IMG/VR virus record: IMGVR_UViG_3300016486_001359
Location: 3,575-47,775 of that record
Length of the DNA stretch: 44,201 nucleotides
Strand: one strand, 5' to 3'
Source of the DNA: a virus
Shown here: in pieces, positions 1 through 44,201 of the stretch
Layout of the letters: every line of letters begins with the position of its first letter
Numbering within the stretch: the first letter of the stretch is position 1
Made by a program: the position numbers and the translations under genes
Notes under the pieces: model-generated
The model's database searches: none
Told to the model about the DNA's origin: nothing
Seen by the model: only the letters and a program-made list of their open reading frames with translations

Positions 1-15
1 AAAGATCTCAAAGCC

Positions 16-597
16 ATGAGCTTGTACATGACGACATACTCAGGTAAACAAATAAGTTTGCTAAACCCTTCTATTGAGGATATCGATCTGAGTGACATTG
101 TTCACTCCCTATGTGCTCAAAAACGCTTTCTTGGCCACCCAGAAAGATGTATCACTGTGGCACACCACAGTGTGTTAGTTGCGAAACGAATAGATCCAAA
201 CAAACCCCGTCTCAGAATGGCTGCTTTGATGCACGACTCGCACGAAGCTTACACTGGTGATATCACGTCACCAATGAAAGAAGCCATTTGTGCGTTTTGC
301 GACTGTGACCCCATTAAGAAAATCCAAGATAAGCTTGACTCTTTGATTTTTAAAAAATTCTTCGTTGGTATTCTAAACGACGAAGAAAAGAGTCAGATCA
401 AGAAGGCGGATGATTACATTCTTGCAAAAGAAGCCCACTTGGGTTATCGTCCTAAAGATGTGCCCGATTGGGCACATGCTATCCTAAACTTTAAAGATAT
501 TGAGACTACCATAAACTTTAACCTGACCCCCACACACGTTAGAGAAATGTTTATTTCCGAGTTTCAAAGATTAACGAAAGCAATGATTTTACAATGA
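16..597 (+). CDS. HD-domain phosphohydrolase (5'-nucleotidase-like)
   Basis: 193 aa. It carries an HD-superfamily metal site: His50/His51 in TVAHHS, then His73-Asp74 in LMHDSHEAYTGD with Glu77 close by. This arrangement resembles YfbR-like deoxynucleoside 5'-monophosphatases and phage HD hydrolases, which dephosphorylate nucleotides. The likely role is tuning the dNTP pool during phage DNA synthesis. It is the first gene of the plus-strand accessory cluster, and its stop overlaps the next start (ATGA at 594), so the two are probably translationally coupled. If the contig is circular, the promoter at 44150-44177 would drive it. The family is clear; the exact substrate is not. Confidence 0.8.
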   Translation: MSLYMTTYSGKQISLLNPSIEDIDLSDIVHSLCAQKRFLGHPERCITVAHHSVLVAKRIDPNKPRLRMAALMHDSHEAYTGDITSPMKEAICAFCDCDPIKKIQDKLDSLIFKKFFVGILNDEEKSQIKKADDYILAKEAHLGYRPKDVPDWAHAILNFKDIETTINFNLTPTHVREMFISEFQRLTKAMILQ

Positions 598-896
598 CAG
601 TACGAGTCGCCAATATCAACATCACTATACCTTTGATCGCAGTTCCGTCGATTATCGATCAGCTTTTCAAAGACGTTGAAACCAAAGGTTATGCTTGCGA
701 TCTAAGACAAGCATACGACAATGTTATGAAAGGTAAGTATGAGGTGATTAAGTTGGTGCATGGTGTTCAGGTTGGTTACCACTACGAACCAACGGACCTT
801 GCAACAGCGGTTAAAGACTTTAACGAGATTGATAATTTCAACACAGACTCTTTTATTATTTACCAAGTGGTTAAAACAAATGAAGCCGATCTTTGA
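594..896 (+). CDS. hypothetical protein, coupled to HD hydrolase
   Basis: 100 aa, not recognised. It begins in an ATGA overlap with the HD hydrolase and overlaps the next gene by 17 bp, so it sits in a tightly packed, probably co-translated cluster. There is no signal peptide, membrane segment or cysteine cluster. The N-terminus has alternating hydrophobic residues (VRVANINITIPLIAVPSI), suggesting a small alpha/beta fold. Position and coupling, not homology, support it as a real gene. Confidence 0.6.
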   Translation: MTVRVANINITIPLIAVPSIIDQLFKDVETKGYACDLRQAYDNVMKGKYEVIKLVHGVQVGYHYEPTDLATAVKDFNEIDNFNTDSFIIYQVVKTNEADL

Positions 897-1263
897 AAAT
901 TTCATAGGTGAGTTCGTTGTATTGGTTCAATCTCCGTTAAAATCAGCTCACACAATTCAGCACAGTTCTGAGGTTCTTGATTTATTGTTGCATCCAGATG
1001 GTTGTAACATTCAGGTAACAAGAGAAGAGTTACTTGTTACATTGAACAACAACGACAACTGGGAAAAAGATAAAGATGAGAATCCTTTTTCTTGGTCCTT
1101 TAAACACGGGTTCGCTTCAGTGTGGGTATTCAGGACCACACAAGTACCCACACTAGTTGTAAGCAAATGCTCATGGTGTGGCTTTGAGCATTTTGGCGGA
1201 CCCGAAAATTGTAAAACGGGTCGTAAATACTTAGTGGGTCAACTCAATTTGGGGTTGACTTAA
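880..1263 (+). CDS. small protein with C-terminal zinc-knuckle-like cysteines
   Basis: 127 aa from the ATG at 880. The open frame extends upstream to 760, but that part lies over the preceding gene, and starting at 880 leaves only a 17-bp overlap. The C-terminal part has CSWCGFEHFGGPENC, three cysteines and a histidine that could bind one zinc ion. I do not recognise the family. It shares the cysteine-pair style of many small genes here (1831, 28492, 41472, 42300). Confidence 0.55.
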   Translation: MKPIFENFIGEFVVLVQSPLKSAHTIQHSSEVLDLLLHPDGCNIQVTREELLVTLNNNDNWEKDKDENPFSWSFKHGFASVWVFRTTQVPTLVVSKCSWCGFEHFGGPENCKTGRKYLVGQLNLGLT

Positions 1264-1289
1264 CTTTAACAACAAACTGAAAGAACGAC

Positions 1290-1817
1290 ATGCGTGATAT
1301 TGATTGGGACGAATACAGAGATATTTGCCATAATGCTGCTGTTAAGAGTGGTTGGTGGTCTGATCTTGAAACGGGCGAAAAGTTGGTCAAAGATTGGAAA
1401 ACTTCAATTCTTTTAATTCACAGCGAGGTAAGCGAGGGTTTTGAAGGTTATCGAAAAGGTAACAAGATGGATGATCATCTACCTCACGTAACTATGCTTG
1501 AAGCTGAGTTGGCAGACGTTTGTATTAGGATTTGCGATACTGCGGGGGGGTTTAATATAGAAATGTTACCCAGATTTAATTTTGTTTTCTATATGGGTTT
1601 CTCTATTATCAAGACTCTCTCTCAACTTCATTATTTGTTAAGCTCTGACTACGAGGATGTGTTGTTGTTCAACGAAGTGTTGAGTCGAGTAGAAGATCTC
1701 TGTGACTCACAGGGTTTTACTCTGAAAAAAACCATTGATGAAAAATTGGCGTACAACGCCATTCGTCAAGATCACAAAATCGAAAACAGAAAAACTGACG
1801 GTGGTAAAAAGTTTTAA
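1290..1817 (+). CDS. MazG-like NTP pyrophosphohydrolase
   Basis: 175 aa. The all-alpha NTP pyrophosphohydrolase signature is visible: ExxE in LLIHSEVSEGFEGYRKG (Glu46, Glu49) and a second acidic helix EAELADVCIRICD (Glu71/Glu73, Asp76), which together bind Mg2+. Such enzymes hydrolyse (d)NTPs to monophosphates and pyrophosphate. In phages they adjust nucleotide pools or lower host alarmone levels. This fits with the HD hydrolase upstream. A 26-bp gap and a new ATG at 1290 separate it from the previous gene. Confidence 0.8.
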   Translation: MRDIDWDEYRDICHNAAVKSGWWSDLETGEKLVKDWKTSILLIHSEVSEGFEGYRKGNKMDDHLPHVTMLEAELADVCIRICDTAGGFNIEMLPRFNFVFYMGFSIIKTLSQLHYLLSSDYEDVLLFNEVLSRVEDLCDSQGFTLKKTIDEKLAYNAIRQDHKIENRKTDGGKKF

Positions 1818-1830
1818 GTGGAAAGAAAAG

Positions 1831-2223
1831 ATGATGGAATCGCAATACAGGGTTTGCTCTCACTGCAAGATTAAAAAACCTATTATTAAGTTTGGAAAAG
1901 TCAATAAAACAAGACGCCGTAAATGTTGCACCAAATGCCATTACTTGAGAATGGAAGCGAACAGGTTGGGCGTTCAGGTACAAGACTTCATAGACTTAAA
2001 CACCGGTCCCTGTTTGTTTTGCGGTTTACCTGATGGTAAAATTTACTTTTCGTACAAAACAGGCTTACCTGCGGGTAGGTTGTGCCCCAAGCACTTGAAG
2101 GGAATGGAAGGGGCGAAAGAATTCAACAGATTGCTTTTGATGAACGAGGTAATGGAAAATTTCCCGTTTTGGGTCGATTTTCTAAAAACGGGAAATTTTC
2201 AGCTGTTTGCACTTGGCACTTAG
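1831..2223 (+). CDS. double zinc-ribbon protein (possible degenerate endonuclease VII fold)
   Basis: 130 aa from the ATG at 1831, preceded by the purine-rich GGAAAGAAAAG. Four cysteine pairs or knuckles are visible: CSHC (N-terminus), CCTKC (around 30-34), CLFCG (around 62-66) and LCPKHLKG (around 84-91). The second half resembles the zinc part of phage recombination endonuclease VII (CxxCG, then G-x-LC-x-x-H), but I do not see the usual DHDH catalytic motif. It could be a structural zinc protein or an inactive relative. Its 3' end carries a perfect 16-bp inverted repeat. Confidence 0.5.
   Translation: MMESQYRVCSHCKIKKPIIKFGKVNKTRRRKCCTKCHYLRMEANRLGVQVQDFIDLNTGPCLFCGLPDGKIYFSYKTGLPAGRLCPKHLKGMEGAKEFNRLLLMNEVMENFPFWVDFLKTGNFQLFALGT
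2155..2200 (+). repeat. perfect 16-bp inverted repeat, 14-nt loop, inside a coding region
   Basis: GAAAATTTCCCGTTTT at 2155-2170 is exactly complementary to 2185-2200, with a 14-nt loop. It lies in the last 25 codons of the zinc-ribbon gene rather than after the stop at 2223. No T-run follows directly. It could be a terminator or processing hairpin placed inside the coding sequence, or a cruciform/operator site. Confidence 0.75.
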
Positions 2224-2307
2224 CGTTTTGCAGCATAGGGTTGCAGAACGCTGGGTTTCTCGCAAAGCCCGTAAATGTACCAAAACGCCTAACATGACGG
2301 GTAAATA

Positions 2308-2655
2308 GTGACAACCGAAGATCTCAAAACAAAAGCAGCGAATTGGATTGCCGAGCAGTCACCGAAAGCCGTCGACTGGATGACGGGTCAATCGTTCAAT
2401 AATGTTTTGTTGTTGTGCATTTTGGTCGCTGGCGGCTGGGCGATTCACTTTGCAATTACAGACGCAATTCCAAAACATATCCGCGAAATACAAGATGGTT
2501 ACAAGACCTTGCAAGAACAACATATACAAGAGCGAGAGACAATTCGAAATCAGTTCGATCTGTGGCTGGAACGGATCATTGATAAGAAAATAGGAAATTC
2601 TAATACCTATAAATCGGGTTACTACATACTGAAACAAACTTCTTACAAGCTTTGA
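2308..2655 (+). CDS. single-pass membrane protein with C-terminal coiled coil
   Basis: 115 aa with a GTG start at 2308. One hydrophobic segment at about residues 30-50 (NNVLLLCILVAGGWAIHFAI) is followed by a charged helical stretch (HIREIQDGYKTLQEQHIQER) likely to form a coiled coil. Topology and size would fit a holin-type or spanin-like accessory protein. It is first in a run of membrane or secreted products (2308-5086). No family is recognised; lysis involvement is inferred from context only. Confidence 0.5.
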   Translation: MTTEDLKTKAANWIAEQSPKAVDWMTGQSFNNVLLLCILVAGGWAIHFAITDAIPKHIREIQDGYKTLQEQHIQERETIRNQFDLWLERIIDKKIGNSNTYKSGYYILKQTSYKL

Positions 2656-2665
2656 AAAAAACAAC

Positions 2666-3106
2666 ATGAACCAATCAAAAAGTCTAGTCAAACTGTTCGT
2701 AGGTATGATCTTTTTTGGGATCAGTCTCTTCGTATTCAATGGCTCTGGGTTATTTGTCGTAGACAACGGGATGCTTGGTGCTACCAATTTGGAAATAGCC
2801 AAACGTGTTTTTGAGGTTCTTTTGTCGGTTATGACAGCTTTGTTGGGCACGGGTTTGTTCTCTAAACTACCGTGGATGAAAACTTTGATTGATGTGCTTA
2901 CACCATTTTTATCAAAAGACAGATCGCCTGAAGCAACAAAAGAAAAAGACTTGATGCGTATGTTGCAATACGCTATCTTTAGTAAAAATGTCAATTTGAC
3001 TATTATGCTTTGTGAGGAAGCCGCCGGGGAACGTTATATTAGCGGACCCGAACAAGAGCCAGAAGCCGCCACAACACCAAAACCAAAAGGTTTTCCCCTC
3101 AAATGA
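2666..3106 (+). CDS. two-pass membrane protein, holin candidate
   Basis: 146 aa with hydrophobic segments at about 7-32 (KLFVGMIFFGISLFVFNGSG) and 44-64 (VFEVLLSVMTALLGTGLF), then a charged C-terminus ending in a Pro/Lys-rich tail. Two transmembrane helices with a charged tail are common in class II holins, but no signature proves it. Its stop overlaps the next start (ATGA at 3103), so the two are co-translated. Confidence 0.5.
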   Translation: MNQSKSLVKLFVGMIFFGISLFVFNGSGLFVVDNGMLGATNLEIAKRVFEVLLSVMTALLGTGLFSKLPWMKTLIDVLTPFLSKDRSPEATKEKDLMRMLQYAIFSKNVNLTIMLCEEAAGERYISGPEQEPEAATTPKPKGFPLK

Positions 3107-3642
3107 GATCACCGTACCGAGAAACCACCCGAGAAATAGCTGAAGATACAAGACCTAAGCATTACAATAGACTTTGGTTTCAATTTGTTGTTTTGCTTGT
3201 GGTGTTGGCTTTCGGCTGGTTTTTGGGGCGGTCTGGAAAAGAAAAAGAGATAGACTACATTGATGATAACGATATCGTTATTGTTGACCCTATTGACCCT
3301 ATTGACCCTATTGATGACAAGAAAGAAAAGATCGATCTAAAAGATTCCTATCTTGTCCGAGTTTACGAAACCGAAGCCAGTGAAACACCAGTTTGGTTTA
3401 TCGAATTGCTTGACGCGGATTCTCTTTGGTTTGATTTCATCAAAGCAAACGGAATGCGTTTGTTTACATTTGATCCAGATTCAGACAATCAAGCCGAAAG
3501 CTTTGTTAACGCAGCCAAACAAAAAAACATTGACCCGCCTTTCTTGATTCACGCAAAAGGTGGTAAAGTTTTAAGTGTTACTGCGTTTGAAGAATCGCTA
3601 ACTGTTGAAAAAATCAAGAAACTTGTAGAAAGCCTCAAATAA
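3103..3642 (+). CDS. membrane-anchored protein with PID repeat and thioredoxin-like C-terminal region
   Basis: 179 aa. A transmembrane helix at about 26-44 (FQFVVLLVVLAFGWFLG) is followed by an acidic linker with a tandem PIDPIDPID repeat. The globular domain looks like a thioredoxin-type alpha/beta fold: ETPVWFIELLDADSLWF, a middle helix, then FLIHAKGGKVLSVTAF with the usual strand-turn-strand near a cis-Pro-like PP. No CxxC is present, so redox activity is not expected. Most likely an envelope-facing protein of unknown job beside the peptidase. Confidence 0.5.
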   Translation: MRSPYRETTREIAEDTRPKHYNRLWFQFVVLLVVLAFGWFLGRSGKEKEIDYIDDNDIVIVDPIDPIDPIDDKKEKIDLKDSYLVRVYETEASETPVWFIELLDADSLWFDFIKANGMRLFTFDPDSDNQAESFVNAAKQKNIDPPFLIHAKGGKVLSVTAFEESLTVEKIKKLVESLK

Positions 3643-3644
3643 TT

Positions 3645-4523
3645 ATGCCAGTAGACGAATTCAAATTCCGACATGGTGATAGTTTTGTTTACACTGGTAT
3701 GAAAACACCAGAAACAAGACCTTTGTCTTTTACGCCTTTCCCTGAACAAAAAATTCGGGGTTTTGACGAAATCATTGATATTCTTGATAATCCCAACAGG
3801 GTGCCAGCTAGAATGCGGTTTGGTCAAGATCGTTTGATTAACCAAGGCAATCGTAGTTCTTGCAACGCTTACATGGCTGCCGCTATGTGGATGCGGCAAA
3901 ATTACATGGAAACAGGAACTTGGGTTGATGTTTCACCTGAGTTTATCTACATGCACATTAACGGGGGTAGAGATCAGGGTTCGATGTTGGACGATGGTAT
4001 GATGTTCATAACCGATACAGGTATTGCCAGATTGGTTGTTGACGGCAAAAGGTTGATTCCTTACGGGGCTTATCGGAAGGATAAAATTCCGATGGAGCAG
4101 TTGCGGTTTGCTTCACAGGACGCTGCCGGGCAGCGAGCCGGGGAGTGCTACCTGATGCCTAATTCCAGTCCCGAAAAATGCTGGGCGGCTCTCTTGTCCT
4201 GTTTGGCTGGCCGAGGTCAGGTTGGCCTTGCTGTTCATGTTGGCAACAACTACATGAACTCTGGTAAAATTGCAGGATTCGATAGAGGTAATGGGAATCA
4301 TGCAATTGCGGGTGACGACATTATCCCATTGACAACTAACCCGCGAGGTATTGAAGATCTGGGTATCGATTCACCTCAATCGTGGAATCCCAGTTTTGCC
4401 GATAATGGTCGAACCATTATCACAATTAAGCACATTGCTCAAACATGTAGAGTTCACGGATTGTATGGGTTGCGGTCAGTACTGACTAACCCTTTGGATG
4501 TTTCTCAAACAAGGATTAAGTAG
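3645..4523 (+). CDS. papain-like (C1-type) cysteine peptidase
   Basis: 292 aa with the papain-family order of active-site motifs. These are LINQGNRSSCNAYMAAAMW with oxyanion Gln67 and nucleophile Cys73, then GNGNHAIAGDD with His219, then SPQSWNPSFADNG at 243-255, which aligns with the NSWG-x-x-WG-x-NG motif. The catalytic Asn position appears to be Gln245, an unusual substitution. There is no signal peptide. It could cleave peptide cross-links as an unorthodox endolysin, process virion proteins, or act on host proteins. It lies between membrane-protein genes and a secreted protein, and I see no conventional lysozyme or amidase in the window. The family call is firm; the role is inference. Confidence 0.75.
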   Translation: MPVDEFKFRHGDSFVYTGMKTPETRPLSFTPFPEQKIRGFDEIIDILDNPNRVPARMRFGQDRLINQGNRSSCNAYMAAAMWMRQNYMETGTWVDVSPEFIYMHINGGRDQGSMLDDGMMFITDTGIARLVVDGKRLIPYGAYRKDKIPMEQLRFASQDAAGQRAGECYLMPNSSPEKCWAALLSCLAGRGQVGLAVHVGNNYMNSGKIAGFDRGNGNHAIAGDDIIPLTTNPRGIEDLGIDSPQSWNPSFADNGRTIITIKHIAQTCRVHGLYGLRSVLTNPLDVSQTRIK

Positions 4524-4525
4524 CT

Positions 4526-5086
4526 ATGCGAAGTTTTATGACGATGGTAGTTTTGACATTTATGGCAGTTAGTGCGAACGCACAAGGGGTTCTCACTTTG
4601 GGAGAATTGGACGAACTCGCAAACAACAACAAAAAAGCAATTTCTATCAACGGTGAAAATATTTCTTCACTGGCTGATCGAATTGCTGATTTGGAAGCGA
4701 GACCTGTTTGTGATTGCGGACAAGGTAGTGTTGGTGTTGGTGTTGGTGTTGGTGTGAAAACAGATTATCGTATGCCTGTAAAGATCAAGGTTCCTACAAT
4801 TACGGATTCGCGAGCACCTGAGTTTTTCTCACCACCTTCAACAACCAGTTCACGTATTATTTCAGTGGGGCAACCAGTTGTAACCTCAGTAGGGCAACCT
4901 AGTTATGGATTAAATTGGGTGTCTTCCAGCGTTAGTGGGACTTGCACAAATCCAAATTGCACAAGCCCAAATTGCCCGAGTAGAGTAAATAATTCTGTGT
5001 ATTCTCAACCTACCAGCTATACTACTGTTCGGCGATCAGGTAATGGCAGGGTTAGGTGTTCTAACGGCAGATGTTGGAGAGAGTAA
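4526..5086 (+). CDS. secreted Cys-rich protein with VG repeat
   Basis: 186 aa. A clear Sec signal peptide lies at the N-terminus (MRSFMTMVVLTFMAVSANA, cleavage about residue 19/20). A helical segment follows (LGELDELANNNKKAISINGENISSLADRIADLE), then CDCGQG and a five-fold Val-Gly repeat encoded by GGTGTT units. A Ser/Thr/Pro-rich middle leads to two short cysteine motifs near the C-terminus, CTNPNCTSPNC and RCSNGRCW. It is probably exported to the periplasm or cell surface. No enzyme motif is visible. It may work with the neighbouring peptidase. Confidence 0.6.
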   Translation: MRSFMTMVVLTFMAVSANAQGVLTLGELDELANNNKKAISINGENISSLADRIADLEARPVCDCGQGSVGVGVGVGVKTDYRMPVKIKVPTITDSRAPEFFSPPSTTSSRIISVGQPVVTSVGQPSYGLNWVSSSVSGTCTNPNCTSPNCPSRVNNSVYSQPTSYTTVRRSGNGRVRCSNGRCWRE

Positions 5087-5090
5087 GTCA

Positions 5091-5585
5091 ATGAGTTCGC
5101 AAGAAATGACTCAAGAGGATAAAGTAGAGGCAATAGCTTGGCGATATGCTGAGGAGCTTCTACGAAATCCTTGCGACACATTCAAAGCAGCTATGATTGT
5201 TACGTTTAGTGACACCATAGCTGCATTGCGTTTATCTCAAGAGTTGCAATATTCAAGCAAAATTGCAAGGATGCAACAACACTTGATTAAAGAGTTAGGG
5301 GAGGAGGCGTTCCTTCCGACTAAAGAAACAATGGTTTCGGAAGTCTACGCCAGAGCTAGGAGATCCACAGAAGACGATGCCTACGTCAAAATGATGGCAT
5401 TGGTTTTCGATGTTCGCGGCATGAGTTCAAAATCTGGGTCTGTAGTTGTGAATGATAACAGCACAACAAATAACCGTATCATGCAAATACCTGTTCTGAT
5501 GAACAGAGAGGGTTCCCCGGCAAACGAACAGGAATGGGAAGAACAACTCATTGTACAACAAGAAAAGTTAACCAATGACTTCTAG
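5091..5585 (+). CDS. terS: terminase small subunit
   Basis: 164 aa from the ATG at 5091, preceded by GGAGAGAG; the frame is open from 5043, but that part overlaps the previous gene. The protein is mainly helical. YAEELLRNPCDTFKAAMIVTF and a later RARRSTEDDAYVKMMALVFDVRGM resemble the DNA-binding and oligomerisation regions of small terminases. The C-terminus is acidic and polar. Its place directly before and overlapping the large subunit (11 bp) is the strongest evidence. The family is inferred from position and general features. Confidence 0.65.
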   Translation: MSSQEMTQEDKVEAIAWRYAEELLRNPCDTFKAAMIVTFSDTIAALRLSQELQYSSKIARMQQHLIKELGEEAFLPTKETMVSEVYARARRSTEDDAYVKMMALVFDVRGMSSKSGSVVVNDNSTTNNRIMQIPVLMNREGSPANEQEWEEQLIVQQEKLTNDF

Positions 5586-6054
5586 AACTTGGAGTTTGCC
5601 AGATCAAACGCCTCTTCCAATTCGGGAATCAAAATCATTTGATGAGGTTATCCAAGGTATTCCGTTGGGTGACGGAACTGGATACTACACAAAGTACGAA
5701 AAAGAAGCGGAGATCAAGTCTACCTACGTAGTGTGGGAACCTATCCCCGGATCGTCTCAAGAGTTTGCTATCGCAACAAGAGCGCACCACACGCTAATGC
5801 ACGGTGCTCGCGGTCCCGGTAAGACTTTGACCCAGTTAATGCGTTTTCGTTCTAAAGTGGGGCTTGGTTACGGTGCTTATTGGAGAGGCGTTATTTTTGA
5901 CAGAGAATTCAAAAACCTTGGCGACCTAGTTGCGCAAAGCAACAGATTTTTTCCGAAGTTCGAAGATGGTTGTAGATGGCTGAAATCGGCCACCGAGTAC
6001 AAATGGGTTTGGCCAACAGGTGAAGAACTTCTTTTTCGCCATGTTAAAAAATAG
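5575..6054 (+). CDS. terL: terminase large subunit, N-terminal ATPase fragment (frame stops at TAG)
   Basis: 159 aa. Walker A is HGARGPGKTLTQLM at residues 76-89, typical of TerL packaging ATPases. The frame ends at TAG 6052-6054. TerL homology continues at once in the -1 frame (EDYQTFHGHEYPFIGWNELT), so this is the front part of one gene. The break lies at GTT AAA AAA TAG. One extra A in the run, or a -1 slip there, joins the two parts into a product of about 558 aa after intein removal, a normal TerL length. See the separate entries for the break and the intein. Confidence 0.85.
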   Translation: MTSRTWSLPDQTPLPIRESKSFDEVIQGIPLGDGTGYYTKYEKEAEIKSTYVVWEPIPGSSQEFAIATRAHHTLMHGARGPGKTLTQLMRFRSKVGLGYGAYWRGVIFDREFKNLGDLVAQSNRFFPKFEDGCRWLKSATEYKWVWPTGEELLFRHVKK

Positions 6055-6059
6055 AAGAC
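6040..6059 (+). other. -1 frame change in terL at an A6 run
   Basis: Zero-frame codons are CAT GTT AAA AAA TAG. Reading from 6051 in the -1 frame gives ATA GAA GAC TAT and continues TerL without a stop. The heptamer T AAA AAA is not a good X XXY YYZ slippery site, and I see only a weak GGG/CCC hairpin downstream. The options are a missing A in the assembly (A6 for A7), a genuine lesion, or an unconventional programmed frameshift. Simple amber read-through is excluded because the zero frame after TAG is not TerL. Confidence 0.8.
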
Positions 6060-8153
6060 TATCAAACCTTTCATGGGCACGAATACCCGTTTATTGGATG
6101 GAATGAGTTAACGAAACAACCAACCGCTGAGATTTACGACAAATTTATGTCAGTGAATCGATGTTCTTTTCTACCAGAGAAACACACACCAGTTATCTTG
6201 GTTAACGGTAAACCTAGATATGACACTTTGGATGGCAAACCTTTACCGGCAATCACACTAGAAGTGTTTTCAACCACAAATCCGGATGGTCCGGGTCACA
6301 ATTGGGTCAAAAGACGATTCATTGATGTTGCCAGAAATGGTGAGATTTTTAGAAAAACAGTCAAGTTTTTTGATAATTTGGCGGGTGAAGAAATTGTAGT
6401 TGAAAGAACACAGGTTGCTATTTTTGGTTCGTTTTTTGAAAACCCTTATCTAGACCCTATTTATCGAGCGGGTTTGATTGAATCTTGTTCCAACAATCCT
6501 AATTTGCACGCAGCTTGGATTGAAGGTCGTTGGGATGTTAGTAGCGGTGGTGCAATTGACGATTTATGGAACAGCGCCAAACACATTGTTCCACGATTCC
6601 AAATACCAGCGAATTGGAAAATAGATCGATCGTTTGACTGGGGATCTACTCACCCGTTCTCTACAGTATGGTGGGCTGAGGCGAACGGGGAAGAACTCAC
6701 TCTTTCTGATGGCTCAAAATGGTGCCCTTACCCCGGTTCGTTGTTTGCAATTGAAGAAGATTACGGTACTGAGGGTTTTCACACAAACAAAGGTTTGAAA
6801 CTCTCAGCAAAGGACGTAGCTCTGCGGATTACCAAAAAAGAAGAAACACTAAAGTCTGAACAGTGGATCAAATCAAAAGTTCAGGCTGGTCCTGCCGATA
6901 ATCAAATTCGCAACGTCAACGAATCAGATGTAGATACCATTGAGTCTAAAATGGCAGATTTGGGTATTTATTGGACGAACTCCGATAAATCGCCGGGTTC
7001 AAGAGTTATTGGTTTGCAGCTGTTGCGAGACCGCTTGCAGGCTTCTGTTTTGGGTGAAGGTCCGGGTATTTATTTCATGCGAAATTGTTTACAGTGCATT
7101 GAACTTTTACCACCTTTACCTAGAGATCCAGAAAAAAAGGACGATGTTGACTGTTGGGTGCAAGACACCTTAATTTCTACACCTAAAGGTGAAGTTCCTA
7201 TCCAAAGGATTGAGGTCGGGGATTACGTTGATACACCTATTGGCCCAAGAAGAGTAACCAAAAGTTATATTTCCGGTAAAAGTCAAACGGTCGTTATTCG
7301 CACGAACAACGGTTCAATCTCAGAAGGCACAAAAGATCACAAACTTTTCGCTGAAGGGTATGGACTTCTGCCTCTGTGTGAGTTAAAACCCTCTTTTCTT
7401 CTGTCTGGGAAAAGGGAAACATGCCAAAATATCTTGAGTACGATGGAGTCTTCTACACTTGCTGGGACGGGCGGGATTACTACTCTCCGAACGGCACAAT
7501 TCTTAGTCACGGGGGAACTAGCCTGCATCGGCAAGTTTGGATTGATAACAACGGACCAATACCTGAAGGATATCATATCCACCACGTTGACCACAATACA
7601 GACAACAATTGCATTGAAAACTTACAAATGGTCAATGCTTCGGATCACGCTAGATACCATTTGGTTGAACGTCATAAATCTGGTGAACTTGCGAAGTCTC
7701 GCAATGTTTGGATTGAAAACGGGGGACGGGAAACACTTCGCGAAAATGCTGAGAAGATGCGTGAAAACACACCCTACCGTGAATTTACGTGCTTTGATTG
7801 TGCTTGCGAAGTTAGAACAAAACACCCGTCTCAAAAACGATGCGAAGAATGCGCAGAGAAAAGAAATGCAAAAGGCTACAAGTCAAAAGCTTGCCCTGTT
7901 TGCGGAAAAGAGTTCTTGTACAAAACACACTCAACAAAACAAGTCAAGTCTTGTAGTGCAAAGTGTGGATGGGTTTTGCGAAAACAAGCTAGTCTACAAC
8001 TTGACGGTTGAGCAAGCAGGTTTGTATTATGCAAATGGCATGTTGTCTTCAAATACAGAGGCCGAGGATCACCTTTACGATGCTGTTAGATACCGTGTTT
8101 TACGCGGATCAAACAAGTGGGCAATTAAAATCAAAACAAATTGGATTAGGTAA
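6051..8153 (+). CDS. terL: terminase large subunit, C-terminal part with nuclease domain and intein
   Basis: About 700 codons in the -1 frame relative to 5575-6054; the first ATG in this frame is at 6147. Walker B-like FIGWNELT lies just after the frame break. The RNase H-type nuclease follows, with FDWGSTHPFSTVWW and the last motif split as DVD then TEAEDHLYDAVRYRVL. An intein (7152-8054) sits exactly between DVD and TEAEDH. Removing it restores the usual nuclease motif III. The nuclease cuts concatemers and the ATPase pumps DNA through the portal encoded next door. Confidence 0.85.
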   Translation: MEDYQTFHGHEYPFIGWNELTKQPTAEIYDKFMSVNRCSFLPEKHTPVILVNGKPRYDTLDGKPLPAITLEVFSTTNPDGPGHNWVKRRFIDVARNGEIFRKTVKFFDNLAGEEIVVERTQVAIFGSFFENPYLDPIYRAGLIESCSNNPNLHAAWIEGRWDVSSGGAIDDLWNSAKHIVPRFQIPANWKIDRSFDWGSTHPFSTVWWAEANGEELTLSDGSKWCPYPGSLFAIEEDYGTEGFHTNKGLKLSAKDVALRITKKEETLKSEQWIKSKVQAGPADNQIRNVNESDVDTIESKMADLGIYWTNSDKSPGSRVIGLQLLRDRLQASVLGEGPGIYFMRNCLQCIELLPPLPRDPEKKDDVDCWVQDTLISTPKGEVPIQRIEVGDYVDTPIGPRRVTKSYISGKSQTVVIRTNNGSISEGTKDHKLFAEGYGLLPLCELKPSFLLSGKRETCQNILSTMESSTLAGTGGITTLRTAQFLVTGELACIGKFGLITTDQYLKDIISTTLTTIQTTIALKTYKWSMLRITLDTIWLNVINLVNLRSLAMFGLKTGDGKHFAKMLRRCVKTHPTVNLRALIVLAKLEQNTRLKNDAKNAQRKEMQKATSQKLALFAEKSSCTKHTQQNKSSLVVQSVDGFCENKLVYNLTVEQAGLYYANGMLSSNTEAEDHLYDAVRYRVLRGSNKWAIKIKTNWIR
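7152..8054 (+). other. intein (Hint domain) in TerL nuclease motif
   Basis: 301 codons, from Cys (7152-7154) to Asn (8052-8054), followed by Thr+1. Block A is CWVQDTLISTPKGEVPIQRI, and IEVGDYVDTPIGPRRV follows it. Block B has the TxxH motif in GTKDHKLFAEGYG. Blocks F/G are VYNLTVEQAGLYYANGMLSSN. The penultimate residue is Ser rather than the common His. Only about 90 N-terminal and 25 C-terminal residues look like intein. The roughly 185 codons between are an open but low-complexity Ser/Thr/Lys/Leu-rich translation of a region whose real sense is the HNH gene in another frame. Confidence 0.85.
7421..8011 (+). CDS. HNH homing endonuclease nested out of frame inside the terL intein
   Basis: 196 aa with its own ATG and a ribosome-binding site (AAAGGGAAAC directly before). 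Its frame is -1 to the intein frame. The catalytic region is LHRQVWIDNNGPIPEGYHIH, then HVDHNTDNNCIENLQMV and NASDHARYH, an HNH_3-like nuclease. Behind it are two cysteine clusters, FTCFDCACEV with RCEECAEKR, and ACPVCGKEF with CSAKCG, likely zinc modules for DNA recognition. An in-frame stop at 7379-7381 lies upstream, so it is not an extension of another ORF. It ends inside intein block F. The usual role is cutting intein-free terL alleles so that the element spreads. Confidence 0.85.
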   Translation: MPKYLEYDGVFYTCWDGRDYYSPNGTILSHGGTSLHRQVWIDNNGPIPEGYHIHHVDHNTDNNCIENLQMVNASDHARYHLVERHKSGELAKSRNVWIENGGRETLRENAEKMRENTPYREFTCFDCACEVRTKHPSQKRCEECAEKRNAKGYKSKACPVCGKEFLYKTHSTKQVKSCSAKCGWVLRKQASLQLDG

Positions 8154-8155
8154 TT

Positions 8156-9628
8156 ATGAGTGGTGTTTCAACAGAACGTGCAGAGTTGATTGCAATAAAA
8201 AAACTTTATTGTGTAATTGAAGATTCCCTTAACGGGGAAAACGCTGTCAAAAAAGCGACATACAAATATTTACCCAAGCCGAACGATATTAGTTCGACCG
8301 AATCGGCTGCAGCCAAGCGATACGAAGCTTACATAACAAGAGCTGTGTATTACAATGTTATTAGGCCAACAACAGATGCCTTAATAGGGCAGTTGTTTTT
8401 GCGAAAGCCGAAAACAAAACTGCCAGACAAAATGAAGGTGATGGAGAAGGATGTAAACGGGGAAGGTTTGAGTATTGAACAACTAATTCGATTGGCTGCT
8501 AACCATGTTCTACCTTATGGTAGATGTGGTTTTCTGGCTGACTTCCCACGTACAAACGGTCAAGTTACACAGAACGATGTGGATAAAGGGGTTAGACCTT
8601 TCATTAAATTTTACTCCCCATGGGCTATAATTAACTGGAGAATAGAAAAGCGCGACGGTTCTCAAAAACTAACGCTGCTGGTACTTAAAGAGGTTTACGA
8701 GAAAAAACCAGTACCTGCTGACAGTTTTGGTATAGATCTTGAATTTCGATACCGGGTTTACCGGTTGTCACAGAATAATGAAGTCACACTAGAAGTGTGG
8801 GAAGACGAAGCGGTTACAGAACCTACCTCTTTAATCAAAGATACGAATAACAAACCTCTAAGCGAAATACCGTTTTCTTTCGTTGGTTCAGAGAACAACG
8901 ACGCAGAAATTGACCAACCGCCAATGTATGGATTGGCAACATTGAACATAGCACACTACCGTAATTCGGCGGATTATGAGGAAAGTGTGTTTATGTTGGG
9001 TCAACCAACACCTGTTTTTACTGGCTTAACCCGTGATTGGGTTGACAACTATTTTGAAAAGGGAATACCTTTGGGTTCAAGGGAATGTATTCCTTTGCCT
9101 GAAGGTGCAACAGCTTCTTTATTGCAACCTGAACCAAACAGTATGGCGTTTGAGGCAATGACGCACAAGGAGCAGCAAATGATCGCTATTGGGGCGAAAC
9201 TGATAAACCCAAATCAAAAAGTTGAACGCAAAGAAGCAGAGATACAAATTGATGCAGGTAGTCAACGGTCTGTCCTGACTACAATCAAAGAAAATTTAGA
9301 AAAAGCGTTTCTTGAAGTTCTTGGTTACGCTGGTCAATTTGTCGGAGAAAAAGACGGAATCGAAATTGAACTAAATGATAATTTCGATTTAACCTCTTTA
9401 TCAGCAGAAGAACTTCGTTGGTTGCTGGAACTGTATGTTAAAAAAGCTATCGATTTCGACGAACTCCACACAAATCTGAGAAGAAGTGGAATTGTCAAAA
9501 AAACAGCAGAAGAGGTAAAAGCTGGCATTATTGCAGACTTACCTTTCTTTGAACAAGTAAACCCAGAACCAAAACCCGAACCAAAACCCGAACCAAAACC
9601 AAAACCCAGAACCCAAACCCTAGAGTAA
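8156..9628 (+). CDS. portal protein (DUF4055-like)
   Basis: 490 aa, ATG two bases after the terL stop. The N-terminal half resembles DUF4055 portal proteins: RYEAYITRAVYYNVIRPTTD, LIGQLFLRKPKTKLP, and LPYGRCGFLADFP. The centre has IPFSFVGSENND and the helical stem region GLATLNIAHYRNSADYEESV. The C-terminus is a low-complexity tail with tandem EPKP repeats encoded by near-identical 12-bp units. Portals form the dodecameric head entrance through which TerL packages DNA. Gene order (terS, terL, portal, scaffold, coat) supports this. Confidence 0.8.
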   Translation: MSGVSTERAELIAIKKLYCVIEDSLNGENAVKKATYKYLPKPNDISSTESAAAKRYEAYITRAVYYNVIRPTTDALIGQLFLRKPKTKLPDKMKVMEKDVNGEGLSIEQLIRLAANHVLPYGRCGFLADFPRTNGQVTQNDVDKGVRPFIKFYSPWAIINWRIEKRDGSQKLTLLVLKEVYEKKPVPADSFGIDLEFRYRVYRLSQNNEVTLEVWEDEAVTEPTSLIKDTNNKPLSEIPFSFVGSENNDAEIDQPPMYGLATLNIAHYRNSADYEESVFMLGQPTPVFTGLTRDWVDNYFEKGIPLGSRECIPLPEGATASLLQPEPNSMAFEAMTHKEQQMIAIGAKLINPNQKVERKEAEIQIDAGSQRSVLTTIKENLEKAFLEVLGYAGQFVGEKDGIEIELNDNFDLTSLSAEELRWLLELYVKKAIDFDELHTNLRRSGIVKKTAEEVKAGIIADLPFFEQVNPEPKPEPKPEPKPKPRTQTLE

Positions 9629-9641
9629 AGAAGACTCCCCA

Positions 9642-10415
9642 ATGGCTTTAAAGTTAAAACTAACAACTGCTGAATTTACAGCTTTGAGTGATACTCTGAA
9701 AACAGAGTATAAGTTACAAACAGATGGCACGTACACTCTTGATCTGGGTGATAAGGTTTTCACTACAGATAAAGACCCTGCTGCGTTGATGGCCGCCTTG
9801 GAGCATGAAAGAGCGGAAACTGCCAAAGTGAAGGCTATTGCCGACGCTTTGGAAAAAAAAGCTTCCGACGCTGCCGCGTCCGGTATCACAGATGTTGCCG
9901 AGTTACGAACGCATTTCGAGAACCAACTAAACAACCTTAAAAAAGAACAAGCCGAGGAGAAGAAATCTGCCTTGGAGGCAACAAAAGCGCAAAACCTGAA
10001 GGCTGCCCAACAGCAGGTAACAGAACAAGCTTTGAAAATTTCCACACAATTGTTCGGGACAAACGCTCTTTTGATGTTACCTCATGTTCAACAGAGAATG
10101 CAGGCAACTGTTGATTCGTCAGGTGTCGCCCGCGTAGAATTGCTTGACGCGGCCACTGGCGGACCTTCGATCGACCAGAATTTGGATAATTTTAGAAATT
10201 CTCTGTCGACAAACGAAACCTTTAAAGGTATGGTCGTTTTAAGCAACGCATCGGGTGGTAGTGCCAACGATAGCAAATCAAGTTCGGCCACTACCACTAA
10301 AGAAGACGGTTCCCCAAAGAAGTATAAAGACTTCAAATCAGGCGAACTAGTTTTACTGAAGCGGAATCAGCCGGACGTTTTTGAAGCATTACTTGCAAAA
10401 AGAAACGAAAGTTAA
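9642..10415 (+). CDS. capsid scaffolding protein
   Basis: 257 aa, highly helical and charged. A coiled coil spans about residues 47-125 (EHERAETAKVKAIADALEKK and following, rich in Ala, Glu, Lys). A Ser/Gly-rich linker and a short basic-polar C-terminus follow (KYKDFKSGELVLLKRNQPDV). Length, composition and position between portal and coat genes match scaffolding proteins, which template procapsid assembly through the C-terminal region. No protease motif is seen. Confidence 0.7.
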   Translation: MALKLKLTTAEFTALSDTLKTEYKLQTDGTYTLDLGDKVFTTDKDPAALMAALEHERAETAKVKAIADALEKKASDAAASGITDVAELRTHFENQLNNLKKEQAEEKKSALEATKAQNLKAAQQQVTEQALKISTQLFGTNALLMLPHVQQRMQATVDSSGVARVELLDAATGGPSIDQNLDNFRNSLSTNETFKGMVVLSNASGGSANDSKSSSATTTKEDGSPKKYKDFKSGELVLLKRNQPDVFEALLAKRNES

Positions 10416-10420
10416 TTCCG

Positions 10421-11473
10421 ATGGCTACAGTAAAACTAGGTGACATCATCGATGTGGAAATTTATCAGGGAATTGAGCCTGAAAATAACCCCGAATTGTC
10501 AGCGTTCTTTCAATCTGGTGTGGTAGTCAGTTCACCGAAAATGGATGAATTGGCTAACCTCGAAGCGGAGTTGGTCAATATGCCATTTTGGCGAGACCTT
10601 GACCCAGAGGACGAACCCAACTATTCTTCAGACGCTGACACGTCCTCTACGCCAAATAAAATTATTCAGGGAAAAATGGCAGCAAAACGCTGTTCCTTGA
10701 ATAATTCTTGGTCTGCCCGCGATCTGACGAACGAAATGACCATGGGCATGGAAGCCATGGAGCGAATCAAATCGCGAACCTCTCGTTATTGGGTTTGGCA
10801 GTGGCAACGACGTGTTATCGCTGCAACTCTGGGTGTTTATCGTAACAACAGAGTTGCTTCAAACGCAGGTGTTGATGCGGGCTTCGGTGTCACCGACGAC
10901 ATGACTGTGGACATTTCTTTGGACAATGGAGTTGGCCTAGAAGCGAATTTCTTTGATCGAGAAGCTTTCACAGCCGCTCGATTTACGCTAGGTGACCATT
11001 TTGACAGCCTGTCTGCAATTTTGTGTCATTCGACCATCTACCAAAGAATGGTCGATCAAGACGACATTGATTACATCGCCGATTCCCAACAGAGTGGTAG
11101 AATTTCGTTGTATCAAGGCCATCGTGTGATTGTGGACGATGCTGCACCAGCGTTTGCAACCACCAGTGGTGGTGGTATTCGTTACATTACCACGCTCTAT
11201 GGTGCGGCAGCTTTCGGTTATGGTGAAGGTACACCCAGTACCCCTGTTGAAATTGATCGCAATCCTGCAATTGGTGATGGTGCGGGCGAAGAAGTTTTGT
11301 ATGAACGCAAAACTTGGTTGTTGCACCCATATGGTCATACGAACCTAGACGCGGCCAACAGCGCAGCGTCTGGACAGTGGCAAAATCTTGCGGATCTTGG
11401 AAACGCGGCTAACTGGAAGCGCAATCATTTCCGAAAGAATGTCCCAATGGCATTCCTTGTATCGAATGGTTAA
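10421..11473 (+). CDS. major capsid (coat) protein
   Basis: 350 aa. Features of the HK97-fold coat family found in siphoviruses with separate scaffolds include MPFWRDLDPEDEPNYSS, KIIQGKMAAKRCSLNNSWSA, and the long helix RYWVWQWQRRVIAATLGVYR. The later part has YQGHRVIVDDAAPA, typical of this coat group, and LLHPYGHTN near the end. It follows the scaffold after 5 bp and is followed by a hairpin, as expected for a highly expressed structural gene. Confidence 0.85.
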   Translation: MATVKLGDIIDVEIYQGIEPENNPELSAFFQSGVVVSSPKMDELANLEAELVNMPFWRDLDPEDEPNYSSDADTSSTPNKIIQGKMAAKRCSLNNSWSARDLTNEMTMGMEAMERIKSRTSRYWVWQWQRRVIAATLGVYRNNRVASNAGVDAGFGVTDDMTVDISLDNGVGLEANFFDREAFTAARFTLGDHFDSLSAILCHSTIYQRMVDQDDIDYIADSQQSGRISLYQGHRVIVDDAAPAFATTSGGGIRYITTLYGAAAFGYGEGTPSTPVEIDRNPAIGDGAGEEVLYERKTWLLHPYGHTNLDAANSAASGQWQNLADLGNAANWKRNHFRKNVPMAFLVSNG

Positions 11474-11487
11474 TTTTTTCACAACTT

Positions 11488-11506
11488 AACCCGGCTCTAC
11501 CGGGTT
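11488..11506 (+). terminator. hairpin after the coat gene
   Basis: AACCCGG, loop CTCTA, CCGGGTT: a perfect 7-bp GC-rich stem 15 bp after the coat stop, followed by TCGTTGTTTCTT. The U-tract is imperfect, so partial termination or mRNA 3'-end protection is likely. Confidence 0.65.
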
Positions 11507-11533
11507 TCGTTGTTTCTTCCAATAGGTGGTGAC

Positions 11534-11884
11534 ATGAAAAAGTATCAAATTCAGCAGTACTTAACTGCTGACTTAACGGCTGAAAGAAAACTCATTGCGG
11601 AAACGGAAGGAATCTTCGAGCCGGAAGATATTAACGCTTGGTATTTTCAAGCAATCACAGGTTTTGTTTTACCTGAAGATTCAACCTTCACAATTGTGAC
11701 AGAAGATCACGCTTGGTTTATGGCTCCTGCCTCCGTAACCGTAACAAACACAAACACGGATAAGGAAGTTAAACTTCTTTCTCCAGAGGAAACAATTCAG
11801 CGAAACAAAAAACTTGTGTTGGAGCGAAGACTGGCTCAAATTAAATTGAACGAAGAAATCGAACAGTTAAAGCTCGGCACATAA
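11534..11884 (+). CDS. small head-region protein, function unknown
   Basis: 116 aa from the ATG at 11534, with AGGTGGTGAC as ribosome-binding site. The N-terminus MKKYQIQQYLTADLTAERKL suggests a short alpha/beta head, and the C-terminal 40 residues form a strongly helical charged segment (IQRNKKLVLERRLAQIKLNE). It is bracketed by the coat-gene hairpin and a strong terminator, so it may have its own transcript level. A head decoration or accessory role is possible, but I do not recognise the family. Confidence 0.6.
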   Translation: MKKYQIQQYLTADLTAERKLIAETEGIFEPEDINAWYFQAITGFVLPEDSTFTIVTEDHAWFMAPASVTVTNTNTDKEVKLLSPEETIQRNKKLVLERRLAQIKLNEEIEQLKLGT

Positions 11885-11895
11885 TTTTCACGACA

Positions 11896-11927
11896 ACGTA
11901 GTTCGTTTTTACGGACTGCGTTTTTTT
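11896..11927 (+). terminator. intrinsic terminator
   Basis: An 11-bp stem (11896-11906 with 11911-11921, two G-T wobbles) and a 4-nt T loop, with a seven-T run starting at 11921. It lies between the head gene ending at 11884 and the connector gene starting at 11939. Confidence 0.8.
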
Positions 11928-11938
11928 AAGGTTTTATT

Positions 11939-12466
11939 GTGCCTACACTTATTGTTGAAGACGGTTCTGGTGTAGCTGACGCAAACACCTATGTAGATGA
12001 AGCCTTTCTGGTTTCATACGCTGACGATAGGGGTTTGACTATTTCGCCCACAGGGTCTGTTCGACAACAACAACTCTTAAAGGCTATGGACTATCTTGAA
12101 AGTCAAACGGGTAGGTTTCAAGGTTCTAAAACTTTGTCAACTTACTCTCTACCTTGGCCGAGAAAAGAAGTTTATATCCATGGTGTGCTGATCGACAAAC
12201 ATACAATACCTATTCAATTGAAAAACGCACAATCCCAGATAGTTGTTGAGTTACAAGCAGGTACAAGACTCTACCCAATTCCGCGAACTTCTTCAGTTGA
12301 GGGTTTTGTGACCCAGAAGACAATTGGTCCGCTGACAAAAAAATACGCACAAGATGGTTTGGGTACGATTGCTTCCCAGTTACCGATCCGGATTGCTACA
12401 GTTGAGTTGTTTTTAAAACAACTTATCGGCAACTCTAACTCTTCTTTGAACACATACAGAGCTTGA
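11939..12466 (+). CDS. head-tail adaptor (DnaT-like connector family)
   Basis: 175 aa with a GTG start at 11939 behind AAGG. The opening MPTLIVEDGSGVADANTYVDEAFLVSYADDRG, helix QQLLKAMDYLE, and SLPWPRKEVY are typical of phage proteins often annotated as putative DnaT-like, which by position act as head-completion adaptors binding the portal. It starts the connector series. Confidence 0.7.
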   Translation: MPTLIVEDGSGVADANTYVDEAFLVSYADDRGLTISPTGSVRQQQLLKAMDYLESQTGRFQGSKTLSTYSLPWPRKEVYIHGVLIDKHTIPIQLKNAQSQIVVELQAGTRLYPIPRTSSVEGFVTQKTIGPLTKKYAQDGLGTIASQLPIRIATVELFLKQLIGNSNSSLNTYRA

Positions 12467-12467
12467 T

Positions 12468-12857
12468 ATGTCACAAGATCAAGAATGGTTAGAGCTTGTT
12501 ATCGAGCTTTTTAACGAGACTATCGAAGAAACAAACGCAGTGTGGGTATCTCACACAGATGGTTCGGTCGCTGACTCAAACAAACCCTTTTTAATTGGTG
12601 CTCCAACTAAGGTTGAAACACCGGTTAAGATTTTGTTTCTTCCAGACCAGTTGGAAGACCGTCAAATACAAACTTACTTCAAAGACACAACAATGGGAGA
12701 AGGTCAAGTCAATGGTATTATGTACAAATACCCAGAATTTGAACCAAAACTAAAAGACACTATTGAAAGAGACGGGGTTACGATGGGGGTTGTTGCGATA
12801 GATGAATTGAGACCCATTAACAACAGTTTGTTATACTTCATTGAGTTTGCGGCCTAA
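12468..12857 (+). CDS. head closure / stopper protein
   Basis: 129 aa. The C-terminal half has the pattern IERDGVTMGVVAIDELRPINNSLLYFIEF, which resembles small beta-barrel stoppers that sit below the adaptor and close the head after packaging. The next gene starts in a TAATG overlap. The call rests on gene order and this pattern. Confidence 0.6.
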   Translation: MSQDQEWLELVIELFNETIEETNAVWVSHTDGSVADSNKPFLIGAPTKVETPVKILFLPDQLEDRQIQTYFKDTTMGEGQVNGIMYKYPEFEPKLKDTIERDGVTMGVVAIDELRPINNSLLYFIEFAA

Positions 12858-13336
12858 TGATATCGTCAATTGAAGCAAAGCATGAACTCCAACAATTTTT
12901 CCACGACGGGTGGAAAGAGGGGTTGTTAAACGGTCCCAAAAACTTGAATTTGACACCATTGGGGTTTTCTTACAATATTTGCGTTTTCTTTCAAAACGTT
13001 GAACTTCTAAAGAAAATGCCAAACAATGAACATTTCGTGAGGTTCACTGTTTCGAATATAGAAACCTCACAGAGAACAATGCCGGGTGGCAGAGCTAATG
13101 GATCTAGCACAAAATATCTAACGCCCGGCGTTGGTTTTGTTGAGTTGTTTTTTTCTAAAAATAACTATCAAACAACAGAGGACGATTATTTGTCATTGGT
13201 GGCCGAAAGAATCTTTTTAGGTCAACGGTCAGAAAATGTTATCTTTCGTAAAACAACACTCTTGAGTTTACCCGAAACAGAAAAGCATTTTCGTTCAACT
13301 GTATCTTTTCAATACGAATTTGAAACACACATTTAA
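12857..13336 (+). CDS. tail terminator-like protein
   Basis: 159 aa. It has ICVFFQNVELLKK and FVRFTVSNIETSQRTMPGG, then a beta-hairpin and helix VGFVELFFSKN, and a C-terminal strand pair (FRSTVSFQYEFETHI). The order and size suit a tail-completion or terminator protein that caps the tail tube at the head end. It lies between the stopper and the tube gene. The family is inferred mainly from synteny. Confidence 0.6.
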   Translation: MISSIEAKHELQQFFHDGWKEGLLNGPKNLNLTPLGFSYNICVFFQNVELLKKMPNNEHFVRFTVSNIETSQRTMPGGRANGSSTKYLTPGVGFVELFFSKNNYQTTEDDYLSLVAERIFLGQRSENVIFRKTTLLSLPETEKHFRSTVSFQYEFETHI

Positions 13337-13350
13337 GAAAGATTTGAGTA

Positions 13351-14901
13351 ATGATTAGCATTGATAGTAATACAGTTGGTTTGAGCTACGCTGAAGAACT
13401 CAGCATTGGTGTTCTTCCCGGCACCTCACAACAAGACGGGGTTTGGTATCCGCTAGAACCCAACGAATACGACGACTTTGGGGCTGAGGTTAGCACCGTG
13501 GCTCGAAATCCGATTAACCCCTCACGGCAGCGCCGGAAGGGTGTCGTGACTGATCTGGAAGCGTCAGGGGGCTTCCAGCAAGATTTGACTAATTCGAATC
13601 TTACCCGTCTCATGCAAGGCTTCTTTTTTGCTGACGCTTACGAACGAGTACGAACAAAACCATTGAACAGCAAAACAGCAAACACAACAGTTGTTGCTAC
13701 TTTTGTTGCCACTGGCTCAAAGATCAATGTCGACGATGGTGCGAAGTTCAAAGTTGGTATGATTTTGAAATCTACTGGTTTTGTTAACACCACAAACAAT
13801 CAAAACGAAATGGTGGTTTCTTCGATTACAACAAATGAGTTGACTGTTACGGGTACGTTGGTTGACGAAACCTATAGTGTGGGAACACTTGAAGTTGTTG
13901 GTTTTCAATACGGTTCTGCTGATTTGAAAGTTGCCTATGCTTTCAATGTTTTGAAACTTACATCAGTTGTTGGTTTTGCCACTCATCTTTACAAAGTAGG
14001 TGAATGGATTTTCATTGGTGGTGACTTGGCTGCAAATAAGTTCGAAGAAGGTGGATCAGGACAAAACAAACCCGGTTACGCCAGAGTTGAGAAAGTTGAA
14101 GCCAACGCATTAACTTTGAAAGAGCCAACTTTTACCCCTTTAACTGACGCGGGAACGGGTAAAACCGTTCGTGTTTATACAGGTGCCTACATTCGAAACG
14201 AGGATACCACCTCGTTGATTAAAAAAAGATCCTACCAGATCGAACGCACTTTGGGTTCGGATAACGATGGCGTCCAATCTGAAGTTCTGGTAGGATCTGT
14301 TCCTAACGAGTTGTCAATCAACTTTACCAGTGGTGACAAACTAGAAACAAGTCTCAGTTTTGTTGCAATAAACAACGAGCTTCGATCTGGTTCAACCGGG
14401 TTGAAACCCGGAGATAGAACAAATGTTATCAGTGAAGACGAAGCTTACAACAGCGCTGTTGATGTTTACCGGCTTCGTCTTTTTGTTTACGGTGCGAACC
14501 CCACACCAGCTTCTTTGTTTGCTTACGTTACAGATGCTTCCATTAGTATCAGTAATGGTGCTGCTGGCAGAAAAGCTATTGGTACTTTAGGTAGTATTGA
14601 TATTTCTGTCGGGGACTTTGAAGTCGGCGGCGAACTGGAAGTTTACTTTGCTGATATTGACGCCGTTAACGCTGTTAAAAACAACGCTGATGTTGGCTTC
14701 AACACGATCATTGCTTCCAAAAACAATGGTATTGTTTACGATATTCCCCTCTTGTCTTTGGGCGGCGGTCGCGTTTCCGTCGAAAAAGATGAACCTATTA
14801 TGTTGCCATTACAAACAATGGCTGCAAGAAATCAGAACGGTTATACAATGTCTGCAACGTACTTCTCGTACTTGCCAAATGTTGCTATGCCTACGGAGTA
14901 A
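13351..14901 (+). CDS. major tail tube protein
   Basis: 516 aa, large for a tube subunit. The start IDSNTVGLSYAEELSIGVLP, the segment RKGVVTDLEASGGFQQDLTN, and the C-terminal DASISISNGAAGRKAIGTLG and LSLGGGRVSVEKDEPIMLPL are typical of Phage_tube_2-like tail tube proteins. The middle (about 110-290) is a beta-rich insertion that could form a surface-exposed decoration domain. It directly precedes the tail assembly chaperones. Confidence 0.8.
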   Translation: MISIDSNTVGLSYAEELSIGVLPGTSQQDGVWYPLEPNEYDDFGAEVSTVARNPINPSRQRRKGVVTDLEASGGFQQDLTNSNLTRLMQGFFFADAYERVRTKPLNSKTANTTVVATFVATGSKINVDDGAKFKVGMILKSTGFVNTTNNQNEMVVSSITTNELTVTGTLVDETYSVGTLEVVGFQYGSADLKVAYAFNVLKLTSVVGFATHLYKVGEWIFIGGDLAANKFEEGGSGQNKPGYARVEKVEANALTLKEPTFTPLTDAGTGKTVRVYTGAYIRNEDTTSLIKKRSYQIERTLGSDNDGVQSEVLVGSVPNELSINFTSGDKLETSLSFVAINNELRSGSTGLKPGDRTNVISEDEAYNSAVDVYRLRLFVYGANPTPASLFAYVTDASISISNGAAGRKAIGTLGSIDISVGDFEVGGELEVYFADIDAVNAVKNNADVGFNTIIASKNNGIVYDIPLLSLGGGRVSVEKDEPIMLPLQTMAARNQNGYTMSATYFSYLPNVAMPTE

Positions 14902-14906
14902 TACTT

Positions 14907-15356
14907 ATGTCACTGAAAAAGAAATTTGGAACCGACAAAGAAGCTATCGAAAATGGTAGCTGGATTGAGATTTGTGAAAATTCAGACGGTTCTGTCTGCC
15001 GCATTCGCATCAAGCGAATGAACCAGCAGAACGTTAGGTTCCATAAAGAAATCGCCAATCACAGGAACGCTTTCACCAGCAACCATGATAGCGCAAAAAA
15101 GATCTCGCAAATGCAAGCTTCAATGATTGAAGTTTTAATTTCAACAGTCATTGTTGGTTGGGAAAACGTTGAACGTTGGGAAACCGTTGAAGAAGGCGTA
15201 GAGGGTTTCCCACAGAGTAAATTCTTGGAGTACAACGCGAAGAATGTTCGCGCTGCTTTGGTTGAATTCCCGGATCTTTTGGACTTGATCACAGCACAAG
15301 CTACAGATATCACTACTTTTCAAGAGAAGGTAAAGGAAGAAGAAGTAAAAAACTAA
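14907..15356 (+). CDS. tail assembly chaperone, short form (gpG-like)
   Basis: 149 aa ending in EEVKN just after an A AAA AAC slippery heptamer. Predominantly helical; NVRFHKEIANHR and QMQASMIEVLISTVIVGWENV fit phage tail assembly chaperones, which coat the tape measure and recruit tube subunits. Most ribosomes stop at TAA 15354-15356. A fraction shift to -1 and continue into the 112-residue T domain. Confidence 0.85.
   Translation: MSLKKKFGTDKEAIENGSWIEICENSDGSVCRIRIKRMNQQNVRFHKEIANHRNAFTSNHDSAKKISQMQASMIEVLISTVIVGWENVERWETVEEGVEGFPQSKFLEYNAKNVRAALVEFPDLLDLITAQATDITTFQEKVKEEEVKN
15347..15353 (+). promoter_or_regulatory. programmed -1 ribosomal frameshift site A AAA AAC
   Basis: Zero-frame codons are GTA AAA AAC TAA. 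The heptamer A AAA AAC at 15347-15353 is the canonical -1 slippery sequence, directly before the stop. After slippage, reading resumes with CTA ACA AAG TTC and stays open to 15691. Position between tube gene and tape measure is the classic place for the gpG/gpGT frameshift of siphoviruses. Confidence 0.92.
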
Positions 15357-15691
15357 CAAAGTTCTTCGAATACTCGTTAACTTTTAAACCCGGTGTTGCG
15401 GAAAAAATCAAAGATCAAGCAATGCGGTCGGGTAATCCTATACCTGACCGCATTTTAAACGCGCCACGGTTAACGCAATGTTTGGAGTTCTTTTATGATT
15501 CGTTTTGGGTATTGAATTCCTGTAGATCTATGGGGATGACATTAGGGCCAATACCCGTAACTGCAATCATACAATACGGGAAAATGTATGATTGCGAAGG
15601 ACAGTTGTTAGATGATTTGGTGGATTACGTTTTGTTGTTGGATCAAATATTTTTGCAACGTATGAACGCAAACGCGAAGAAAAAGAAATGA
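15353..15691 (+). CDS. tail assembly chaperone T domain, made by -1 frameshift (gpGT-like)
   Basis: 112 residues in the -1 frame, giving a 261-residue fusion with the upstream chaperone. It reads LTKFFEYSLTFKPGVAEKIK and so on. The first in-frame ATG is only at 15422, after about 23 codons, and I do not see a good ribosome-binding site there. In lambda, the T domain binds tail tube subunits while G binds the tape measure. The end overlaps the next gene by ATGA. Confidence 0.85.
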   Translation, partial: LTKFFEYSLTFKPGVAEKIKDQAMRSGNPIPDRILNAPRLTQCLEFFYDSFWVLNSCRSMGMTLGPIPVTAIIQYGKMYDCEGQLLDDLVDYVLLLDQIFLQRMNANAKKKK

Positions 15692-16119
15692 CTTTCAGTT
15701 TACTGAGCGGAGAAATAGCCAAACTTCGCGTTAGAATAGAAAAAGAGGTAGCTATGGCCACCAACGAAGTGGCTATGGTTATCATGAAAACAGCAGCCGT
15801 AAACACGCAAGTTGATACATCACAAGCTTTGTCAAACTGGCAAGTCAGTTTGAATGTTGGCTTGAAGACGTTTATTGGTCCGCGTGTTCCGGGTTTCGGT
15901 GGATCTACGAAATTTGCTTCTTATTCATCTGCTGTTAGTGCTGCGCAAAGAAAACTTGTTAAGAGGCGTGTTGGAACTGCGATACATATAGTTAACAATG
16001 CACCCTATATTGATAAGTTAAATTATGGTTCTTTTACCCGTTTACCGGCAGGTTTTGTAGAAAAGGCTTTATTAGCAGGGCAAAATCAAATTCTCAAGAC
16101 CAAACTAAAATTAACATAA
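15688..16119 (+). CDS. HK97 gp10-like tail completion protein
   Basis: 143 aa. TSQALSNWQVSLNVG, VNNAPYIDKLNYGSFTRLPA and GFVEKALLAG match the general pattern of HK97 gp10-like proteins, in which an N-terminal helix precedes a small barrel with the NxxPYAxxLEyGss-type motif. In most phages this gene lies before the tube gene; here it follows the chaperones, a moderate rearrangement. It starts in an ATGA overlap. Confidence 0.7.
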   Translation: MTFSLLSGEIAKLRVRIEKEVAMATNEVAMVIMKTAAVNTQVDTSQALSNWQVSLNVGLKTFIGPRVPGFGGSTKFASYSSAVSAAQRKLVKRRVGTAIHIVNNAPYIDKLNYGSFTRLPAGFVEKALLAGQNQILKTKLKLT

Positions 16120-16131
16120 ACGGGTAAAATC

Positions 16132-19100
16132 ATGAGTTTTGATATCGTCGTAAGAGACAACATTGCAAGTAGTATTGTAAAAAAGCTTAGAGACATTCAG
16201 CGATATTCTCGATCTGCTTCGGGATCGCTAGAACGTATGAATAGAGCCATTTCTTCCACTGGTCGCAACAGTGGTTTGGTTGTAACCAACAGATCTTTTA
16301 CAACCTTGGCTTCAAACATTGCCCGCACAAATACACAACTGGGTTTGTTGAATACTGGCTTTACCAGAGCTACTACCAGCGCCCGACGCCTGTTATCTGG
16401 CTTTTTGTTATTGCAGGGAGCCAGTTCTTTTATTGGTAAGTTAGATGACTTCCAAAACATAGAGAACCGGCTAAAAGGTGTTTCGAAAGTTCTTGATTCC
16501 ACAGGAATCGAGAACGCGATAAAATCACAAGAAAGGCTGAACGAAGTTACAAGACAAGTCTTTGATGTTGCTCAAAGAGCACGGATTCCTGTAGCAGACT
16601 TAGCCAAAACATATAGACGATTGGATCTAGCTTTAGAGAATGTAGGTGCCAGTCAAACCGAATCTATCCGTGTAACTGAGACTGTGTCCAAGCTTCTTTC
16701 TTTGTCTGGTGCAAACGCAGGTGAAGCGGCAGCCTCGCTGTTGCAGTTAAGCCAAGCTTTCAACAAAGGGAAGCTTGACGGCGACGAATTTCGATCAGTT
16801 GCCGAATTGATGCCTCGCGCCATTTCTGCCATTGTGAAAGTTTTAAAAGAAGATTTGGGTGATGCTTTCAGCAACATTTACGACGCTTCTGAAGACGGGT
16901 TGATTACAATTGAGGTTATGCGAAAAGCATTTGCTAATTTAGCAGCAGACGTTGACTCAGATTTCAGCAAACTTCCCGTGACAATTGGTCAAGCGTTCAC
17001 ACAACTAGCAAACGAACTCACAAAAGCTTTTGGTCAATCGAGCGAAGGTAAAATTTTCATTGATGCTCTAATTACAAGTTTAGGGTATTTGAAAGACAAC
17101 TTATCTGAAGCTCTTGCTTTAGTCAAAGCTTTTATTGCAGTTTTTGTTGTAACTAAAGCTGTAGCAGGTATCGCTCTTTTAGCTGATGGTGTAGGTAGCG
17201 TTTCAAAGTACCTAATAGCAAGCACTGTTGCAGCGGGTAGATTCATAATTGCTTTGAGAAGCCTGACTATTGCGGGAGGTATAGCAACCATCGCTATGGT
17301 TGCGTTAAGTGGTGGCTTGAATTTGATTGGTATTGGGATTGCTGCGTTTGCTGCTCTTGTAGTTGCAGCCGCTGGTTATTTTACCTTCTGGTCAGATGAA
17401 ATCAAAGTAACAACTGATGGGATTTCCACCCTAACAGACTTCATGTGGGCATTATGGGAAACCATCAAAACCATGATCGGGTCTGGCGAATCTGTGTTCG
17501 GAAACATGTTCAACGCAGAAGGTGCGCAACAATCTTTCGACATTGTGAAAGGTTTATTGAACACAGTTATCGAATATGCCATTTCTGCGAGATCCTCAGT
17601 GTCGGCTTTATGGCAAGTATTTAAAGAAATGTCTTGGTCTGAAGTTGCAACTGCCATAGGTGGTGTTTTTGGTCTGCTAACCATGGTTGTCAGTAATACA
17701 ATTTTAACTCTAATACAAAAATTAACAGTTGCTGTTTTTGGTTTAATTGACAAAATGAGAGATTATATCCTTGAAGCAATGCAAAGAATTGTTTCAATTC
17801 TTAGTACCATAGGATCTAGTTTGGGTTGGTTTGGTGGTGGTATTTCTGCTGGTGCAAAAGAACTACATACCTACCTAGGAACCATGAAAAATGCTAAAAT
17901 CAACACTTCTGATTTTGTTAAGAGTTTGGAGTCAGTTAAACTAACAGTAGACGATGTGGCCCCAAGCTTTAATGATTTGGGTTCGAGAGTTGAAACAGCT
18001 TTTAATATCGATCATGCTGAGAGTATGGGTTTGTGGAATTCGTTTATGTCGAGCTTGTTGGCGTTAACTAAGCAAAACGCAGAAGCTAGAATAAGAGAAG
18101 AGGAACGAGTTCAAAAATACATGGAACCTAATCCGGATGCTTTGCGACAAGCATACGACGCCGATCCACCCAGCGCTTCCGATTCTTCTGGAAGTAAACC
18201 AAAAGGGCGGAAAGCTGAACTTTTGAATTTTTTGGAGAGTTTCGTATCAAAAAATGGTTTAGTCGGGGCAAAGGAAGCCTTGGTTGCATTCAATCAAACT
18301 TTAGATAAAACAGCAACTTCTCCGGATTCGTTCAAAACTAAAACTAAAGCTGTTGAAACTCTGAACGAAGGTTTAACAAAAACAGTTAAATCTACAGGTG
18401 ATGCCAAAACCGAAATCACTGGTTTAGGCGTAATAATGGAGGAACTGCAAAAAAGCGTAAACGGTTTATCTTTTGAAAAACCTTCCTTGTCTGTACTAGA
18501 GTTTGGTAAAACAGCTTTGGAAACTCTGATTTCTGTCAGAGATTCAAATTTGAGAATCGGGCAAGGCATTATGGAGTCCCAGAGGATCACTTGGGCGTCT
18601 GCAACAACATCGGTCACCGATTACGCCAACGCTGCGATCGCAAGGCTTAACGCTGTGTCACAGGCTGCTGCAAGAGCTAACGCGGCACAACTTCAATCTC
18701 CCATTAGTCGATTTCCGGGAGTTATTCAGAGTGCTGCACCTACTAGTAATGCGTTGCTTTATTCTGGTACCACACTCACAAGAGGTTTCGCTTCTGGTGG
18801 TTACACAGGCAACGTAGCTTCTGGTGATATCGCAGGTGTGGTTCATGGTCAAGAGTATGTGATGCCAGCGAAAGCTACAGCTAAATACAGACCTTTACTG
18901 GATGCAATGAGAAGCGGGGTTAATGTTTCTGGTGGTTCGGGTACAGTGAACCCGAAAATGGTTGTAACTATCCAGAATTACGGTTCTTCTGAACATGAAG
19001 TACAGCAAATCTCAGCAAATGAAGTTTTGATCATTGCAAAAAATGTCGTTCAACGAGAAGCACCGGGTGCTGTAGCTCGAAGCCTATCTAACCCGAACAG

Positions 19101-19140
19101 TGTTATGTCAAAGTCATTCAAAATGAACGGTAGACGTTAA
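16132..19140 (+). CDS. tape measure protein
   Basis: 1002 aa. The N-terminal 300 residues match the tape-measure core domain: LNEVTRQVFDVAQRARIPVA, LSLSGANAGEAAASLLQLSQ and KGKLDGDEFRSVAELMPRAI. Two or three hydrophobic stretches follow at about 330-425 and 510-540, used for membrane insertion and DNA entry. The C-terminus has the familiar FASGGYTGNVASGDIAGVVH and GQEYVMPAKAT motif. At about 0.15 nm per residue the tail would be near 150 nm. It fixes tail length and is ejected with the DNA. Confidence 0.92.
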   Translation: MSFDIVVRDNIASSIVKKLRDIQRYSRSASGSLERMNRAISSTGRNSGLVVTNRSFTTLASNIARTNTQLGLLNTGFTRATTSARRLLSGFLLLQGASSFIGKLDDFQNIENRLKGVSKVLDSTGIENAIKSQERLNEVTRQVFDVAQRARIPVADLAKTYRRLDLALENVGASQTESIRVTETVSKLLSLSGANAGEAAASLLQLSQAFNKGKLDGDEFRSVAELMPRAISAIVKVLKEDLGDAFSNIYDASEDGLITIEVMRKAFANLAADVDSDFSKLPVTIGQAFTQLANELTKAFGQSSEGKIFIDALITSLGYLKDNLSEALALVKAFIAVFVVTKAVAGIALLADGVGSVSKYLIASTVAAGRFIIALRSLTIAGGIATIAMVALSGGLNLIGIGIAAFAALVVAAAGYFTFWSDEIKVTTDGISTLTDFMWALWETIKTMIGSGESVFGNMFNAEGAQQSFDIVKGLLNTVIEYAISARSSVSALWQVFKEMSWSEVATAIGGVFGLLTMVVSNTILTLIQKLTVAVFGLIDKMRDYILEAMQRIVSILSTIGSSLGWFGGGISAGAKELHTYLGTMKNAKINTSDFVKSLESVKLTVDDVAPSFNDLGSRVETAFNIDHAESMGLWNSFMSSLLALTKQNAEARIREEERVQKYMEPNPDALRQAYDADPPSASDSSGSKPKGRKAELLNFLESFVSKNGLVGAKEALVAFNQTLDKTATSPDSFKTKTKAVETLNEGLTKTVKSTGDAKTEITGLGVIMEELQKSVNGLSFEKPSLSVLEFGKTALETLISVRDSNLRIGQGIMESQRITWASATTSVTDYANAAIARLNAVSQAAARANAAQLQSPISRFPGVIQSAAPTSNALLYSGTTLTRGFASGGYTGNVASGDIAGVVHGQEYVMPAKATAKYRPLLDAMRSGVNVSGGSGTVNPKMVVTIQNYGSSEHEVQQISANEVLIIAKNVVQREAPGAVARSLSNPNSVMSKSFKMNGRR

Positions 19141-19141
19141 T

Positions 19142-20944
19142 ATGGCTGTTGTAGCATATGGTAGAGCTTTCAATGGTACGAACGCCTATGTAGAAATACC
19201 TATGGTTGGCGAAGCGGGTACTCGTATGCTGTGGGTATACCTATCTCCCGGCGGAGTCCAAAATTTTATGTCGTATCACACATACGACCAAAACGGTTCT
19301 AATTGGATTAGACCGTTGTTTTCATATAACGATGGTGTGTTATATGCAACCGCTAGAGATAGAGCGCAAACATACGCTGAGTATTCTGCTAGTTTTATAA
19401 CCAGTTCCAGATGGGTTCATTTAGCTGTTTTGAAAATTGGTTCTTCTGTAGCTCTTTATGTCAATGGGGTTTTGAGAAACACCAAAGAGATACCAGCTCT
19501 TGTAAGTTTTGCTGTACCTAACGGAATTGACCCGAACCCTATTAGTTATCCGGGCTTAGGTTCACCGGGTTCTTTCTGGAGTGGTAAAGTAGCAGACGTT
19601 AGGTTTTATACAGAAACTTTAACATCTAATAGAATAGCAGCTATTTACAACAAAGGTGTTATTGATTCTTCGCCTGATACAGTAAGTTTGTACGGACGTT
19701 GGTTTACCTCAGCTAACAATGTTAACGATCAATCGGGTAATAGTCGAGATGGTGTTAACCATAATAGCACACAGGCGTCTTTTGGTGAACCTGACCCGCT
19801 AGCAACAGTACCTACATCACAAGAAGCAACAAACATAACAGCAACTAAATTTGACGCCAACTGGCAAACTTCGTTTAACGCCCCTGGTTACAAGTTGGAT
19901 GTTTCAACGGTTGCTGACTTTGCGAGTTATGTCACAGGTTTTGAAAACTTAGATGTTGGAAACGTCCTAACGAAACAAGTTCTGGGGTTAGACCAAACAA
20001 TATACTATTATAGGGTAAGAGCTTATAATGTAGCTGGTACAGCTAGCAACAACTCTTTAATTCAAACAGTTAGTTTACAAGATGATTCTTACGGGGTTTC
20101 ACCAAACCTAACACTGTTGTTTGAATCAGTGAACGAAGGGGACGTGATACCTATTCGAGAGAATAAAACTTTTGTTAAAACTTGCATTGCCGCTGGTGGG
20201 GACGGAACAGCGTTAACCTATTCGTTGAACGGCGGTGCAGACGCTGCAAAATTTGCAATCAGTTCGACAACCGGTGTTCTCAGTTTTCTCACTGCGCCAA
20301 ATCACGAAGTTCCCACAGACGCTGATACCGATAACGATTACGTTGTTATTCTCAGTGTAACGGACAACACAGTTACAGCAGGTGTTACTTTGACGGTCCG
20401 AATACTTAATTACTTCGAACCCTCCGCAGGAGAAGGGTTCAATGAGGATGAATTAACACCGTACATACTGAACTCACAAAGCGACATTGTTCAATTTGAA
20501 ACTATCGAGTTAAGCCATCCTGATTTTGAAACTTCCCACCGTGTTGTGAGAAACAAAACGGATGGCTTAACCGCCATTCTTGAAACAGATGAAACCGTAA
20601 ACTTTACTTATCTTCCGTTAACCATAGAGGAAGTTAACCCCAGCGGAGACCTTGACTATGCCCTAACTGTGATCTTTGGGGACTTAGGTGAAGTAATTCC
20701 ACTGGAGTTAGATAGGATTGAGGACACAGCTGGTTTATTTACTGAGGTGATTTTAACTTACAGAAGTTACAGAAGTGATGATTTAAGCAAACCCATGATT
20801 GGGCCAATTCGCCTGAATGTTAAAAGTTTCCTATTCGATAAAGAGGGTGTGGTTATTCAGGCCACCAGCACTAAAACCAATTCCCAAAACACGGGCGATA
20901 CTTATTCCTTAAACAGATTCCCTATGTTGCGAGCATTTTTATGA
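19142..20944 (+). CDS. tail protein: LamG + FN3 + cadherin-like + DUF1833-like domains
   Basis: 600 aa, a mosaic. Residues 1-205 form a LamG/concanavalin A-like lectin domain (RAFNGTNAYVEIPM, WVHLAVLKIGSSVALYVNG, GKVADVRFYTETLTSN). Residues 220-315 form a fibronectin type III domain (ATKFDANWQTSFNAPGYKLD, YYYRVRAYNVAGTASNNS). Residues 320-430 look cadherin-like (AAKFAISSTTGVLSFLTAP, YVVILSVTDN). The last 165 residues resemble DUF1833 distal tail proteins (QFETIELSHPDF). Adhesive domains fused in front of a core tail subunit suggest glycan binding at the tail tip. Confidence 0.75.
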   Translation: MAVVAYGRAFNGTNAYVEIPMVGEAGTRMLWVYLSPGGVQNFMSYHTYDQNGSNWIRPLFSYNDGVLYATARDRAQTYAEYSASFITSSRWVHLAVLKIGSSVALYVNGVLRNTKEIPALVSFAVPNGIDPNPISYPGLGSPGSFWSGKVADVRFYTETLTSNRIAAIYNKGVIDSSPDTVSLYGRWFTSANNVNDQSGNSRDGVNHNSTQASFGEPDPLATVPTSQEATNITATKFDANWQTSFNAPGYKLDVSTVADFASYVTGFENLDVGNVLTKQVLGLDQTIYYYRVRAYNVAGTASNNSLIQTVSLQDDSYGVSPNLTLLFESVNEGDVIPIRENKTFVKTCIAAGGDGTALTYSLNGGADAAKFAISSTTGVLSFLTAPNHEVPTDADTDNDYVVILSVTDNTVTAGVTLTVRILNYFEPSAGEGFNEDELTPYILNSQSDIVQFETIELSHPDFETSHRVVRNKTDGLTAILETDETVNFTYLPLTIEEVNPSGDLDYALTVIFGDLGEVIPLELDRIEDTAGLFTEVILTYRSYRSDDLSKPMIGPIRLNVKSFLFDKEGVVIQATSTKTNSQNTGDTYSLNRFPMLRAFL

Positions 20945-23016
20945 GTGATCCAAGACTAGGTAGACAAATATCAGTAAACACGATATACAACTACCCTTCA
21001 AGCTACGGAAAAACCCCAAAAAAGGGAAACGCCCAACAAACAGTTGTGTTAAGAAATAGTACCTCTTTTGTACCGTTTGCACCTGTTTCCGCCTTGACTG
21101 CCAATAGTTCTTTCAACACGGTTGACCCACCGTCCATACCGTACACACCCACTATAACCACGATTGGGGAAAATCCCGCCAAATCACCAAACAATGCGAT
21201 TATTGAAAGAACGAATACACCCAGATTCGCTTCTAGGGTTCCAGACATATACGGTAAAATTCGAGCTGTTCCCGATTTGCTAACAGAAACGTATCGGATT
21301 TACAAGAACAATAAAGCGATAGAGATATCGTACTTAGCTGTGGGTAAAGGCGAATATGATATTTCTGACATCAAAGAAGGTTCAGCTTTGCTTTCAGCTG
21401 TCCCCGGTGTGGAATATGACATTTATCAACCTTTCACTTCACCTCAGTCCGATTTAGGTGAAGTGGGTGAATCTTTCAAGTGTGTAATACAGTCAACATT
21501 TTTTCAAAACAAAGAGGTGCACCCAGCCAACTACTCAGAAGGAGAAGGTCAAAGTACAGTATTACTCAAAGGGCCTGTTATTTTTAATAACGTCAAAGAA
21601 GTTTTCACCAATTTTACTTTTGAGGCAGGTGCTAATTTTTACACGACCACGACTGCGGATATCCACTATCAGCAAGTTGATGAAACCAATACACCTTTTG
21701 GTGATATTCACACAGAAACAGTGTCTATACCAGATACTAGTTTAGAAAAAGCTTTTACTAACATATCAAATTTACCTTTTTCTGGAAAGTTTCAAGTTAC
21801 TGTTGAAAGAACAAGCGATGCCGCTTACGTCAACTACAAAAAATTATTGGTCGAAAGTATGTTTGGGGTTTTGGATATCGCTAATCGTAATTTTGGTGAT
21901 GTTACCACCATTCGTGTTAAAACAGAAGCAAATGAAACAACCTCTTCTTTGAGTAGTCGATCGCTGAACTGTTTGGCGTTTCGAAAACTTGACGGTGTGG
22001 CGACATCCAAGTTTTCGGAGATTGCCTTACACATATGTCTTGATAAAAAAATAGGAAACTTGAAACCAGAAGAGGTTGACATAGAAGGTTTACTCGCATT
22101 ACAAACAGAAATTGAAGATTACTTCGGTACACCTTTGGCGGGTGAATTCAATTACACTTTTGATGACAACCGTACCACCTTTGAGGAAACATTAGCCACA
22201 GTCTGCGCAGTGGTTTTTGTTAAACCTTACAGAAAAGGTGGGGTTATTAAATTTCTGTTTGAAAAAGCACAAGCGGAAAACACTTTTCTCTTCAATCATC
22301 GAAACAAGTTGCCCGGCACAGAAGTAAGAACTGTTTCTTTCGGTTATCTTGAAAACAAAGACGGCGTTGAATATGAGTACACCGACACCACAGACGGTGC
22401 GAAAATATCTGTAAACCTACCCACTGATTTGAGTTCTTTGAATCCGGAAACAAACTCACCTGTGGGTATCACCAGTAGGCTTCAGGCTTACTTTCATGCC
22501 CACAGGCAATTTAGTCGACAAAAGTATCAAAACACAATCACTCAATTTGAAGCCACCTATGAAGCTAGTTTGTTGAAAGTTGGCGAAAAGATTATCGTTG
22601 CGGATAACACCAGAACAGAGACATACGACGGTGAGATTTTAGCAGTCGATGGTTTGGTTTTAACTTTGTCTCAACCGTTCGAGTTCGACAATTTGGTTCC
22701 GACAATTTTCATACAAACAGTAGAGGGTTCAATTGACGCTATTCAGATAGTTCAAGTTGTAGATGAGCCGTACAAAGTGCTACTAACTGATAATCTTTCT
22801 TCTAGTCTAAGTATAAACAGTTCTAACTACACCAAAGCTACTTATGAGATTGTTAAAGCTGGCTCGCGAAGAAGAGGTTCTTTTATAGTGATTGATGTTG
22901 ACAAAACCAAAACCATGACTGTTGGTGTCTCTGCTGTTAACTATGACGATCGATATTACACTCAGGACAAAGATTTCATAAACGATCTCGTGAACGTAAA
23001 AGGAGAAACAGTATAA
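20941..23016 (+). CDS. tail tip hub / host-specificity protein (J-like)
   Basis: 691 aa, starting in an ATGA overlap with the LamG/DUF1833 gene. The hub signature is visible: RFASRVPDIYGKIRAVPDLL, EISYLAVGKGEYDISDIKEG and SAVPGVEYDIYQPF, which is typical of gpJ/TipJ-like central tail-tip proteins. The middle and C-terminal parts are beta-rich. It probably forms the trimeric hub closing the tube, to which the LamG proteins attach. Confidence 0.8.
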   Translation: MSDPRLGRQISVNTIYNYPSSYGKTPKKGNAQQTVVLRNSTSFVPFAPVSALTANSSFNTVDPPSIPYTPTITTIGENPAKSPNNAIIERTNTPRFASRVPDIYGKIRAVPDLLTETYRIYKNNKAIEISYLAVGKGEYDISDIKEGSALLSAVPGVEYDIYQPFTSPQSDLGEVGESFKCVIQSTFFQNKEVHPANYSEGEGQSTVLLKGPVIFNNVKEVFTNFTFEAGANFYTTTTADIHYQQVDETNTPFGDIHTETVSIPDTSLEKAFTNISNLPFSGKFQVTVERTSDAAYVNYKKLLVESMFGVLDIANRNFGDVTTIRVKTEANETTSSLSSRSLNCLAFRKLDGVATSKFSEIALHICLDKKIGNLKPEEVDIEGLLALQTEIEDYFGTPLAGEFNYTFDDNRTTFEETLATVCAVVFVKPYRKGGVIKFLFEKAQAENTFLFNHRNKLPGTEVRTVSFGYLENKDGVEYEYTDTTDGAKISVNLPTDLSSLNPETNSPVGITSRLQAYFHAHRQFSRQKYQNTITQFEATYEASLLKVGEKIIVADNTRTETYDGEILAVDGLVLTLSQPFEFDNLVPTIFIQTVEGSIDAIQIVQVVDEPYKVLLTDNLSSSLSINSSNYTKATYEIVKAGSRRRGSFIVIDVDKTKTMTVGVSAVNYDDRYYTQDKDFINDLVNVKGETV

Positions 23017-24647
23017 TGAATTATCTCACGACGCTACCATTTCTCCCAGAAACAACTAGTTATAGTACCACTCCGTCAAGTGGTATTGTGACAGTTAAGC
23101 TAGACGGGGGATTGAGTAAAAGCAGGTTAGACGTTCTGGGAAGCTCTTCGATTGTTTCGTGTTCTTGGTTGTTAACAACAGAAGAGTTTTCTCAGCTTAT
23201 GGCTTTTTACCATGTTGTAGGGGCCAAGGGATCTCGCGTTTTTATCGCAGATTTAGTTATTTACGGAACTTTACAACAAGTTGAATGTAGGTTTGTTGCT
23301 GACAGTCTGCGTATAAACTCACCCTCTTTCTCGGCTGTTGGTGTTTCAGCCGAACTGGAAGTGCTAGAAGGCTTATTAGATTTCACACAGTATTACAACT
23401 ACGGCGACTATGGTCGAATATTCAGGGGTGCCACAGAGCAAGCTACAGCTTCTGAACTTGCAACAACGGGTGTTAGCTCATGGTGTGTCAAGTTCAGAAC
23501 AAATACAACTGATAGTAATGCTTACCTACTAGACAGAGGAGTCAATCAAGGTACAATTAGTTTGAACAATGGCGTAGCTTCTGCTATTCAAACGGGTGGC
23601 TCTACAGGAGGACACATTGCAAATGGTACTGTAGATTTAAGAGATAACCTATGGCATTCTGTTGCGGTAACTCAATCTGATTCAGTTTTGTCTCTGTACG
23701 TTAATGGTGCATTGATCGCAACCAAAACAGGTGTACCATCACCTGATGCAAGAACAGGCTTAACCATTGGGGATTATGGATCAGGTAACTTGTATAATTT
23801 TGAAGGTGTTATTGCTGATGTTAGAGTTTATGATAAAGTCTTAACCCCAAGCGAAATGATCTTCATTCATACTAATGGGGATCATGGTACAGACCCAACA
23901 ACATCTGATTTGGTAGGTTGGTATCTAACAGAAGATGACGACGCTTTGGACAAATCAGGTAACGACAACGACGCTACTTTGGTTGGCAGTATTCAATACT
24001 TTGGTGATTTACCTTATCCTCGTAATAGGTTCGGCAACTATGGTCGAATATTCAATGGCGGCACAGAGCAAGCTACAGCTTCCGGACTTCCAGTAACAGG
24101 TGTTAGCTCATGGTGTGTCAAGTTCAAAACAAATACAACTGATAGTAATGCTTACCTACTAGACAGAGGAGTCAATCAAGGTACAATTAGTTTGAACAAT
24201 GGCCTAGCTTCTGCTATTCAAACGAATGGTCCCGTAGGAGGACACATTGCAAATGGTACTGTAGAGTTAAGAGATAACCTATGGCATTCTATTGTGGTAA
24301 CTCAATCTGATTCAGTTTTGTCTCTGTACATTGATGGTGCATTGATCGCAACCAAAACAGGTGTACCATCACCTGCTACAAGAACAGGTTTAACTATTGG
24401 GGATTACGGTACAAATAACTTGTATAATTTTGAAGGTGTTATTGCTGATGTTAGAGTTTACGATAAAGTCTTAACTTTAGATGAAGTTGTCTTCATTCAT
24501 ACTAATGGGGATCATGGTACAGACCCAACAACATCTGATTTGGTAGGTTGGTATCTAACAGAAGATGACGACGCTTTGGACAAATCAGGTAACGACAACG
24601 ACGCTACTTTGGTTGGCAGTATTCAATACTTTGGTGATTTACCTTAG
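23016..24647 (+). CDS. tail-tip protein with two tandem near-identical LamG domains
   Basis: 543 aa. Residues 1-130 look like a minor tail component (YSTTPSSGIVTVKLDGGLSK, SCSWLLTTEEFSQLMAFYHV). Two LamG-type lectin domains follow, about 131-333 and 341-543, each with DNLWHSV/IxVTQSDSVLSLY, GVIADVRVYDKVLT and a C-terminal SDLVGWYLTEDDDALDKSGN. The two copies differ at only a few positions even at the DNA level. Lectin domains at the tail tip usually bind surface polysaccharide. The stop overlaps the opposing polymerase stop by 3 bp. Confidence 0.8.
   Translation: MNYLTTLPFLPETTSYSTTPSSGIVTVKLDGGLSKSRLDVLGSSSIVSCSWLLTTEEFSQLMAFYHVVGAKGSRVFIADLVIYGTLQQVECRFVADSLRINSPSFSAVGVSAELEVLEGLLDFTQYYNYGDYGRIFRGATEQATASELATTGVSSWCVKFRTNTTDSNAYLLDRGVNQGTISLNNGVASAIQTGGSTGGHIANGTVDLRDNLWHSVAVTQSDSVLSLYVNGALIATKTGVPSPDARTGLTIGDYGSGNLYNFEGVIADVRVYDKVLTPSEMIFIHTNGDHGTDPTTSDLVGWYLTEDDDALDKSGNDNDATLVGSIQYFGDLPYPRNRFGNYGRIFNGGTEQATASGLPVTGVSSWCVKFKTNTTDSNAYLLDRGVNQGTISLNNGLASAIQTNGPVGGHIANGTVELRDNLWHSIVVTQSDSVLSLYIDGALIATKTGVPSPATRTGLTIGDYGTNNLYNFEGVIADVRVYDKVLTLDEVVFIHTNGDHGTDPTTSDLVGWYLTEDDDALDKSGNDNDATLVGSIQYFGDLP
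23408..24646 (+). repeat. tandem direct duplication, two 609-bp LamG units
   Basis: Unit 1 is 23408-24016 and unit 2 is 24038-24646, offset 630 bp (210 codons). They begin with CTATGGTCGAATATTCA and end with GGTGATTTACCTTA. Long blocks are identical, including most silent positions, and differences cluster in a few patches, as expected for recent duplication or continuing gene conversion. Confidence 0.9.
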
Positions 24648-26608
24648 AACAACAGTAACTGTTCTTCGTCTTTGGCGTAGAAACCAGTTTCTTTAACAAT
24701 TGAATGTGCGCGGAGAATATACCAACCCATATCAAGATCTTTGGGTAAAGAGGTCATTTCCATTAACGGAAACCCACCATCGGTTTCAGCGACTTTGTTC
24801 GTTGAACCTGCTGCGTTGGGTTTTTTGTTGTAAATTGCACCAAAATCCCCCACTTTGATGTACCAGCGAATAACCTTTCCCAAGCTAACCTTATCTTTAC
24901 AAGCACCACCGTTAACACGACGAATGCCGATAAACTTACGAATGTCTTTACAAGATTTTATAGTTTCCGCAATGGTGATAGGGTGAGGATCTCTACAGGT
25001 TTTAAGAAAAATCATAGCGGCCTCACTGCAAATTTGAAAACTAGGGTTCGTCATCAACATCTCTCTATCTGGGTTGGTGAAAGAAAGTTCGTTCGTAAAC
25101 GCACCTTTCGCTTTAATTTTACCGTCGTGGCAAATGGCAATATAGTTGTTCACGTCTCGGCTGTGTACGCTCTGGTAAACGGTTTCGTCTGTCTCAAAGC
25201 CCGTGAAGAACTCCCATTCAGCGATCACTCTCACGTAGCTGCTCTGGAGTCGTCGGGGGCACAACATGACAATGCCGTCTGTGTTGGCTGAGACGACTTG
25301 GATTCCTGCCAGTTCCAGTGACTCGATTAGCAATAAAAGGGATAGTTGGCCCGTTATTGTGACCTGCACCAACAGGTGAGGTGAGTAAAACATTGACCAT
25401 TTCGACCCAAGCTTCCCAAAACAACCATTGATGCAAATTTTAAGACTTTCACTGGTTTGTTTATCACCTTCGGCTTTTGCCTTCAATCGTCGTTCGACAA
25501 TGTCCCGGTAAACTTTAAGAAAACCATCACCTATATGGCGAGGATACAGGGATTGGTTTAAAATTATGTTTGGGTAATAAGATGCAACATCTCTGTCGTA
25601 AATTATTGTTTCATCGTCTGTGTAAATTGTTCGTTTTTTTTCTTTTGAATGCAAACCACCAATACCCAGAGTGTATTCTGTTTTATTGATTTTTACTTTC
25701 CATAGATTTTTTGCTGTGATTTCTTCTCCATCTTTCTGCACCAACACTTTACCGTCACCTTCAATTACAAAAACGGTATCGTATATGTTTTTTTGAAGGT
25801 TTGTCAGTAGTTGTGTTTTGAAGTTTAAAAACTCCGGATCGGTGTATTGAAAAGTTGTGCCCACAAGACCTTTAGGTGCTCTATATTGTGTGCCTGTTTG
25901 AGCTTCTAGTTCTGCCCCGATAGCCTTTTCTGCTATCTGTGCGTCTGACAAAGATCTTAGATCTGTACCATAGGTTTGTGACATTTCTCTACGGAGTTGT
26001 ATAGGGGTTCGTAATTTGTGATACAACAAACCGGTAACATCCAAATCGTTTACACAATAAAGCCTTAATTTTGAAGCTTGCTCTGAGGTTACAGCGATTT
26101 CATGATCAACCGGTAATTCTTGTAACCTCTGGGAGTGTATTCTTGCGCCGTAATGTTTCAACGATAATCTTTGTGAAGCTGCAGGGGCAACTTGTTGAAG
26201 ATCAATATGATTGAAATAACCGCATTTGAAATTAAAAGTTGATTCTATTTCTTTAGATCGCATTTCTCCAATAATAATGGCGTTGGATAAAGCTTTCAGT
26301 TCTTCCGTCCACTTACCAGCCAAAGCTCCCCACAGAATCCATTGATCGTAGTGGATACTGTTAAACCCAACCAGTTGCAGGTTGCTGACCATCCAGAATA
26401 GTTTGTTTTTATCTAACGCGACTTCAGGTGATTGTTCAATAAAAACCACTTTCCCTGTCGAATAACTTTTGAAAGCTATGAGTAGAAAGTTTTCGTATAT
26501 TTCGATATCGAAAAACCACACGTCATTTTTCAATGCCAGTAAATCTTGATCGGTGGCGAAAAACAACGGTGGGGCTGTATAAATGGCGTCCTGATAGTTA
26601 CGTGACAT
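24644..26608 (-). CDS. family B-like DNA polymerase with 3'-5' exonuclease
   Basis: 654 aa. The exonuclease motifs are FFDIEIYENF (Asp34, Glu36), LVGFNSIHYD (Asn83, Asp88) and YCVNDLDVTG (Tyr184, Asp188). The polymerase motifs are YDRDVASYYPNIIL (A, Asp340), LKICINGCFGKLG (B, Lys390) and VVSANTDGIVM (C, Thr-Asp at 443-444, with Asn where many B polymerases have the first Asp). It is short for a family B enzyme and lacks an obvious protein-priming insertion; a primase-like protein is encoded at 33048. Likely the phage replicase. It adjoins the SF2 helicase gene with touching stop and start codons. Confidence 0.85.
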   Translation of the reverse strand: MSRNYQDAIYTAPPLFFATDQDLLALKNDVWFFDIEIYENFLLIAFKSYSTGKVVFIEQSPEVALDKNKLFWMVSNLQLVGFNSIHYDQWILWGALAGKWTEELKALSNAIIIGEMRSKEIESTFNFKCGYFNHIDLQQVAPAASQRLSLKHYGARIHSQRLQELPVDHEIAVTSEQASKLRLYCVNDLDVTGLLYHKLRTPIQLRREMSQTYGTDLRSLSDAQIAEKAIGAELEAQTGTQYRAPKGLVGTTFQYTDPEFLNFKTQLLTNLQKNIYDTVFVIEGDGKVLVQKDGEEITAKNLWKVKINKTEYTLGIGGLHSKEKKRTIYTDDETIIYDRDVASYYPNIILNQSLYPRHIGDGFLKVYRDIVERRLKAKAEGDKQTSESLKICINGCFGKLGSKWSMFYSPHLLVQVTITGQLSLLLLIESLELAGIQVVSANTDGIVMLCPRRLQSSYVRVIAEWEFFTGFETDETVYQSVHSRDVNNYIAICHDGKIKAKGAFTNELSFTNPDREMLMTNPSFQICSEAAMIFLKTCRDPHPITIAETIKSCKDIRKFIGIRRVNGGACKDKVSLGKVIRWYIKVGDFGAIYNKKPNAAGSTNKVAETDGGFPLMEMTSLPKDLDMGWYILRAHSIVKETGFYAKDEEQLLLF

Positions 26609-28299
26609 TAGAACAAATACTCCAATACTTCTGGATACTCTGGAGACAAATCAACTTTCAACTTTCTGGTTTGGCGGCATTCTCTGAATCTATCAAACGC
26701 TTCCTGTACGGACGTTGGTAATTCGTCGCCTTGGTGTTGTCGCCACCATTCATGAGCACGATGTTTAGCTAAGCCTTTTCCGTCAAATGACAACCAGACG
26801 CGGAATAACTGAATGCCACACATATACGAAATCTTCAGTGTGGGCACCTTATTCTTTTTATTGTGTATGGACGGAAACATACCAGTTACGTCAAGATATT
26901 TATGTTGTGCTAACGATCTAACAATGATCGCTTCCGTTGAGGCATAGTCTTTTAGTTTGCTTTTGAATACAAACTCACAACCACAATAGGTGCAAATCCT
27001 AGCCGTCGTGTGATGATACGTGTCACACTCTGGGCACAACTTCATAGGCACGTCTCCCGTACCGTCACCTTTTCTTTGTTTTGGTATTTGAGGATTGTTT
27101 ATCGGTCCCAGTCGGGGTGTGTTCCCAGCAAAATCCAAAACTAAACAATTCTTTTTACCGCCCGCTTCCATAGCCTCTTTTCTGTAAATCAGATACTGAA
27201 GCTGCTCGTAAGTGAACCACTTGGCAAAATACGGACGAGTACCCCTGCCATACTTTTGGACATGTAGAGGTATTGATGTGGTTGGCCGCAAATCAATTAT
27301 TGCGTCAACAGGTGCATGATCAAAGCCAGTAGTTAAGATGTTGTTCGAAACGATAGCCCTAAACCTACCAGCCTTAAAACCAGCTATGGCATTAGATCTT
27401 TCTTCGTCCGACATTGGGTAATCTTTTGTGTTCGAATGAACAACCGTTGCCGCAACGCCCATCGCGTTGAGCATGTTTGTTATTTCTTTGCAGTTTTTAA
27501 TACCTGCACCAAACACAATCCATGATTTTCGATCTTTACAATCCTCATAAGCTTCAGCTAAAGCCCTACCTGTTATGTTTTGACGCGAGATAGACTGGAT
27601 CAATTCATTTTGGTTAAAGTCGTTAGCTAGCATTCTAACACCAGAAACGTCAATCGTGTTTTCTGTGTGTTTGGGTATTAGTGGAGATAAATAACATTCA
27701 TCGATCAATCTATTGAATGCGTCAACACCTGTTATATCAAAACAGATGTCTGTAAAAATAGAAGGGGTTGTTGTTTCACCGCGAACTATATCGTCTGTTA
27801 ACCTACCTTGCCCCATACGAAAAGGTGTAGCCGTTAACCCTATGACTTTCATATAGGGGTTGTACTGCAGTAATATGTTAATTACTTTTTGGTACATTGA
27901 GTTTTCGTTAGGGGATAACAAATGTGCTTCATCTATAAACAGCACATCCCGTCTCCCAATTTGTCCCATACTATTCACTACGCTGGCAACACCCCCTATC
28001 ACTATAGGTGCATGACCTTCTTTGGTGCCCAAACCAGCGGAGTAGATAGACGCGGGTGCTGTTGGCCACACGGCCTTTAGCGCCTTAAAGTTTTGTGTAA
28101 TCAATTCTTTTATATGGGTCAGTACAAGAATTCGCTGGTTAGGAAATTCCTGCAATGCTCGCATTGCAAACATTGCAGGAATCAGAGATTTGCCCGTACC
28201 TGTGGGCTTAGCAACCAAAGGGTTTCCTTCACCGCCACGAATAAAATAGTCGTATATGCTTTGCACGCATTCCGTTTGATAAGGTCTTGGGTAAATCAC
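26608..28299 (-). CDS. SF2 DEAD/DEAH-box helicase with zinc finger
   Basis: 563 aa. Motif I is AKPTGTGKSL (31-39), motif II is DEAH (123-126), motif III is GLTATPFR (154-161), and motif VI is QKYGRGTRP (348-356). After the two RecA folds a four-cysteine finger follows (CPEC at 422-425, CTYC at 436-439), then an SSB-like or DNA-binding C-terminus. This architecture is common for phage replicative or recombination helicases of the UvsW/RecG-like SF2 type. It lies upstream of the polymerase in the same operon. Confidence 0.85.
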   Translation of the reverse strand: MIYPRPYQTECVQSIYDYFIRGGEGNPLVAKPTGTGKSLIPAMFAMRALQEFPNQRILVLTHIKELITQNFKALKAVWPTAPASIYSAGLGTKEGHAPIVIGGVASVVNSMGQIGRRDVLFIDEAHLLSPNENSMYQKVINILLQYNPYMKVIGLTATPFRMGQGRLTDDIVRGETTTPSIFTDICFDITGVDAFNRLIDECYLSPLIPKHTENTIDVSGVRMLANDFNQNELIQSISRQNITGRALAEAYEDCKDRKSWIVFGAGIKNCKEITNMLNAMGVAATVVHSNTKDYPMSDEERSNAIAGFKAGRFRAIVSNNILTTGFDHAPVDAIIDLRPTTSIPLHVQKYGRGTRPYFAKWFTYEQLQYLIYRKEAMEAGGKKNCLVLDFAGNTPRLGPINNPQIPKQRKGDGTGDVPMKLCPECDTYHHTTARICTYCGCEFVFKSKLKDYASTEAIIVRSLAQHKYLDVTGMFPSIHNKKNKVPTLKISYMCGIQLFRVWLSFDGKGLAKHRAHEWWRQHQGDELPTSVQEAFDRFRECRQTRKLKVDLSPEYPEVLEYLF

Positions 28300-28330
28300 G
28301 TTTTTTTATTTCAATTGGTTGGAGTGTGAA

Positions 28331-28495
28331 TTATTCGGATTCGTAAACCTCTTGAATGGCTTTCAATAACGGAAGAATTAAATACAAAGGCCAAGCCAAA
28401 ACAGTATAAGCAACGCAGGCTATAATCGACCAAGGGTATTTTTCCGAAAGGTCTTCCTCTACTATTTCCGTAAAGTTCTGCAAGAATTTTATCAC
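28331..28495 (-). CDS. small single-pass membrane protein
   Basis: 54 aa from a GTG at 28495 that overlaps the stop of the upstream gene (GTGA). An ATG at 28525 gives 64 aa but with a deeper overlap. A hydrophobic helix spans YPWSIIACVAYTVLAWPLYL and ILPLLKAI, preceded by an acidic stretch (EIVEEDLSEK). No family is recognised; the position is in the middle of the replication operon. Confidence 0.5.
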   Translation of the reverse strand: MIKFLQNFTEIVEEDLSEKYPWSIIACVAYTVLAWPLYLILPLLKAIQEVYESE

Positions 28496-28692
28496 GTTGG
28501 ATCTTCTTTCAAATAAAATTGCCACTCACCTTTTGCGGTTTCCCGCACACCCATTGGTGTTTTACAAGTGGGGCATTGGATGGGGTCTTTCACTTTACTA
28601 CGAATCTCACCACTTATAAAATCACGATCGGCAGCCACTGTCCCCCAGCAGTACGAACATCTTTGACTTCTTGCGTAAGGGGGATTCATCAT
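28492..28692 (-). CDS. zinc-ribbon miniprotein
   Basis: 66 aa. Two CxxC pairs (CSYCWG and CPTCKTPMG) about 28 residues apart form a probable zinc ribbon. It starts in an ATGA overlap with the nuclease gene. The job is unknown; it may be a protein- or nucleic-acid-binding adaptor. Confidence 0.6.
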   Translation of the reverse strand: MMNPPYARSQRCSYCWGTVAADRDFISGEIRSKVKDPIQCPTCKTPMGVRETAKGEWQFYLKEDPT

Positions 28693-29597
28693 TCTATACC
28701 CTTGTGAAACTCACAACCTTGGGGTATGACATTTTCGGGTATAATCAAAAAAGAATTTTCACCCATGGCTTCTTTGAACTGCATGTTCGTGCAAGCCCAT
28801 TCGCCATTTTCGGCAGGTGCGGCATGAACACAGGATCTACAATTGCGTTCTACTTTTTCACCGTAGTGGCAAATACTCGCATAGCTGCACCATTTGCAAG
28901 CGAAATTGGTTGCGCTTTGTGAGATCTTCAGAGGTGGTGTTGTTGCGGCCACAACATGTTTAGCTTTATCAACCAGCTGACCTGCGAATTCATCGTCTCT
29001 GGGATGAAATTCGATATGGATGTCATCGTCATTCTTACTGACAACGACAAGACAAATCCAATCAATATCTGCCAACAGAGAACTAAAATTGACTTGTGCC
29101 CAATATTTGGGTTGTTCTTTTATTATTCCGTTTTTCTGCATTTTGTTGAAGTTGGTTAGGTTTGCTGTTTTGAATTCGAACAATACTTTATCTTCTATTC
29201 CGAATTTGGACGGCATGTAACCAATAGCGTCAAGTTTGGTTACAATATGGTCTCCAAAATCACTGAATGTGTGTTGTTCTCCGTTTTCGGGTTCTAAAAA
29301 CCGACACCCTATGTTTTTCAGGTACTCAATCAAATAGGGTTCTTCTCTGTGCCCCCGATTGAACAACCTGTACACTCTGCCAGCAGGTCTACCGGCTTGG
29401 CCGATAACCTCAGTTTTTGCCCAGCGGAACCCGTACCACAATTGGCGAGAACAAGCCAAACCTATTTGGCTGCTACCCAATCTGCGAGATTTCCACTTGT
29501 CTGCGTTTTTCTCGCAAGCGTCGTCAATTTCAACTTCCATTGTCTCAGCTAGTTTTTGACGAAGATCTATGGAATTTTTGTAATCAGGTAAAGTCAT
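28689..29597 (-). CDS. PD-(D/E)XK nuclease, RecB/Cas4-like
   Basis: 302 aa. Motifs in order are SSQIGLACSRQLWYGFRW (42-59), a GHREEPY (82-88) of the RecB-type GhxxE motif, GDHIVTKLDAIGY with Asp123, and VLFEFKTAN with Glu141 and Lys143. The C-terminal cysteine cluster (Cys234, 237, 243, 253, 256, 269) could hold an Fe-S cluster or zinc, as in Cas4/AddB-like exonucleases. No CRISPR array or cas genes are present, so a recombination exonuclease partnering the Sak4-like protein is the best reading. Confidence 0.8.
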   Translation of the reverse strand: MTLPDYKNSIDLRQKLAETMEVEIDDACEKNADKWKSRRLGSSQIGLACSRQLWYGFRWAKTEVIGQAGRPAGRVYRLFNRGHREEPYLIEYLKNIGCRFLEPENGEQHTFSDFGDHIVTKLDAIGYMPSKFGIEDKVLFEFKTANLTNFNKMQKNGIIKEQPKYWAQVNFSSLLADIDWICLVVVSKNDDDIHIEFHPRDDEFAGQLVDKAKHVVAATTPPLKISQSATNFACKWCSYASICHYGEKVERNCRSCVHAAPAENGEWACTNMQFKEAMGENSFLIIPENVIPQGCEFHKGIE

Positions 29598-30397
29598 TGT
29601 ATTTCACTTAATCTGTTTTTGATGGATGCACAAGCCCACGGGCTAACTTCTGTCGTTATTGCTGATCTTTGCATTTTTTTTGCAACCGCTATTTCGGTTC
29701 CGCTTCCCCCAAAAGGAACGAATACTAAATCCGAAGGTAGGGTGTACGCTGATAAAAACCTAGATATGTAAACTTCAGGTAATTGATTTGGGTGGCCTTT
29801 TCTCCGTTCATGGTTATTACCTTGCACTCTTCCCCAGTTGGTTTCACCTTCAATTGGTTCTAATGTGATACAGTCTTGGGTCTTCAATCCCCACACTGTA
29901 CCGTAAGGGATCATACCCTTGTGTTTGCTTGTTTCAACTCTTTTGTCTCCCATTAACAAGCGTTTAGATGGCGTCATGTTGCCGGTCAAATACCACTTTC
30001 TGTTAGATCCGGGTTTCCTCAACACTATCGCCCTACAATGTGTTTCTATGAAATTATTGTAAGTACATTGCCCGAAATTGAAAGCCCAGTTGATTTCCGT
30101 TTCAATAAACGTATCTAACTGTGTTTCAAAACAGGCCTTGAGTATCACCCTGCTGGATTTAACCGAACCATGCAAAACCATTGCGCAACCGGGTTTTAGT
30201 TTGTTCCAACAAGCTATAATCCATTCTTTGGTGAATGCGTTGTACTCACCTGTGGACAAGTTGTCGTTGTAATGAACGTAACTTTGACCGATGTTGAAGG
30301 GAGGATCAGCTATAATCAGATCGAAAGTTGGGCACCAAATACTCTTCAAGTACGTTATACAATTGTTGTTCACTACTAGATATTTCAGTTTTTTCAT
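29594..30397 (-). CDS. DNA methyltransferase (N4/N6 amino-MTase, beta order)
   Basis: 267 aa. The catalytic motif IV DPPF (31-34) precedes the SAM-binding FGGSGT motif I (229-234), followed by EIAVAKKMQRSAITTEVS. HPNQLPEVYISRF is the usual helix before motif I. This is the beta-type order found in many orphan phage MTases. No restriction enzyme is seen nearby, so protection of phage DNA from host restriction is likely. It starts within the last 92 bp of the Cys-rich gene upstream and ends in an ATGA overlap with the nuclease. Confidence 0.85.
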   Translation of the reverse strand: MKKLKYLVVNNNCITYLKSIWCPTFDLIIADPPFNIGQSYVHYNDNLSTGEYNAFTKEWIIACWNKLKPGCAMVLHGSVKSSRVILKACFETQLDTFIETEINWAFNFGQCTYNNFIETHCRAIVLRKPGSNRKWYLTGNMTPSKRLLMGDKRVETSKHKGMIPYGTVWGLKTQDCITLEPIEGETNWGRVQGNNHERRKGHPNQLPEVYISRFLSAYTLPSDLVFVPFGGSGTEIAVAKKMQRSAITTEVSPWACASIKNRLSEIQ

Positions 30398-30539
30398 TTA
30401 ACCTACATGACCCCAAACAACACTGGCATAAAACGTAACCACAAATACAGTAAATACAACCGTCCCCTAAACACGTAGGACAATGTAATTCCCCTACGTT
30501 ACAACATTGGGGGCAATCGTTTTCAGATAGTCTAAGCAT
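30306..30539 (-). CDS. Cys-rich zinc-finger miniprotein
   Basis: 77 aa from the ATG at 30539; an upstream TTG lies inside a terminator. The N-terminal half holds closely spaced pairs (CPQCC, CPTCLG, CIYCICG, CQCCLGSC), like a DnaJ-type zinc domain. The C-terminal 30 residues overlap the methyltransferase start by 92 bp in another frame, unusually deep for this genome. The start follows directly on a T-run with no clear ribosome-binding site. The dense cysteine pattern argues that it is real. Confidence 0.5.
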   Translation of the reverse strand: MLRLSENDCPQCCNVGELHCPTCLGDGCIYCICGYVLCQCCLGSCRLNEKTEISSSEQQLYNVLEEYLVPNFRSDYS

Positions 30540-30540
30540 A

Positions 30541-30597
30541 AAAAAAGCCAACTAGAGTAAACTTGTTATTAGGGATAACAAACCTATCTAGTTGGCT
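30541..30597 (-). terminator. intrinsic terminator after the DUF669 gene
   Basis: On the minus strand a perfect 10-bp stem (AGCCAACTAG with CTAGTTGGCT) encloses an inner 7-bp hairpin (TTGTTAT with ATAACAA) and is followed by TTTTTTT. It lies 23 bp after the stop of the ssDNA-binding gene. Its T-run abuts the ATG at 30539, so downstream genes need read-through or another promoter. Confidence 0.85.
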
Positions 30598-30620
30598 ATC
30601 GACCAATACAGTCTTCTGTA

Positions 30621-31421
<801 letters not shown>

Positions 31422-31464
31422 GGGAGCGTTTCTTTCAGTTGTTTAACTAAATAGTTCATCAAAC

Positions 31465-31483
31465 GTATGGTAACATACCATAC
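31465..31483. promoter_or_regulatory. 19-bp palindromic operator candidate
   Basis: GTATGGTA, ACA, TACCATAC: perfect 8-bp arms around a 3-nt centre, in the gap between the Sak4-like stop and the DUF669 start. GTATGGTA also occurs at 43187 in the control region, so one regulator could bind both. Confidence 0.55.
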
Positions 31484-31487
31484 TTAC

Positions 31488-32156
31488 TTACGACATAACT
31501 TTTGCGAACACGTTCGTGAGATTCGCAAATTCCAATTCATTCAGTTTACCCGATCTGTCACCAGCTTCGTATTGAGCATTTTGTTTGCACCTCAACACTT
31601 CGGTTTGGGTCTGATCTGCCGGGTTTGTATAGGATTCCATGTGAAACACGGAACCCATTAGGTAAGGGAGCATTTGCGGAATCGCCTGACCCGGAATCAT
31701 AGGTGCATAGATCACGCCACCTGTTGAATAATCCTTGATTCTATCTTGTTTGCAAATCAAAACCGCTGTTAATCTCGTGCAATTTCGCCAAAATCGAACA
31801 ACTCTGGACATTTCGATGTTTAGCGCCCCATATGCCTGCAATCCGTTTTTGTGTTTTGGCAACTCTTCGGTTAAGAGCATTTCGGCGACTTCTGTTAAGT
31901 CGTCAATGAAAACCGTTGCCCCGTCGAATTGACCGCTATGTGCTGCTGCCTCGAATGCAAGGTAATCATTGTAAGTGTTCACAGGAAAAAAGGGAATATC
32001 GAACTCCCGAATTGACGATAATCCTTTATCTGAATTGCAAACAACGGGGTTGGGTGCTGTGGGTATCAATCGAGTTTTTCCACTTTTTGCTCTACCGTAG
32101 ATCACACAGTGATTCACTACACCTACGGTGTTGGTCGACATTAGCTGGATCGTCAT
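31488..32156 (-). CDS. Sak4-like RecA-fold ATPase / recombinase
   Basis: 222 aa. Walker A is GRAKSGKT (21-28), and Walker B is ATVFIDDLTE (80-89). LICKQDRIKDYSTGGVIYAP and the later VFHMESYT are typical of the AAA_24 / Sak4 group of short Rad51-like proteins. These promote single-strand annealing together with the phage SSB and a nuclease, both encoded in this operon. It starts in an ATGA overlap with the upstream gene. Confidence 0.8.
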   Translation of the reverse strand: MTIQLMSTNTVGVVNHCVIYGRAKSGKTRLIPTAPNPVVCNSDKGLSSIREFDIPFFPVNTYNDYLAFEAAAHSGQFDGATVFIDDLTEVAEMLLTEELPKHKNGLQAYGALNIEMSRVVRFWRNCTRLTAVLICKQDRIKDYSTGGVIYAPMIPGQAIPQMLPYLMGSVFHMESYTNPADQTQTEVLRCKQNAQYEAGDRSGKLNELEFANLTNVFAKVMS

Positions 32157-32623
32157 TTTTTTGCTTTCGGTTCGATTATTTTTAGATCCGGTGACCCCTG
32201 CTTGGTGGTCACTATCGGGTCAATGATTGATTTTTCTTCATCACTGAGTAGATTATACACAGTTGTTTTCATATTGGCGTCGAAAGTAAACAAATCGTTT
32301 GCGTGTTCAATCGATATACCACCAAGGTTCCGTAATTTTATAAGTGCGTCAAAGGCTTCGTTTTTCTTGTTCTCCACTTTTGTTGTAATGCGGCGAACTA
32401 ATTTCAGTTGATAACCTGCACCAAGTTCTTTTGTCTGAGTTCCTTTTAGCTTGCTCTGATCGAAGAACGTGCTCGCTTCGATGGTTTTCCTTAGCGTCAT
32501 TTCGCGAGTTTTCAACTCGGCAATCTGGCGAGTAATCGCGTACCACTCTGTCAGCGTTGCCTCAGTGTCAACTACTGGGGCAGGGGCTGGGGCAGGAGCT
32601 GGTGATGGTGACAATAAAGTCAT
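32153..32623 (-). CDS. recombination-operon accessory protein
   Basis: 156 aa, first gene of the leftward operon. A short Ala-Pro tract (PAPAPAPAPV) is followed by a coiled-coil-like helix (WYAITRQIAELKTREMTLRK) and a small domain (LGAGYQLKLVRRITTKVENK). Similar genes often sit beside Sak4-type genes. No catalytic motif is visible. An AGGGA ribosome-binding site precedes the ATG. Confidence 0.6.
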   Translation of the reverse strand: MTLLSPSPAPAPAPAPVVDTEATLTEWYAITRQIAELKTREMTLRKTIEASTFFDQSKLKGTQTKELGAGYQLKLVRRITTKVENKKNEAFDALIKLRNLGGISIEHANDLFTFDANMKTTVYNLLSDEEKSIIDPIVTTKQGSPDLKIIEPKAKK

Positions 32624-32644
32624 TTTTGATGTTCCCTAAAACAT

Positions 32645-32670
32645 GTTGGAAAGTGTTGGAAAGTGTTAGA
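32645..32670. repeat. tandem GTTGGAAAGT repeats in the divergent promoter region
   Basis: Two exact copies (32645-32654, 32655-32664) and a partial third (GTTAGA) lie between the leftward operon (start 32623) and the rightward HTH gene (start 32813). Direct repeats in a divergent promoter suggest binding sites for the nearby HTH protein. No consensus phage promoter is visible here. Confidence 0.5.
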
Positions 32671-32765
32671 TGCTGTAATCTTAGCGGCAGGCGAAGATGG
32701 ATCAACCTCTCATCTTCTAAATTTTGAAAATTTTTCGAAATACCGAAATGTGACTAGGTTTGAGC

Positions 32766-32802
32766 GGGTTTGGCTGTTAAGGTGCCGAATCCCCTCTTTT
32801 TT
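32766..32802 (+). terminator. attenuator-like hairpin before the HTH gene
   Basis: GGGTTTGGC pairs with GCCGAATCCC (one bulge, one wobble), followed by a T-rich run directly before the ribosome-binding site TTAGGAG. This could attenuate transcription into the HTH and primase genes. Confidence 0.45.
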
Positions 32803-32812
32803 AGGAGCAAAA

Positions 32813-33013
32813 ATGGAAAGTCTACTCGAACGAACAAGACGATTGCTGTCTGCCAGACACCGAAAACTCACCTTAACAAAAATTAACCACGATACAGGTG
32901 TCGGGATTAGTTGGTTATCTGATTTAGAGGCGGGGGTTAGTCGTAACCCCGGTGTGATAACTGTTGAGATTTTATACAATTACCTGTCAGAGGAACCTTT
33001 GTTCAAAAAATAA
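32813..33013 (+). CDS. small helix-turn-helix regulator
   Basis: 66 aa from the ATG at 32813 behind a strong TTAGGAGCAAAA site. The XRE/Cro-type HTH is visible: LTLTKINHDTGVGISWLSDLEAG, then a third helix (VITVEILYNYLSE). It lies at the divergent point between recombination and primase operons and is a candidate switch or copy-control regulator. There is no dimerisation domain beyond the HTH. Confidence 0.65.
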   Translation: MESLLERTRRLLSARHRKLTLTKINHDTGVGISWLSDLEAGVSRNPGVITVEILYNYLSEEPLFKK

Positions 33014-33047
33014 TTCAATTCTTCTTTTTCTATTTAGGTTCCCACGG

Positions 33048-35294
33048 ATGATATCAGATAATATACCTCGTGAAATGCAGCACTTCGAAAGTTGGGTGTG
33101 TTGGAAATACGAAGATCGGGGTGATGCAAAACCAACCAAAGTACCCTACGATGCAAAAAATGGTCGGCTAGCTAGTGTTACAAATCCAGCAACATGGTCA
33201 AGTTTTACGATCGCAAACAGCCTAAACGGTTACTACGATGGGATTGGTTTTATTTTATCCAAAAACGATCCGTTTTGCGTAGTGGATCTGGATCACACCA
33301 CCGATCCAGATTTAATTAAAAAACAAGTAGCTTTACAAGATACTCTGAATTCCTATTCGGAGATATCGCCATCAGGTAAAGGTTTACATGTTATCGTAAA
33401 GGCCGATCTAAAGAAAGGTCGCAGAAAAGGACCGTTTGAATTTTACTCAAATGTACGATTTATGACAATGACGGGTAAAGTTTATAACCGCCAACCGGTT
33501 GTTTACGCGCAGACTCTGATTGAAACCGCAATGGAAGAATGCGGGATTTCCCTAAAAGACAACTTCCAAATCAGCAAAATAAACTCACCTGAGCGACACC
33601 AAGATTTAGAGATCTACAACTCAGCTTCTGGGGCGAAAAATGGCCAGAAGTTCATATCTCTCTGGAATGGCGATTTCCACACTTACCATTTTGGTGACCA
33701 ATCGAGAGCTGACTTCGCATTGATTGACATTCTAGCGTTTTATACGCAGAACAGAAATCAGGTGGAACGTATGTTTTTACAGTCAGGTTTAGGCCAAAGA
33801 GATAAGGCCAAACGTAAAGATTATGTGGGTAATATGGTTTCTCGCTCTTTTGATAATTTGGTGCCAGAAATCGATTTTAGTAAATTGAAATTACCGGAAC
33901 CTGTACGGGTTAATAAAATTAGCCAAAAGCCATCACACGTTTATGCTCCAACAGGTGTGTTGTCCGTACCTCCCGGTTTAACTGGTGAGATCGCAAGCTT
34001 TGTCTTTCAACAATCCCATAAACCTGTTCAAGAAATGGCAATAACTGCCGCACTAGGTTTAATGTCAGGAATTACAGGTAGGGCCTACAATGTTTCTGGC
34101 ACAGGGTTAAACCTGTATATGTTACTCTTAGCCCGTACAGGTAGAGGCAAAGAGGAAATGGCGAAAGGAATAAATAAACTGTTATTTGCGGTCCAGCAAA
34201 TTTGCCCAACCATTCTGGATTTTAGTGGTCCGGGTGACTTAGCTAGTGGTCAGGCGTTGCTGAGATACCTGACTGACCACCCAACCAAATCCTTCGTTTC
34301 TGTGTTCGGCGAGTTTGGAATAAAGCTTAAAACTATTTGTTCGGAAAGAGCAAACAGCGCGGATTTAATGCTGCAAAAAGTTATGCTAGATTTATACAAC
34401 AAATCCGGCGCTACAGACAAATTGATGCCCACAGCTTATTCTGATGCTGAACGTAATACTCAGACCATTTCATCACCTGCATTTACCATGATTGGTGAAA
34501 GTACGCCAGATTGGTTTTATGACAATGTCAACGAAACAATGATCAATTCGGGATTATTACCCCGATTTTGTGTAATGGAATACTTAGGGCCTAGACCACG
34601 CTCTAACCCAATGGGGTCAACAATACAACCTGTTGCCGAGCTAATCGAAGGTTTAGCTACACAGGTCTCCATTGTGCAAGGCTTATTACAAGCCAACCAA
34701 CGTTACCCGGTCGGTATGACAGCCGAGGCGAAAAAGCTTAGTGAAGCTTTAGACCAACGGGGAGACGACGAAATTAACTCCGTTGATTCCGGGTTATCCG
34801 CAGAACTGTGGAACCGGGCGCACTTGAAAACGCTGCGAATAGCAGCCGTGCTAGCTGTGGGTAAAAATCCTTATCAGCCTGAGATTGACAGCGAGTGTTT
34901 TGCCTGGGCCGAAAATTTCATCGTTCGCAGTGTCGAACAAATGAAACTTAGATTTGACGGTGGATTGACTGGCAATAACACCGAGCAACAACAATTGAAC
35001 AACGTGAAGCTACTACTAGGTTCCTACCTCAATTCCCGACCAGACGTTACTTATATAACCGACACCATGTACGATCGATTCGTTGTACCAATGGCTTATA
35101 TCGTCACGAAACTGTCACGAAAGAAAGTTTTCGTCAGTGACCGTATTGGGCCAATTGCGGCCATTCGCAGGACATTGAAAACGTTGATAGAAACCGGGGA
35201 GTTGATGGAAGTACCGCCCTTGCAAGCAAAAACAATGTTCCAATCTAATGGCAAGTGCTTTGTTGTCAGCGGTGATATGCTCTACTCCGAGTGA
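33048..35294 (+). CDS. primase-helicase replication protein (primpol-like + DUF3987-like)
   Basis: 748 aa from the ATG at 33048. The N-terminal part has primase-polymerase features: FCVVDLDHTTDP with Asp80/Asp82, EISPSGKGLHVIVK at 106-119, and FEFYSNVRFMTMTGK. The C-terminal part (from about 305) resembles DUF3987 helicase-like proteins (LLLARTGRGKEEMAKGINKL, FSGPGDLASGQALLRYL, VSVFGEFGIKL). The P-loop reads TGRGKEE, with Glu replacing the usual Ser/Thr. It probably primes and unwinds at the replication fork for the family B polymerase. Confidence 0.8.
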   Translation: MISDNIPREMQHFESWVCWKYEDRGDAKPTKVPYDAKNGRLASVTNPATWSSFTIANSLNGYYDGIGFILSKNDPFCVVDLDHTTDPDLIKKQVALQDTLNSYSEISPSGKGLHVIVKADLKKGRRKGPFEFYSNVRFMTMTGKVYNRQPVVYAQTLIETAMEECGISLKDNFQISKINSPERHQDLEIYNSASGAKNGQKFISLWNGDFHTYHFGDQSRADFALIDILAFYTQNRNQVERMFLQSGLGQRDKAKRKDYVGNMVSRSFDNLVPEIDFSKLKLPEPVRVNKISQKPSHVYAPTGVLSVPPGLTGEIASFVFQQSHKPVQEMAITAALGLMSGITGRAYNVSGTGLNLYMLLLARTGRGKEEMAKGINKLLFAVQQICPTILDFSGPGDLASGQALLRYLTDHPTKSFVSVFGEFGIKLKTICSERANSADLMLQKVMLDLYNKSGATDKLMPTAYSDAERNTQTISSPAFTMIGESTPDWFYDNVNETMINSGLLPRFCVMEYLGPRPRSNPMGSTIQPVAELIEGLATQVSIVQGLLQANQRYPVGMTAEAKKLSEALDQRGDDEINSVDSGLSAELWNRAHLKTLRIAAVLAVGKNPYQPEIDSECFAWAENFIVRSVEQMKLRFDGGLTGNNTEQQQLNNVKLLLGSYLNSRPDVTYITDTMYDRFVVPMAYIVTKLSRKKVFVSDRIGPIAAIRRTLKTLIETGELMEVPPLQAKTMFQSNGKCFVVSGDMLYSE

Positions 35295-35611
35295 CTCTGT
35301 AAAACCCAACGTACTACTAAATCAATAATTTTATCGATTAGGCGACCGGCGAGGTAGGACGAAATAAAGCCAAACAGAAAACCACTTTTGACGTGTTGAC
35401 TTTTTACGATCTTTCTGATGCGAGTCAGAACGAGTTTGTCGCCCTGTGCAAAGGTAGGTCTCTCATTAGCCGTATAACTTCTCGTTGCTCGCATTGCGTC
35501 TTCTGCCGTCTCACAAATCAACCTTGCTTTGGCAGATCCTTGTTTGGCCTTAAAATGACGCAACAATTCAAGGATAACGTCACTATCGTTAGTTGATCTG
35601 AGTTTAAGCAT
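35282..35611 (-). CDS. hypothetical protein with C-terminal hydrophobic segment
   Basis: 109 aa. The first half is charged and helical (ICETAEDAMRATRSYTANE). The second half has a hydrophobic stretch (SGFLFGFISSYLAGRLIDKI) that may associate with membrane. Its end overlaps the converging primase gene by 13 bp, and its start overlaps the upstream gene by 8 bp. Not recognised. Confidence 0.5.
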   Translation of the reverse strand: MLKLRSTNDSDVILELLRHFKAKQGSAKARLICETAEDAMRATRSYTANERPTFAQGDKLVLTRIRKIVKSQHVKSGFLFGFISSYLAGRLIDKIIDLVVRWVLQSHSE

Positions 35612-36011
35612 TTGTTGATTCTAGCAAAATTTTGTAAATTTCAATTAGTACCAGTCTTGCCTGTTTATCGTATCTCAGATAAACAAACAGGTTTAATGCT
35701 CGCCTAAACCAACCAGCGTCATTGTAACGCTTAGTCTGGATGTTGCTTAGCGTCACATTGACCATTTCTTCCAAGGATAACACACGACTTTGGCTTCTGA
35801 GTTTCGTGAAATCTAAACAAGCTAATTTGTTTAGACGCAGAAACATTTCGTCATCTGTTCCAACTACGTTTTCATAGTTGTCGTCAACGTATTTTTCTAA
35901 GTTGTGCATGATTTGAATTAAATTGTGTTTAGGTTGATGTTTCATTGTTTGCCAACCGAACGAACCTTTCAAGCTTCGTTGAAAGGCTCGCAATTCTTTT
36001 TTCGTTAGCAT
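35604..36011 (-). CDS. hypothetical helical protein
   Basis: 135 aa, mainly helical (LTKKELRAFQRSLKGSFGWQ, FLRLNKLACLDFTKLRSQSR). No motif is recognised. It lies 7 bp downstream of the next gene in the same operon and overlaps the following one, so it belongs to a compact leftward unit. Confidence 0.55.
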   Translation of the reverse strand: MLTKKELRAFQRSLKGSFGWQTMKHQPKHNLIQIMHNLEKYVDDNYENVVGTDDEMFLRLNKLACLDFTKLRSQSRVLSLEEMVNVTLSNIQTKRYNDAGWFRRALNLFVYLRYDKQARLVLIEIYKILLESTNA

Positions 36012-36018
36012 TCAAACC

Positions 36019-36414
36019 TCACAAATCGAAATGAACATCTGGCCAAGTTTTAATAACCGCAATTGCCTTGTTCATTTCTACAGACAACATCAAATCAGTT
36101 AGTTTAATGTCGATTAAGCGAATAACCAAAAAATCGCTTAGGGTGACGACCAAGTCGGTAGGAAACTTGAAGTGGATGTAACCATCTACCGTGGTCCCTT
36201 GATAGATCGGGAAAATTGGCTTTTCGGATTTTACAGTTATCCCCGGACGGATCACCCATTGTCTTTTGTACAAACAATCATAAAGAAGCTCTTTGATTGT
36301 AAGGGGAACTAAACCCTTTAAGTCGATATCAAAACCGGTTTTTAATACGTTGTTTCCCCTAGGATCGCTTTGCACCAACGCCGTCACAAACGAATGGCTG
36401 ATATTTTCAAACAT
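36019..36414 (-). CDS. hypothetical protein
   Basis: 131 aa, not recognised. It has a beta-rich middle (WVIRPGITVKSEKPIFPIYQ) and two hydrophobic helices (VVTLSDFLVIRLIDIKLTDL). It starts 40 bp downstream of the tRNA-like gene and may be co-transcribed with it. Confidence 0.5.
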   Translation of the reverse strand: MFENISHSFVTALVQSDPRGNNVLKTGFDIDLKGLVPLTIKELLYDCLYKRQWVIRPGITVKSEKPIFPIYQGTTVDGYIHFKFPTDLVVTLSDFLVIRLIDIKLTDLMLSVEMNKAIAVIKTWPDVHFDL

Positions 36415-36453
36415 GAAAATCCTTTATTGTTAGGGTTGGGTGTAGTGTTAAAA

Positions 36454-36552
36454 TTGATTTGGCGGGACTTGAACCCGCAGCTGGTTTTATTGGTCAAGAA
36501 TACTCAACCGTGTTGCAATCACCATCCGAATAGCCATTCTCGGCACAAATCA
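36454..36552 (-). tRNA. tRNA-like gene with oversized central region
   Basis: On the minus strand a perfect 7-bp acceptor stem (TGATTTG/CAAATCA), a 4-bp D-arm (CCGA/TCGG, GG in the loop) and a perfect T-arm (GCGGG, TTCAAGT, CCCGC) are clear. No CCA is encoded. The centre is abnormal: 47 nt lie between D- and T-stems. GTG, ATTGCAA, CAC gives a 7-nt loop with anticodon TGC (Ala) but poor outer pairing. GGTTGAG, TATT, CTTGACC forms an extra 7-bp hairpin, and 13 nt remain before the T-stem. It fills the gap between two genes exactly. Confidence 0.6.
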
Positions 36553-36560
36553 ACGCTGTT

Positions 36561-37319
36561 TTACTCCGCTGCAATTCGGAATACTCGCACGCCTTCGCCC
36601 TGTGGATCAGTTGCGCCTACTTTTCTGGACACAAAGAATTTTGTCTGAAGCATTACCTGCGAATCGACCTGATAACTTTCGACTACTTTTTTCCCGTTCT
36701 CGTCAAGAATCGGGTTGCCATCTTCATCCTTTTTCTGGCGTCGTTTAACTACTTTTTCGATTTGTGCCGGAACCGCTGGCACGCGGCTATTCTTGTTCGC
36801 TTTGCTGACGAGCACTGACAGTTTTCGCGATACTTTTTCAGCTTCTTCTTTGTCTTCCGGTAAAACAAGATGAAATGATTGTGTAATTTCCATGACGTCG
36901 AAGGGGTAAGGGTTGGGTTTGGCTGTGCGACCTCCACCGCCCGCACCTGCGCGTTTGATTGCAGGCACGGCAATACCACTTTCGACTGCGACCGTCGACA
37001 CAGGTGCAGGTGGTGCAGATGGAACAGGTGGTGCCGGTGGTGCAGATGGAACCGGAACAGGTGGTGCCGGTGCCGGTTCCGTTTGTGGTCCCGGTACAGG
37101 TGTTGGTGCGAATGGGACCGGAACAGGTGGTGCGGCTGGAACCTGTGCGTTCAGTTCCATGTGCCCCGCTGCTGTAAGAGTACATAGGTACTCATTTCCG
37201 TTCTGTGGATTCGTTTGTTCCGAGTCCACTTCAATCAGACCGAGATTGAAGAGTCCGGTTCCGGCTTCCTGTGTGAGGTATGCTGCGCCGGTTGCATGAA
37301 AAGCGTGTAGTTGTGACAT
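36561..37319 (-). CDS. Pro/Ala-rich linker protein, function unknown
   Basis: 252 aa. Residues 1-60 resemble a small winged-helix-like region (EAGTGLFNLGLIEVDSEQTN, LTAAGHMELN). Residues 60-120 are a Pro/Ala/Val linker (PVPSAPPAPPVPSAPPAP). The C-terminal 130 residues form a charged domain with KKDEDGNPILDENGKK and a beta region (VMLQTKFFVSRKVG). Similar Pro-Ala linkers occur in the DUF669 and 32153 genes, suggesting shared partner-tethering style. Not recognised. Confidence 0.55.
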   Translation of the reverse strand: MSQLHAFHATGAAYLTQEAGTGLFNLGLIEVDSEQTNPQNGNEYLCTLTAAGHMELNAQVPAAPPVPVPFAPTPVPGPQTEPAPAPPVPVPSAPPAPPVPSAPPAPVSTVAVESGIAVPAIKRAGAGGGGRTAKPNPYPFDVMEITQSFHLVLPEDKEEAEKVSRKLSVLVSKANKNSRVPAVPAQIEKVVKRRQKKDEDGNPILDENGKKVVESYQVDSQVMLQTKFFVSRKVGATDPQGEGVRVFRIAAE

Positions 37320-37331
37320 TTTGTTTTTTTC

Positions 37332-37349
37332 TGTAATGGGTGTAATGGG
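37332..37349. repeat. two tandem TGTAATGGG repeats upstream of 36561-37319
   Basis: TGTAATGGG at 37332-37340 and 37341-37349, 13-30 bp before the ATG. They could be a regulator site; no further copies were noticed. Confidence 0.4.
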
Positions 37350-37351
37350 TG

Positions 37352-37744
37352 TTATGAAAGGTACTCTATCGTTATTTCGATTGCTTGCAAGTAGTTGTAT
37401 GCGATTTTGTAGCGAAAACCTACTTTCTCTACAAAATCCTTAAATCTTATTTGTTTCTCGCTTAGTCCCCCGTTCTTTCGGGTTTCAAACCCCGGTTTTT
37501 TGAATTCTAGGTATAGACCAGAAAATCCAGCATGTGGGAACGGTAAAAAGGTATCAGCTACACCTGCCCGAACCCCTTCCGCTTTTAGTTTCCCTGCCTG
37601 TATTTTGTTTCGTTCGCCACCGTTTGGGATTGCGTGCAGCCATTCCAACGGCCAACAACCGGCATTTATTTGTTGGGACACCCAACAGAAAAACGCTGCC
37701 TGATGGCTGTGTTCCGAAATTTTGGCTATTTGGTGCGGTTCCAT
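37352..37744 (-). CDS. VRR-NUC domain nuclease
   Basis: 130 aa, a stand-alone VRR-NUC (PD-(D/E)XK superfamily) protein. Motifs are LHAIPNGGERNKIQAGKLKA (36-55), GVRAGVADTFLPFP with Asp64, and GLYLEFKKPG with Glu80 and Lys82, then LSEKQIRFKDFVEK. Such small phage enzymes cleave branched or structured DNA, probably resolving intermediates before packaging. The upstream gene ends in a TAATG overlap. Confidence 0.85.
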   Translation of the reverse strand: MEPHQIAKISEHSHQAAFFCWVSQQINAGCWPLEWLHAIPNGGERNKIQAGKLKAEGVRAGVADTFLPFPHAGFSGLYLEFKKPGFETRKNGGLSEKQIRFKDFVEKVGFRYKIAYNYLQAIEITIEYLS

Positions 37745-37953
37745 TAGTTTACAACCATGGCTGTGAAATTATAGTTTCTTTCCCGTCCGTCACAATCAAT
37801 AGTTGTAACGGCCAAAACCTTTTCATTTGACCCCTTTTCGTAGTCTTTCGCAATCACGAAAGGGGGCAGGTGTGACGGAAAACAGTTGATTTTTTTTGGA
37901 AATCCACTCGCCACCGCGACGGTCAAAACGACTTTTACTTTTTTCTGATTCAT
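37744..37953 (-). CDS. hypothetical small protein
   Basis: 69 aa. N-terminal MNQKKVKVVLTVAVASGFPK is hydrophobic but short; EKVLAVTTIDCDGRERNYNF suggests a small beta sheet. It is coupled by overlaps to both neighbours (ATGA at 37950, 1 bp at 37744). Not recognised. Confidence 0.5.
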   Translation of the reverse strand: MNQKKVKVVLTVAVASGFPKKINCFPSHLPPFVIAKDYEKGSNEKVLAVTTIDCDGRERNYNFTAMVVN

Positions 37954-38246
37954 TTTACAACCTCAAAAGTTCTTTGTTTGCCCCACGAACCGTGAGGCGA
38001 GTGAGCTAATAAATTAAAAACAGAACAGAAGTATTCCGCCTCACCCGCGTCATCTGTGGGCAGGTAGAACACCCGTCCAAACCAACTCGTTTCTGATTCT
38101 TTCAACGGCTTGGTGGCCTGAACTAATCGAAACCTACCGGTTTCATCCCATTGCGCGCAAACTGTTACCTGTGAACGCAACATTGGTTTGTTTGGGTCTA
38201 TCGGAAAACCGAAACAACTAACCGCTTTTGATTCGTATATTGTCAT
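37950..38246 (-). CDS. hypothetical protein
   Basis: 98 aa. SCFGFPIDPNKPMLRSQVTV and GRVFYLPTDDAGEAEYFCSV are visible, but no known motif. It is the first of a three-gene overlapping unit (37352-38246) and is preceded by two strong hairpins in its leader (38269-38302). Confidence 0.55.
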   Translation of the reverse strand: MTIYESKAVSCFGFPIDPNKPMLRSQVTVCAQWDETGRFRLVQATKPLKESETSWFGRVFYLPTDDAGEAEYFCSVFNLLAHSPHGSWGKQRTFEVVK

Positions 38247-38268
38247 TGGTTTCTCTGGCCTTCGTCAG

Positions 38269-38302
38269 TACGGACCTGATCCGTATACCGGGTTTCCCCG
38301 GT
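38269..38302 (-). promoter_or_regulatory. two adjacent perfect hairpins in a 68-bp leader
   Basis: Minus strand: ACCGGG, GAAA, CCCGGT (6-bp stem with a GNRA tetraloop), one base, then TACGGA, TCAGG, TCCGTA (6-bp stem), followed 23 bp later by the ATG at 38246. No T-run follows, so a regulatory or stabilising leader is more likely than a terminator. Confidence 0.6.
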
Positions 38303-38314
38303 TTCTGGCTGTTA

Positions 38315-39046
38315 TTATGCGTTCATGGCATTGGAAGCGTAGGACCAAGCTTTGGCCGTTTCGTCGTCATTGATCGACATAATCGATCGGTCAACGTCAG
38401 ACATTCCTTTTCGTCGATTCTTGTCGTGCTGAACGTAGCCGGTGATTGCCTGCGTTAGTCGCCACAGAGAACTAATGCCGTCAGTGCGAACCTTACCGTC
38501 CAGTTTTAGTTGCTCGGAATGAATCCGCGAGTAAATTGCTGCCGCGCGGGTTCTGGCTCTGGTTCTAGTGTTTTCACTCGCGTCCTCTGGAATCGGGTAC
38601 AGTTCTGCCAAAGCGTCAGCGATCATAACCGGAATTTCATTCATTTGCGTCAATTTTTCACCCATTTGGGTGAAGTCACACGACGATTCGCAAACAGCAA
38701 TCAGTTCGCTCATTCGTGTTCGTAGCTGACTGGTGTGTCGCAATGTCGACTCAAATGACACCCCCGCCAGTCTAGGGATATCTAAGTTTGCACAAGCGTC
38801 TCTATACAATCCTCCACGAATCTTGAACGTTCGGCCAAACGGCGCTTCAATGATTAGTCGGGGAAAAATCGAATCATTGCCGCCAATTCGGTACTTTTCG
38901 ATTCTCGCCTCATCTGACGGTGAGACAATGATAGTAGCCTGAGATCGCGATTTTGTTTCCGTCCAATGGGCGGATACAACACCGTCGTCACCCATCGCGT
39001 CGATTGCAGCTGACGCAAGCGCCACATAATCGTCGTGGTTGGTCAT
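38315..39046 (-). CDS. DUF932-like phage protein
   Basis: 243 aa from the ATG at 39046, in an ATGA overlap with the gene upstream and behind CAGG; an ATG at 39067 is less likely. IIEAPFGRTFKIRGGLYRDA, then SFESTLRHTSQLRTRM, and a C-terminal LTQAITGYVQHDKNRRKG recall DUF932/phage-plasmid-like proteins, which bind or process DNA in an unknown way. The similarity is weak by eye. Confidence 0.5.
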   Translation of the reverse strand: MTNHDDYVALASAAIDAMGDDGVVSAHWTETKSRSQATIIVSPSDEARIEKYRIGGNDSIFPRLIIEAPFGRTFKIRGGLYRDACANLDIPRLAGVSFESTLRHTSQLRTRMSELIAVCESSCDFTQMGEKLTQMNEIPVMIADALAELYPIPEDASENTRTRARTRAAAIYSRIHSEQLKLDGKVRTDGISSLWRLTQAITGYVQHDKNRRKGMSDVDRSIMSINDDETAKAWSYASNAMNA

Positions 39047-39228
39047 TTCATAACCTGCTTTAGACACAAACGATTGTATGCAATTTCCTGTTTTTTTGTT
39101 CCAAAACCCATAATGTGGTTGGTCGCCACCATCGAATTGAGGTGGGACGGGAACGGAAGCATTACGATCTCAGGAATACTTTCTTCAATAACTCTTGCAA
39201 CTTTTGACTCGGTAGTTTCAGCAATCAT
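39043..39228 (-). CDS. small hypothetical protein with own promoter
   Basis: 61 aa (MIAETTESKVARVIEESIPE and following), not recognised. A good promoter lies at 39273-39300 and a GAAAGC purine patch before the ATG. It is coupled to the next gene by ATGA, so the promoter probably serves both. Confidence 0.55.
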   Translation of the reverse strand: MIAETTESKVARVIEESIPEIVMLPFPSHLNSMVATNHIMGFGTKKQEIAYNRLCLKQVMK

Positions 39229-39272
39229 GTTGTGCTTTCAGTTTGTTGGTGAATGTCGGTTTGTTCTCTGGT

Positions 39273-39300
39273 ATTGTAGACTCTCAATCAGTGTTGTCAA
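39273..39300 (-). promoter_or_regulatory. sigma70-like promoter, 16-bp spacer
   Basis: Minus strand: TTGACA (39295-39300), 16 bp, TACAAT (39273-39278), 45 bp before the ATG at 39228. It shares the exact TTGACA and 16-bp spacer with promoters further right. Confidence 0.75.
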
Positions 39301-39368
39301 TCATTATTTTTCGATTGTTTCAGCATAAGCTAACAGTTTGTTTCTTCGCACCAACCAGCGTTGGCCAC

Positions 39369-39650
39369 TTAGTCGGTTTCCTGCAGACTGTGTTCGGCTT
39401 TCATACTTTCTAATTTTGCGTTTCGCCTTAGCAATTTTTCGGTTTGTAACTTCCAGATTGTCGTGGAAATCGTATTTTTTGGTTTATTCAATCTGTTCCA
39501 TTCGATGGTCAGTTGTTCTAGTTTTGCTTTACTTACCAGCTGCCCACACGGTAGCCGGAAAACAGGCTTCCCATTCGCCACAGAACTAGGCTTTGTTGCG
39601 TCTTTGATGAGGGTTCGGAGTTCGGAAACTGTTGGTTTGTTAGTGCTCAT
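39369..39650 (-). CDS. hypothetical basic protein
   Basis: 93 aa, basic and polar (TVSELRTLIKDATKPSSVAN, STTIWKLQTEKLLRRNAKLE). LPCGQLVSKAKLEQLTIEWN may form a helix pair. No family is recognised. Copy A of the CCCGG intergenic repeat lies 33-51 bp before its ATG. Confidence 0.5.
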   Translation of the reverse strand: MSTNKPTVSELRTLIKDATKPSSVANGKPVFRLPCGQLVSKAKLEQLTIEWNRLNKPKNTISTTIWKLQTEKLLRRNAKLESMKAEHSLQETD

Positions 39651-39682
39651 TTTTAGTACCTTTGGTTTGCGTGATTAAAAAG

Positions 39683-39701
39683 TCCCGGTGCCTATTCCCG
39701 G
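39683..39701 (-). repeat. intergenic CCCGG element, copy A
   Basis: TCCCGGTGCCTATTCCCGG on the plus strand. On the minus strand it reads CCGGG, 8 nt, CCGGG then ACTTTTT, able to form a short CCGG/CCGG stem. Copies B (40222-40257) and C (40805-40840) share it between other small genes. Confidence 0.6.
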
Positions 39702-39725
39702 TAGAAGGCGAAGGTCGTTCCAAGA

Positions 39726-39986
39726 CTATTGATCGGCAACCGCTTCCGCCAAATAATCGAGTTCCGATTTGATAGCGTGCAACCGTTTAAGGCGATCATC
39801 GTGTTGATTCCGTGCCAGCTTCATCGCTTCGGGTCCCAGAGGGTAGTAGTCGCGCCCGTTTGGGACGTTCGGTTTCAGGGCTTCAATTGCGTCTTCCATC
39901 GCACATGATGCGTCACAAAGGTTATCGAGAAGCTCATTTTTACTGGTACCATTTAAGTGGATGTGAGGGGACTGAAGATTTTTCAT
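39726..39986 (-). CDS. hypothetical helical protein
   Basis: 86 aa. It is predominantly helical and acidic-basic (NELLDNLCDASCAMEDAIEA, MKLARNQHDDRLKRLHAIKS). A GAAAG purine patch lies before the ATG. Not recognised; the composition suggests a small helical bundle. Confidence 0.55.
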   Translation of the reverse strand: MKNLQSPHIHLNGTSKNELLDNLCDASCAMEDAIEALKPNVPNGRDYYPLGPEAMKLARNQHDDRLKRLHAIKSELDYLAEAVADQ

Positions 39987-40040
39987 TGTTGGCTTTCTTT
40001 GTTTGCCAGAAAAGTGGAGTGGAGTAACTAAAAACCAGAT

Positions 40041-40190
40041 TCAAACTCGGGTTGCAGAAAGCTGTTCTGCTGGAACGTCAAACTCTTCTGAAATTTGGTA
40101 GCAAGCATCAACGCCACTGGTTACCCAAACAGAATCAAGAAATTGCGAACCATACATTACTTGAAAACAATACGTTTTTGATTTGGGCAT
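40041..40190 (-). CDS. small hypothetical protein (49 aa)
   Basis: 49 aa from ATG (40188-40190) to TGA (40041-40043). The sequence (MPKSKTYCFQVMYGSQFLDS, DACYQISEEFDVPAEQLSAT) looks like a normal soluble peptide. No strong ribosome-binding site is visible. It fills an otherwise empty gap between 39986 and 40258, with copy B of the CCCGG element 32 bp before the ATG. Confidence 0.45.
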   Translation of the reverse strand: MPKSKTYCFQVMYGSQFLDSVWVTSGVDACYQISEEFDVPAEQLSATRV

Positions 40191-40221
40191 CGTGTTGGCC
40201 GTCTCACTGACCAGTTGAAAA

Positions 40222-40257
40222 CCCGGTGCCTATTCCCGGATTAAGGTTGAACTTGTG
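40222..40257 (-). repeat. intergenic CCCGG element, copy B
   Basis: CCCGGTGCCTATTCCCGG, then ATTAAGGTTGAACTTGTG shared exactly with copy C. It lies between the stop of the pentad-repeat gene (40258) and the small gene starting at 40190. Confidence 0.65.
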
Positions 40258-40773
40258 CTATTTATGTGGACCCGATTCGTCGACAACGTCAATCAGAGGC
40301 AACGCTCTGCCGTCTCTGTCGTGGCCGGATCTGTCGTAGCCGGATCTGTCGTAGCCGTCTTTGTCGTAGCCGTAGCCGTATACGTATCTGCCGTAGCCGT
40401 CTCGGTCTCTGCCGGATCTGTCGTAGCCGTCTCGGTCGTAGCCGCAAGCGTCTCTGCCGTATACGTCTCTGTCGGTATCGGCAATCCGCATCGTCGCGAA
40501 GTTGTGAATCTCCGAAATCGTGCGGCGGGAATCAAAAAGCCAGACGGCATCCGCTAGACTTAATCCCAGCAGTGCGGTGGCATCCGTGTGCGAGTCTTCC
40601 GGATACTTGTGAACCTCGGTTCCGTGCGCGAACACCTGAGACCACCCACCAACGCAGTGTGAGGTGCCACAGTGCCAACTAGACTGATTGTGCGTTTCGG
40701 GATGCGCAACCAGTTGGTTCACGACCTGCGACAACAGTCTTTTGTTCAGGCCGCTTGTCTCTTCAACAGTCAT
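40258..40773 (-). CDS. phage protein with CxxGW-type domain and YDRDG pentad repeats
   Basis: 171 aa behind AAAGGATTGAGACC. Residues 30-90 carry a widespread phage motif (WHCGTSHCVGGWSQVFAHG, then DATALLGLSLADAVWLFDS). The C-terminal 65 residues are tandem pentads of the form (Y/G)DR(D/S)G with variants (YGRYV, YGYGY, YDKDG). Pentads alternate aromatic and charged residues, so the tail may be disordered and prone to phase separation or binding. The function is unknown. Confidence 0.65.
   Translation of the reverse strand: MTVEETSGLNKRLLSQVVNQLVAHPETHNQSSWHCGTSHCVGGWSQVFAHGTEVHKYPEDSHTDATALLGLSLADAVWLFDSRRTISEIHNFATMRIADTDRDVYGRDACGYDRDGYDRSGRDRDGYGRYVYGYGYDKDGYDRSGYDRSGHDRDGRALPLIDVVDESGPHK
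40318..40470 (-). repeat. GTCGTAGCCG-type tandem repeats encoding DRDGY pentads
   Basis: About nine 15-bp units (mixed GTCGTAGCCGTCTCG and variants) span this stretch of the coding region. The length is likely variable between relatives. Confidence 0.7.
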
Positions 40774-40804
40774 GGTCTCAATCCTTTCGGGTTAATTCAA
40801 AAAA

Positions 40805-40840
40805 TCCCGGAACCTATCCCGGATTAAGGTTGAACTTGTG
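40805..40840 (-). repeat. intergenic CCCGG element, copy C
   Basis: TCCCGGAACCTATCCCGG followed by ATTAAGGTTGAACTTGTG. On the minus strand AATCCGG can pair with CCGGGATT (one bulge), followed by TTTT. It lies between genes ending at 40844 and starting at 40773. Confidence 0.65.
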
Positions 40841-40843
40841 TTG

Positions 40844-41089
40844 TTACCGACCACTTACCATTCCAGACCAAGCAATACCAGTTGGACGCGGGTGTTTGGT
40901 TTGTTGCCATTTACGGACTAATTCTGTGCGTAAACCCACATGGGCGTGATTGTCGTGGATTATTGCGACGCAAGCATGACCACTTTGGATATTGACAAAA
41001 GGTGCGTCCGCTGTATTTCCGCAAATAGTGCAAATGGAATTACAATCTACGCTTGCTTTTGCCAATTCCAATGTCTTAAAAATCTTCAT
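40844..41089 (-). CDS. small protein with cysteine pair
   Basis: 81 aa from the ATG at 41089 behind GAAAGAAAAAAA; an ATG at 41128 gives 94 aa. CNSICTICGNTADAPFV suggests a single metal-binding knuckle, followed by HACVAIIHDNHAHVGL. Not recognised. Confidence 0.5.
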   Translation of the reverse strand: MKIFKTLELAKASVDCNSICTICGNTADAPFVNIQSGHACVAIIHDNHAHVGLRTELVRKWQQTKHPRPTGIAWSGMVSGR

Positions 41090-41163
41090 TTTTTTTCTTT
41101 CAAGAAAACGGATTAAACTGGTTTTCATGCGCCCCCGAAATTTTTTCGATTTCCGGATGGTTT

Positions 41164-41394
41164 TTATGCCATTTTTCCATTAACGCAAATCCGGATTCCG
41201 AAGTTTCGCCCCATGCTATGGTCTTCGCGGGATAATGCGACTGCATCAAATCCACCAAAATACTTCCATGGCCGGGTTTTTACTCTCAACCCACCAAATT
41301 TCGTTTGTTTCTTCAACTGGTCTAAACTCAATACAACCGTGTTCGGTGGTAAGAAAAATCCATCACTCTGACTGACAGTTATTTCATGTTTCAT
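41164..41394 (-). CDS. hypothetical protein next to a palindromic site
   Basis: 76 aa from the ATG at 41394; the open frame extends 6 codons further to a TTG. GFFLPPNTVVLSLDQLKKQT and KYFGGFDAVALSREDHSMGR are visible. A possible -10 (TATATT) lies 22 bp before the ATG, and a 22-bp perfect palindrome 48-69 bp before it, so it may be regulated by a dimeric repressor. The function is unknown. Confidence 0.5.
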   Translation of the reverse strand: MKHEITVSQSDGFFLPPNTVVLSLDQLKKQTKFGGLRVKTRPWKYFGGFDAVALSREDHSMGRNFGIRICVNGKMA

Positions 41395-41441
41395 AGTTAC
41401 CGATTGTTCCAATATATTCGTAGTCGTAAGTCTTTCGAAGC

Positions 41442-41463
41442 TGTAACCTGAATTCAGGTTACA
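41442..41463. promoter_or_regulatory. 22-bp perfect palindrome, operator candidate
   Basis: TGTAACCTGAA directly followed by its reverse complement, with no spacer (centre GAATTC). It lies between genes starting at 41394 and ending at 41472, upstream of a putative TTCGAA/TATATT promoter, where a dimeric DNA-binding protein would block transcription. Confidence 0.7.
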
Positions 41464-41471
41464 CCATCCAA

Positions 41472-41642
41472 TTACTCACCTTTTCGCTCTTTAACCAGCG
41501 AATGACCGTTTCCATCTATTCCATCTGGCCAATTACAGCGGTAACATTCGTCCGAACCGTCCTGAAAGTCTTCGGGTAAGCCCCGTGCCCCGCAGGTGGA
41601 ACAAAGAATATATTGGTATTGTTTATCGTCGTCTGGTTTCAT
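41472..41642 (-). CDS. zinc-ribbon miniprotein
   Basis: 56 aa from ATG (41640-41642), with the strong site AAGGGGAACACA before it. CSTCGARGL and CYRCNWPDG form a four-cysteine ribbon; both ends are acidic or basic. It follows the 41653-42084 gene by 10 bp. This type of miniprotein recurs in the region (28492, 42300). Confidence 0.65.
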   Translation of the reverse strand: MKPDDDKQYQYILCSTCGARGLPEDFQDGSDECYRCNWPDGIDGNGHSLVKERKGE

Positions 41643-41652
41643 TGTGTTCCCC

Positions 41653-42084
41653 TTATTCTTGTTCGCTCAACCTAGTTCTAAGTTCTGCCGATGTTTTTTT
41701 CAGCGGTTCAGAATCCAAATTTTCGTACCCAAAATATTCCCCGACCATTCGCCATGCCATGGCGCGACGAATTGGATCGTCGGAACAAATATCGAAAATA
41801 AATTCTGCCGGACTAGTTCCGAAACAATCGGCAAGTCTTTCTAAGTCTTTTGGTTTTCCGAACCAAGCCGAAATTTCAGGATGGGATTTATTATCGCTCA
41901 GAACACCATTCCCGTACGTACACCGTTCACAGTCAAATTCGTAAACAAGGTGTTTACTTGATTCTTCGTCCTGTTGTACCCACATTTCAATTCTAATTTC
42001 TTCGTCTTCCGTTTCGAAGACGAAGAAACCGCCATGCTCAATAGGATCGGCATCCCCTAGGTTTGTAATCAGTTTTCTTGTCAT
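41653..42084 (-). CDS. hypothetical acidic protein
   Basis: 143 aa from the ATG at 42084, directly downstream of a promoter. The start MTRKLITNLGDADPIEHGGF and the promoter-leader share about 60 bp with the gene at 42495-42818. The middle has VYEFDCERCTYGNG with one cysteine pair; the C-terminal helix region (LADCFGTSPAEFIFDICSDD) is not recognised. It is probably an early accessory protein. Confidence 0.6.
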   Translation of the reverse strand: MTRKLITNLGDADPIEHGGFFVFETEDEEIRIEMWVQQDEESSKHLVYEFDCERCTYGNGVLSDNKSHPEISAWFGKPKDLERLADCFGTSPAEFIFDICSDDPIRRAMAWRMVGEYFGYENLDSEPLKKTSAELRTRLSEQE

Positions 42085-42103
42085 TGTTTCGCTTTCTGTA
42101 GGT

Positions 42104-42131
42104 AGTCTAGTCTTCGTTTGTTTGGTGTCAA
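42104..42131 (-). promoter_or_regulatory. phage promoter TTGACA-16-TAGACT
   Basis: Minus strand: TTGACA (42126-42131), 16 bp, TAGACT (42104-42109), 19 bp before the ATG at 42084. The upstream context ATATTGC is identical to that of the promoter at 43059-43086. Confidence 0.85.
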
Positions 42132-42142
42132 GCAATATTTCT

Positions 42143-42286
42143 TTATTTGTTTTTGGAATCAGCGACAATAATGTCTCCGATTTTTCGCCAAGCTTGCGCC
42201 CTGTATTGTTTCGGTGGGTTTCGCTTAGCTTCTTTTGCTCGTTTTAGAGCAACTTCGATTCGCTTGCGCGTTTCGTGATCGTACAT
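42143..42286 (-). CDS. small basic protein
   Basis: 47 aa from the ATG at 42286; the longer open frame to 42349 covers a promoter-like sequence. It is a highly basic helix (RKRIEVALKRAKEAKRNPPK), so it could bind nucleic acid. A TACACT -10-like box (42308-42313) lies 21 bp before the ATG, without a good -35. Not recognised. Confidence 0.5.
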   Translation of the reverse strand: MYDHETRKRIEVALKRAKEAKRNPPKQYRAQAWRKIGDIIVADSKNK

Positions 42287-42299
42287 TGTTTTTAGCTTT

Positions 42300-42470
42300 C
42301 TATCGGCAGTGTAGGTTCGGTTCGGTTCCGCAGCGGTCGCAAACATCACCCGAATAGGTGTCGCCTAAGCACAACCGTGTTTGTACGTTGTCATCATCAC
42401 ACTTGCATTGATCGCAAACGATCAATCCGTTTTCGAGTAAGCTCGTTTTTGTGTTTAATTTCGTTCTCAT
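42300..42470 (-). CDS. zinc-ribbon miniprotein
   Basis: 56 aa from ATG (42468-42470) to TAG (42300-42302). CDQCKCDDDN and CDRCGTEPN form a four-cysteine site. AGAAAGACAAG precedes the ATG, and TAAACT (42492-42497) could be a -10 with no clear -35. It overlaps nothing and fills the gap left by neighbours. Confidence 0.6.
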   Translation of the reverse strand: MRTKLNTKTSLLENGLIVCDQCKCDDDNVQTRLCLGDTYSGDVCDRCGTEPNLHCR

Positions 42471-42494
42471 GATTCTTGTCTTTCTGTGGGAAGT

Positions 42495-42818
42495 TTAGTT
42501 TCTGCGAGCATCCGCTACTTGAGTATCGGATAGCATCCACCGCGTAGCAGGAGACACACTGAGACCTGCGTATCCCAACGCTGTCGAGCCTGCGGGGACA
42601 AGCGACATCATTGCGGCCTCTGCCAGCTCGCGGGTCGGATAGACAGCTACGTCGTCGCCGCTGGCTGCTTTCACCACTTCGCCGCTAGCTACTCCGGAGG
42701 CGAGTATTCGCCATTCGCCTTCCTCGATAAGACCCGGTGTGGTGGTGATGACATATCCGTATGTTGCTTTGATTTTTTTCATTTTCTTAACCTCGTTGGT
42801 GGTCAGTTTTCTTGTCAT
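42495..42818 (-). CDS. hypothetical protein with duplicated promoter-leader
   Basis: 107 aa from the ATG at 42818, in a promoter and leader nearly identical to those of 41653-42084 (MTRKL start). An internal ATG at 42782 with GAGG before it would give 95 aa. GEWRILASGVASGEVVKAAS and TRELAEAAMMSLVPAGSTAL suggest a small alpha/beta protein. Its GC-rich, Ala/Gly/Ser-rich composition differs from neighbours and hints at separate acquisition. Confidence 0.6.
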   Translation of the reverse strand: MTRKLTTNEVKKMKKIKATYGYVITTTPGLIEEGEWRILASGVASGEVVKAASGDDVAVYPTRELAEAAMMSLVPAGSTALGYAGLSVSPATRWMLSDTQVADARRN

Positions 42819-42833
42819 TGTTTCGCTTTCTGT

Positions 42834-42861
42834 AGTCTAGTTTTCGTTTGTTTGGTGTCGT
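42834..42861 (-). promoter_or_regulatory. phage promoter with degenerate -35
   Basis: Minus strand: ACGACA (42856-42861), 16 bp, TAGACT (42834-42839), 16 bp before the ATG at 42818. It lies mostly inside the 3' end of the upstream gene. Spacer and leader match the promoter at 42104-42131. Confidence 0.7.
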
Positions 42862-43037
42862 GTAAGAAACCAGACTGCTGACACCAGACTTTGCAACACG
42901 TCTGTGTCTTCGTTCGGATACCGGCTGCACGCGCCGGCTTTCCACCAATCACGAGCATTTTTCAAAATCTGGTTTGTGGGTTCGAGTTCCGCCAACAATT
43001 TGCCTTCTTTGATTATTTGTTCTTTGATTGTTAACAT
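42837..43037 (-). CDS. small hypothetical protein, first leftward gene
   Basis: 66 aa (MLTIKEQIIKEGKLLAELEP and following), helical with ARDWWKAGACSRYPNEDTDV. It is the first gene leftward of the control region and is served by two tandem promoters (43059-43086, 43138-43165), so it is likely among the earliest expressed. Not recognised; early position makes a host-takeover role possible. Confidence 0.6.
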   Translation of the reverse strand: MLTIKEQIIKEGKLLAELEPTNQILKNARDWWKAGACSRYPNEDTDVLQSLVSAVWFLTRHQTNEN

Positions 43038-43058
43038 GGTTTCTTTGTTTCTATCGGT

Positions 43059-43086
43059 AGTCTAGTCTTGGTTTCTTTGGTGTCAA
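43059..43086 (-). promoter_or_regulatory. phage promoter TTGACA-16-TAGACT
   Basis: Minus strand: TTGACA (43081-43086), 16 bp, TAGACT (43059-43064), 21 bp before the ATG at 43037. Confidence 0.85.
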
Positions 43087-43137
43087 GCAATATTTCAAAG
43101 TTTATTTTCAAAGTTTCTTTTGGTTTGTGTTGTCGGA

Positions 43138-43165
43138 AGTATAGGTTCGGTTGGTTTGTTGTCAA
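43138..43165 (-). promoter_or_regulatory. phage promoter TTGACA-16-TATACT
   Basis: Minus strand: TTGACA (43160-43165), 16 bp, TATACT (43138-43143). It lies about 75 bp upstream of the previous promoter with no start codon between, so the two are tandem. Confidence 0.85.
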
Positions 43166-43200
43166 GCAATAATCTCAAAATAAATTTGTATGGTATCCTG

Positions 43201-43240
43201 CATAGGTATGGTGATGGGTGTCGTTCACCTTGCACCTATG
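43201..43240. promoter_or_regulatory. nested inverted repeats in the control region
   Basis: CATAGGT (43201-43207) pairs with ACCTATG (43234-43240), and inside it GGTGA (43210-43214) pairs with TCACC (43225-43229). It lies upstream of the tandem leftward promoters. GTATGGTA at 43187 nearby matches the arm of the palindrome at 31465. Confidence 0.5.
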
Positions 43241-43438
43241 ATAGGCTAGGGTGCCAACTTAGCGAATTGCAATGTTGTAATACGTACCCCGAGCTAGCAA
43301 AAAAAATTACACACCCATGATATTATGCAAAATTTCTCAAAACGTTCATTTTTCTTCATTTTAAGTCTTACTACACTGTATACCAACAAAGACGAACCAC
43401 CTTATACCAAGGGTATGGGGCCACAGACACCTATACCT

Positions 43439-43551
43439 TATAGTATGCAGCATATGCTGCATACTATAGGAAAAGCATAGTATGCTGCATACCATGCTTT
43501 TTGTAAAACGCATGGTATGCAGCATACTATACAAACACCCATGGTACCATG
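43439..43551. repeat. cluster of large perfect palindromes; origin or control candidate
   Basis: 43038-43548 is 511 bp with no credible gene. It holds the two leftward promoters, the nested repeat at 43201 and this cluster: a 30-bp perfect palindrome (43439-43468, centre CATATG, TATAGT at both ends), an inverted repeat with 21-bp arms and a 12-nt loop (43477-43497, 43510-43530), and a 12-bp palindrome CATGGTACCATG (43540-43551). The word TATGCAGCATA recurs in both orientations. ACCATGCTTTTTG is repeated at 43491 and 43547. Confidence 0.8.
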
Positions 43552-43944
43552 CTTTTTGCAACCAGACGAACACAATTCAGCAACCCATATTTCGGCAACC
43601 CATATTTCAGCGCCAACCAGCAACCAGCAACCAGCAACCGCCAACCAGCTGACGATGCTTCAGCTGGTTCAGATGCTGAAGCTGACGACGATACTACAGA
43701 TGCTTCAGATGCTTCAGCTGACGATGCTGACGATGCTTCAGCTGGTTCAGATGCCGATGCTGCTGAAGCTGACGACGATGCTGCTGAAGCTGAAGCTGGT
43801 TCAGATGCCGATGCTGCGAAACGAAAGCAAACGAAAGCAAACCAAAAAAATGTAAAGAAGTTAGTTGACAGTACCGAAACAGAACCTATAGTTCACCGAA
43901 CACAAACCAACCAAAACCAAAACCAACTGAAGGCAAACCAGTGA
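43549..43944 (+). CDS. repeat-derived acidic Ala/Asp-rich ORF
   Basis: 131 aa. The start ATG sits inside the last palindrome without a ribosome-binding site. Residues 10-34 come from 15-bp and 7-bp tandem repeats; 35-90 are almost only Asp, Ala, Ser and Glu (DDASAGSDAEADDDTTDASD); the end is Lys/Asn/Gln-rich. Other frames are also open because of the repeats. Its stop overlaps the GTG of the next gene (GTGA), the best evidence for translation. If made, it would be a disordered, DNA-mimic-like acidic protein. Confidence 0.35.
   Translation: MLFATRRTQFSNPYFGNPYFSANQQPATSNRQPADDASAGSDAEADDDTTDASDASADDADDASAGSDADAAEADDDAAEAEAGSDADAAKRKQTKANQKNVKKLVDSTETEPIVHRTQTNQNQNQLKANQ
43581..43649. repeat. 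tandem microrepeats (2 x 15 bp, 5 x 7 bp)
   Basis: CAACCCATATTTCGG (43581-43595) and CAACCCATATTTCAG (43596-43610), then five AACCAGC-type 7-bp units (43615-43649, one being AACCGCC). The 7-bp unit length changes the reading frame when copy number changes. Confidence 0.85.
43865..43892 (+). promoter_or_regulatory. rightward phage promoter TTGACA-16-TATAGT
   Basis: TTGACA (43865-43870), 16 bp, TATAGT (43887-43892). It lies in the 3' end of the acidic ORF, 48 bp before the GTG of 43941-44123. Confidence 0.85.
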
Positions 43945-44123
43945 AAAACGCAACAACCAAGACGATAATTGCAACATTATTGTTGAACGGATTCATTGCC
44001 AGCGATTTCAACCTTGCCAGCGTAGTCGCAAACTACGTTGGTACTGCAGCGGGTTCTGCAGCGGATTCGGTTGCTGCAGTTGAGCGCACAACAGGGTTCA
44101 GCAATCTGTTGATTGTGGGCTAA
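43941..44123 (+). CDS. small hydrophobic protein with own promoter
   Basis: 60 aa with a GTG start at 43941 behind GAAGGCAAACCA. N-terminal KTIIATLLLNGFIASDFNLA suggests a weak signal or membrane helix; the rest is Ala/Ser-rich (VVANYVGTAAGSAADSVAAV). It is served by the promoter at 43865-43892 and coupled by GTGA to the ORF before it. Not recognised; an early membrane-active peptide is possible. Confidence 0.5.
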   Translation: MKNATTKTIIATLLLNGFIASDFNLASVVANYVGTAAGSAADSVAAVERTTGFSNLLIVG

Positions 44124-44149
44124 AACCAAAAAAAATATAAAGAAATCGG

Positions 44150-44177
44150 TTGACACTACCGAAACCAAGTCTAGACT
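44150..44177 (+). promoter_or_regulatory. rightward phage promoter at the window edge
   Basis: TTGACA (44150-44155), 16 bp, TAGACT (44172-44177), 24 bp before the end of the window. No gene lies between it and the edge. If the sequence closes into a circle, it would drive the HD hydrolase at 16. Confidence 0.8.
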
Positions 44178-44201
44178 TCACTGGCAGAAACGAAACGAAA
44201 C

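Follow-up and report, generated by a model that had tools for sequence, protein, structure and literature searches.

Out-of-frame HNH insertions have been described in phage methylase genes (the ShiLan domain and Pacc40), which are not inteins (Arsenault, Gosselin and Gogarten 2025, PMC11855218). Dassa et al. 2009 (PMC2677866; cited in PMC3229294) reportedly described fractured genes, in which split inteins accompany a homing endonuclease encoded on its own; that endonuclease is reported to be of a Vsr-like family. The gp41-1 and NrdJ-1 inteins belong to this fractured-gene set. The TerL inteins of mycobacteriophages lie in the ATPase domain, and the two tested for cleavage have an in-frame LAGLIDADG endonuclease (Kelley et al. 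2016, PMC5050341). No published out-of-frame endonuclease inside an intein was found in the literature we searched, with most subscription papers and bioRxiv outside our reach; apart from ShiLan, the same search returned just a genome announcement in which a methylase of that kind is reported. Within that literature, an out-of-frame HNH has precedents where no intein is involved, and its combination with an intein is apparently undescribed.

The window analyzed here is a stretch of viral DNA of 44,201 nucleotides (positions 3,575 to 47,775 of IMG/VR record IMGVR_UViG_3300016486_001359, which has 47,775 bases), in which the terminase large subunit gene, terL, is interrupted. The features of the locus are as follows.

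5575..6054, + strand: N-terminal part of terL (ATPase end); the frame stops at 6054 in the window via a one-base homopolymer-length difference
6147..7151, + strand: rest of the terL N-extein, up to ...DDVD; phrog_2 terminase large subunit, E 5e-15; the true frame runs on from the upstream part
7152..8054, + strand: intein of 301 aa, Cys1 to Asn301, with Thr at +1; supported by Pfam/NCBIfam matches, AlphaFold and Foldseek
7152..7421, + strand: N-terminal splicing half of the intein (blocks A and B; TxxH at residues 60-63); AlphaFold pLDDT ~85-97
7412..7415, + strand: AAGG, Shine-Dalgarno-like, 5 nt ahead of the HNH ATG
7421..8011 (stop included), + strand: 196-aa HNH endonuclease ORF, offset by -1 from the intein frame; has an HNH_3 core and zinc-ribbon cysteines
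7422..7946, + strand: intein linker, residues 91-265: the HNH gene as read in the intein frame; modeled by AlphaFold with low confidence
7947..8054, + strand: C-terminal splicing half of the intein (blocks F and G: VYNLTVEQAGLYYANGMLSSN)
8009..8011, + strand: TGA that ends the HNH gene, contained in the Val-Glu codons (GTT GAG) of intein block F
8055..8153, + strand: terL C-extein, starting with Thr (+1) and bearing the DAxRY nuclease motif

An earlier note, made by reading the letters of the window, had placed an intein at 7152-8054 with splicing blocks at both ends and, within it, an HNH gene at 7421-8011, readable in the -1 frame only, with its own ATG and ribosome-binding site and with the intein frame open across about 196 codons. 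All of these claims held. The element is a class-1-like intein interrupting terL at the nuclease motif, whose splicing is inferred. Its frame runs from the Cys codon at 7152-7154 through the Asn codon at 8052-8054, followed by Thr, inside a terL ORF spanning 6147-8153, and it adjoins the TerL nuclease motif (DDVD, intein, then TEAEDHLYDAVRY). Both ends are matched at the right places by Hint_2 and Intein_splicing (Pfam) and by intein_Nterm/intein_Cterm (NCBIfam), mostly under the curated cut-offs. Cys1, T60..H63, Asn301 and Thr+1 are all present; among the relatives described below, Cys1 is found in 184 of 186, and the C-terminal Asn and a Cys, Ser or Thr at +1 in 130 of 130 each. The penultimate residue (in 8046-8054) is Ser, not His, as it is in 36 of 130 relatives, 81 of which have His. 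Ser in place of the usual penultimate His could slow splicing, although this His is inconsistently maintained among mycobacteriophage inteins (PMC5050341). AF modeling with AlphaFold returned a confident Hint domain built from the two ends, with pLDDT ~90 or more for most of residues 1-90 and 270-302, and a low-confidence linker (91-265). Foldseek and sequence profiles matched the intein to the DnaB, GyrA, RecA and gp41-1 inteins, and the closest solved relatives of the splicing domain include the gp41-1 and NrdJ-1 inteins.

The HNH protein matches HNH_3 with an E of 4e-13, and its AlphaFold model is confident (pLDDT 89). Residues H54, H55, N62, N63, N67, H76, C124, C127 and C141 are invariant among the HNH proteins. 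Among solved structures, I-HmuI comes closest, by profile (E 0.004) and, with a weak match, by fold (E 0.1). Over the 196 codons shared with the HNH gene, the intein frame contains no stops, against about 20 in the third frame. In 65 of 131 loci, codons for conserved block F residues (Tyr-Asp, Tyr-Asn or Val-Glu) supply the HNH stop.

Each of the described systems shares part of this layout. ShiLan and Pacc40 resemble the window in having an out-of-frame HNH, an insertion that is open in the frame of the host gene, precise insertion at conserved residues and a disjunct distribution. ShiLan, however, has no splicing domain and is thought to remain in the methylase, whereas the HNH of the window lies between recognizable intein halves in TerL; ShiLan also lacks a ribosome-binding site, and nested inteins are enriched for Shine-Dalgarno sites. 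In the fractured genes of Dassa et al., as in the window, splicing halves flank a separate endonuclease ORF, and a number of relatives of the window element show this same fracturing; still, the window and most of its relatives have one continuous intein ORF overlapping the HNH, in contrast to the split ORFs and Vsr-like nuclease of that set. Classical and mycobacteriophage TerL inteins likewise place an endonuclease between the halves of an active-site insertion in TerL, but theirs is an in-frame LAGLIDADG at ATPase-domain sites, while the window class has an out-of-frame HNH, mostly at the nuclease motif. The criterion of a classical large intein, an in-frame endonuclease, is unmet, the HNH being in the -1 frame in the window and in 131 of 140 distinct relatives. 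Finally, the HNH enzymes of I-HmuI-type group I introns share the HNH core and the arrangement of a free enzyme inside a self-removing element; their carrier is a group I intron and that of the window a protein intein, so the endonuclease gene must here overlap an open reading frame. In a separate contig (L008:3528-4520), an HNH ORF was observed out of frame within an apparent DNA methylase ORF, a ShiLan-like arrangement.

One objection to the layout is that indel artefacts conceal an HNH that is really in frame with the intein. One-base homopolymer differences are indeed seen in contigs of this population. The terL of the window is split into ORFs 5575-6054 and 6147-8153 by a break at 6040-6060, about 1.1 kb upstream of the intein, whereas IMG/VR contig 3300028228_000730 (L006/L009), an independent assembly that is otherwise identical, including across the intein, has an intact terL and differs there by one homopolymer base; whether the break is an assembly error or a real variant remains undecided. 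Another contig of the same population (L010) shows a one-base homopolymer difference within the N part of the intein, so single-base errors do occur in these assemblies. Against the artefact, two compensating errors would be required, repeated in ~169 independent clusters drawn from many samples and in phage genome records, and the HNH stop codon sits within block F. A relative with 73% nucleotide identity in terL (L007) keeps the layout with both frames open, its HNH and intein sharing 79% and 59% protein identity with those of the window. No one-base difference affects the relation between the intein and HNH frames in the window. Sequencing indels as the source of the out-of-frame layout are ruled out by the identical contig and the relatives, which leaves this explanation all but excluded. 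A search of INPHARED for phages near-identical to the window returned none.

The nested layout was also found in the records of Rhodobacteraceae phage LS06-2018-MD07, Tetrasphaera phage TJE1, Acinetobacter phage Highwayman and a gut phage contig, with intein and HNH at the same terL loci and the same offset. The first three are annotated with terL only and the gut phage contig is unannotated; common in phages, the layout has been missed because annotation reports only the terL frame. Viral and genome collections were scanned with HNH and intein alignments and then with HMMs of the HNH and of both splicing halves. The HMM survey recovered 140 distinct inteins with an internal HNH. In 131 of them the HNH was at -1 and the intein frame was open; one of the other nine was +1 and open, and the remainder were fractured or broken. 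An in-frame HNH was found in none of these 140 and, as the surveys were seeded from class members, this zero is valid for this HNH family only. An HNH-driven viral scan, which applies no selection for frame, assigned 49 of 53 loci to the main class (-1, open). A scan with the N half only, using a 6-row alignment of N splicing halves, yielded 67 inteins, comprising 56 with a -1 HNH, four mini-inteins, four judged LAGLIDADG-like by eye, one fractured-like and two others. The mini-inteins (L207, L226, L245 and L258; 126-148 aa) have the same splicing halves and no insert, a natural hint, and no more, that the linker may be dispensable for splicing.

Pooled, the surveys contain at least 186 inteins with a -1 HNH and an open intein frame, forming 169 clusters at 90% nucleotide identity, mostly in viral sequences and mainly in terL. 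Eight further inteins with a divergent C-terminal half also have a -1 HNH, and two more are +1. Each scan took at most 80 loci, so the counts are lower bounds; they include a few near-duplicates, and some contigs may hold errors. As the layout recurs in well above 100 other, mostly viral, sequences, it looks real and widespread. Insertion sites span Walker B-like and nuclease motifs, the majority being at D(A/S)xRY. When ten host ORFs with unusual sites were checked against Pfam, four were TerL (Terminase_6 or Terminase_3), and the others gave intein matches only. The collection adds ~170 inteins for study, some in named phages, and is a warning for gene callers.

To assess whether the open overlap could be a matter of chance, stops in the intein frame were compared with the number expected under synonymous-codon shuffling within each HNH gene. 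Across 131 loci and 25,304 overlapping codons, none was observed against 325 expected (2.5 per locus), which is more openness than chance would give, while the third frame of the same loci contains 2,365 stops (18 per locus). For the HNH gene of the window, represented by its identical copy in L006, ~3.5% of shuffles keep the intein frame open, and where an HNH gene lies outside an open intein, the corresponding frame holds 2-11 stops. A probable reason for the preference for -1 is that few stops need removal (~2.5 per gene versus ~18 for the third frame), and the loss of the HNH stop codon that an in-frame fusion would require is a probable contributor to this preference. How inteins gain endonucleases thereby becomes testable, as out-of-frame HNH entry needs few stops removed, and so does the constancy of the frame.

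The two frames differ in constraint. The HNH frame is under purifying selection, with dN/dS of ~0.1-0.4 where estimable (83 pairs) and 0.18 between the window copy and L007; changes at HNH codon positions 1, 2 and 3 number 3,747, 3,100 and 6,258, falling mostly at the third. In the overlapped intein frame of the same stretch, pN is about equal to pS, which rules out a linker selected as protein. The HNH is therefore the selected product, and the linker is merely kept open. This offers a sizeable recurring set of overlapping genes with one frame selected and the other merely open, useful for work on overlap evolution. The correlation between intein distances and HNH distances is weak (rho 0.18), which could reflect either swapping of partners or saturation of the signal. 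It could be argued that a nonfunctional HNH is merely carried along, making the element effectively a mini-intein with a long linker: certain HNH matches are short or split (e.g., L159 and L161), and mini-inteins of the same kind occur. The low dN/dS over the 83 pairs, including the window and its relative, and the invariance of the catalytic H and N residues and of the cysteines make this very unlikely. The earlier note had described the overlapped stretch as a filler loop, had read the locus as dual coding for a splicing protein and a separate HNH enzyme, had proposed a distinct mobile-element design, and had held that two compensating indels, or intein-frame stops in relatives, would refute it. 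Neither was encountered: no such indels were present in the independent assembly or the 73% relative, and in 131 relatives the intein frame has no stop over the HNH gene. The filler loop holds in a refined form, the overlapped part being unselected as protein and only stop-free; the dual coding is supported, with splicing and cleavage inferred; and the design holds as a recurrent layout.

As regards expression, an ATG in the HNH frame near the HNH N terminus is present in 91 of 130 loci, compared with 44 loci (maximum 56) when intein codons are replaced by synonymous ones. Shine-Dalgarno matches of 4 or more nt occur in 50% of loci against 30% (maximum 37%) expected, about half of the loci being without a recognizable one. 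Slippery heptamers are not enriched (18 loci versus 19.6 expected), and in 127 of 130 loci the HNH frame has a stop within the intein a short way upstream, so that the room for a shift is a median of only 15 codons. Taken together, these enrichments, the lack of slippery-site enrichment and the upstream stops favor internal initiation over frameshifting, the translation of the HNH itself being inferred. Programmed -1 ribosomal frameshifting, which would make the HNH as a fusion to the N-terminal splicing half, is consistent with the offset of -1 in nearly all cases, as that mechanism would require. It is nevertheless unlikely: in addition to the absent enrichment of slippery sites, for which we disfavor it, the abundance of HNH-frame ATGs and the closing stops, a few loci are +1, and fractured relatives have a free-standing HNH ORF.

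Evidence of mobility comes from empty sites. Once joined, the window exteins find an uninterrupted match in 489 phage records (>=80% of the joined length in one place). For Highwayman, 42 phage records match its terL, and the whole query including the intein is covered by Highwayman alone. Compared with Acba_21, the Highwayman intein is an exact, recent 981-bp insertion; all 15 differences in terL fall at -163..+12 nt of the insertion site, and none occurs outside terL in 394 nt upstream and 1,000 nt downstream (1,394 nt). The +1 residue is Leu in Acba_21 and Cys in Highwayman. In this relative, these differences are the footprint expected of break repair with co-conversion; mobility of the window element is inferred by analogy. 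As the insertion sits in the TerL of a phage genome, it either splices or is tolerated.

Two alternative functions can be considered here. The HNH might serve the phage, for instance in DNA packaging beside the terminase, instead of homing. Some phages are known to need an HNH protein by the terminase for packaging, a requirement also mentioned in PMC11855218, and the HNH of the window is located within terL. Against such a role, the HNH is wholly absent from close relatives, the insertion is precise with a co-conversion footprint, and the HNH is found within inteins at many different sites, like a mobility gene; we regard it as very unlikely. The second alternative is an unspliced, ShiLan-like insertion tolerated as a loop of TerL, with a published precedent in a methylase that conceals an HNH but has no splicing domain (PMC11855218). 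The element, however, has both splicing halves, the catalytic residues and the Hint fold, and the insertion falls in the nuclease active site of an essential protein, so that this explanation, too, has very little to recommend it.

The best explanation, and a likely one, is a mobile intein whose homing endonuclease is dual-coded in an overlapping frame, with splicing, HNH translation and cleavage inferred. Under this model, the two functions of a classical large intein would be split between two overlapping frames. Reading in the terL frame would give a Hint-fold splicing domain, its halves joined by a meaningless linker, and the intein would excise itself, restoring TerL. Reading in the -1 frame, from an internal start just past the N-terminal splicing half to a stop spelled by residues of the C-terminal half, would give a free HNH homing endonuclease. 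This enzyme would cut intein-free terL alleles, into which the intein would be copied by break repair with co-conversion of the flanks, as the footprint in the relative suggests. Self-splicing and homing are otherwise coupled by in-frame fusion or by free-standing genes; such a layout would add a third route.

In six loci (L080, L088, L174, L175, L177 and L179) the N half, HNH and C half are separate ORFs, and in two others (L013 and L176) the HNH is still spanned by an open C-half frame, and the N half alone lies in a different frame. The intein frame of the window is continuous, so it is neither fractured nor split. On the HNH tree the fractured cases are scattered, requiring 5 changes, at least 4 of them forced by well-supported branches; this suggests that loci have changed repeatedly between the nested and the fractured form, in a direction that is undetermined. 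With both forms in the same HNH family, the origin of split inteins becomes testable.

An intein with a fully open 392-aa sense frame was observed in a phage gene other than terL (L260:2983-4158, IMGVR_UViG_3300021509_000001). Its host ORF (2233-4290) resembles, by eye, a Mu F-like head protein, and the minus strand (3196-4242) encodes a zinc finger with a DUF559/Vsr-like endonuclease (E 5e-14). We read this sequence as an antisense counterpart of the nested intein/endonuclease layout. A bolder reading is that phage inteins widely use overlapping-frame coding, at least once antisense, for a splicing-independent homing endonuclease, and that nested inteins and fractured genes can turn into one another, with the nested form as one way in which split inteins arise in nature; taken as a joint claim, we lean towards it only slightly.

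Several further arrangements were observed. In one TerL (L016:1865-3655), six codons separate two inteins whose HNH genes are both out of frame, at -1 in the first and +1 in the second. The TerL of L007 has a second intein at the Walker A site (~1431-2400) with an apparently in-frame LAGLIDADG endonuclease. On a plasmid of Halobacterium sp. GSL-19 (NZ_CP070376.1:9865-10458), an HNH match lies inside a gene annotated only as a Hint domain-containing protein, possibly hinting at the nested layout in an archaeal element.

Follow-up and report, generated by a model that had tools for sequence, protein, structure and literature searches.

The palindromes in the divergent control region near 43 kb of this phage formed a genuine and well-formed cis element, far beyond what chance would produce, whose repeat unit was a 13-bp dyad box, GTATGCWGCATAC. 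The element is of a known general kind, and we consider it most likely to be a site at which proteins assemble on DNA; among the functions weighed below, an initiator-binding replication origin used by the phage's own prim-pol/helicase came first, as a tentative choice held at a little under even confidence, and an operator cluster came close behind it. The window analysed, 44,201 nucleotides long, runs from 3575 to 47775 in a virus record of 47,775 bases (L081), and its numbering is used unless record positions are named. Judged from its gene content, the source is an uncultured bacterial virus distantly related to the Septimatrevirus, Titanvirus, Kilunavirus and Lokivirus phages.

Two large structures made up most of the cluster, and all of its palindromes and boxes are listed without a strand. 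The 30-bp perfect palindrome TATAGTATGCAGCATATGCTGCATACTATA at 43439-43468 consisted of two overlapping dyad boxes (43444-43454 and 43453-43463), which as 13-bp sites have one mismatch each and span 43443-43455 in the left half and 43452-43464 in the right half. An inverted repeat at 43477-43530 could be read as 21-bp perfect arms around a 12-nt spacer or as 26-nt arms at 96%, and each arm held one exact dyad box (GTATGCTGCATAC at 43480-43492 and GTATGCAGCATAC at 43515-43527). Both structures had been claimed in a sequence-only reading of this DNA, and both exceeded the shuffled controls: the longest perfect palindrome in 60 dinucleotide shuffles of the window was 12-18 bp, compared with 30 bp observed, and the longest perfect arm (gap of 20 or less) in 12 shuffles was 9-12, compared with 21 observed. 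The same reading held that three palindromes share one word, which was borne out for these two but not for the 12-bp palindrome CATGGTACCATG at 43540-43551, read from the sequence, which overlaps a repeated word, TACCATGCTTTTTG (43490 and 43545), and lacks the TATGCAGCATA box. With up to one mismatch, TATGCAGCATA was matched 10 times over both strands where 0.49 matches were expected, a count reached in none of 100 shuffles.

Across the 47,775-base record the dyad box GTATGCWGCATAC had two exact sites, four with up to one mismatch and five with up to two, the fifth being a degenerate copy with two mismatches at 43193-43205, just upstream of the -35 of the leftward promoter. All five lay within 335 bp (43193-43527), with none elsewhere in the record at that threshold, and 40 shuffles gave means of 0, 0.05 and 0.575 sites for zero, up to one and up to two mismatches, with a maximum of two at the loosest of these settings. 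Allowing three mismatches gave 12 sites against 7.1 expected, so looser matches to the box are mostly noise. An iteron origin would carry several copies of one repeat at a single locus, as the five boxes do, and would space them regularly, which they do not, the box centres being 9, 28 and 35 bp apart and the fifth lying 250 bp off. The confinement of all boxes to one locus favours an origin, because the operator of a regulon would be expected at other promoters too.

The palindromes lay within, or on the border of, the record's largest gene-free gap (43038-43548, 511 bp), the longest of nine gaps over 100 bp in a gene list made in this analysis. This gap had been described as lying between the leftward and rightward promoters; the gap is real, but the inner strong promoters, 43165-43138 (- strand) and 43865-43892 (+ strand), are 699 bp apart, the left one inside the gap and the right one inside a 131-aa ORF. 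The left one has the form TTGACA-16-TATACT and the right one TTGACA-16-TATAGT, and both fire away from the palindromes. The promoter scan placed a second leftward promoter (TTGACA-16-TAGACT) at 43059-43086 (-) and a second rightward promoter (TTGACA-16-TAGACT) at 44150-44177 (+), and a third strong leftward promoter (TTGACA, 16-bp spacer) lay at 42131-42104 (-), so that all five strong promoters near the cluster face outward and stand 270 bp or more from the palindromes. Between 42104 and 44177 the five early promoters also share spacers within each direction (ACCAAA-rich leftward, ACCGAAAC rightward), a likeness greater than we would expect for sigma-70 promoters. The ORF at 43549-43944, which is built of Asp/Ala/Ser codon repeats, begins inside the 12-bp palindrome, contains the rightward promoter and has no obvious ribosome-binding site; it may not be a gene.

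TATAGT words at the two ends of the 30-bp palindrome had been taken for -10 boxes of this phage. The words are present and in opposite directions, but they read inward, and none was used by the nine promoter-like sites found in the scan (3.1 expected). Because no -35 stood at the proper distance and TATAGT was not over-represented in the window (15 copies against 11.5 expected, three of them in the cluster), we concluded that, by the tests run, the palindrome ends do not serve as promoter elements through this word. Four weaker sites (9/12) were also listed, one inside the cluster (43507-43479, -) and one reading towards it (43159-43186, +), and these two could carry transcripts through the cluster, although chance alone would account for about three of all the sites listed. 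Since the strong promoters fire outward, the element probably works as DNA: the palindromes lie outside the main transcripts, which makes roles at the RNA level unlikely and roles at the DNA level likely.

Folding of the cluster as single-stranded DNA set it apart from every other stretch compared. The fold of 43430-43565 reached -41.6 kcal/mol, or z -9.8 (shuffles -15.9, sd 2.6), and none of 200 shuffles was as stable. In a G+C-corrected scan of 21,845 windows of 120 bases from ten genomes or records, the cluster window (43427-43546) was the strongest outlier at z -7.7; the next in its own record reached -4.3, and the best windows of the other nine genomes or records ranged from -3.5 to -5.6 (R7M being represented by its first 50,000 bases). 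The best window of SCUT-S4, at z -5.6, was inside the polymerase gene, and that of BAPIC_0004, an unannotated record, reached z -5.05. The second strongest window of the studied record (z -4.3) contains a hairpin with 16-bp perfect arms at 2155-2200, and a second long perfect palindrome, TGTAACCTGAATTCAGGTTACA (22 bp, 41442-41463), occupies the gene-free gap 41129-41471 with a sequence unlike that of the boxes. At the start of the record, positions 378-739 form a 362-bp gene-free stretch with a repeated GTGTAGTCAAAGTGA word, a strong rightward promoter and a fold window of z -4.0 at the left edge, and it is a competing location for control elements or for an origin.

An A+T-rich stretch of low duplex stability, 43303-43382, separates the fifth box from the other four, and we consider this stretch a candidate unwinding element of the kind that adjoins the repeats of iteron origins. 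Just 115 of 47,696 80-bp windows in the record were less stable (the least stable 0.24%), and the stretch fell in one of the 25 300-bp bins that hold the 400 least stable windows. An exact DnaA-type 9-mer was absent from 43166-43864, where three with one mismatch were found. A bidirectional origin would be expected to change the skew independently of coding direction, and the earlier reading proposed checking for a GC-skew switch at 43.4 kb, for which the calculation gave no clear support. At fourfold-degenerate sites on the + strand, GC skew in the four gene blocks was -0.003, -0.037, -0.019 and -0.062, near zero on both sides and without an origin signal, and AT skew (-0.200, 0.061, -0.004 and -0.105) showed no two-arm pattern. 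The whole-sequence cumulative GC skew had its minimum at record position 857, about 1.7 kb past the cluster if the genome is circular (3165 after detrending), which is the position that the turn in gene direction alone would give. GC skew was thus rejected as evidence for an origin, whole-sequence skew tracking coding direction.

The record has GAAAC-type repeats at both ends with no 20-mer common to the end stretches compared, so it is probably a single genome broken at the repeat. Its gene content includes a DNA polymerase, a helicase, a Cas4-like exonuclease, Sak4, an SSB and a small HTH gene followed by a primase/helicase. The identity of the primase and polymerase to those of isolated phages was about 41-45% among the matches listed, and the nearest contig, G004, had a primase identity of 56-57%. 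The genes that lie beyond the primase share its direction in RcSpartan, KL1, SCUT-S4, Halfdan and LPPA15 but run towards it in the studied phage and in G004, which gives the studied phage an additional divergent region, at 43 kb, that is missing from those five isolates. G004 stops on both sides short of the part that would match 43 kb. Three contigs (L004, L005 and L089) carried tail proteins 97-100% identical to those of the studied phage, being 10-13 kb long and matched at the tail genes.

Searches for the region itself found little. The dyad box was absent from L004 and L005 in a search of six records, which gave one lone match with one mismatch, in G006. Relatives of the early-gene proteins were not found in viral contigs or phages, nor relatives of the polymerase in viral contigs, and a near DNA search of 30001-44201 against phages and a search of E. 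coli genomes found no homologous DNA. Distant DNA searches with 43121-44201 gave matches confined to query positions 526-709 (seven phage and 12 plasmid records listed), which are the repeats of the ORF near 43.65-43.83 kb. Eight isolated relatives with the same type of replisome had no box cluster, four of them having a lone box with one mismatch, and none had a stem-loop comparable to the z -7.7 fold, their strongest windows being z -3.5 to -5.6; small hairpins with 12-13 bp arms occurred in gene-free gaps of RcSpartan, KL1 and R7M. This lack of the hairpin in isolates counts against a conserved stem-loop origin. Conservation of the palindromes, whose absence the earlier reading named among its refuting conditions, was thus not seen in distant relatives, in a comparison of low power for which no close relative spanning the region was found.

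Two boxes within 32 bases of each other were found in two viral contigs, neither of which resembled the studied phage in the parts compared, and in 49 genome stretches, all of which were inspected and appeared to be coding repeats, hairpins or scattered palindromes; the idea that the box is the operator of a known regulator was accordingly dropped. A 20-bp box spacing recurred in 12 of the 49 stretches, 11 of these inside an ORF and mostly from Lachnospiraceae, and the 12 are perhaps one gene. An exact 15-mer occurred in 71 viral stretches, about chance level by our own estimate. In one viral contig (L083, positions 13701-13872) five palindromes like AACTGCTATGCAGCATAGCAGTT lie inside a gene whose product resembles replication initiation proteins (E 7.4e-15), an array that resembles the lambda-O arrangement.

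The replicase gene (32964-35294, +) encodes a primase with the Pfam NrS-1 HBD and DUF3987 domains, its helicase part being recognised as DUF3987 and by its PHROGs name; an alignment suggests that the true start is probably the ATG near codon 29. The closest solved relatives were 7ola ('DNA primase', E 3.7e-28) and 6a9w ('Primase', E 3.4e-23), which we take to be proteins of SaPI5 and NrS-1, respectively. The C-terminal 125 residues were modelled as a winged helix (pLDDT 80), a call that rests on the structural comparison and on the order of helices and strands in the model. In that comparison the top rows had Z of 8-9.4 and 27 of 1000 chains reached Z 8; models that lack a clear match often give Z 7-8, and the best here was 9.4; the top rows are, we presume, mostly winged-helix domains. 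Foldseek gave no match for this domain at E 0.001 or better, and the SaPI Rep, pRN1 and P4 domains were not among the best 50 of the 1000 structural rows. A model of the full-length replicase (pLDDT 41) was discarded. A template motif ascribed to NrS-1, TTTGGTTA, had four matches against 3.6 expected and did not occur in the available main text of the NrS-1 paper, and it was rejected.

Our preferred reading is an inference, in which a protein, proposed to be the phage's own replicase, would bind at the cluster and replication would start there. The five dyad boxes on the two sides of the A+T-rich stretch would be occupied by a dimer or a multimer, the proposed binder being the prim-pol/helicase acting through its modelled C-terminal winged helix. 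Binding, helped by extrusion of the two palindromes as hairpins or cruciforms, would open the A+T-rich stretch, allowing a helicase ring to load and the prim-pol to start primers for both forks, which would lead away from the cluster and run in step with outward early transcription. The single-locus boxes, the unstable stretch, the largest gap, the outward promoters and the type of replicase speak for an origin. Against it stand the absence of a fourfold-site skew and of a cluster in the eight isolates, the distance of 8 kb to the replicase gene, the irregular spacing of the boxes, the A+T-rich stretch being one of 25 such bins, and the lack of an exact DnaA 9-mer. By analogy, pRN1 may also count against it, as the replicase was not seen to bind the stem-loop region specifically in the part of the pRN1 study available to us (PMC4234260).

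The complete design, in which an NrS-1-like prim-pol/helicase with a modelled winged helix would act far from its own gene on hairpin-forming dyad boxes flanking an unwinding stretch between divergent promoters, is in our estimate unlikely as a whole. If true, a single site would unite the features of an iteron origin with those of a pRN1-type stem-loop origin, and we know of no description of such a combined phage origin. A broad literature search found no mapped origin for this phage group, and this counts as weak negative evidence. The cluster makes testable how prim-pol/helicase replicases locate their start sites: box and candidate binder are both defined, and one purified protein and short pieces of DNA would suffice. 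The earlier choice of the region as the leading candidate for a replication origin or master switch was reasonable on the grounds of the single box locus, the unstable stretch, the outward promoters and the replicase design, but not on those of skew or -10 boxes.

The most serious alternative, somewhat less probable to our minds than an origin, is that the boxes are operators through which a dimeric phage or host regulator, either the small HTH protein (32813-33013, +, which precedes the replicase gene) or an early protein not recognised as a regulator, balances the two outward early promoters, possibly by looping between the four-box cluster and the box at 43193-43205. A dyad of 11-15 bp is the usual shape of a dimer operator, the cluster lies between divergent early promoters, and the centre of the fifth box falls about 34 bp upstream of the -35 hexamer of the leftward promoter, a position used by activators; a small HTH gene, recognised by weak matches, is also present. 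The other four boxes, however, are at least 278 bp (left) and at least 338 bp (right) from the inner promoters, too far for simple blocking, and the overlapping pair, with centres 9 bp apart, is unlikely to hold two dimers together. Apart from the fifth box, none with up to two mismatches was found at 22 promoter-like sites or at the HTH gene, and the HTH protein, which aligned poorly even with its positional counterpart in KL1 (E 0.29), therefore lost its support as the binder that the sequence-only reading had named. An operator would make this ordinary phage gene control, and a single site serving both purposes, at which the binding of an origin would at the same time adjust the early promoters, would fit the observations. 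Partition, recombination and telomere-resolution sites can also contain perfect palindromes with nested repeats. We think a function of this kind improbable: the Pfam and PHROGs tables listed neither a protelomerase nor ParA/ParB nor an integrase among the proteins scanned, a subset of the ORFs (one PHROGs table giving the best 25 of 54 families), and the annotation of RcSpartan, KL1, Halfdan and SCUT-S4 names no such gene. Integrase was likewise absent from the annotation of the first 50 kb of R7M, and a 'master switch' in the lysogeny sense is weak, there being no integrase in the proteins scanned or in the annotation of these five relatives.

Hairpins acting in RNA, as a terminator, a processing site or a small RNA, are the least probable of the readings considered. 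Perfect arms would be expected to pair in RNA as they do in the fold computed for DNA, and the weaker sites (9/12) at 43159-43186 (+) and 43507-43479 (-) point at or through the region, but the five strong promoters fire away from it and a terminator scan placed none in the cluster. Seven of nine sub-threshold Rfam matches lay over the cluster, all below their gathering scores and from unrelated hairpin families, and we set them aside as what a hairpin would match by chance. It is also improbable, though less so than an RNA role, that the structure is a functionless mutational by-product, in which template switching made inverted copies of a 26-bp unit, ATAGTATGCTGCATACCATGCTTTTT, and the same process kept them symmetrical. 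The copies of the unit are indeed inverted, fused back to back or truncated, and the genome carries several expanded simple repeats; against this, a 48-kb phage keeps 511 bp gene-free here with all copies in or at the edge of the gap, and the degenerate fifth box beyond the A+T-rich stretch would be left unexplained.

Several other features of the genome were recorded. Simple repeats lie inside the SSB gene (GCAGGA-type, 30788-30982) and inside a gene at 40296-40481 (CGTCTCTGTCGTAGCC-type), and a tail gene with Laminin G domains contains a 300-bp direct duplication (23402-23701 and 24032-24331) at 92% identity. Before the window, early in the rightward operon, record positions 963-1139 encode a CsrA-like RNA-binding regulator (PHROGs CsrA-like E 8.3e-20 for 858-1139; Pfam CsrA E 2.8e-21 in one of 35 proteins scanned). 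Record positions 2107-2955 probably encode a ThyX-type thymidylate synthase, the Pfam Thy1 and PHROGs thymidylate synthase matches, each to one of the 35 proteins scanned, having been assigned to this gene by us. A weak Pfam match to the Acb2/Tad1 hairpin domain (E 0.0011) was found in one of the 35 proteins scanned, other than the 39726-39986 protein.

Among known systems, the repressor operators of temperate phages are dyad boxes between divergent promoters, and CI/Cro-type operators overlap the promoters that they control. In contrast, most of the boxes studied here are far from promoters, and neither an integrase nor a CI-like repressor was among the proteins scanned. Lambda iterons are evenly spaced inside the initiator gene; the cluster resembles a lambda-type origin in having about four dyad boxes adjoining an A+T-rich stretch, but differs in that no O-type initiator was among the proteins scanned. 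The origin of the PLE satellite, in the portion of the source available, has semi-palindromic repeats in a non-coding region (PMC7145576). For SaPI Rep and SCCmec Cch2, the available text describes initiators whose C-terminal domain acts on repeats directly downstream of their genes, Cch2 needing direct repeats for binding while inverted repeats are dispensable (PMC7581432). These elements use a helicase or a primase-helicase as initiator, with DNA binding assigned to its C-terminal domain, together with several short repeats; the studied phage has a putative initiator of that design (its C-terminal domain modelled) and several short repeats as well. Unlike them, it has a convergent ORF (35282-35611) immediately after the replicase gene, with the cluster at a distance of 8 kb. 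The c2-type lactococcal phages (Ceduovirus) have their origins between divergently transcribed blocks, in a gene-free region as here, and these fall into three sequence types without significant mutual similarity according to the part of the source available (PMC7150918). Since c2-type origins differ among groups, non-conservation at the present distances is compatible with an origin.

A further close comparison was with the crenarchaeal plasmid pRN1, whose replication needs a stem-loop of about 100 nt that follows the replicase gene and has no iteron structure, in the available portion of the study by Berkner and colleagues (PMC4234260). The same portion proposes a stem-loop as the assembly site for replication proteins that, like that of phage BIP-1, combine an archaeo-eukaryotic primase, an SF3 helicase and a winged helix, and it describes BPP-1 as nearly identical to BIP-1 (PMC4234260). 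The studied replicase had no significant alignment with the BPP-1 primase (E 0.24). In a control scan of BPP-1 the top window was 26601-26720 (z -5.1), which holds a hairpin at 26607-26710 with 48-nt arms, 83% complementary, and repeated GCCTCGTTT words; divergent genes flank the gene-free gap that contains this hairpin, the 3' end of the primase gene lies 467 bp before it with one small gene between, and we note the hairpin as a candidate origin. Like pRN1, the studied phage combines a replicase of primase, helical bundle, helicase-type domain and C-terminal winged helix (the last modelled), a small DNA-binding protein gene before the replicase, and one outstanding large stem-loop in gene-free DNA. 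Unlike in pRN1, that stem-loop is not directly downstream of the replicase gene but 8 kb from it, and it is made of repeated dyad boxes.
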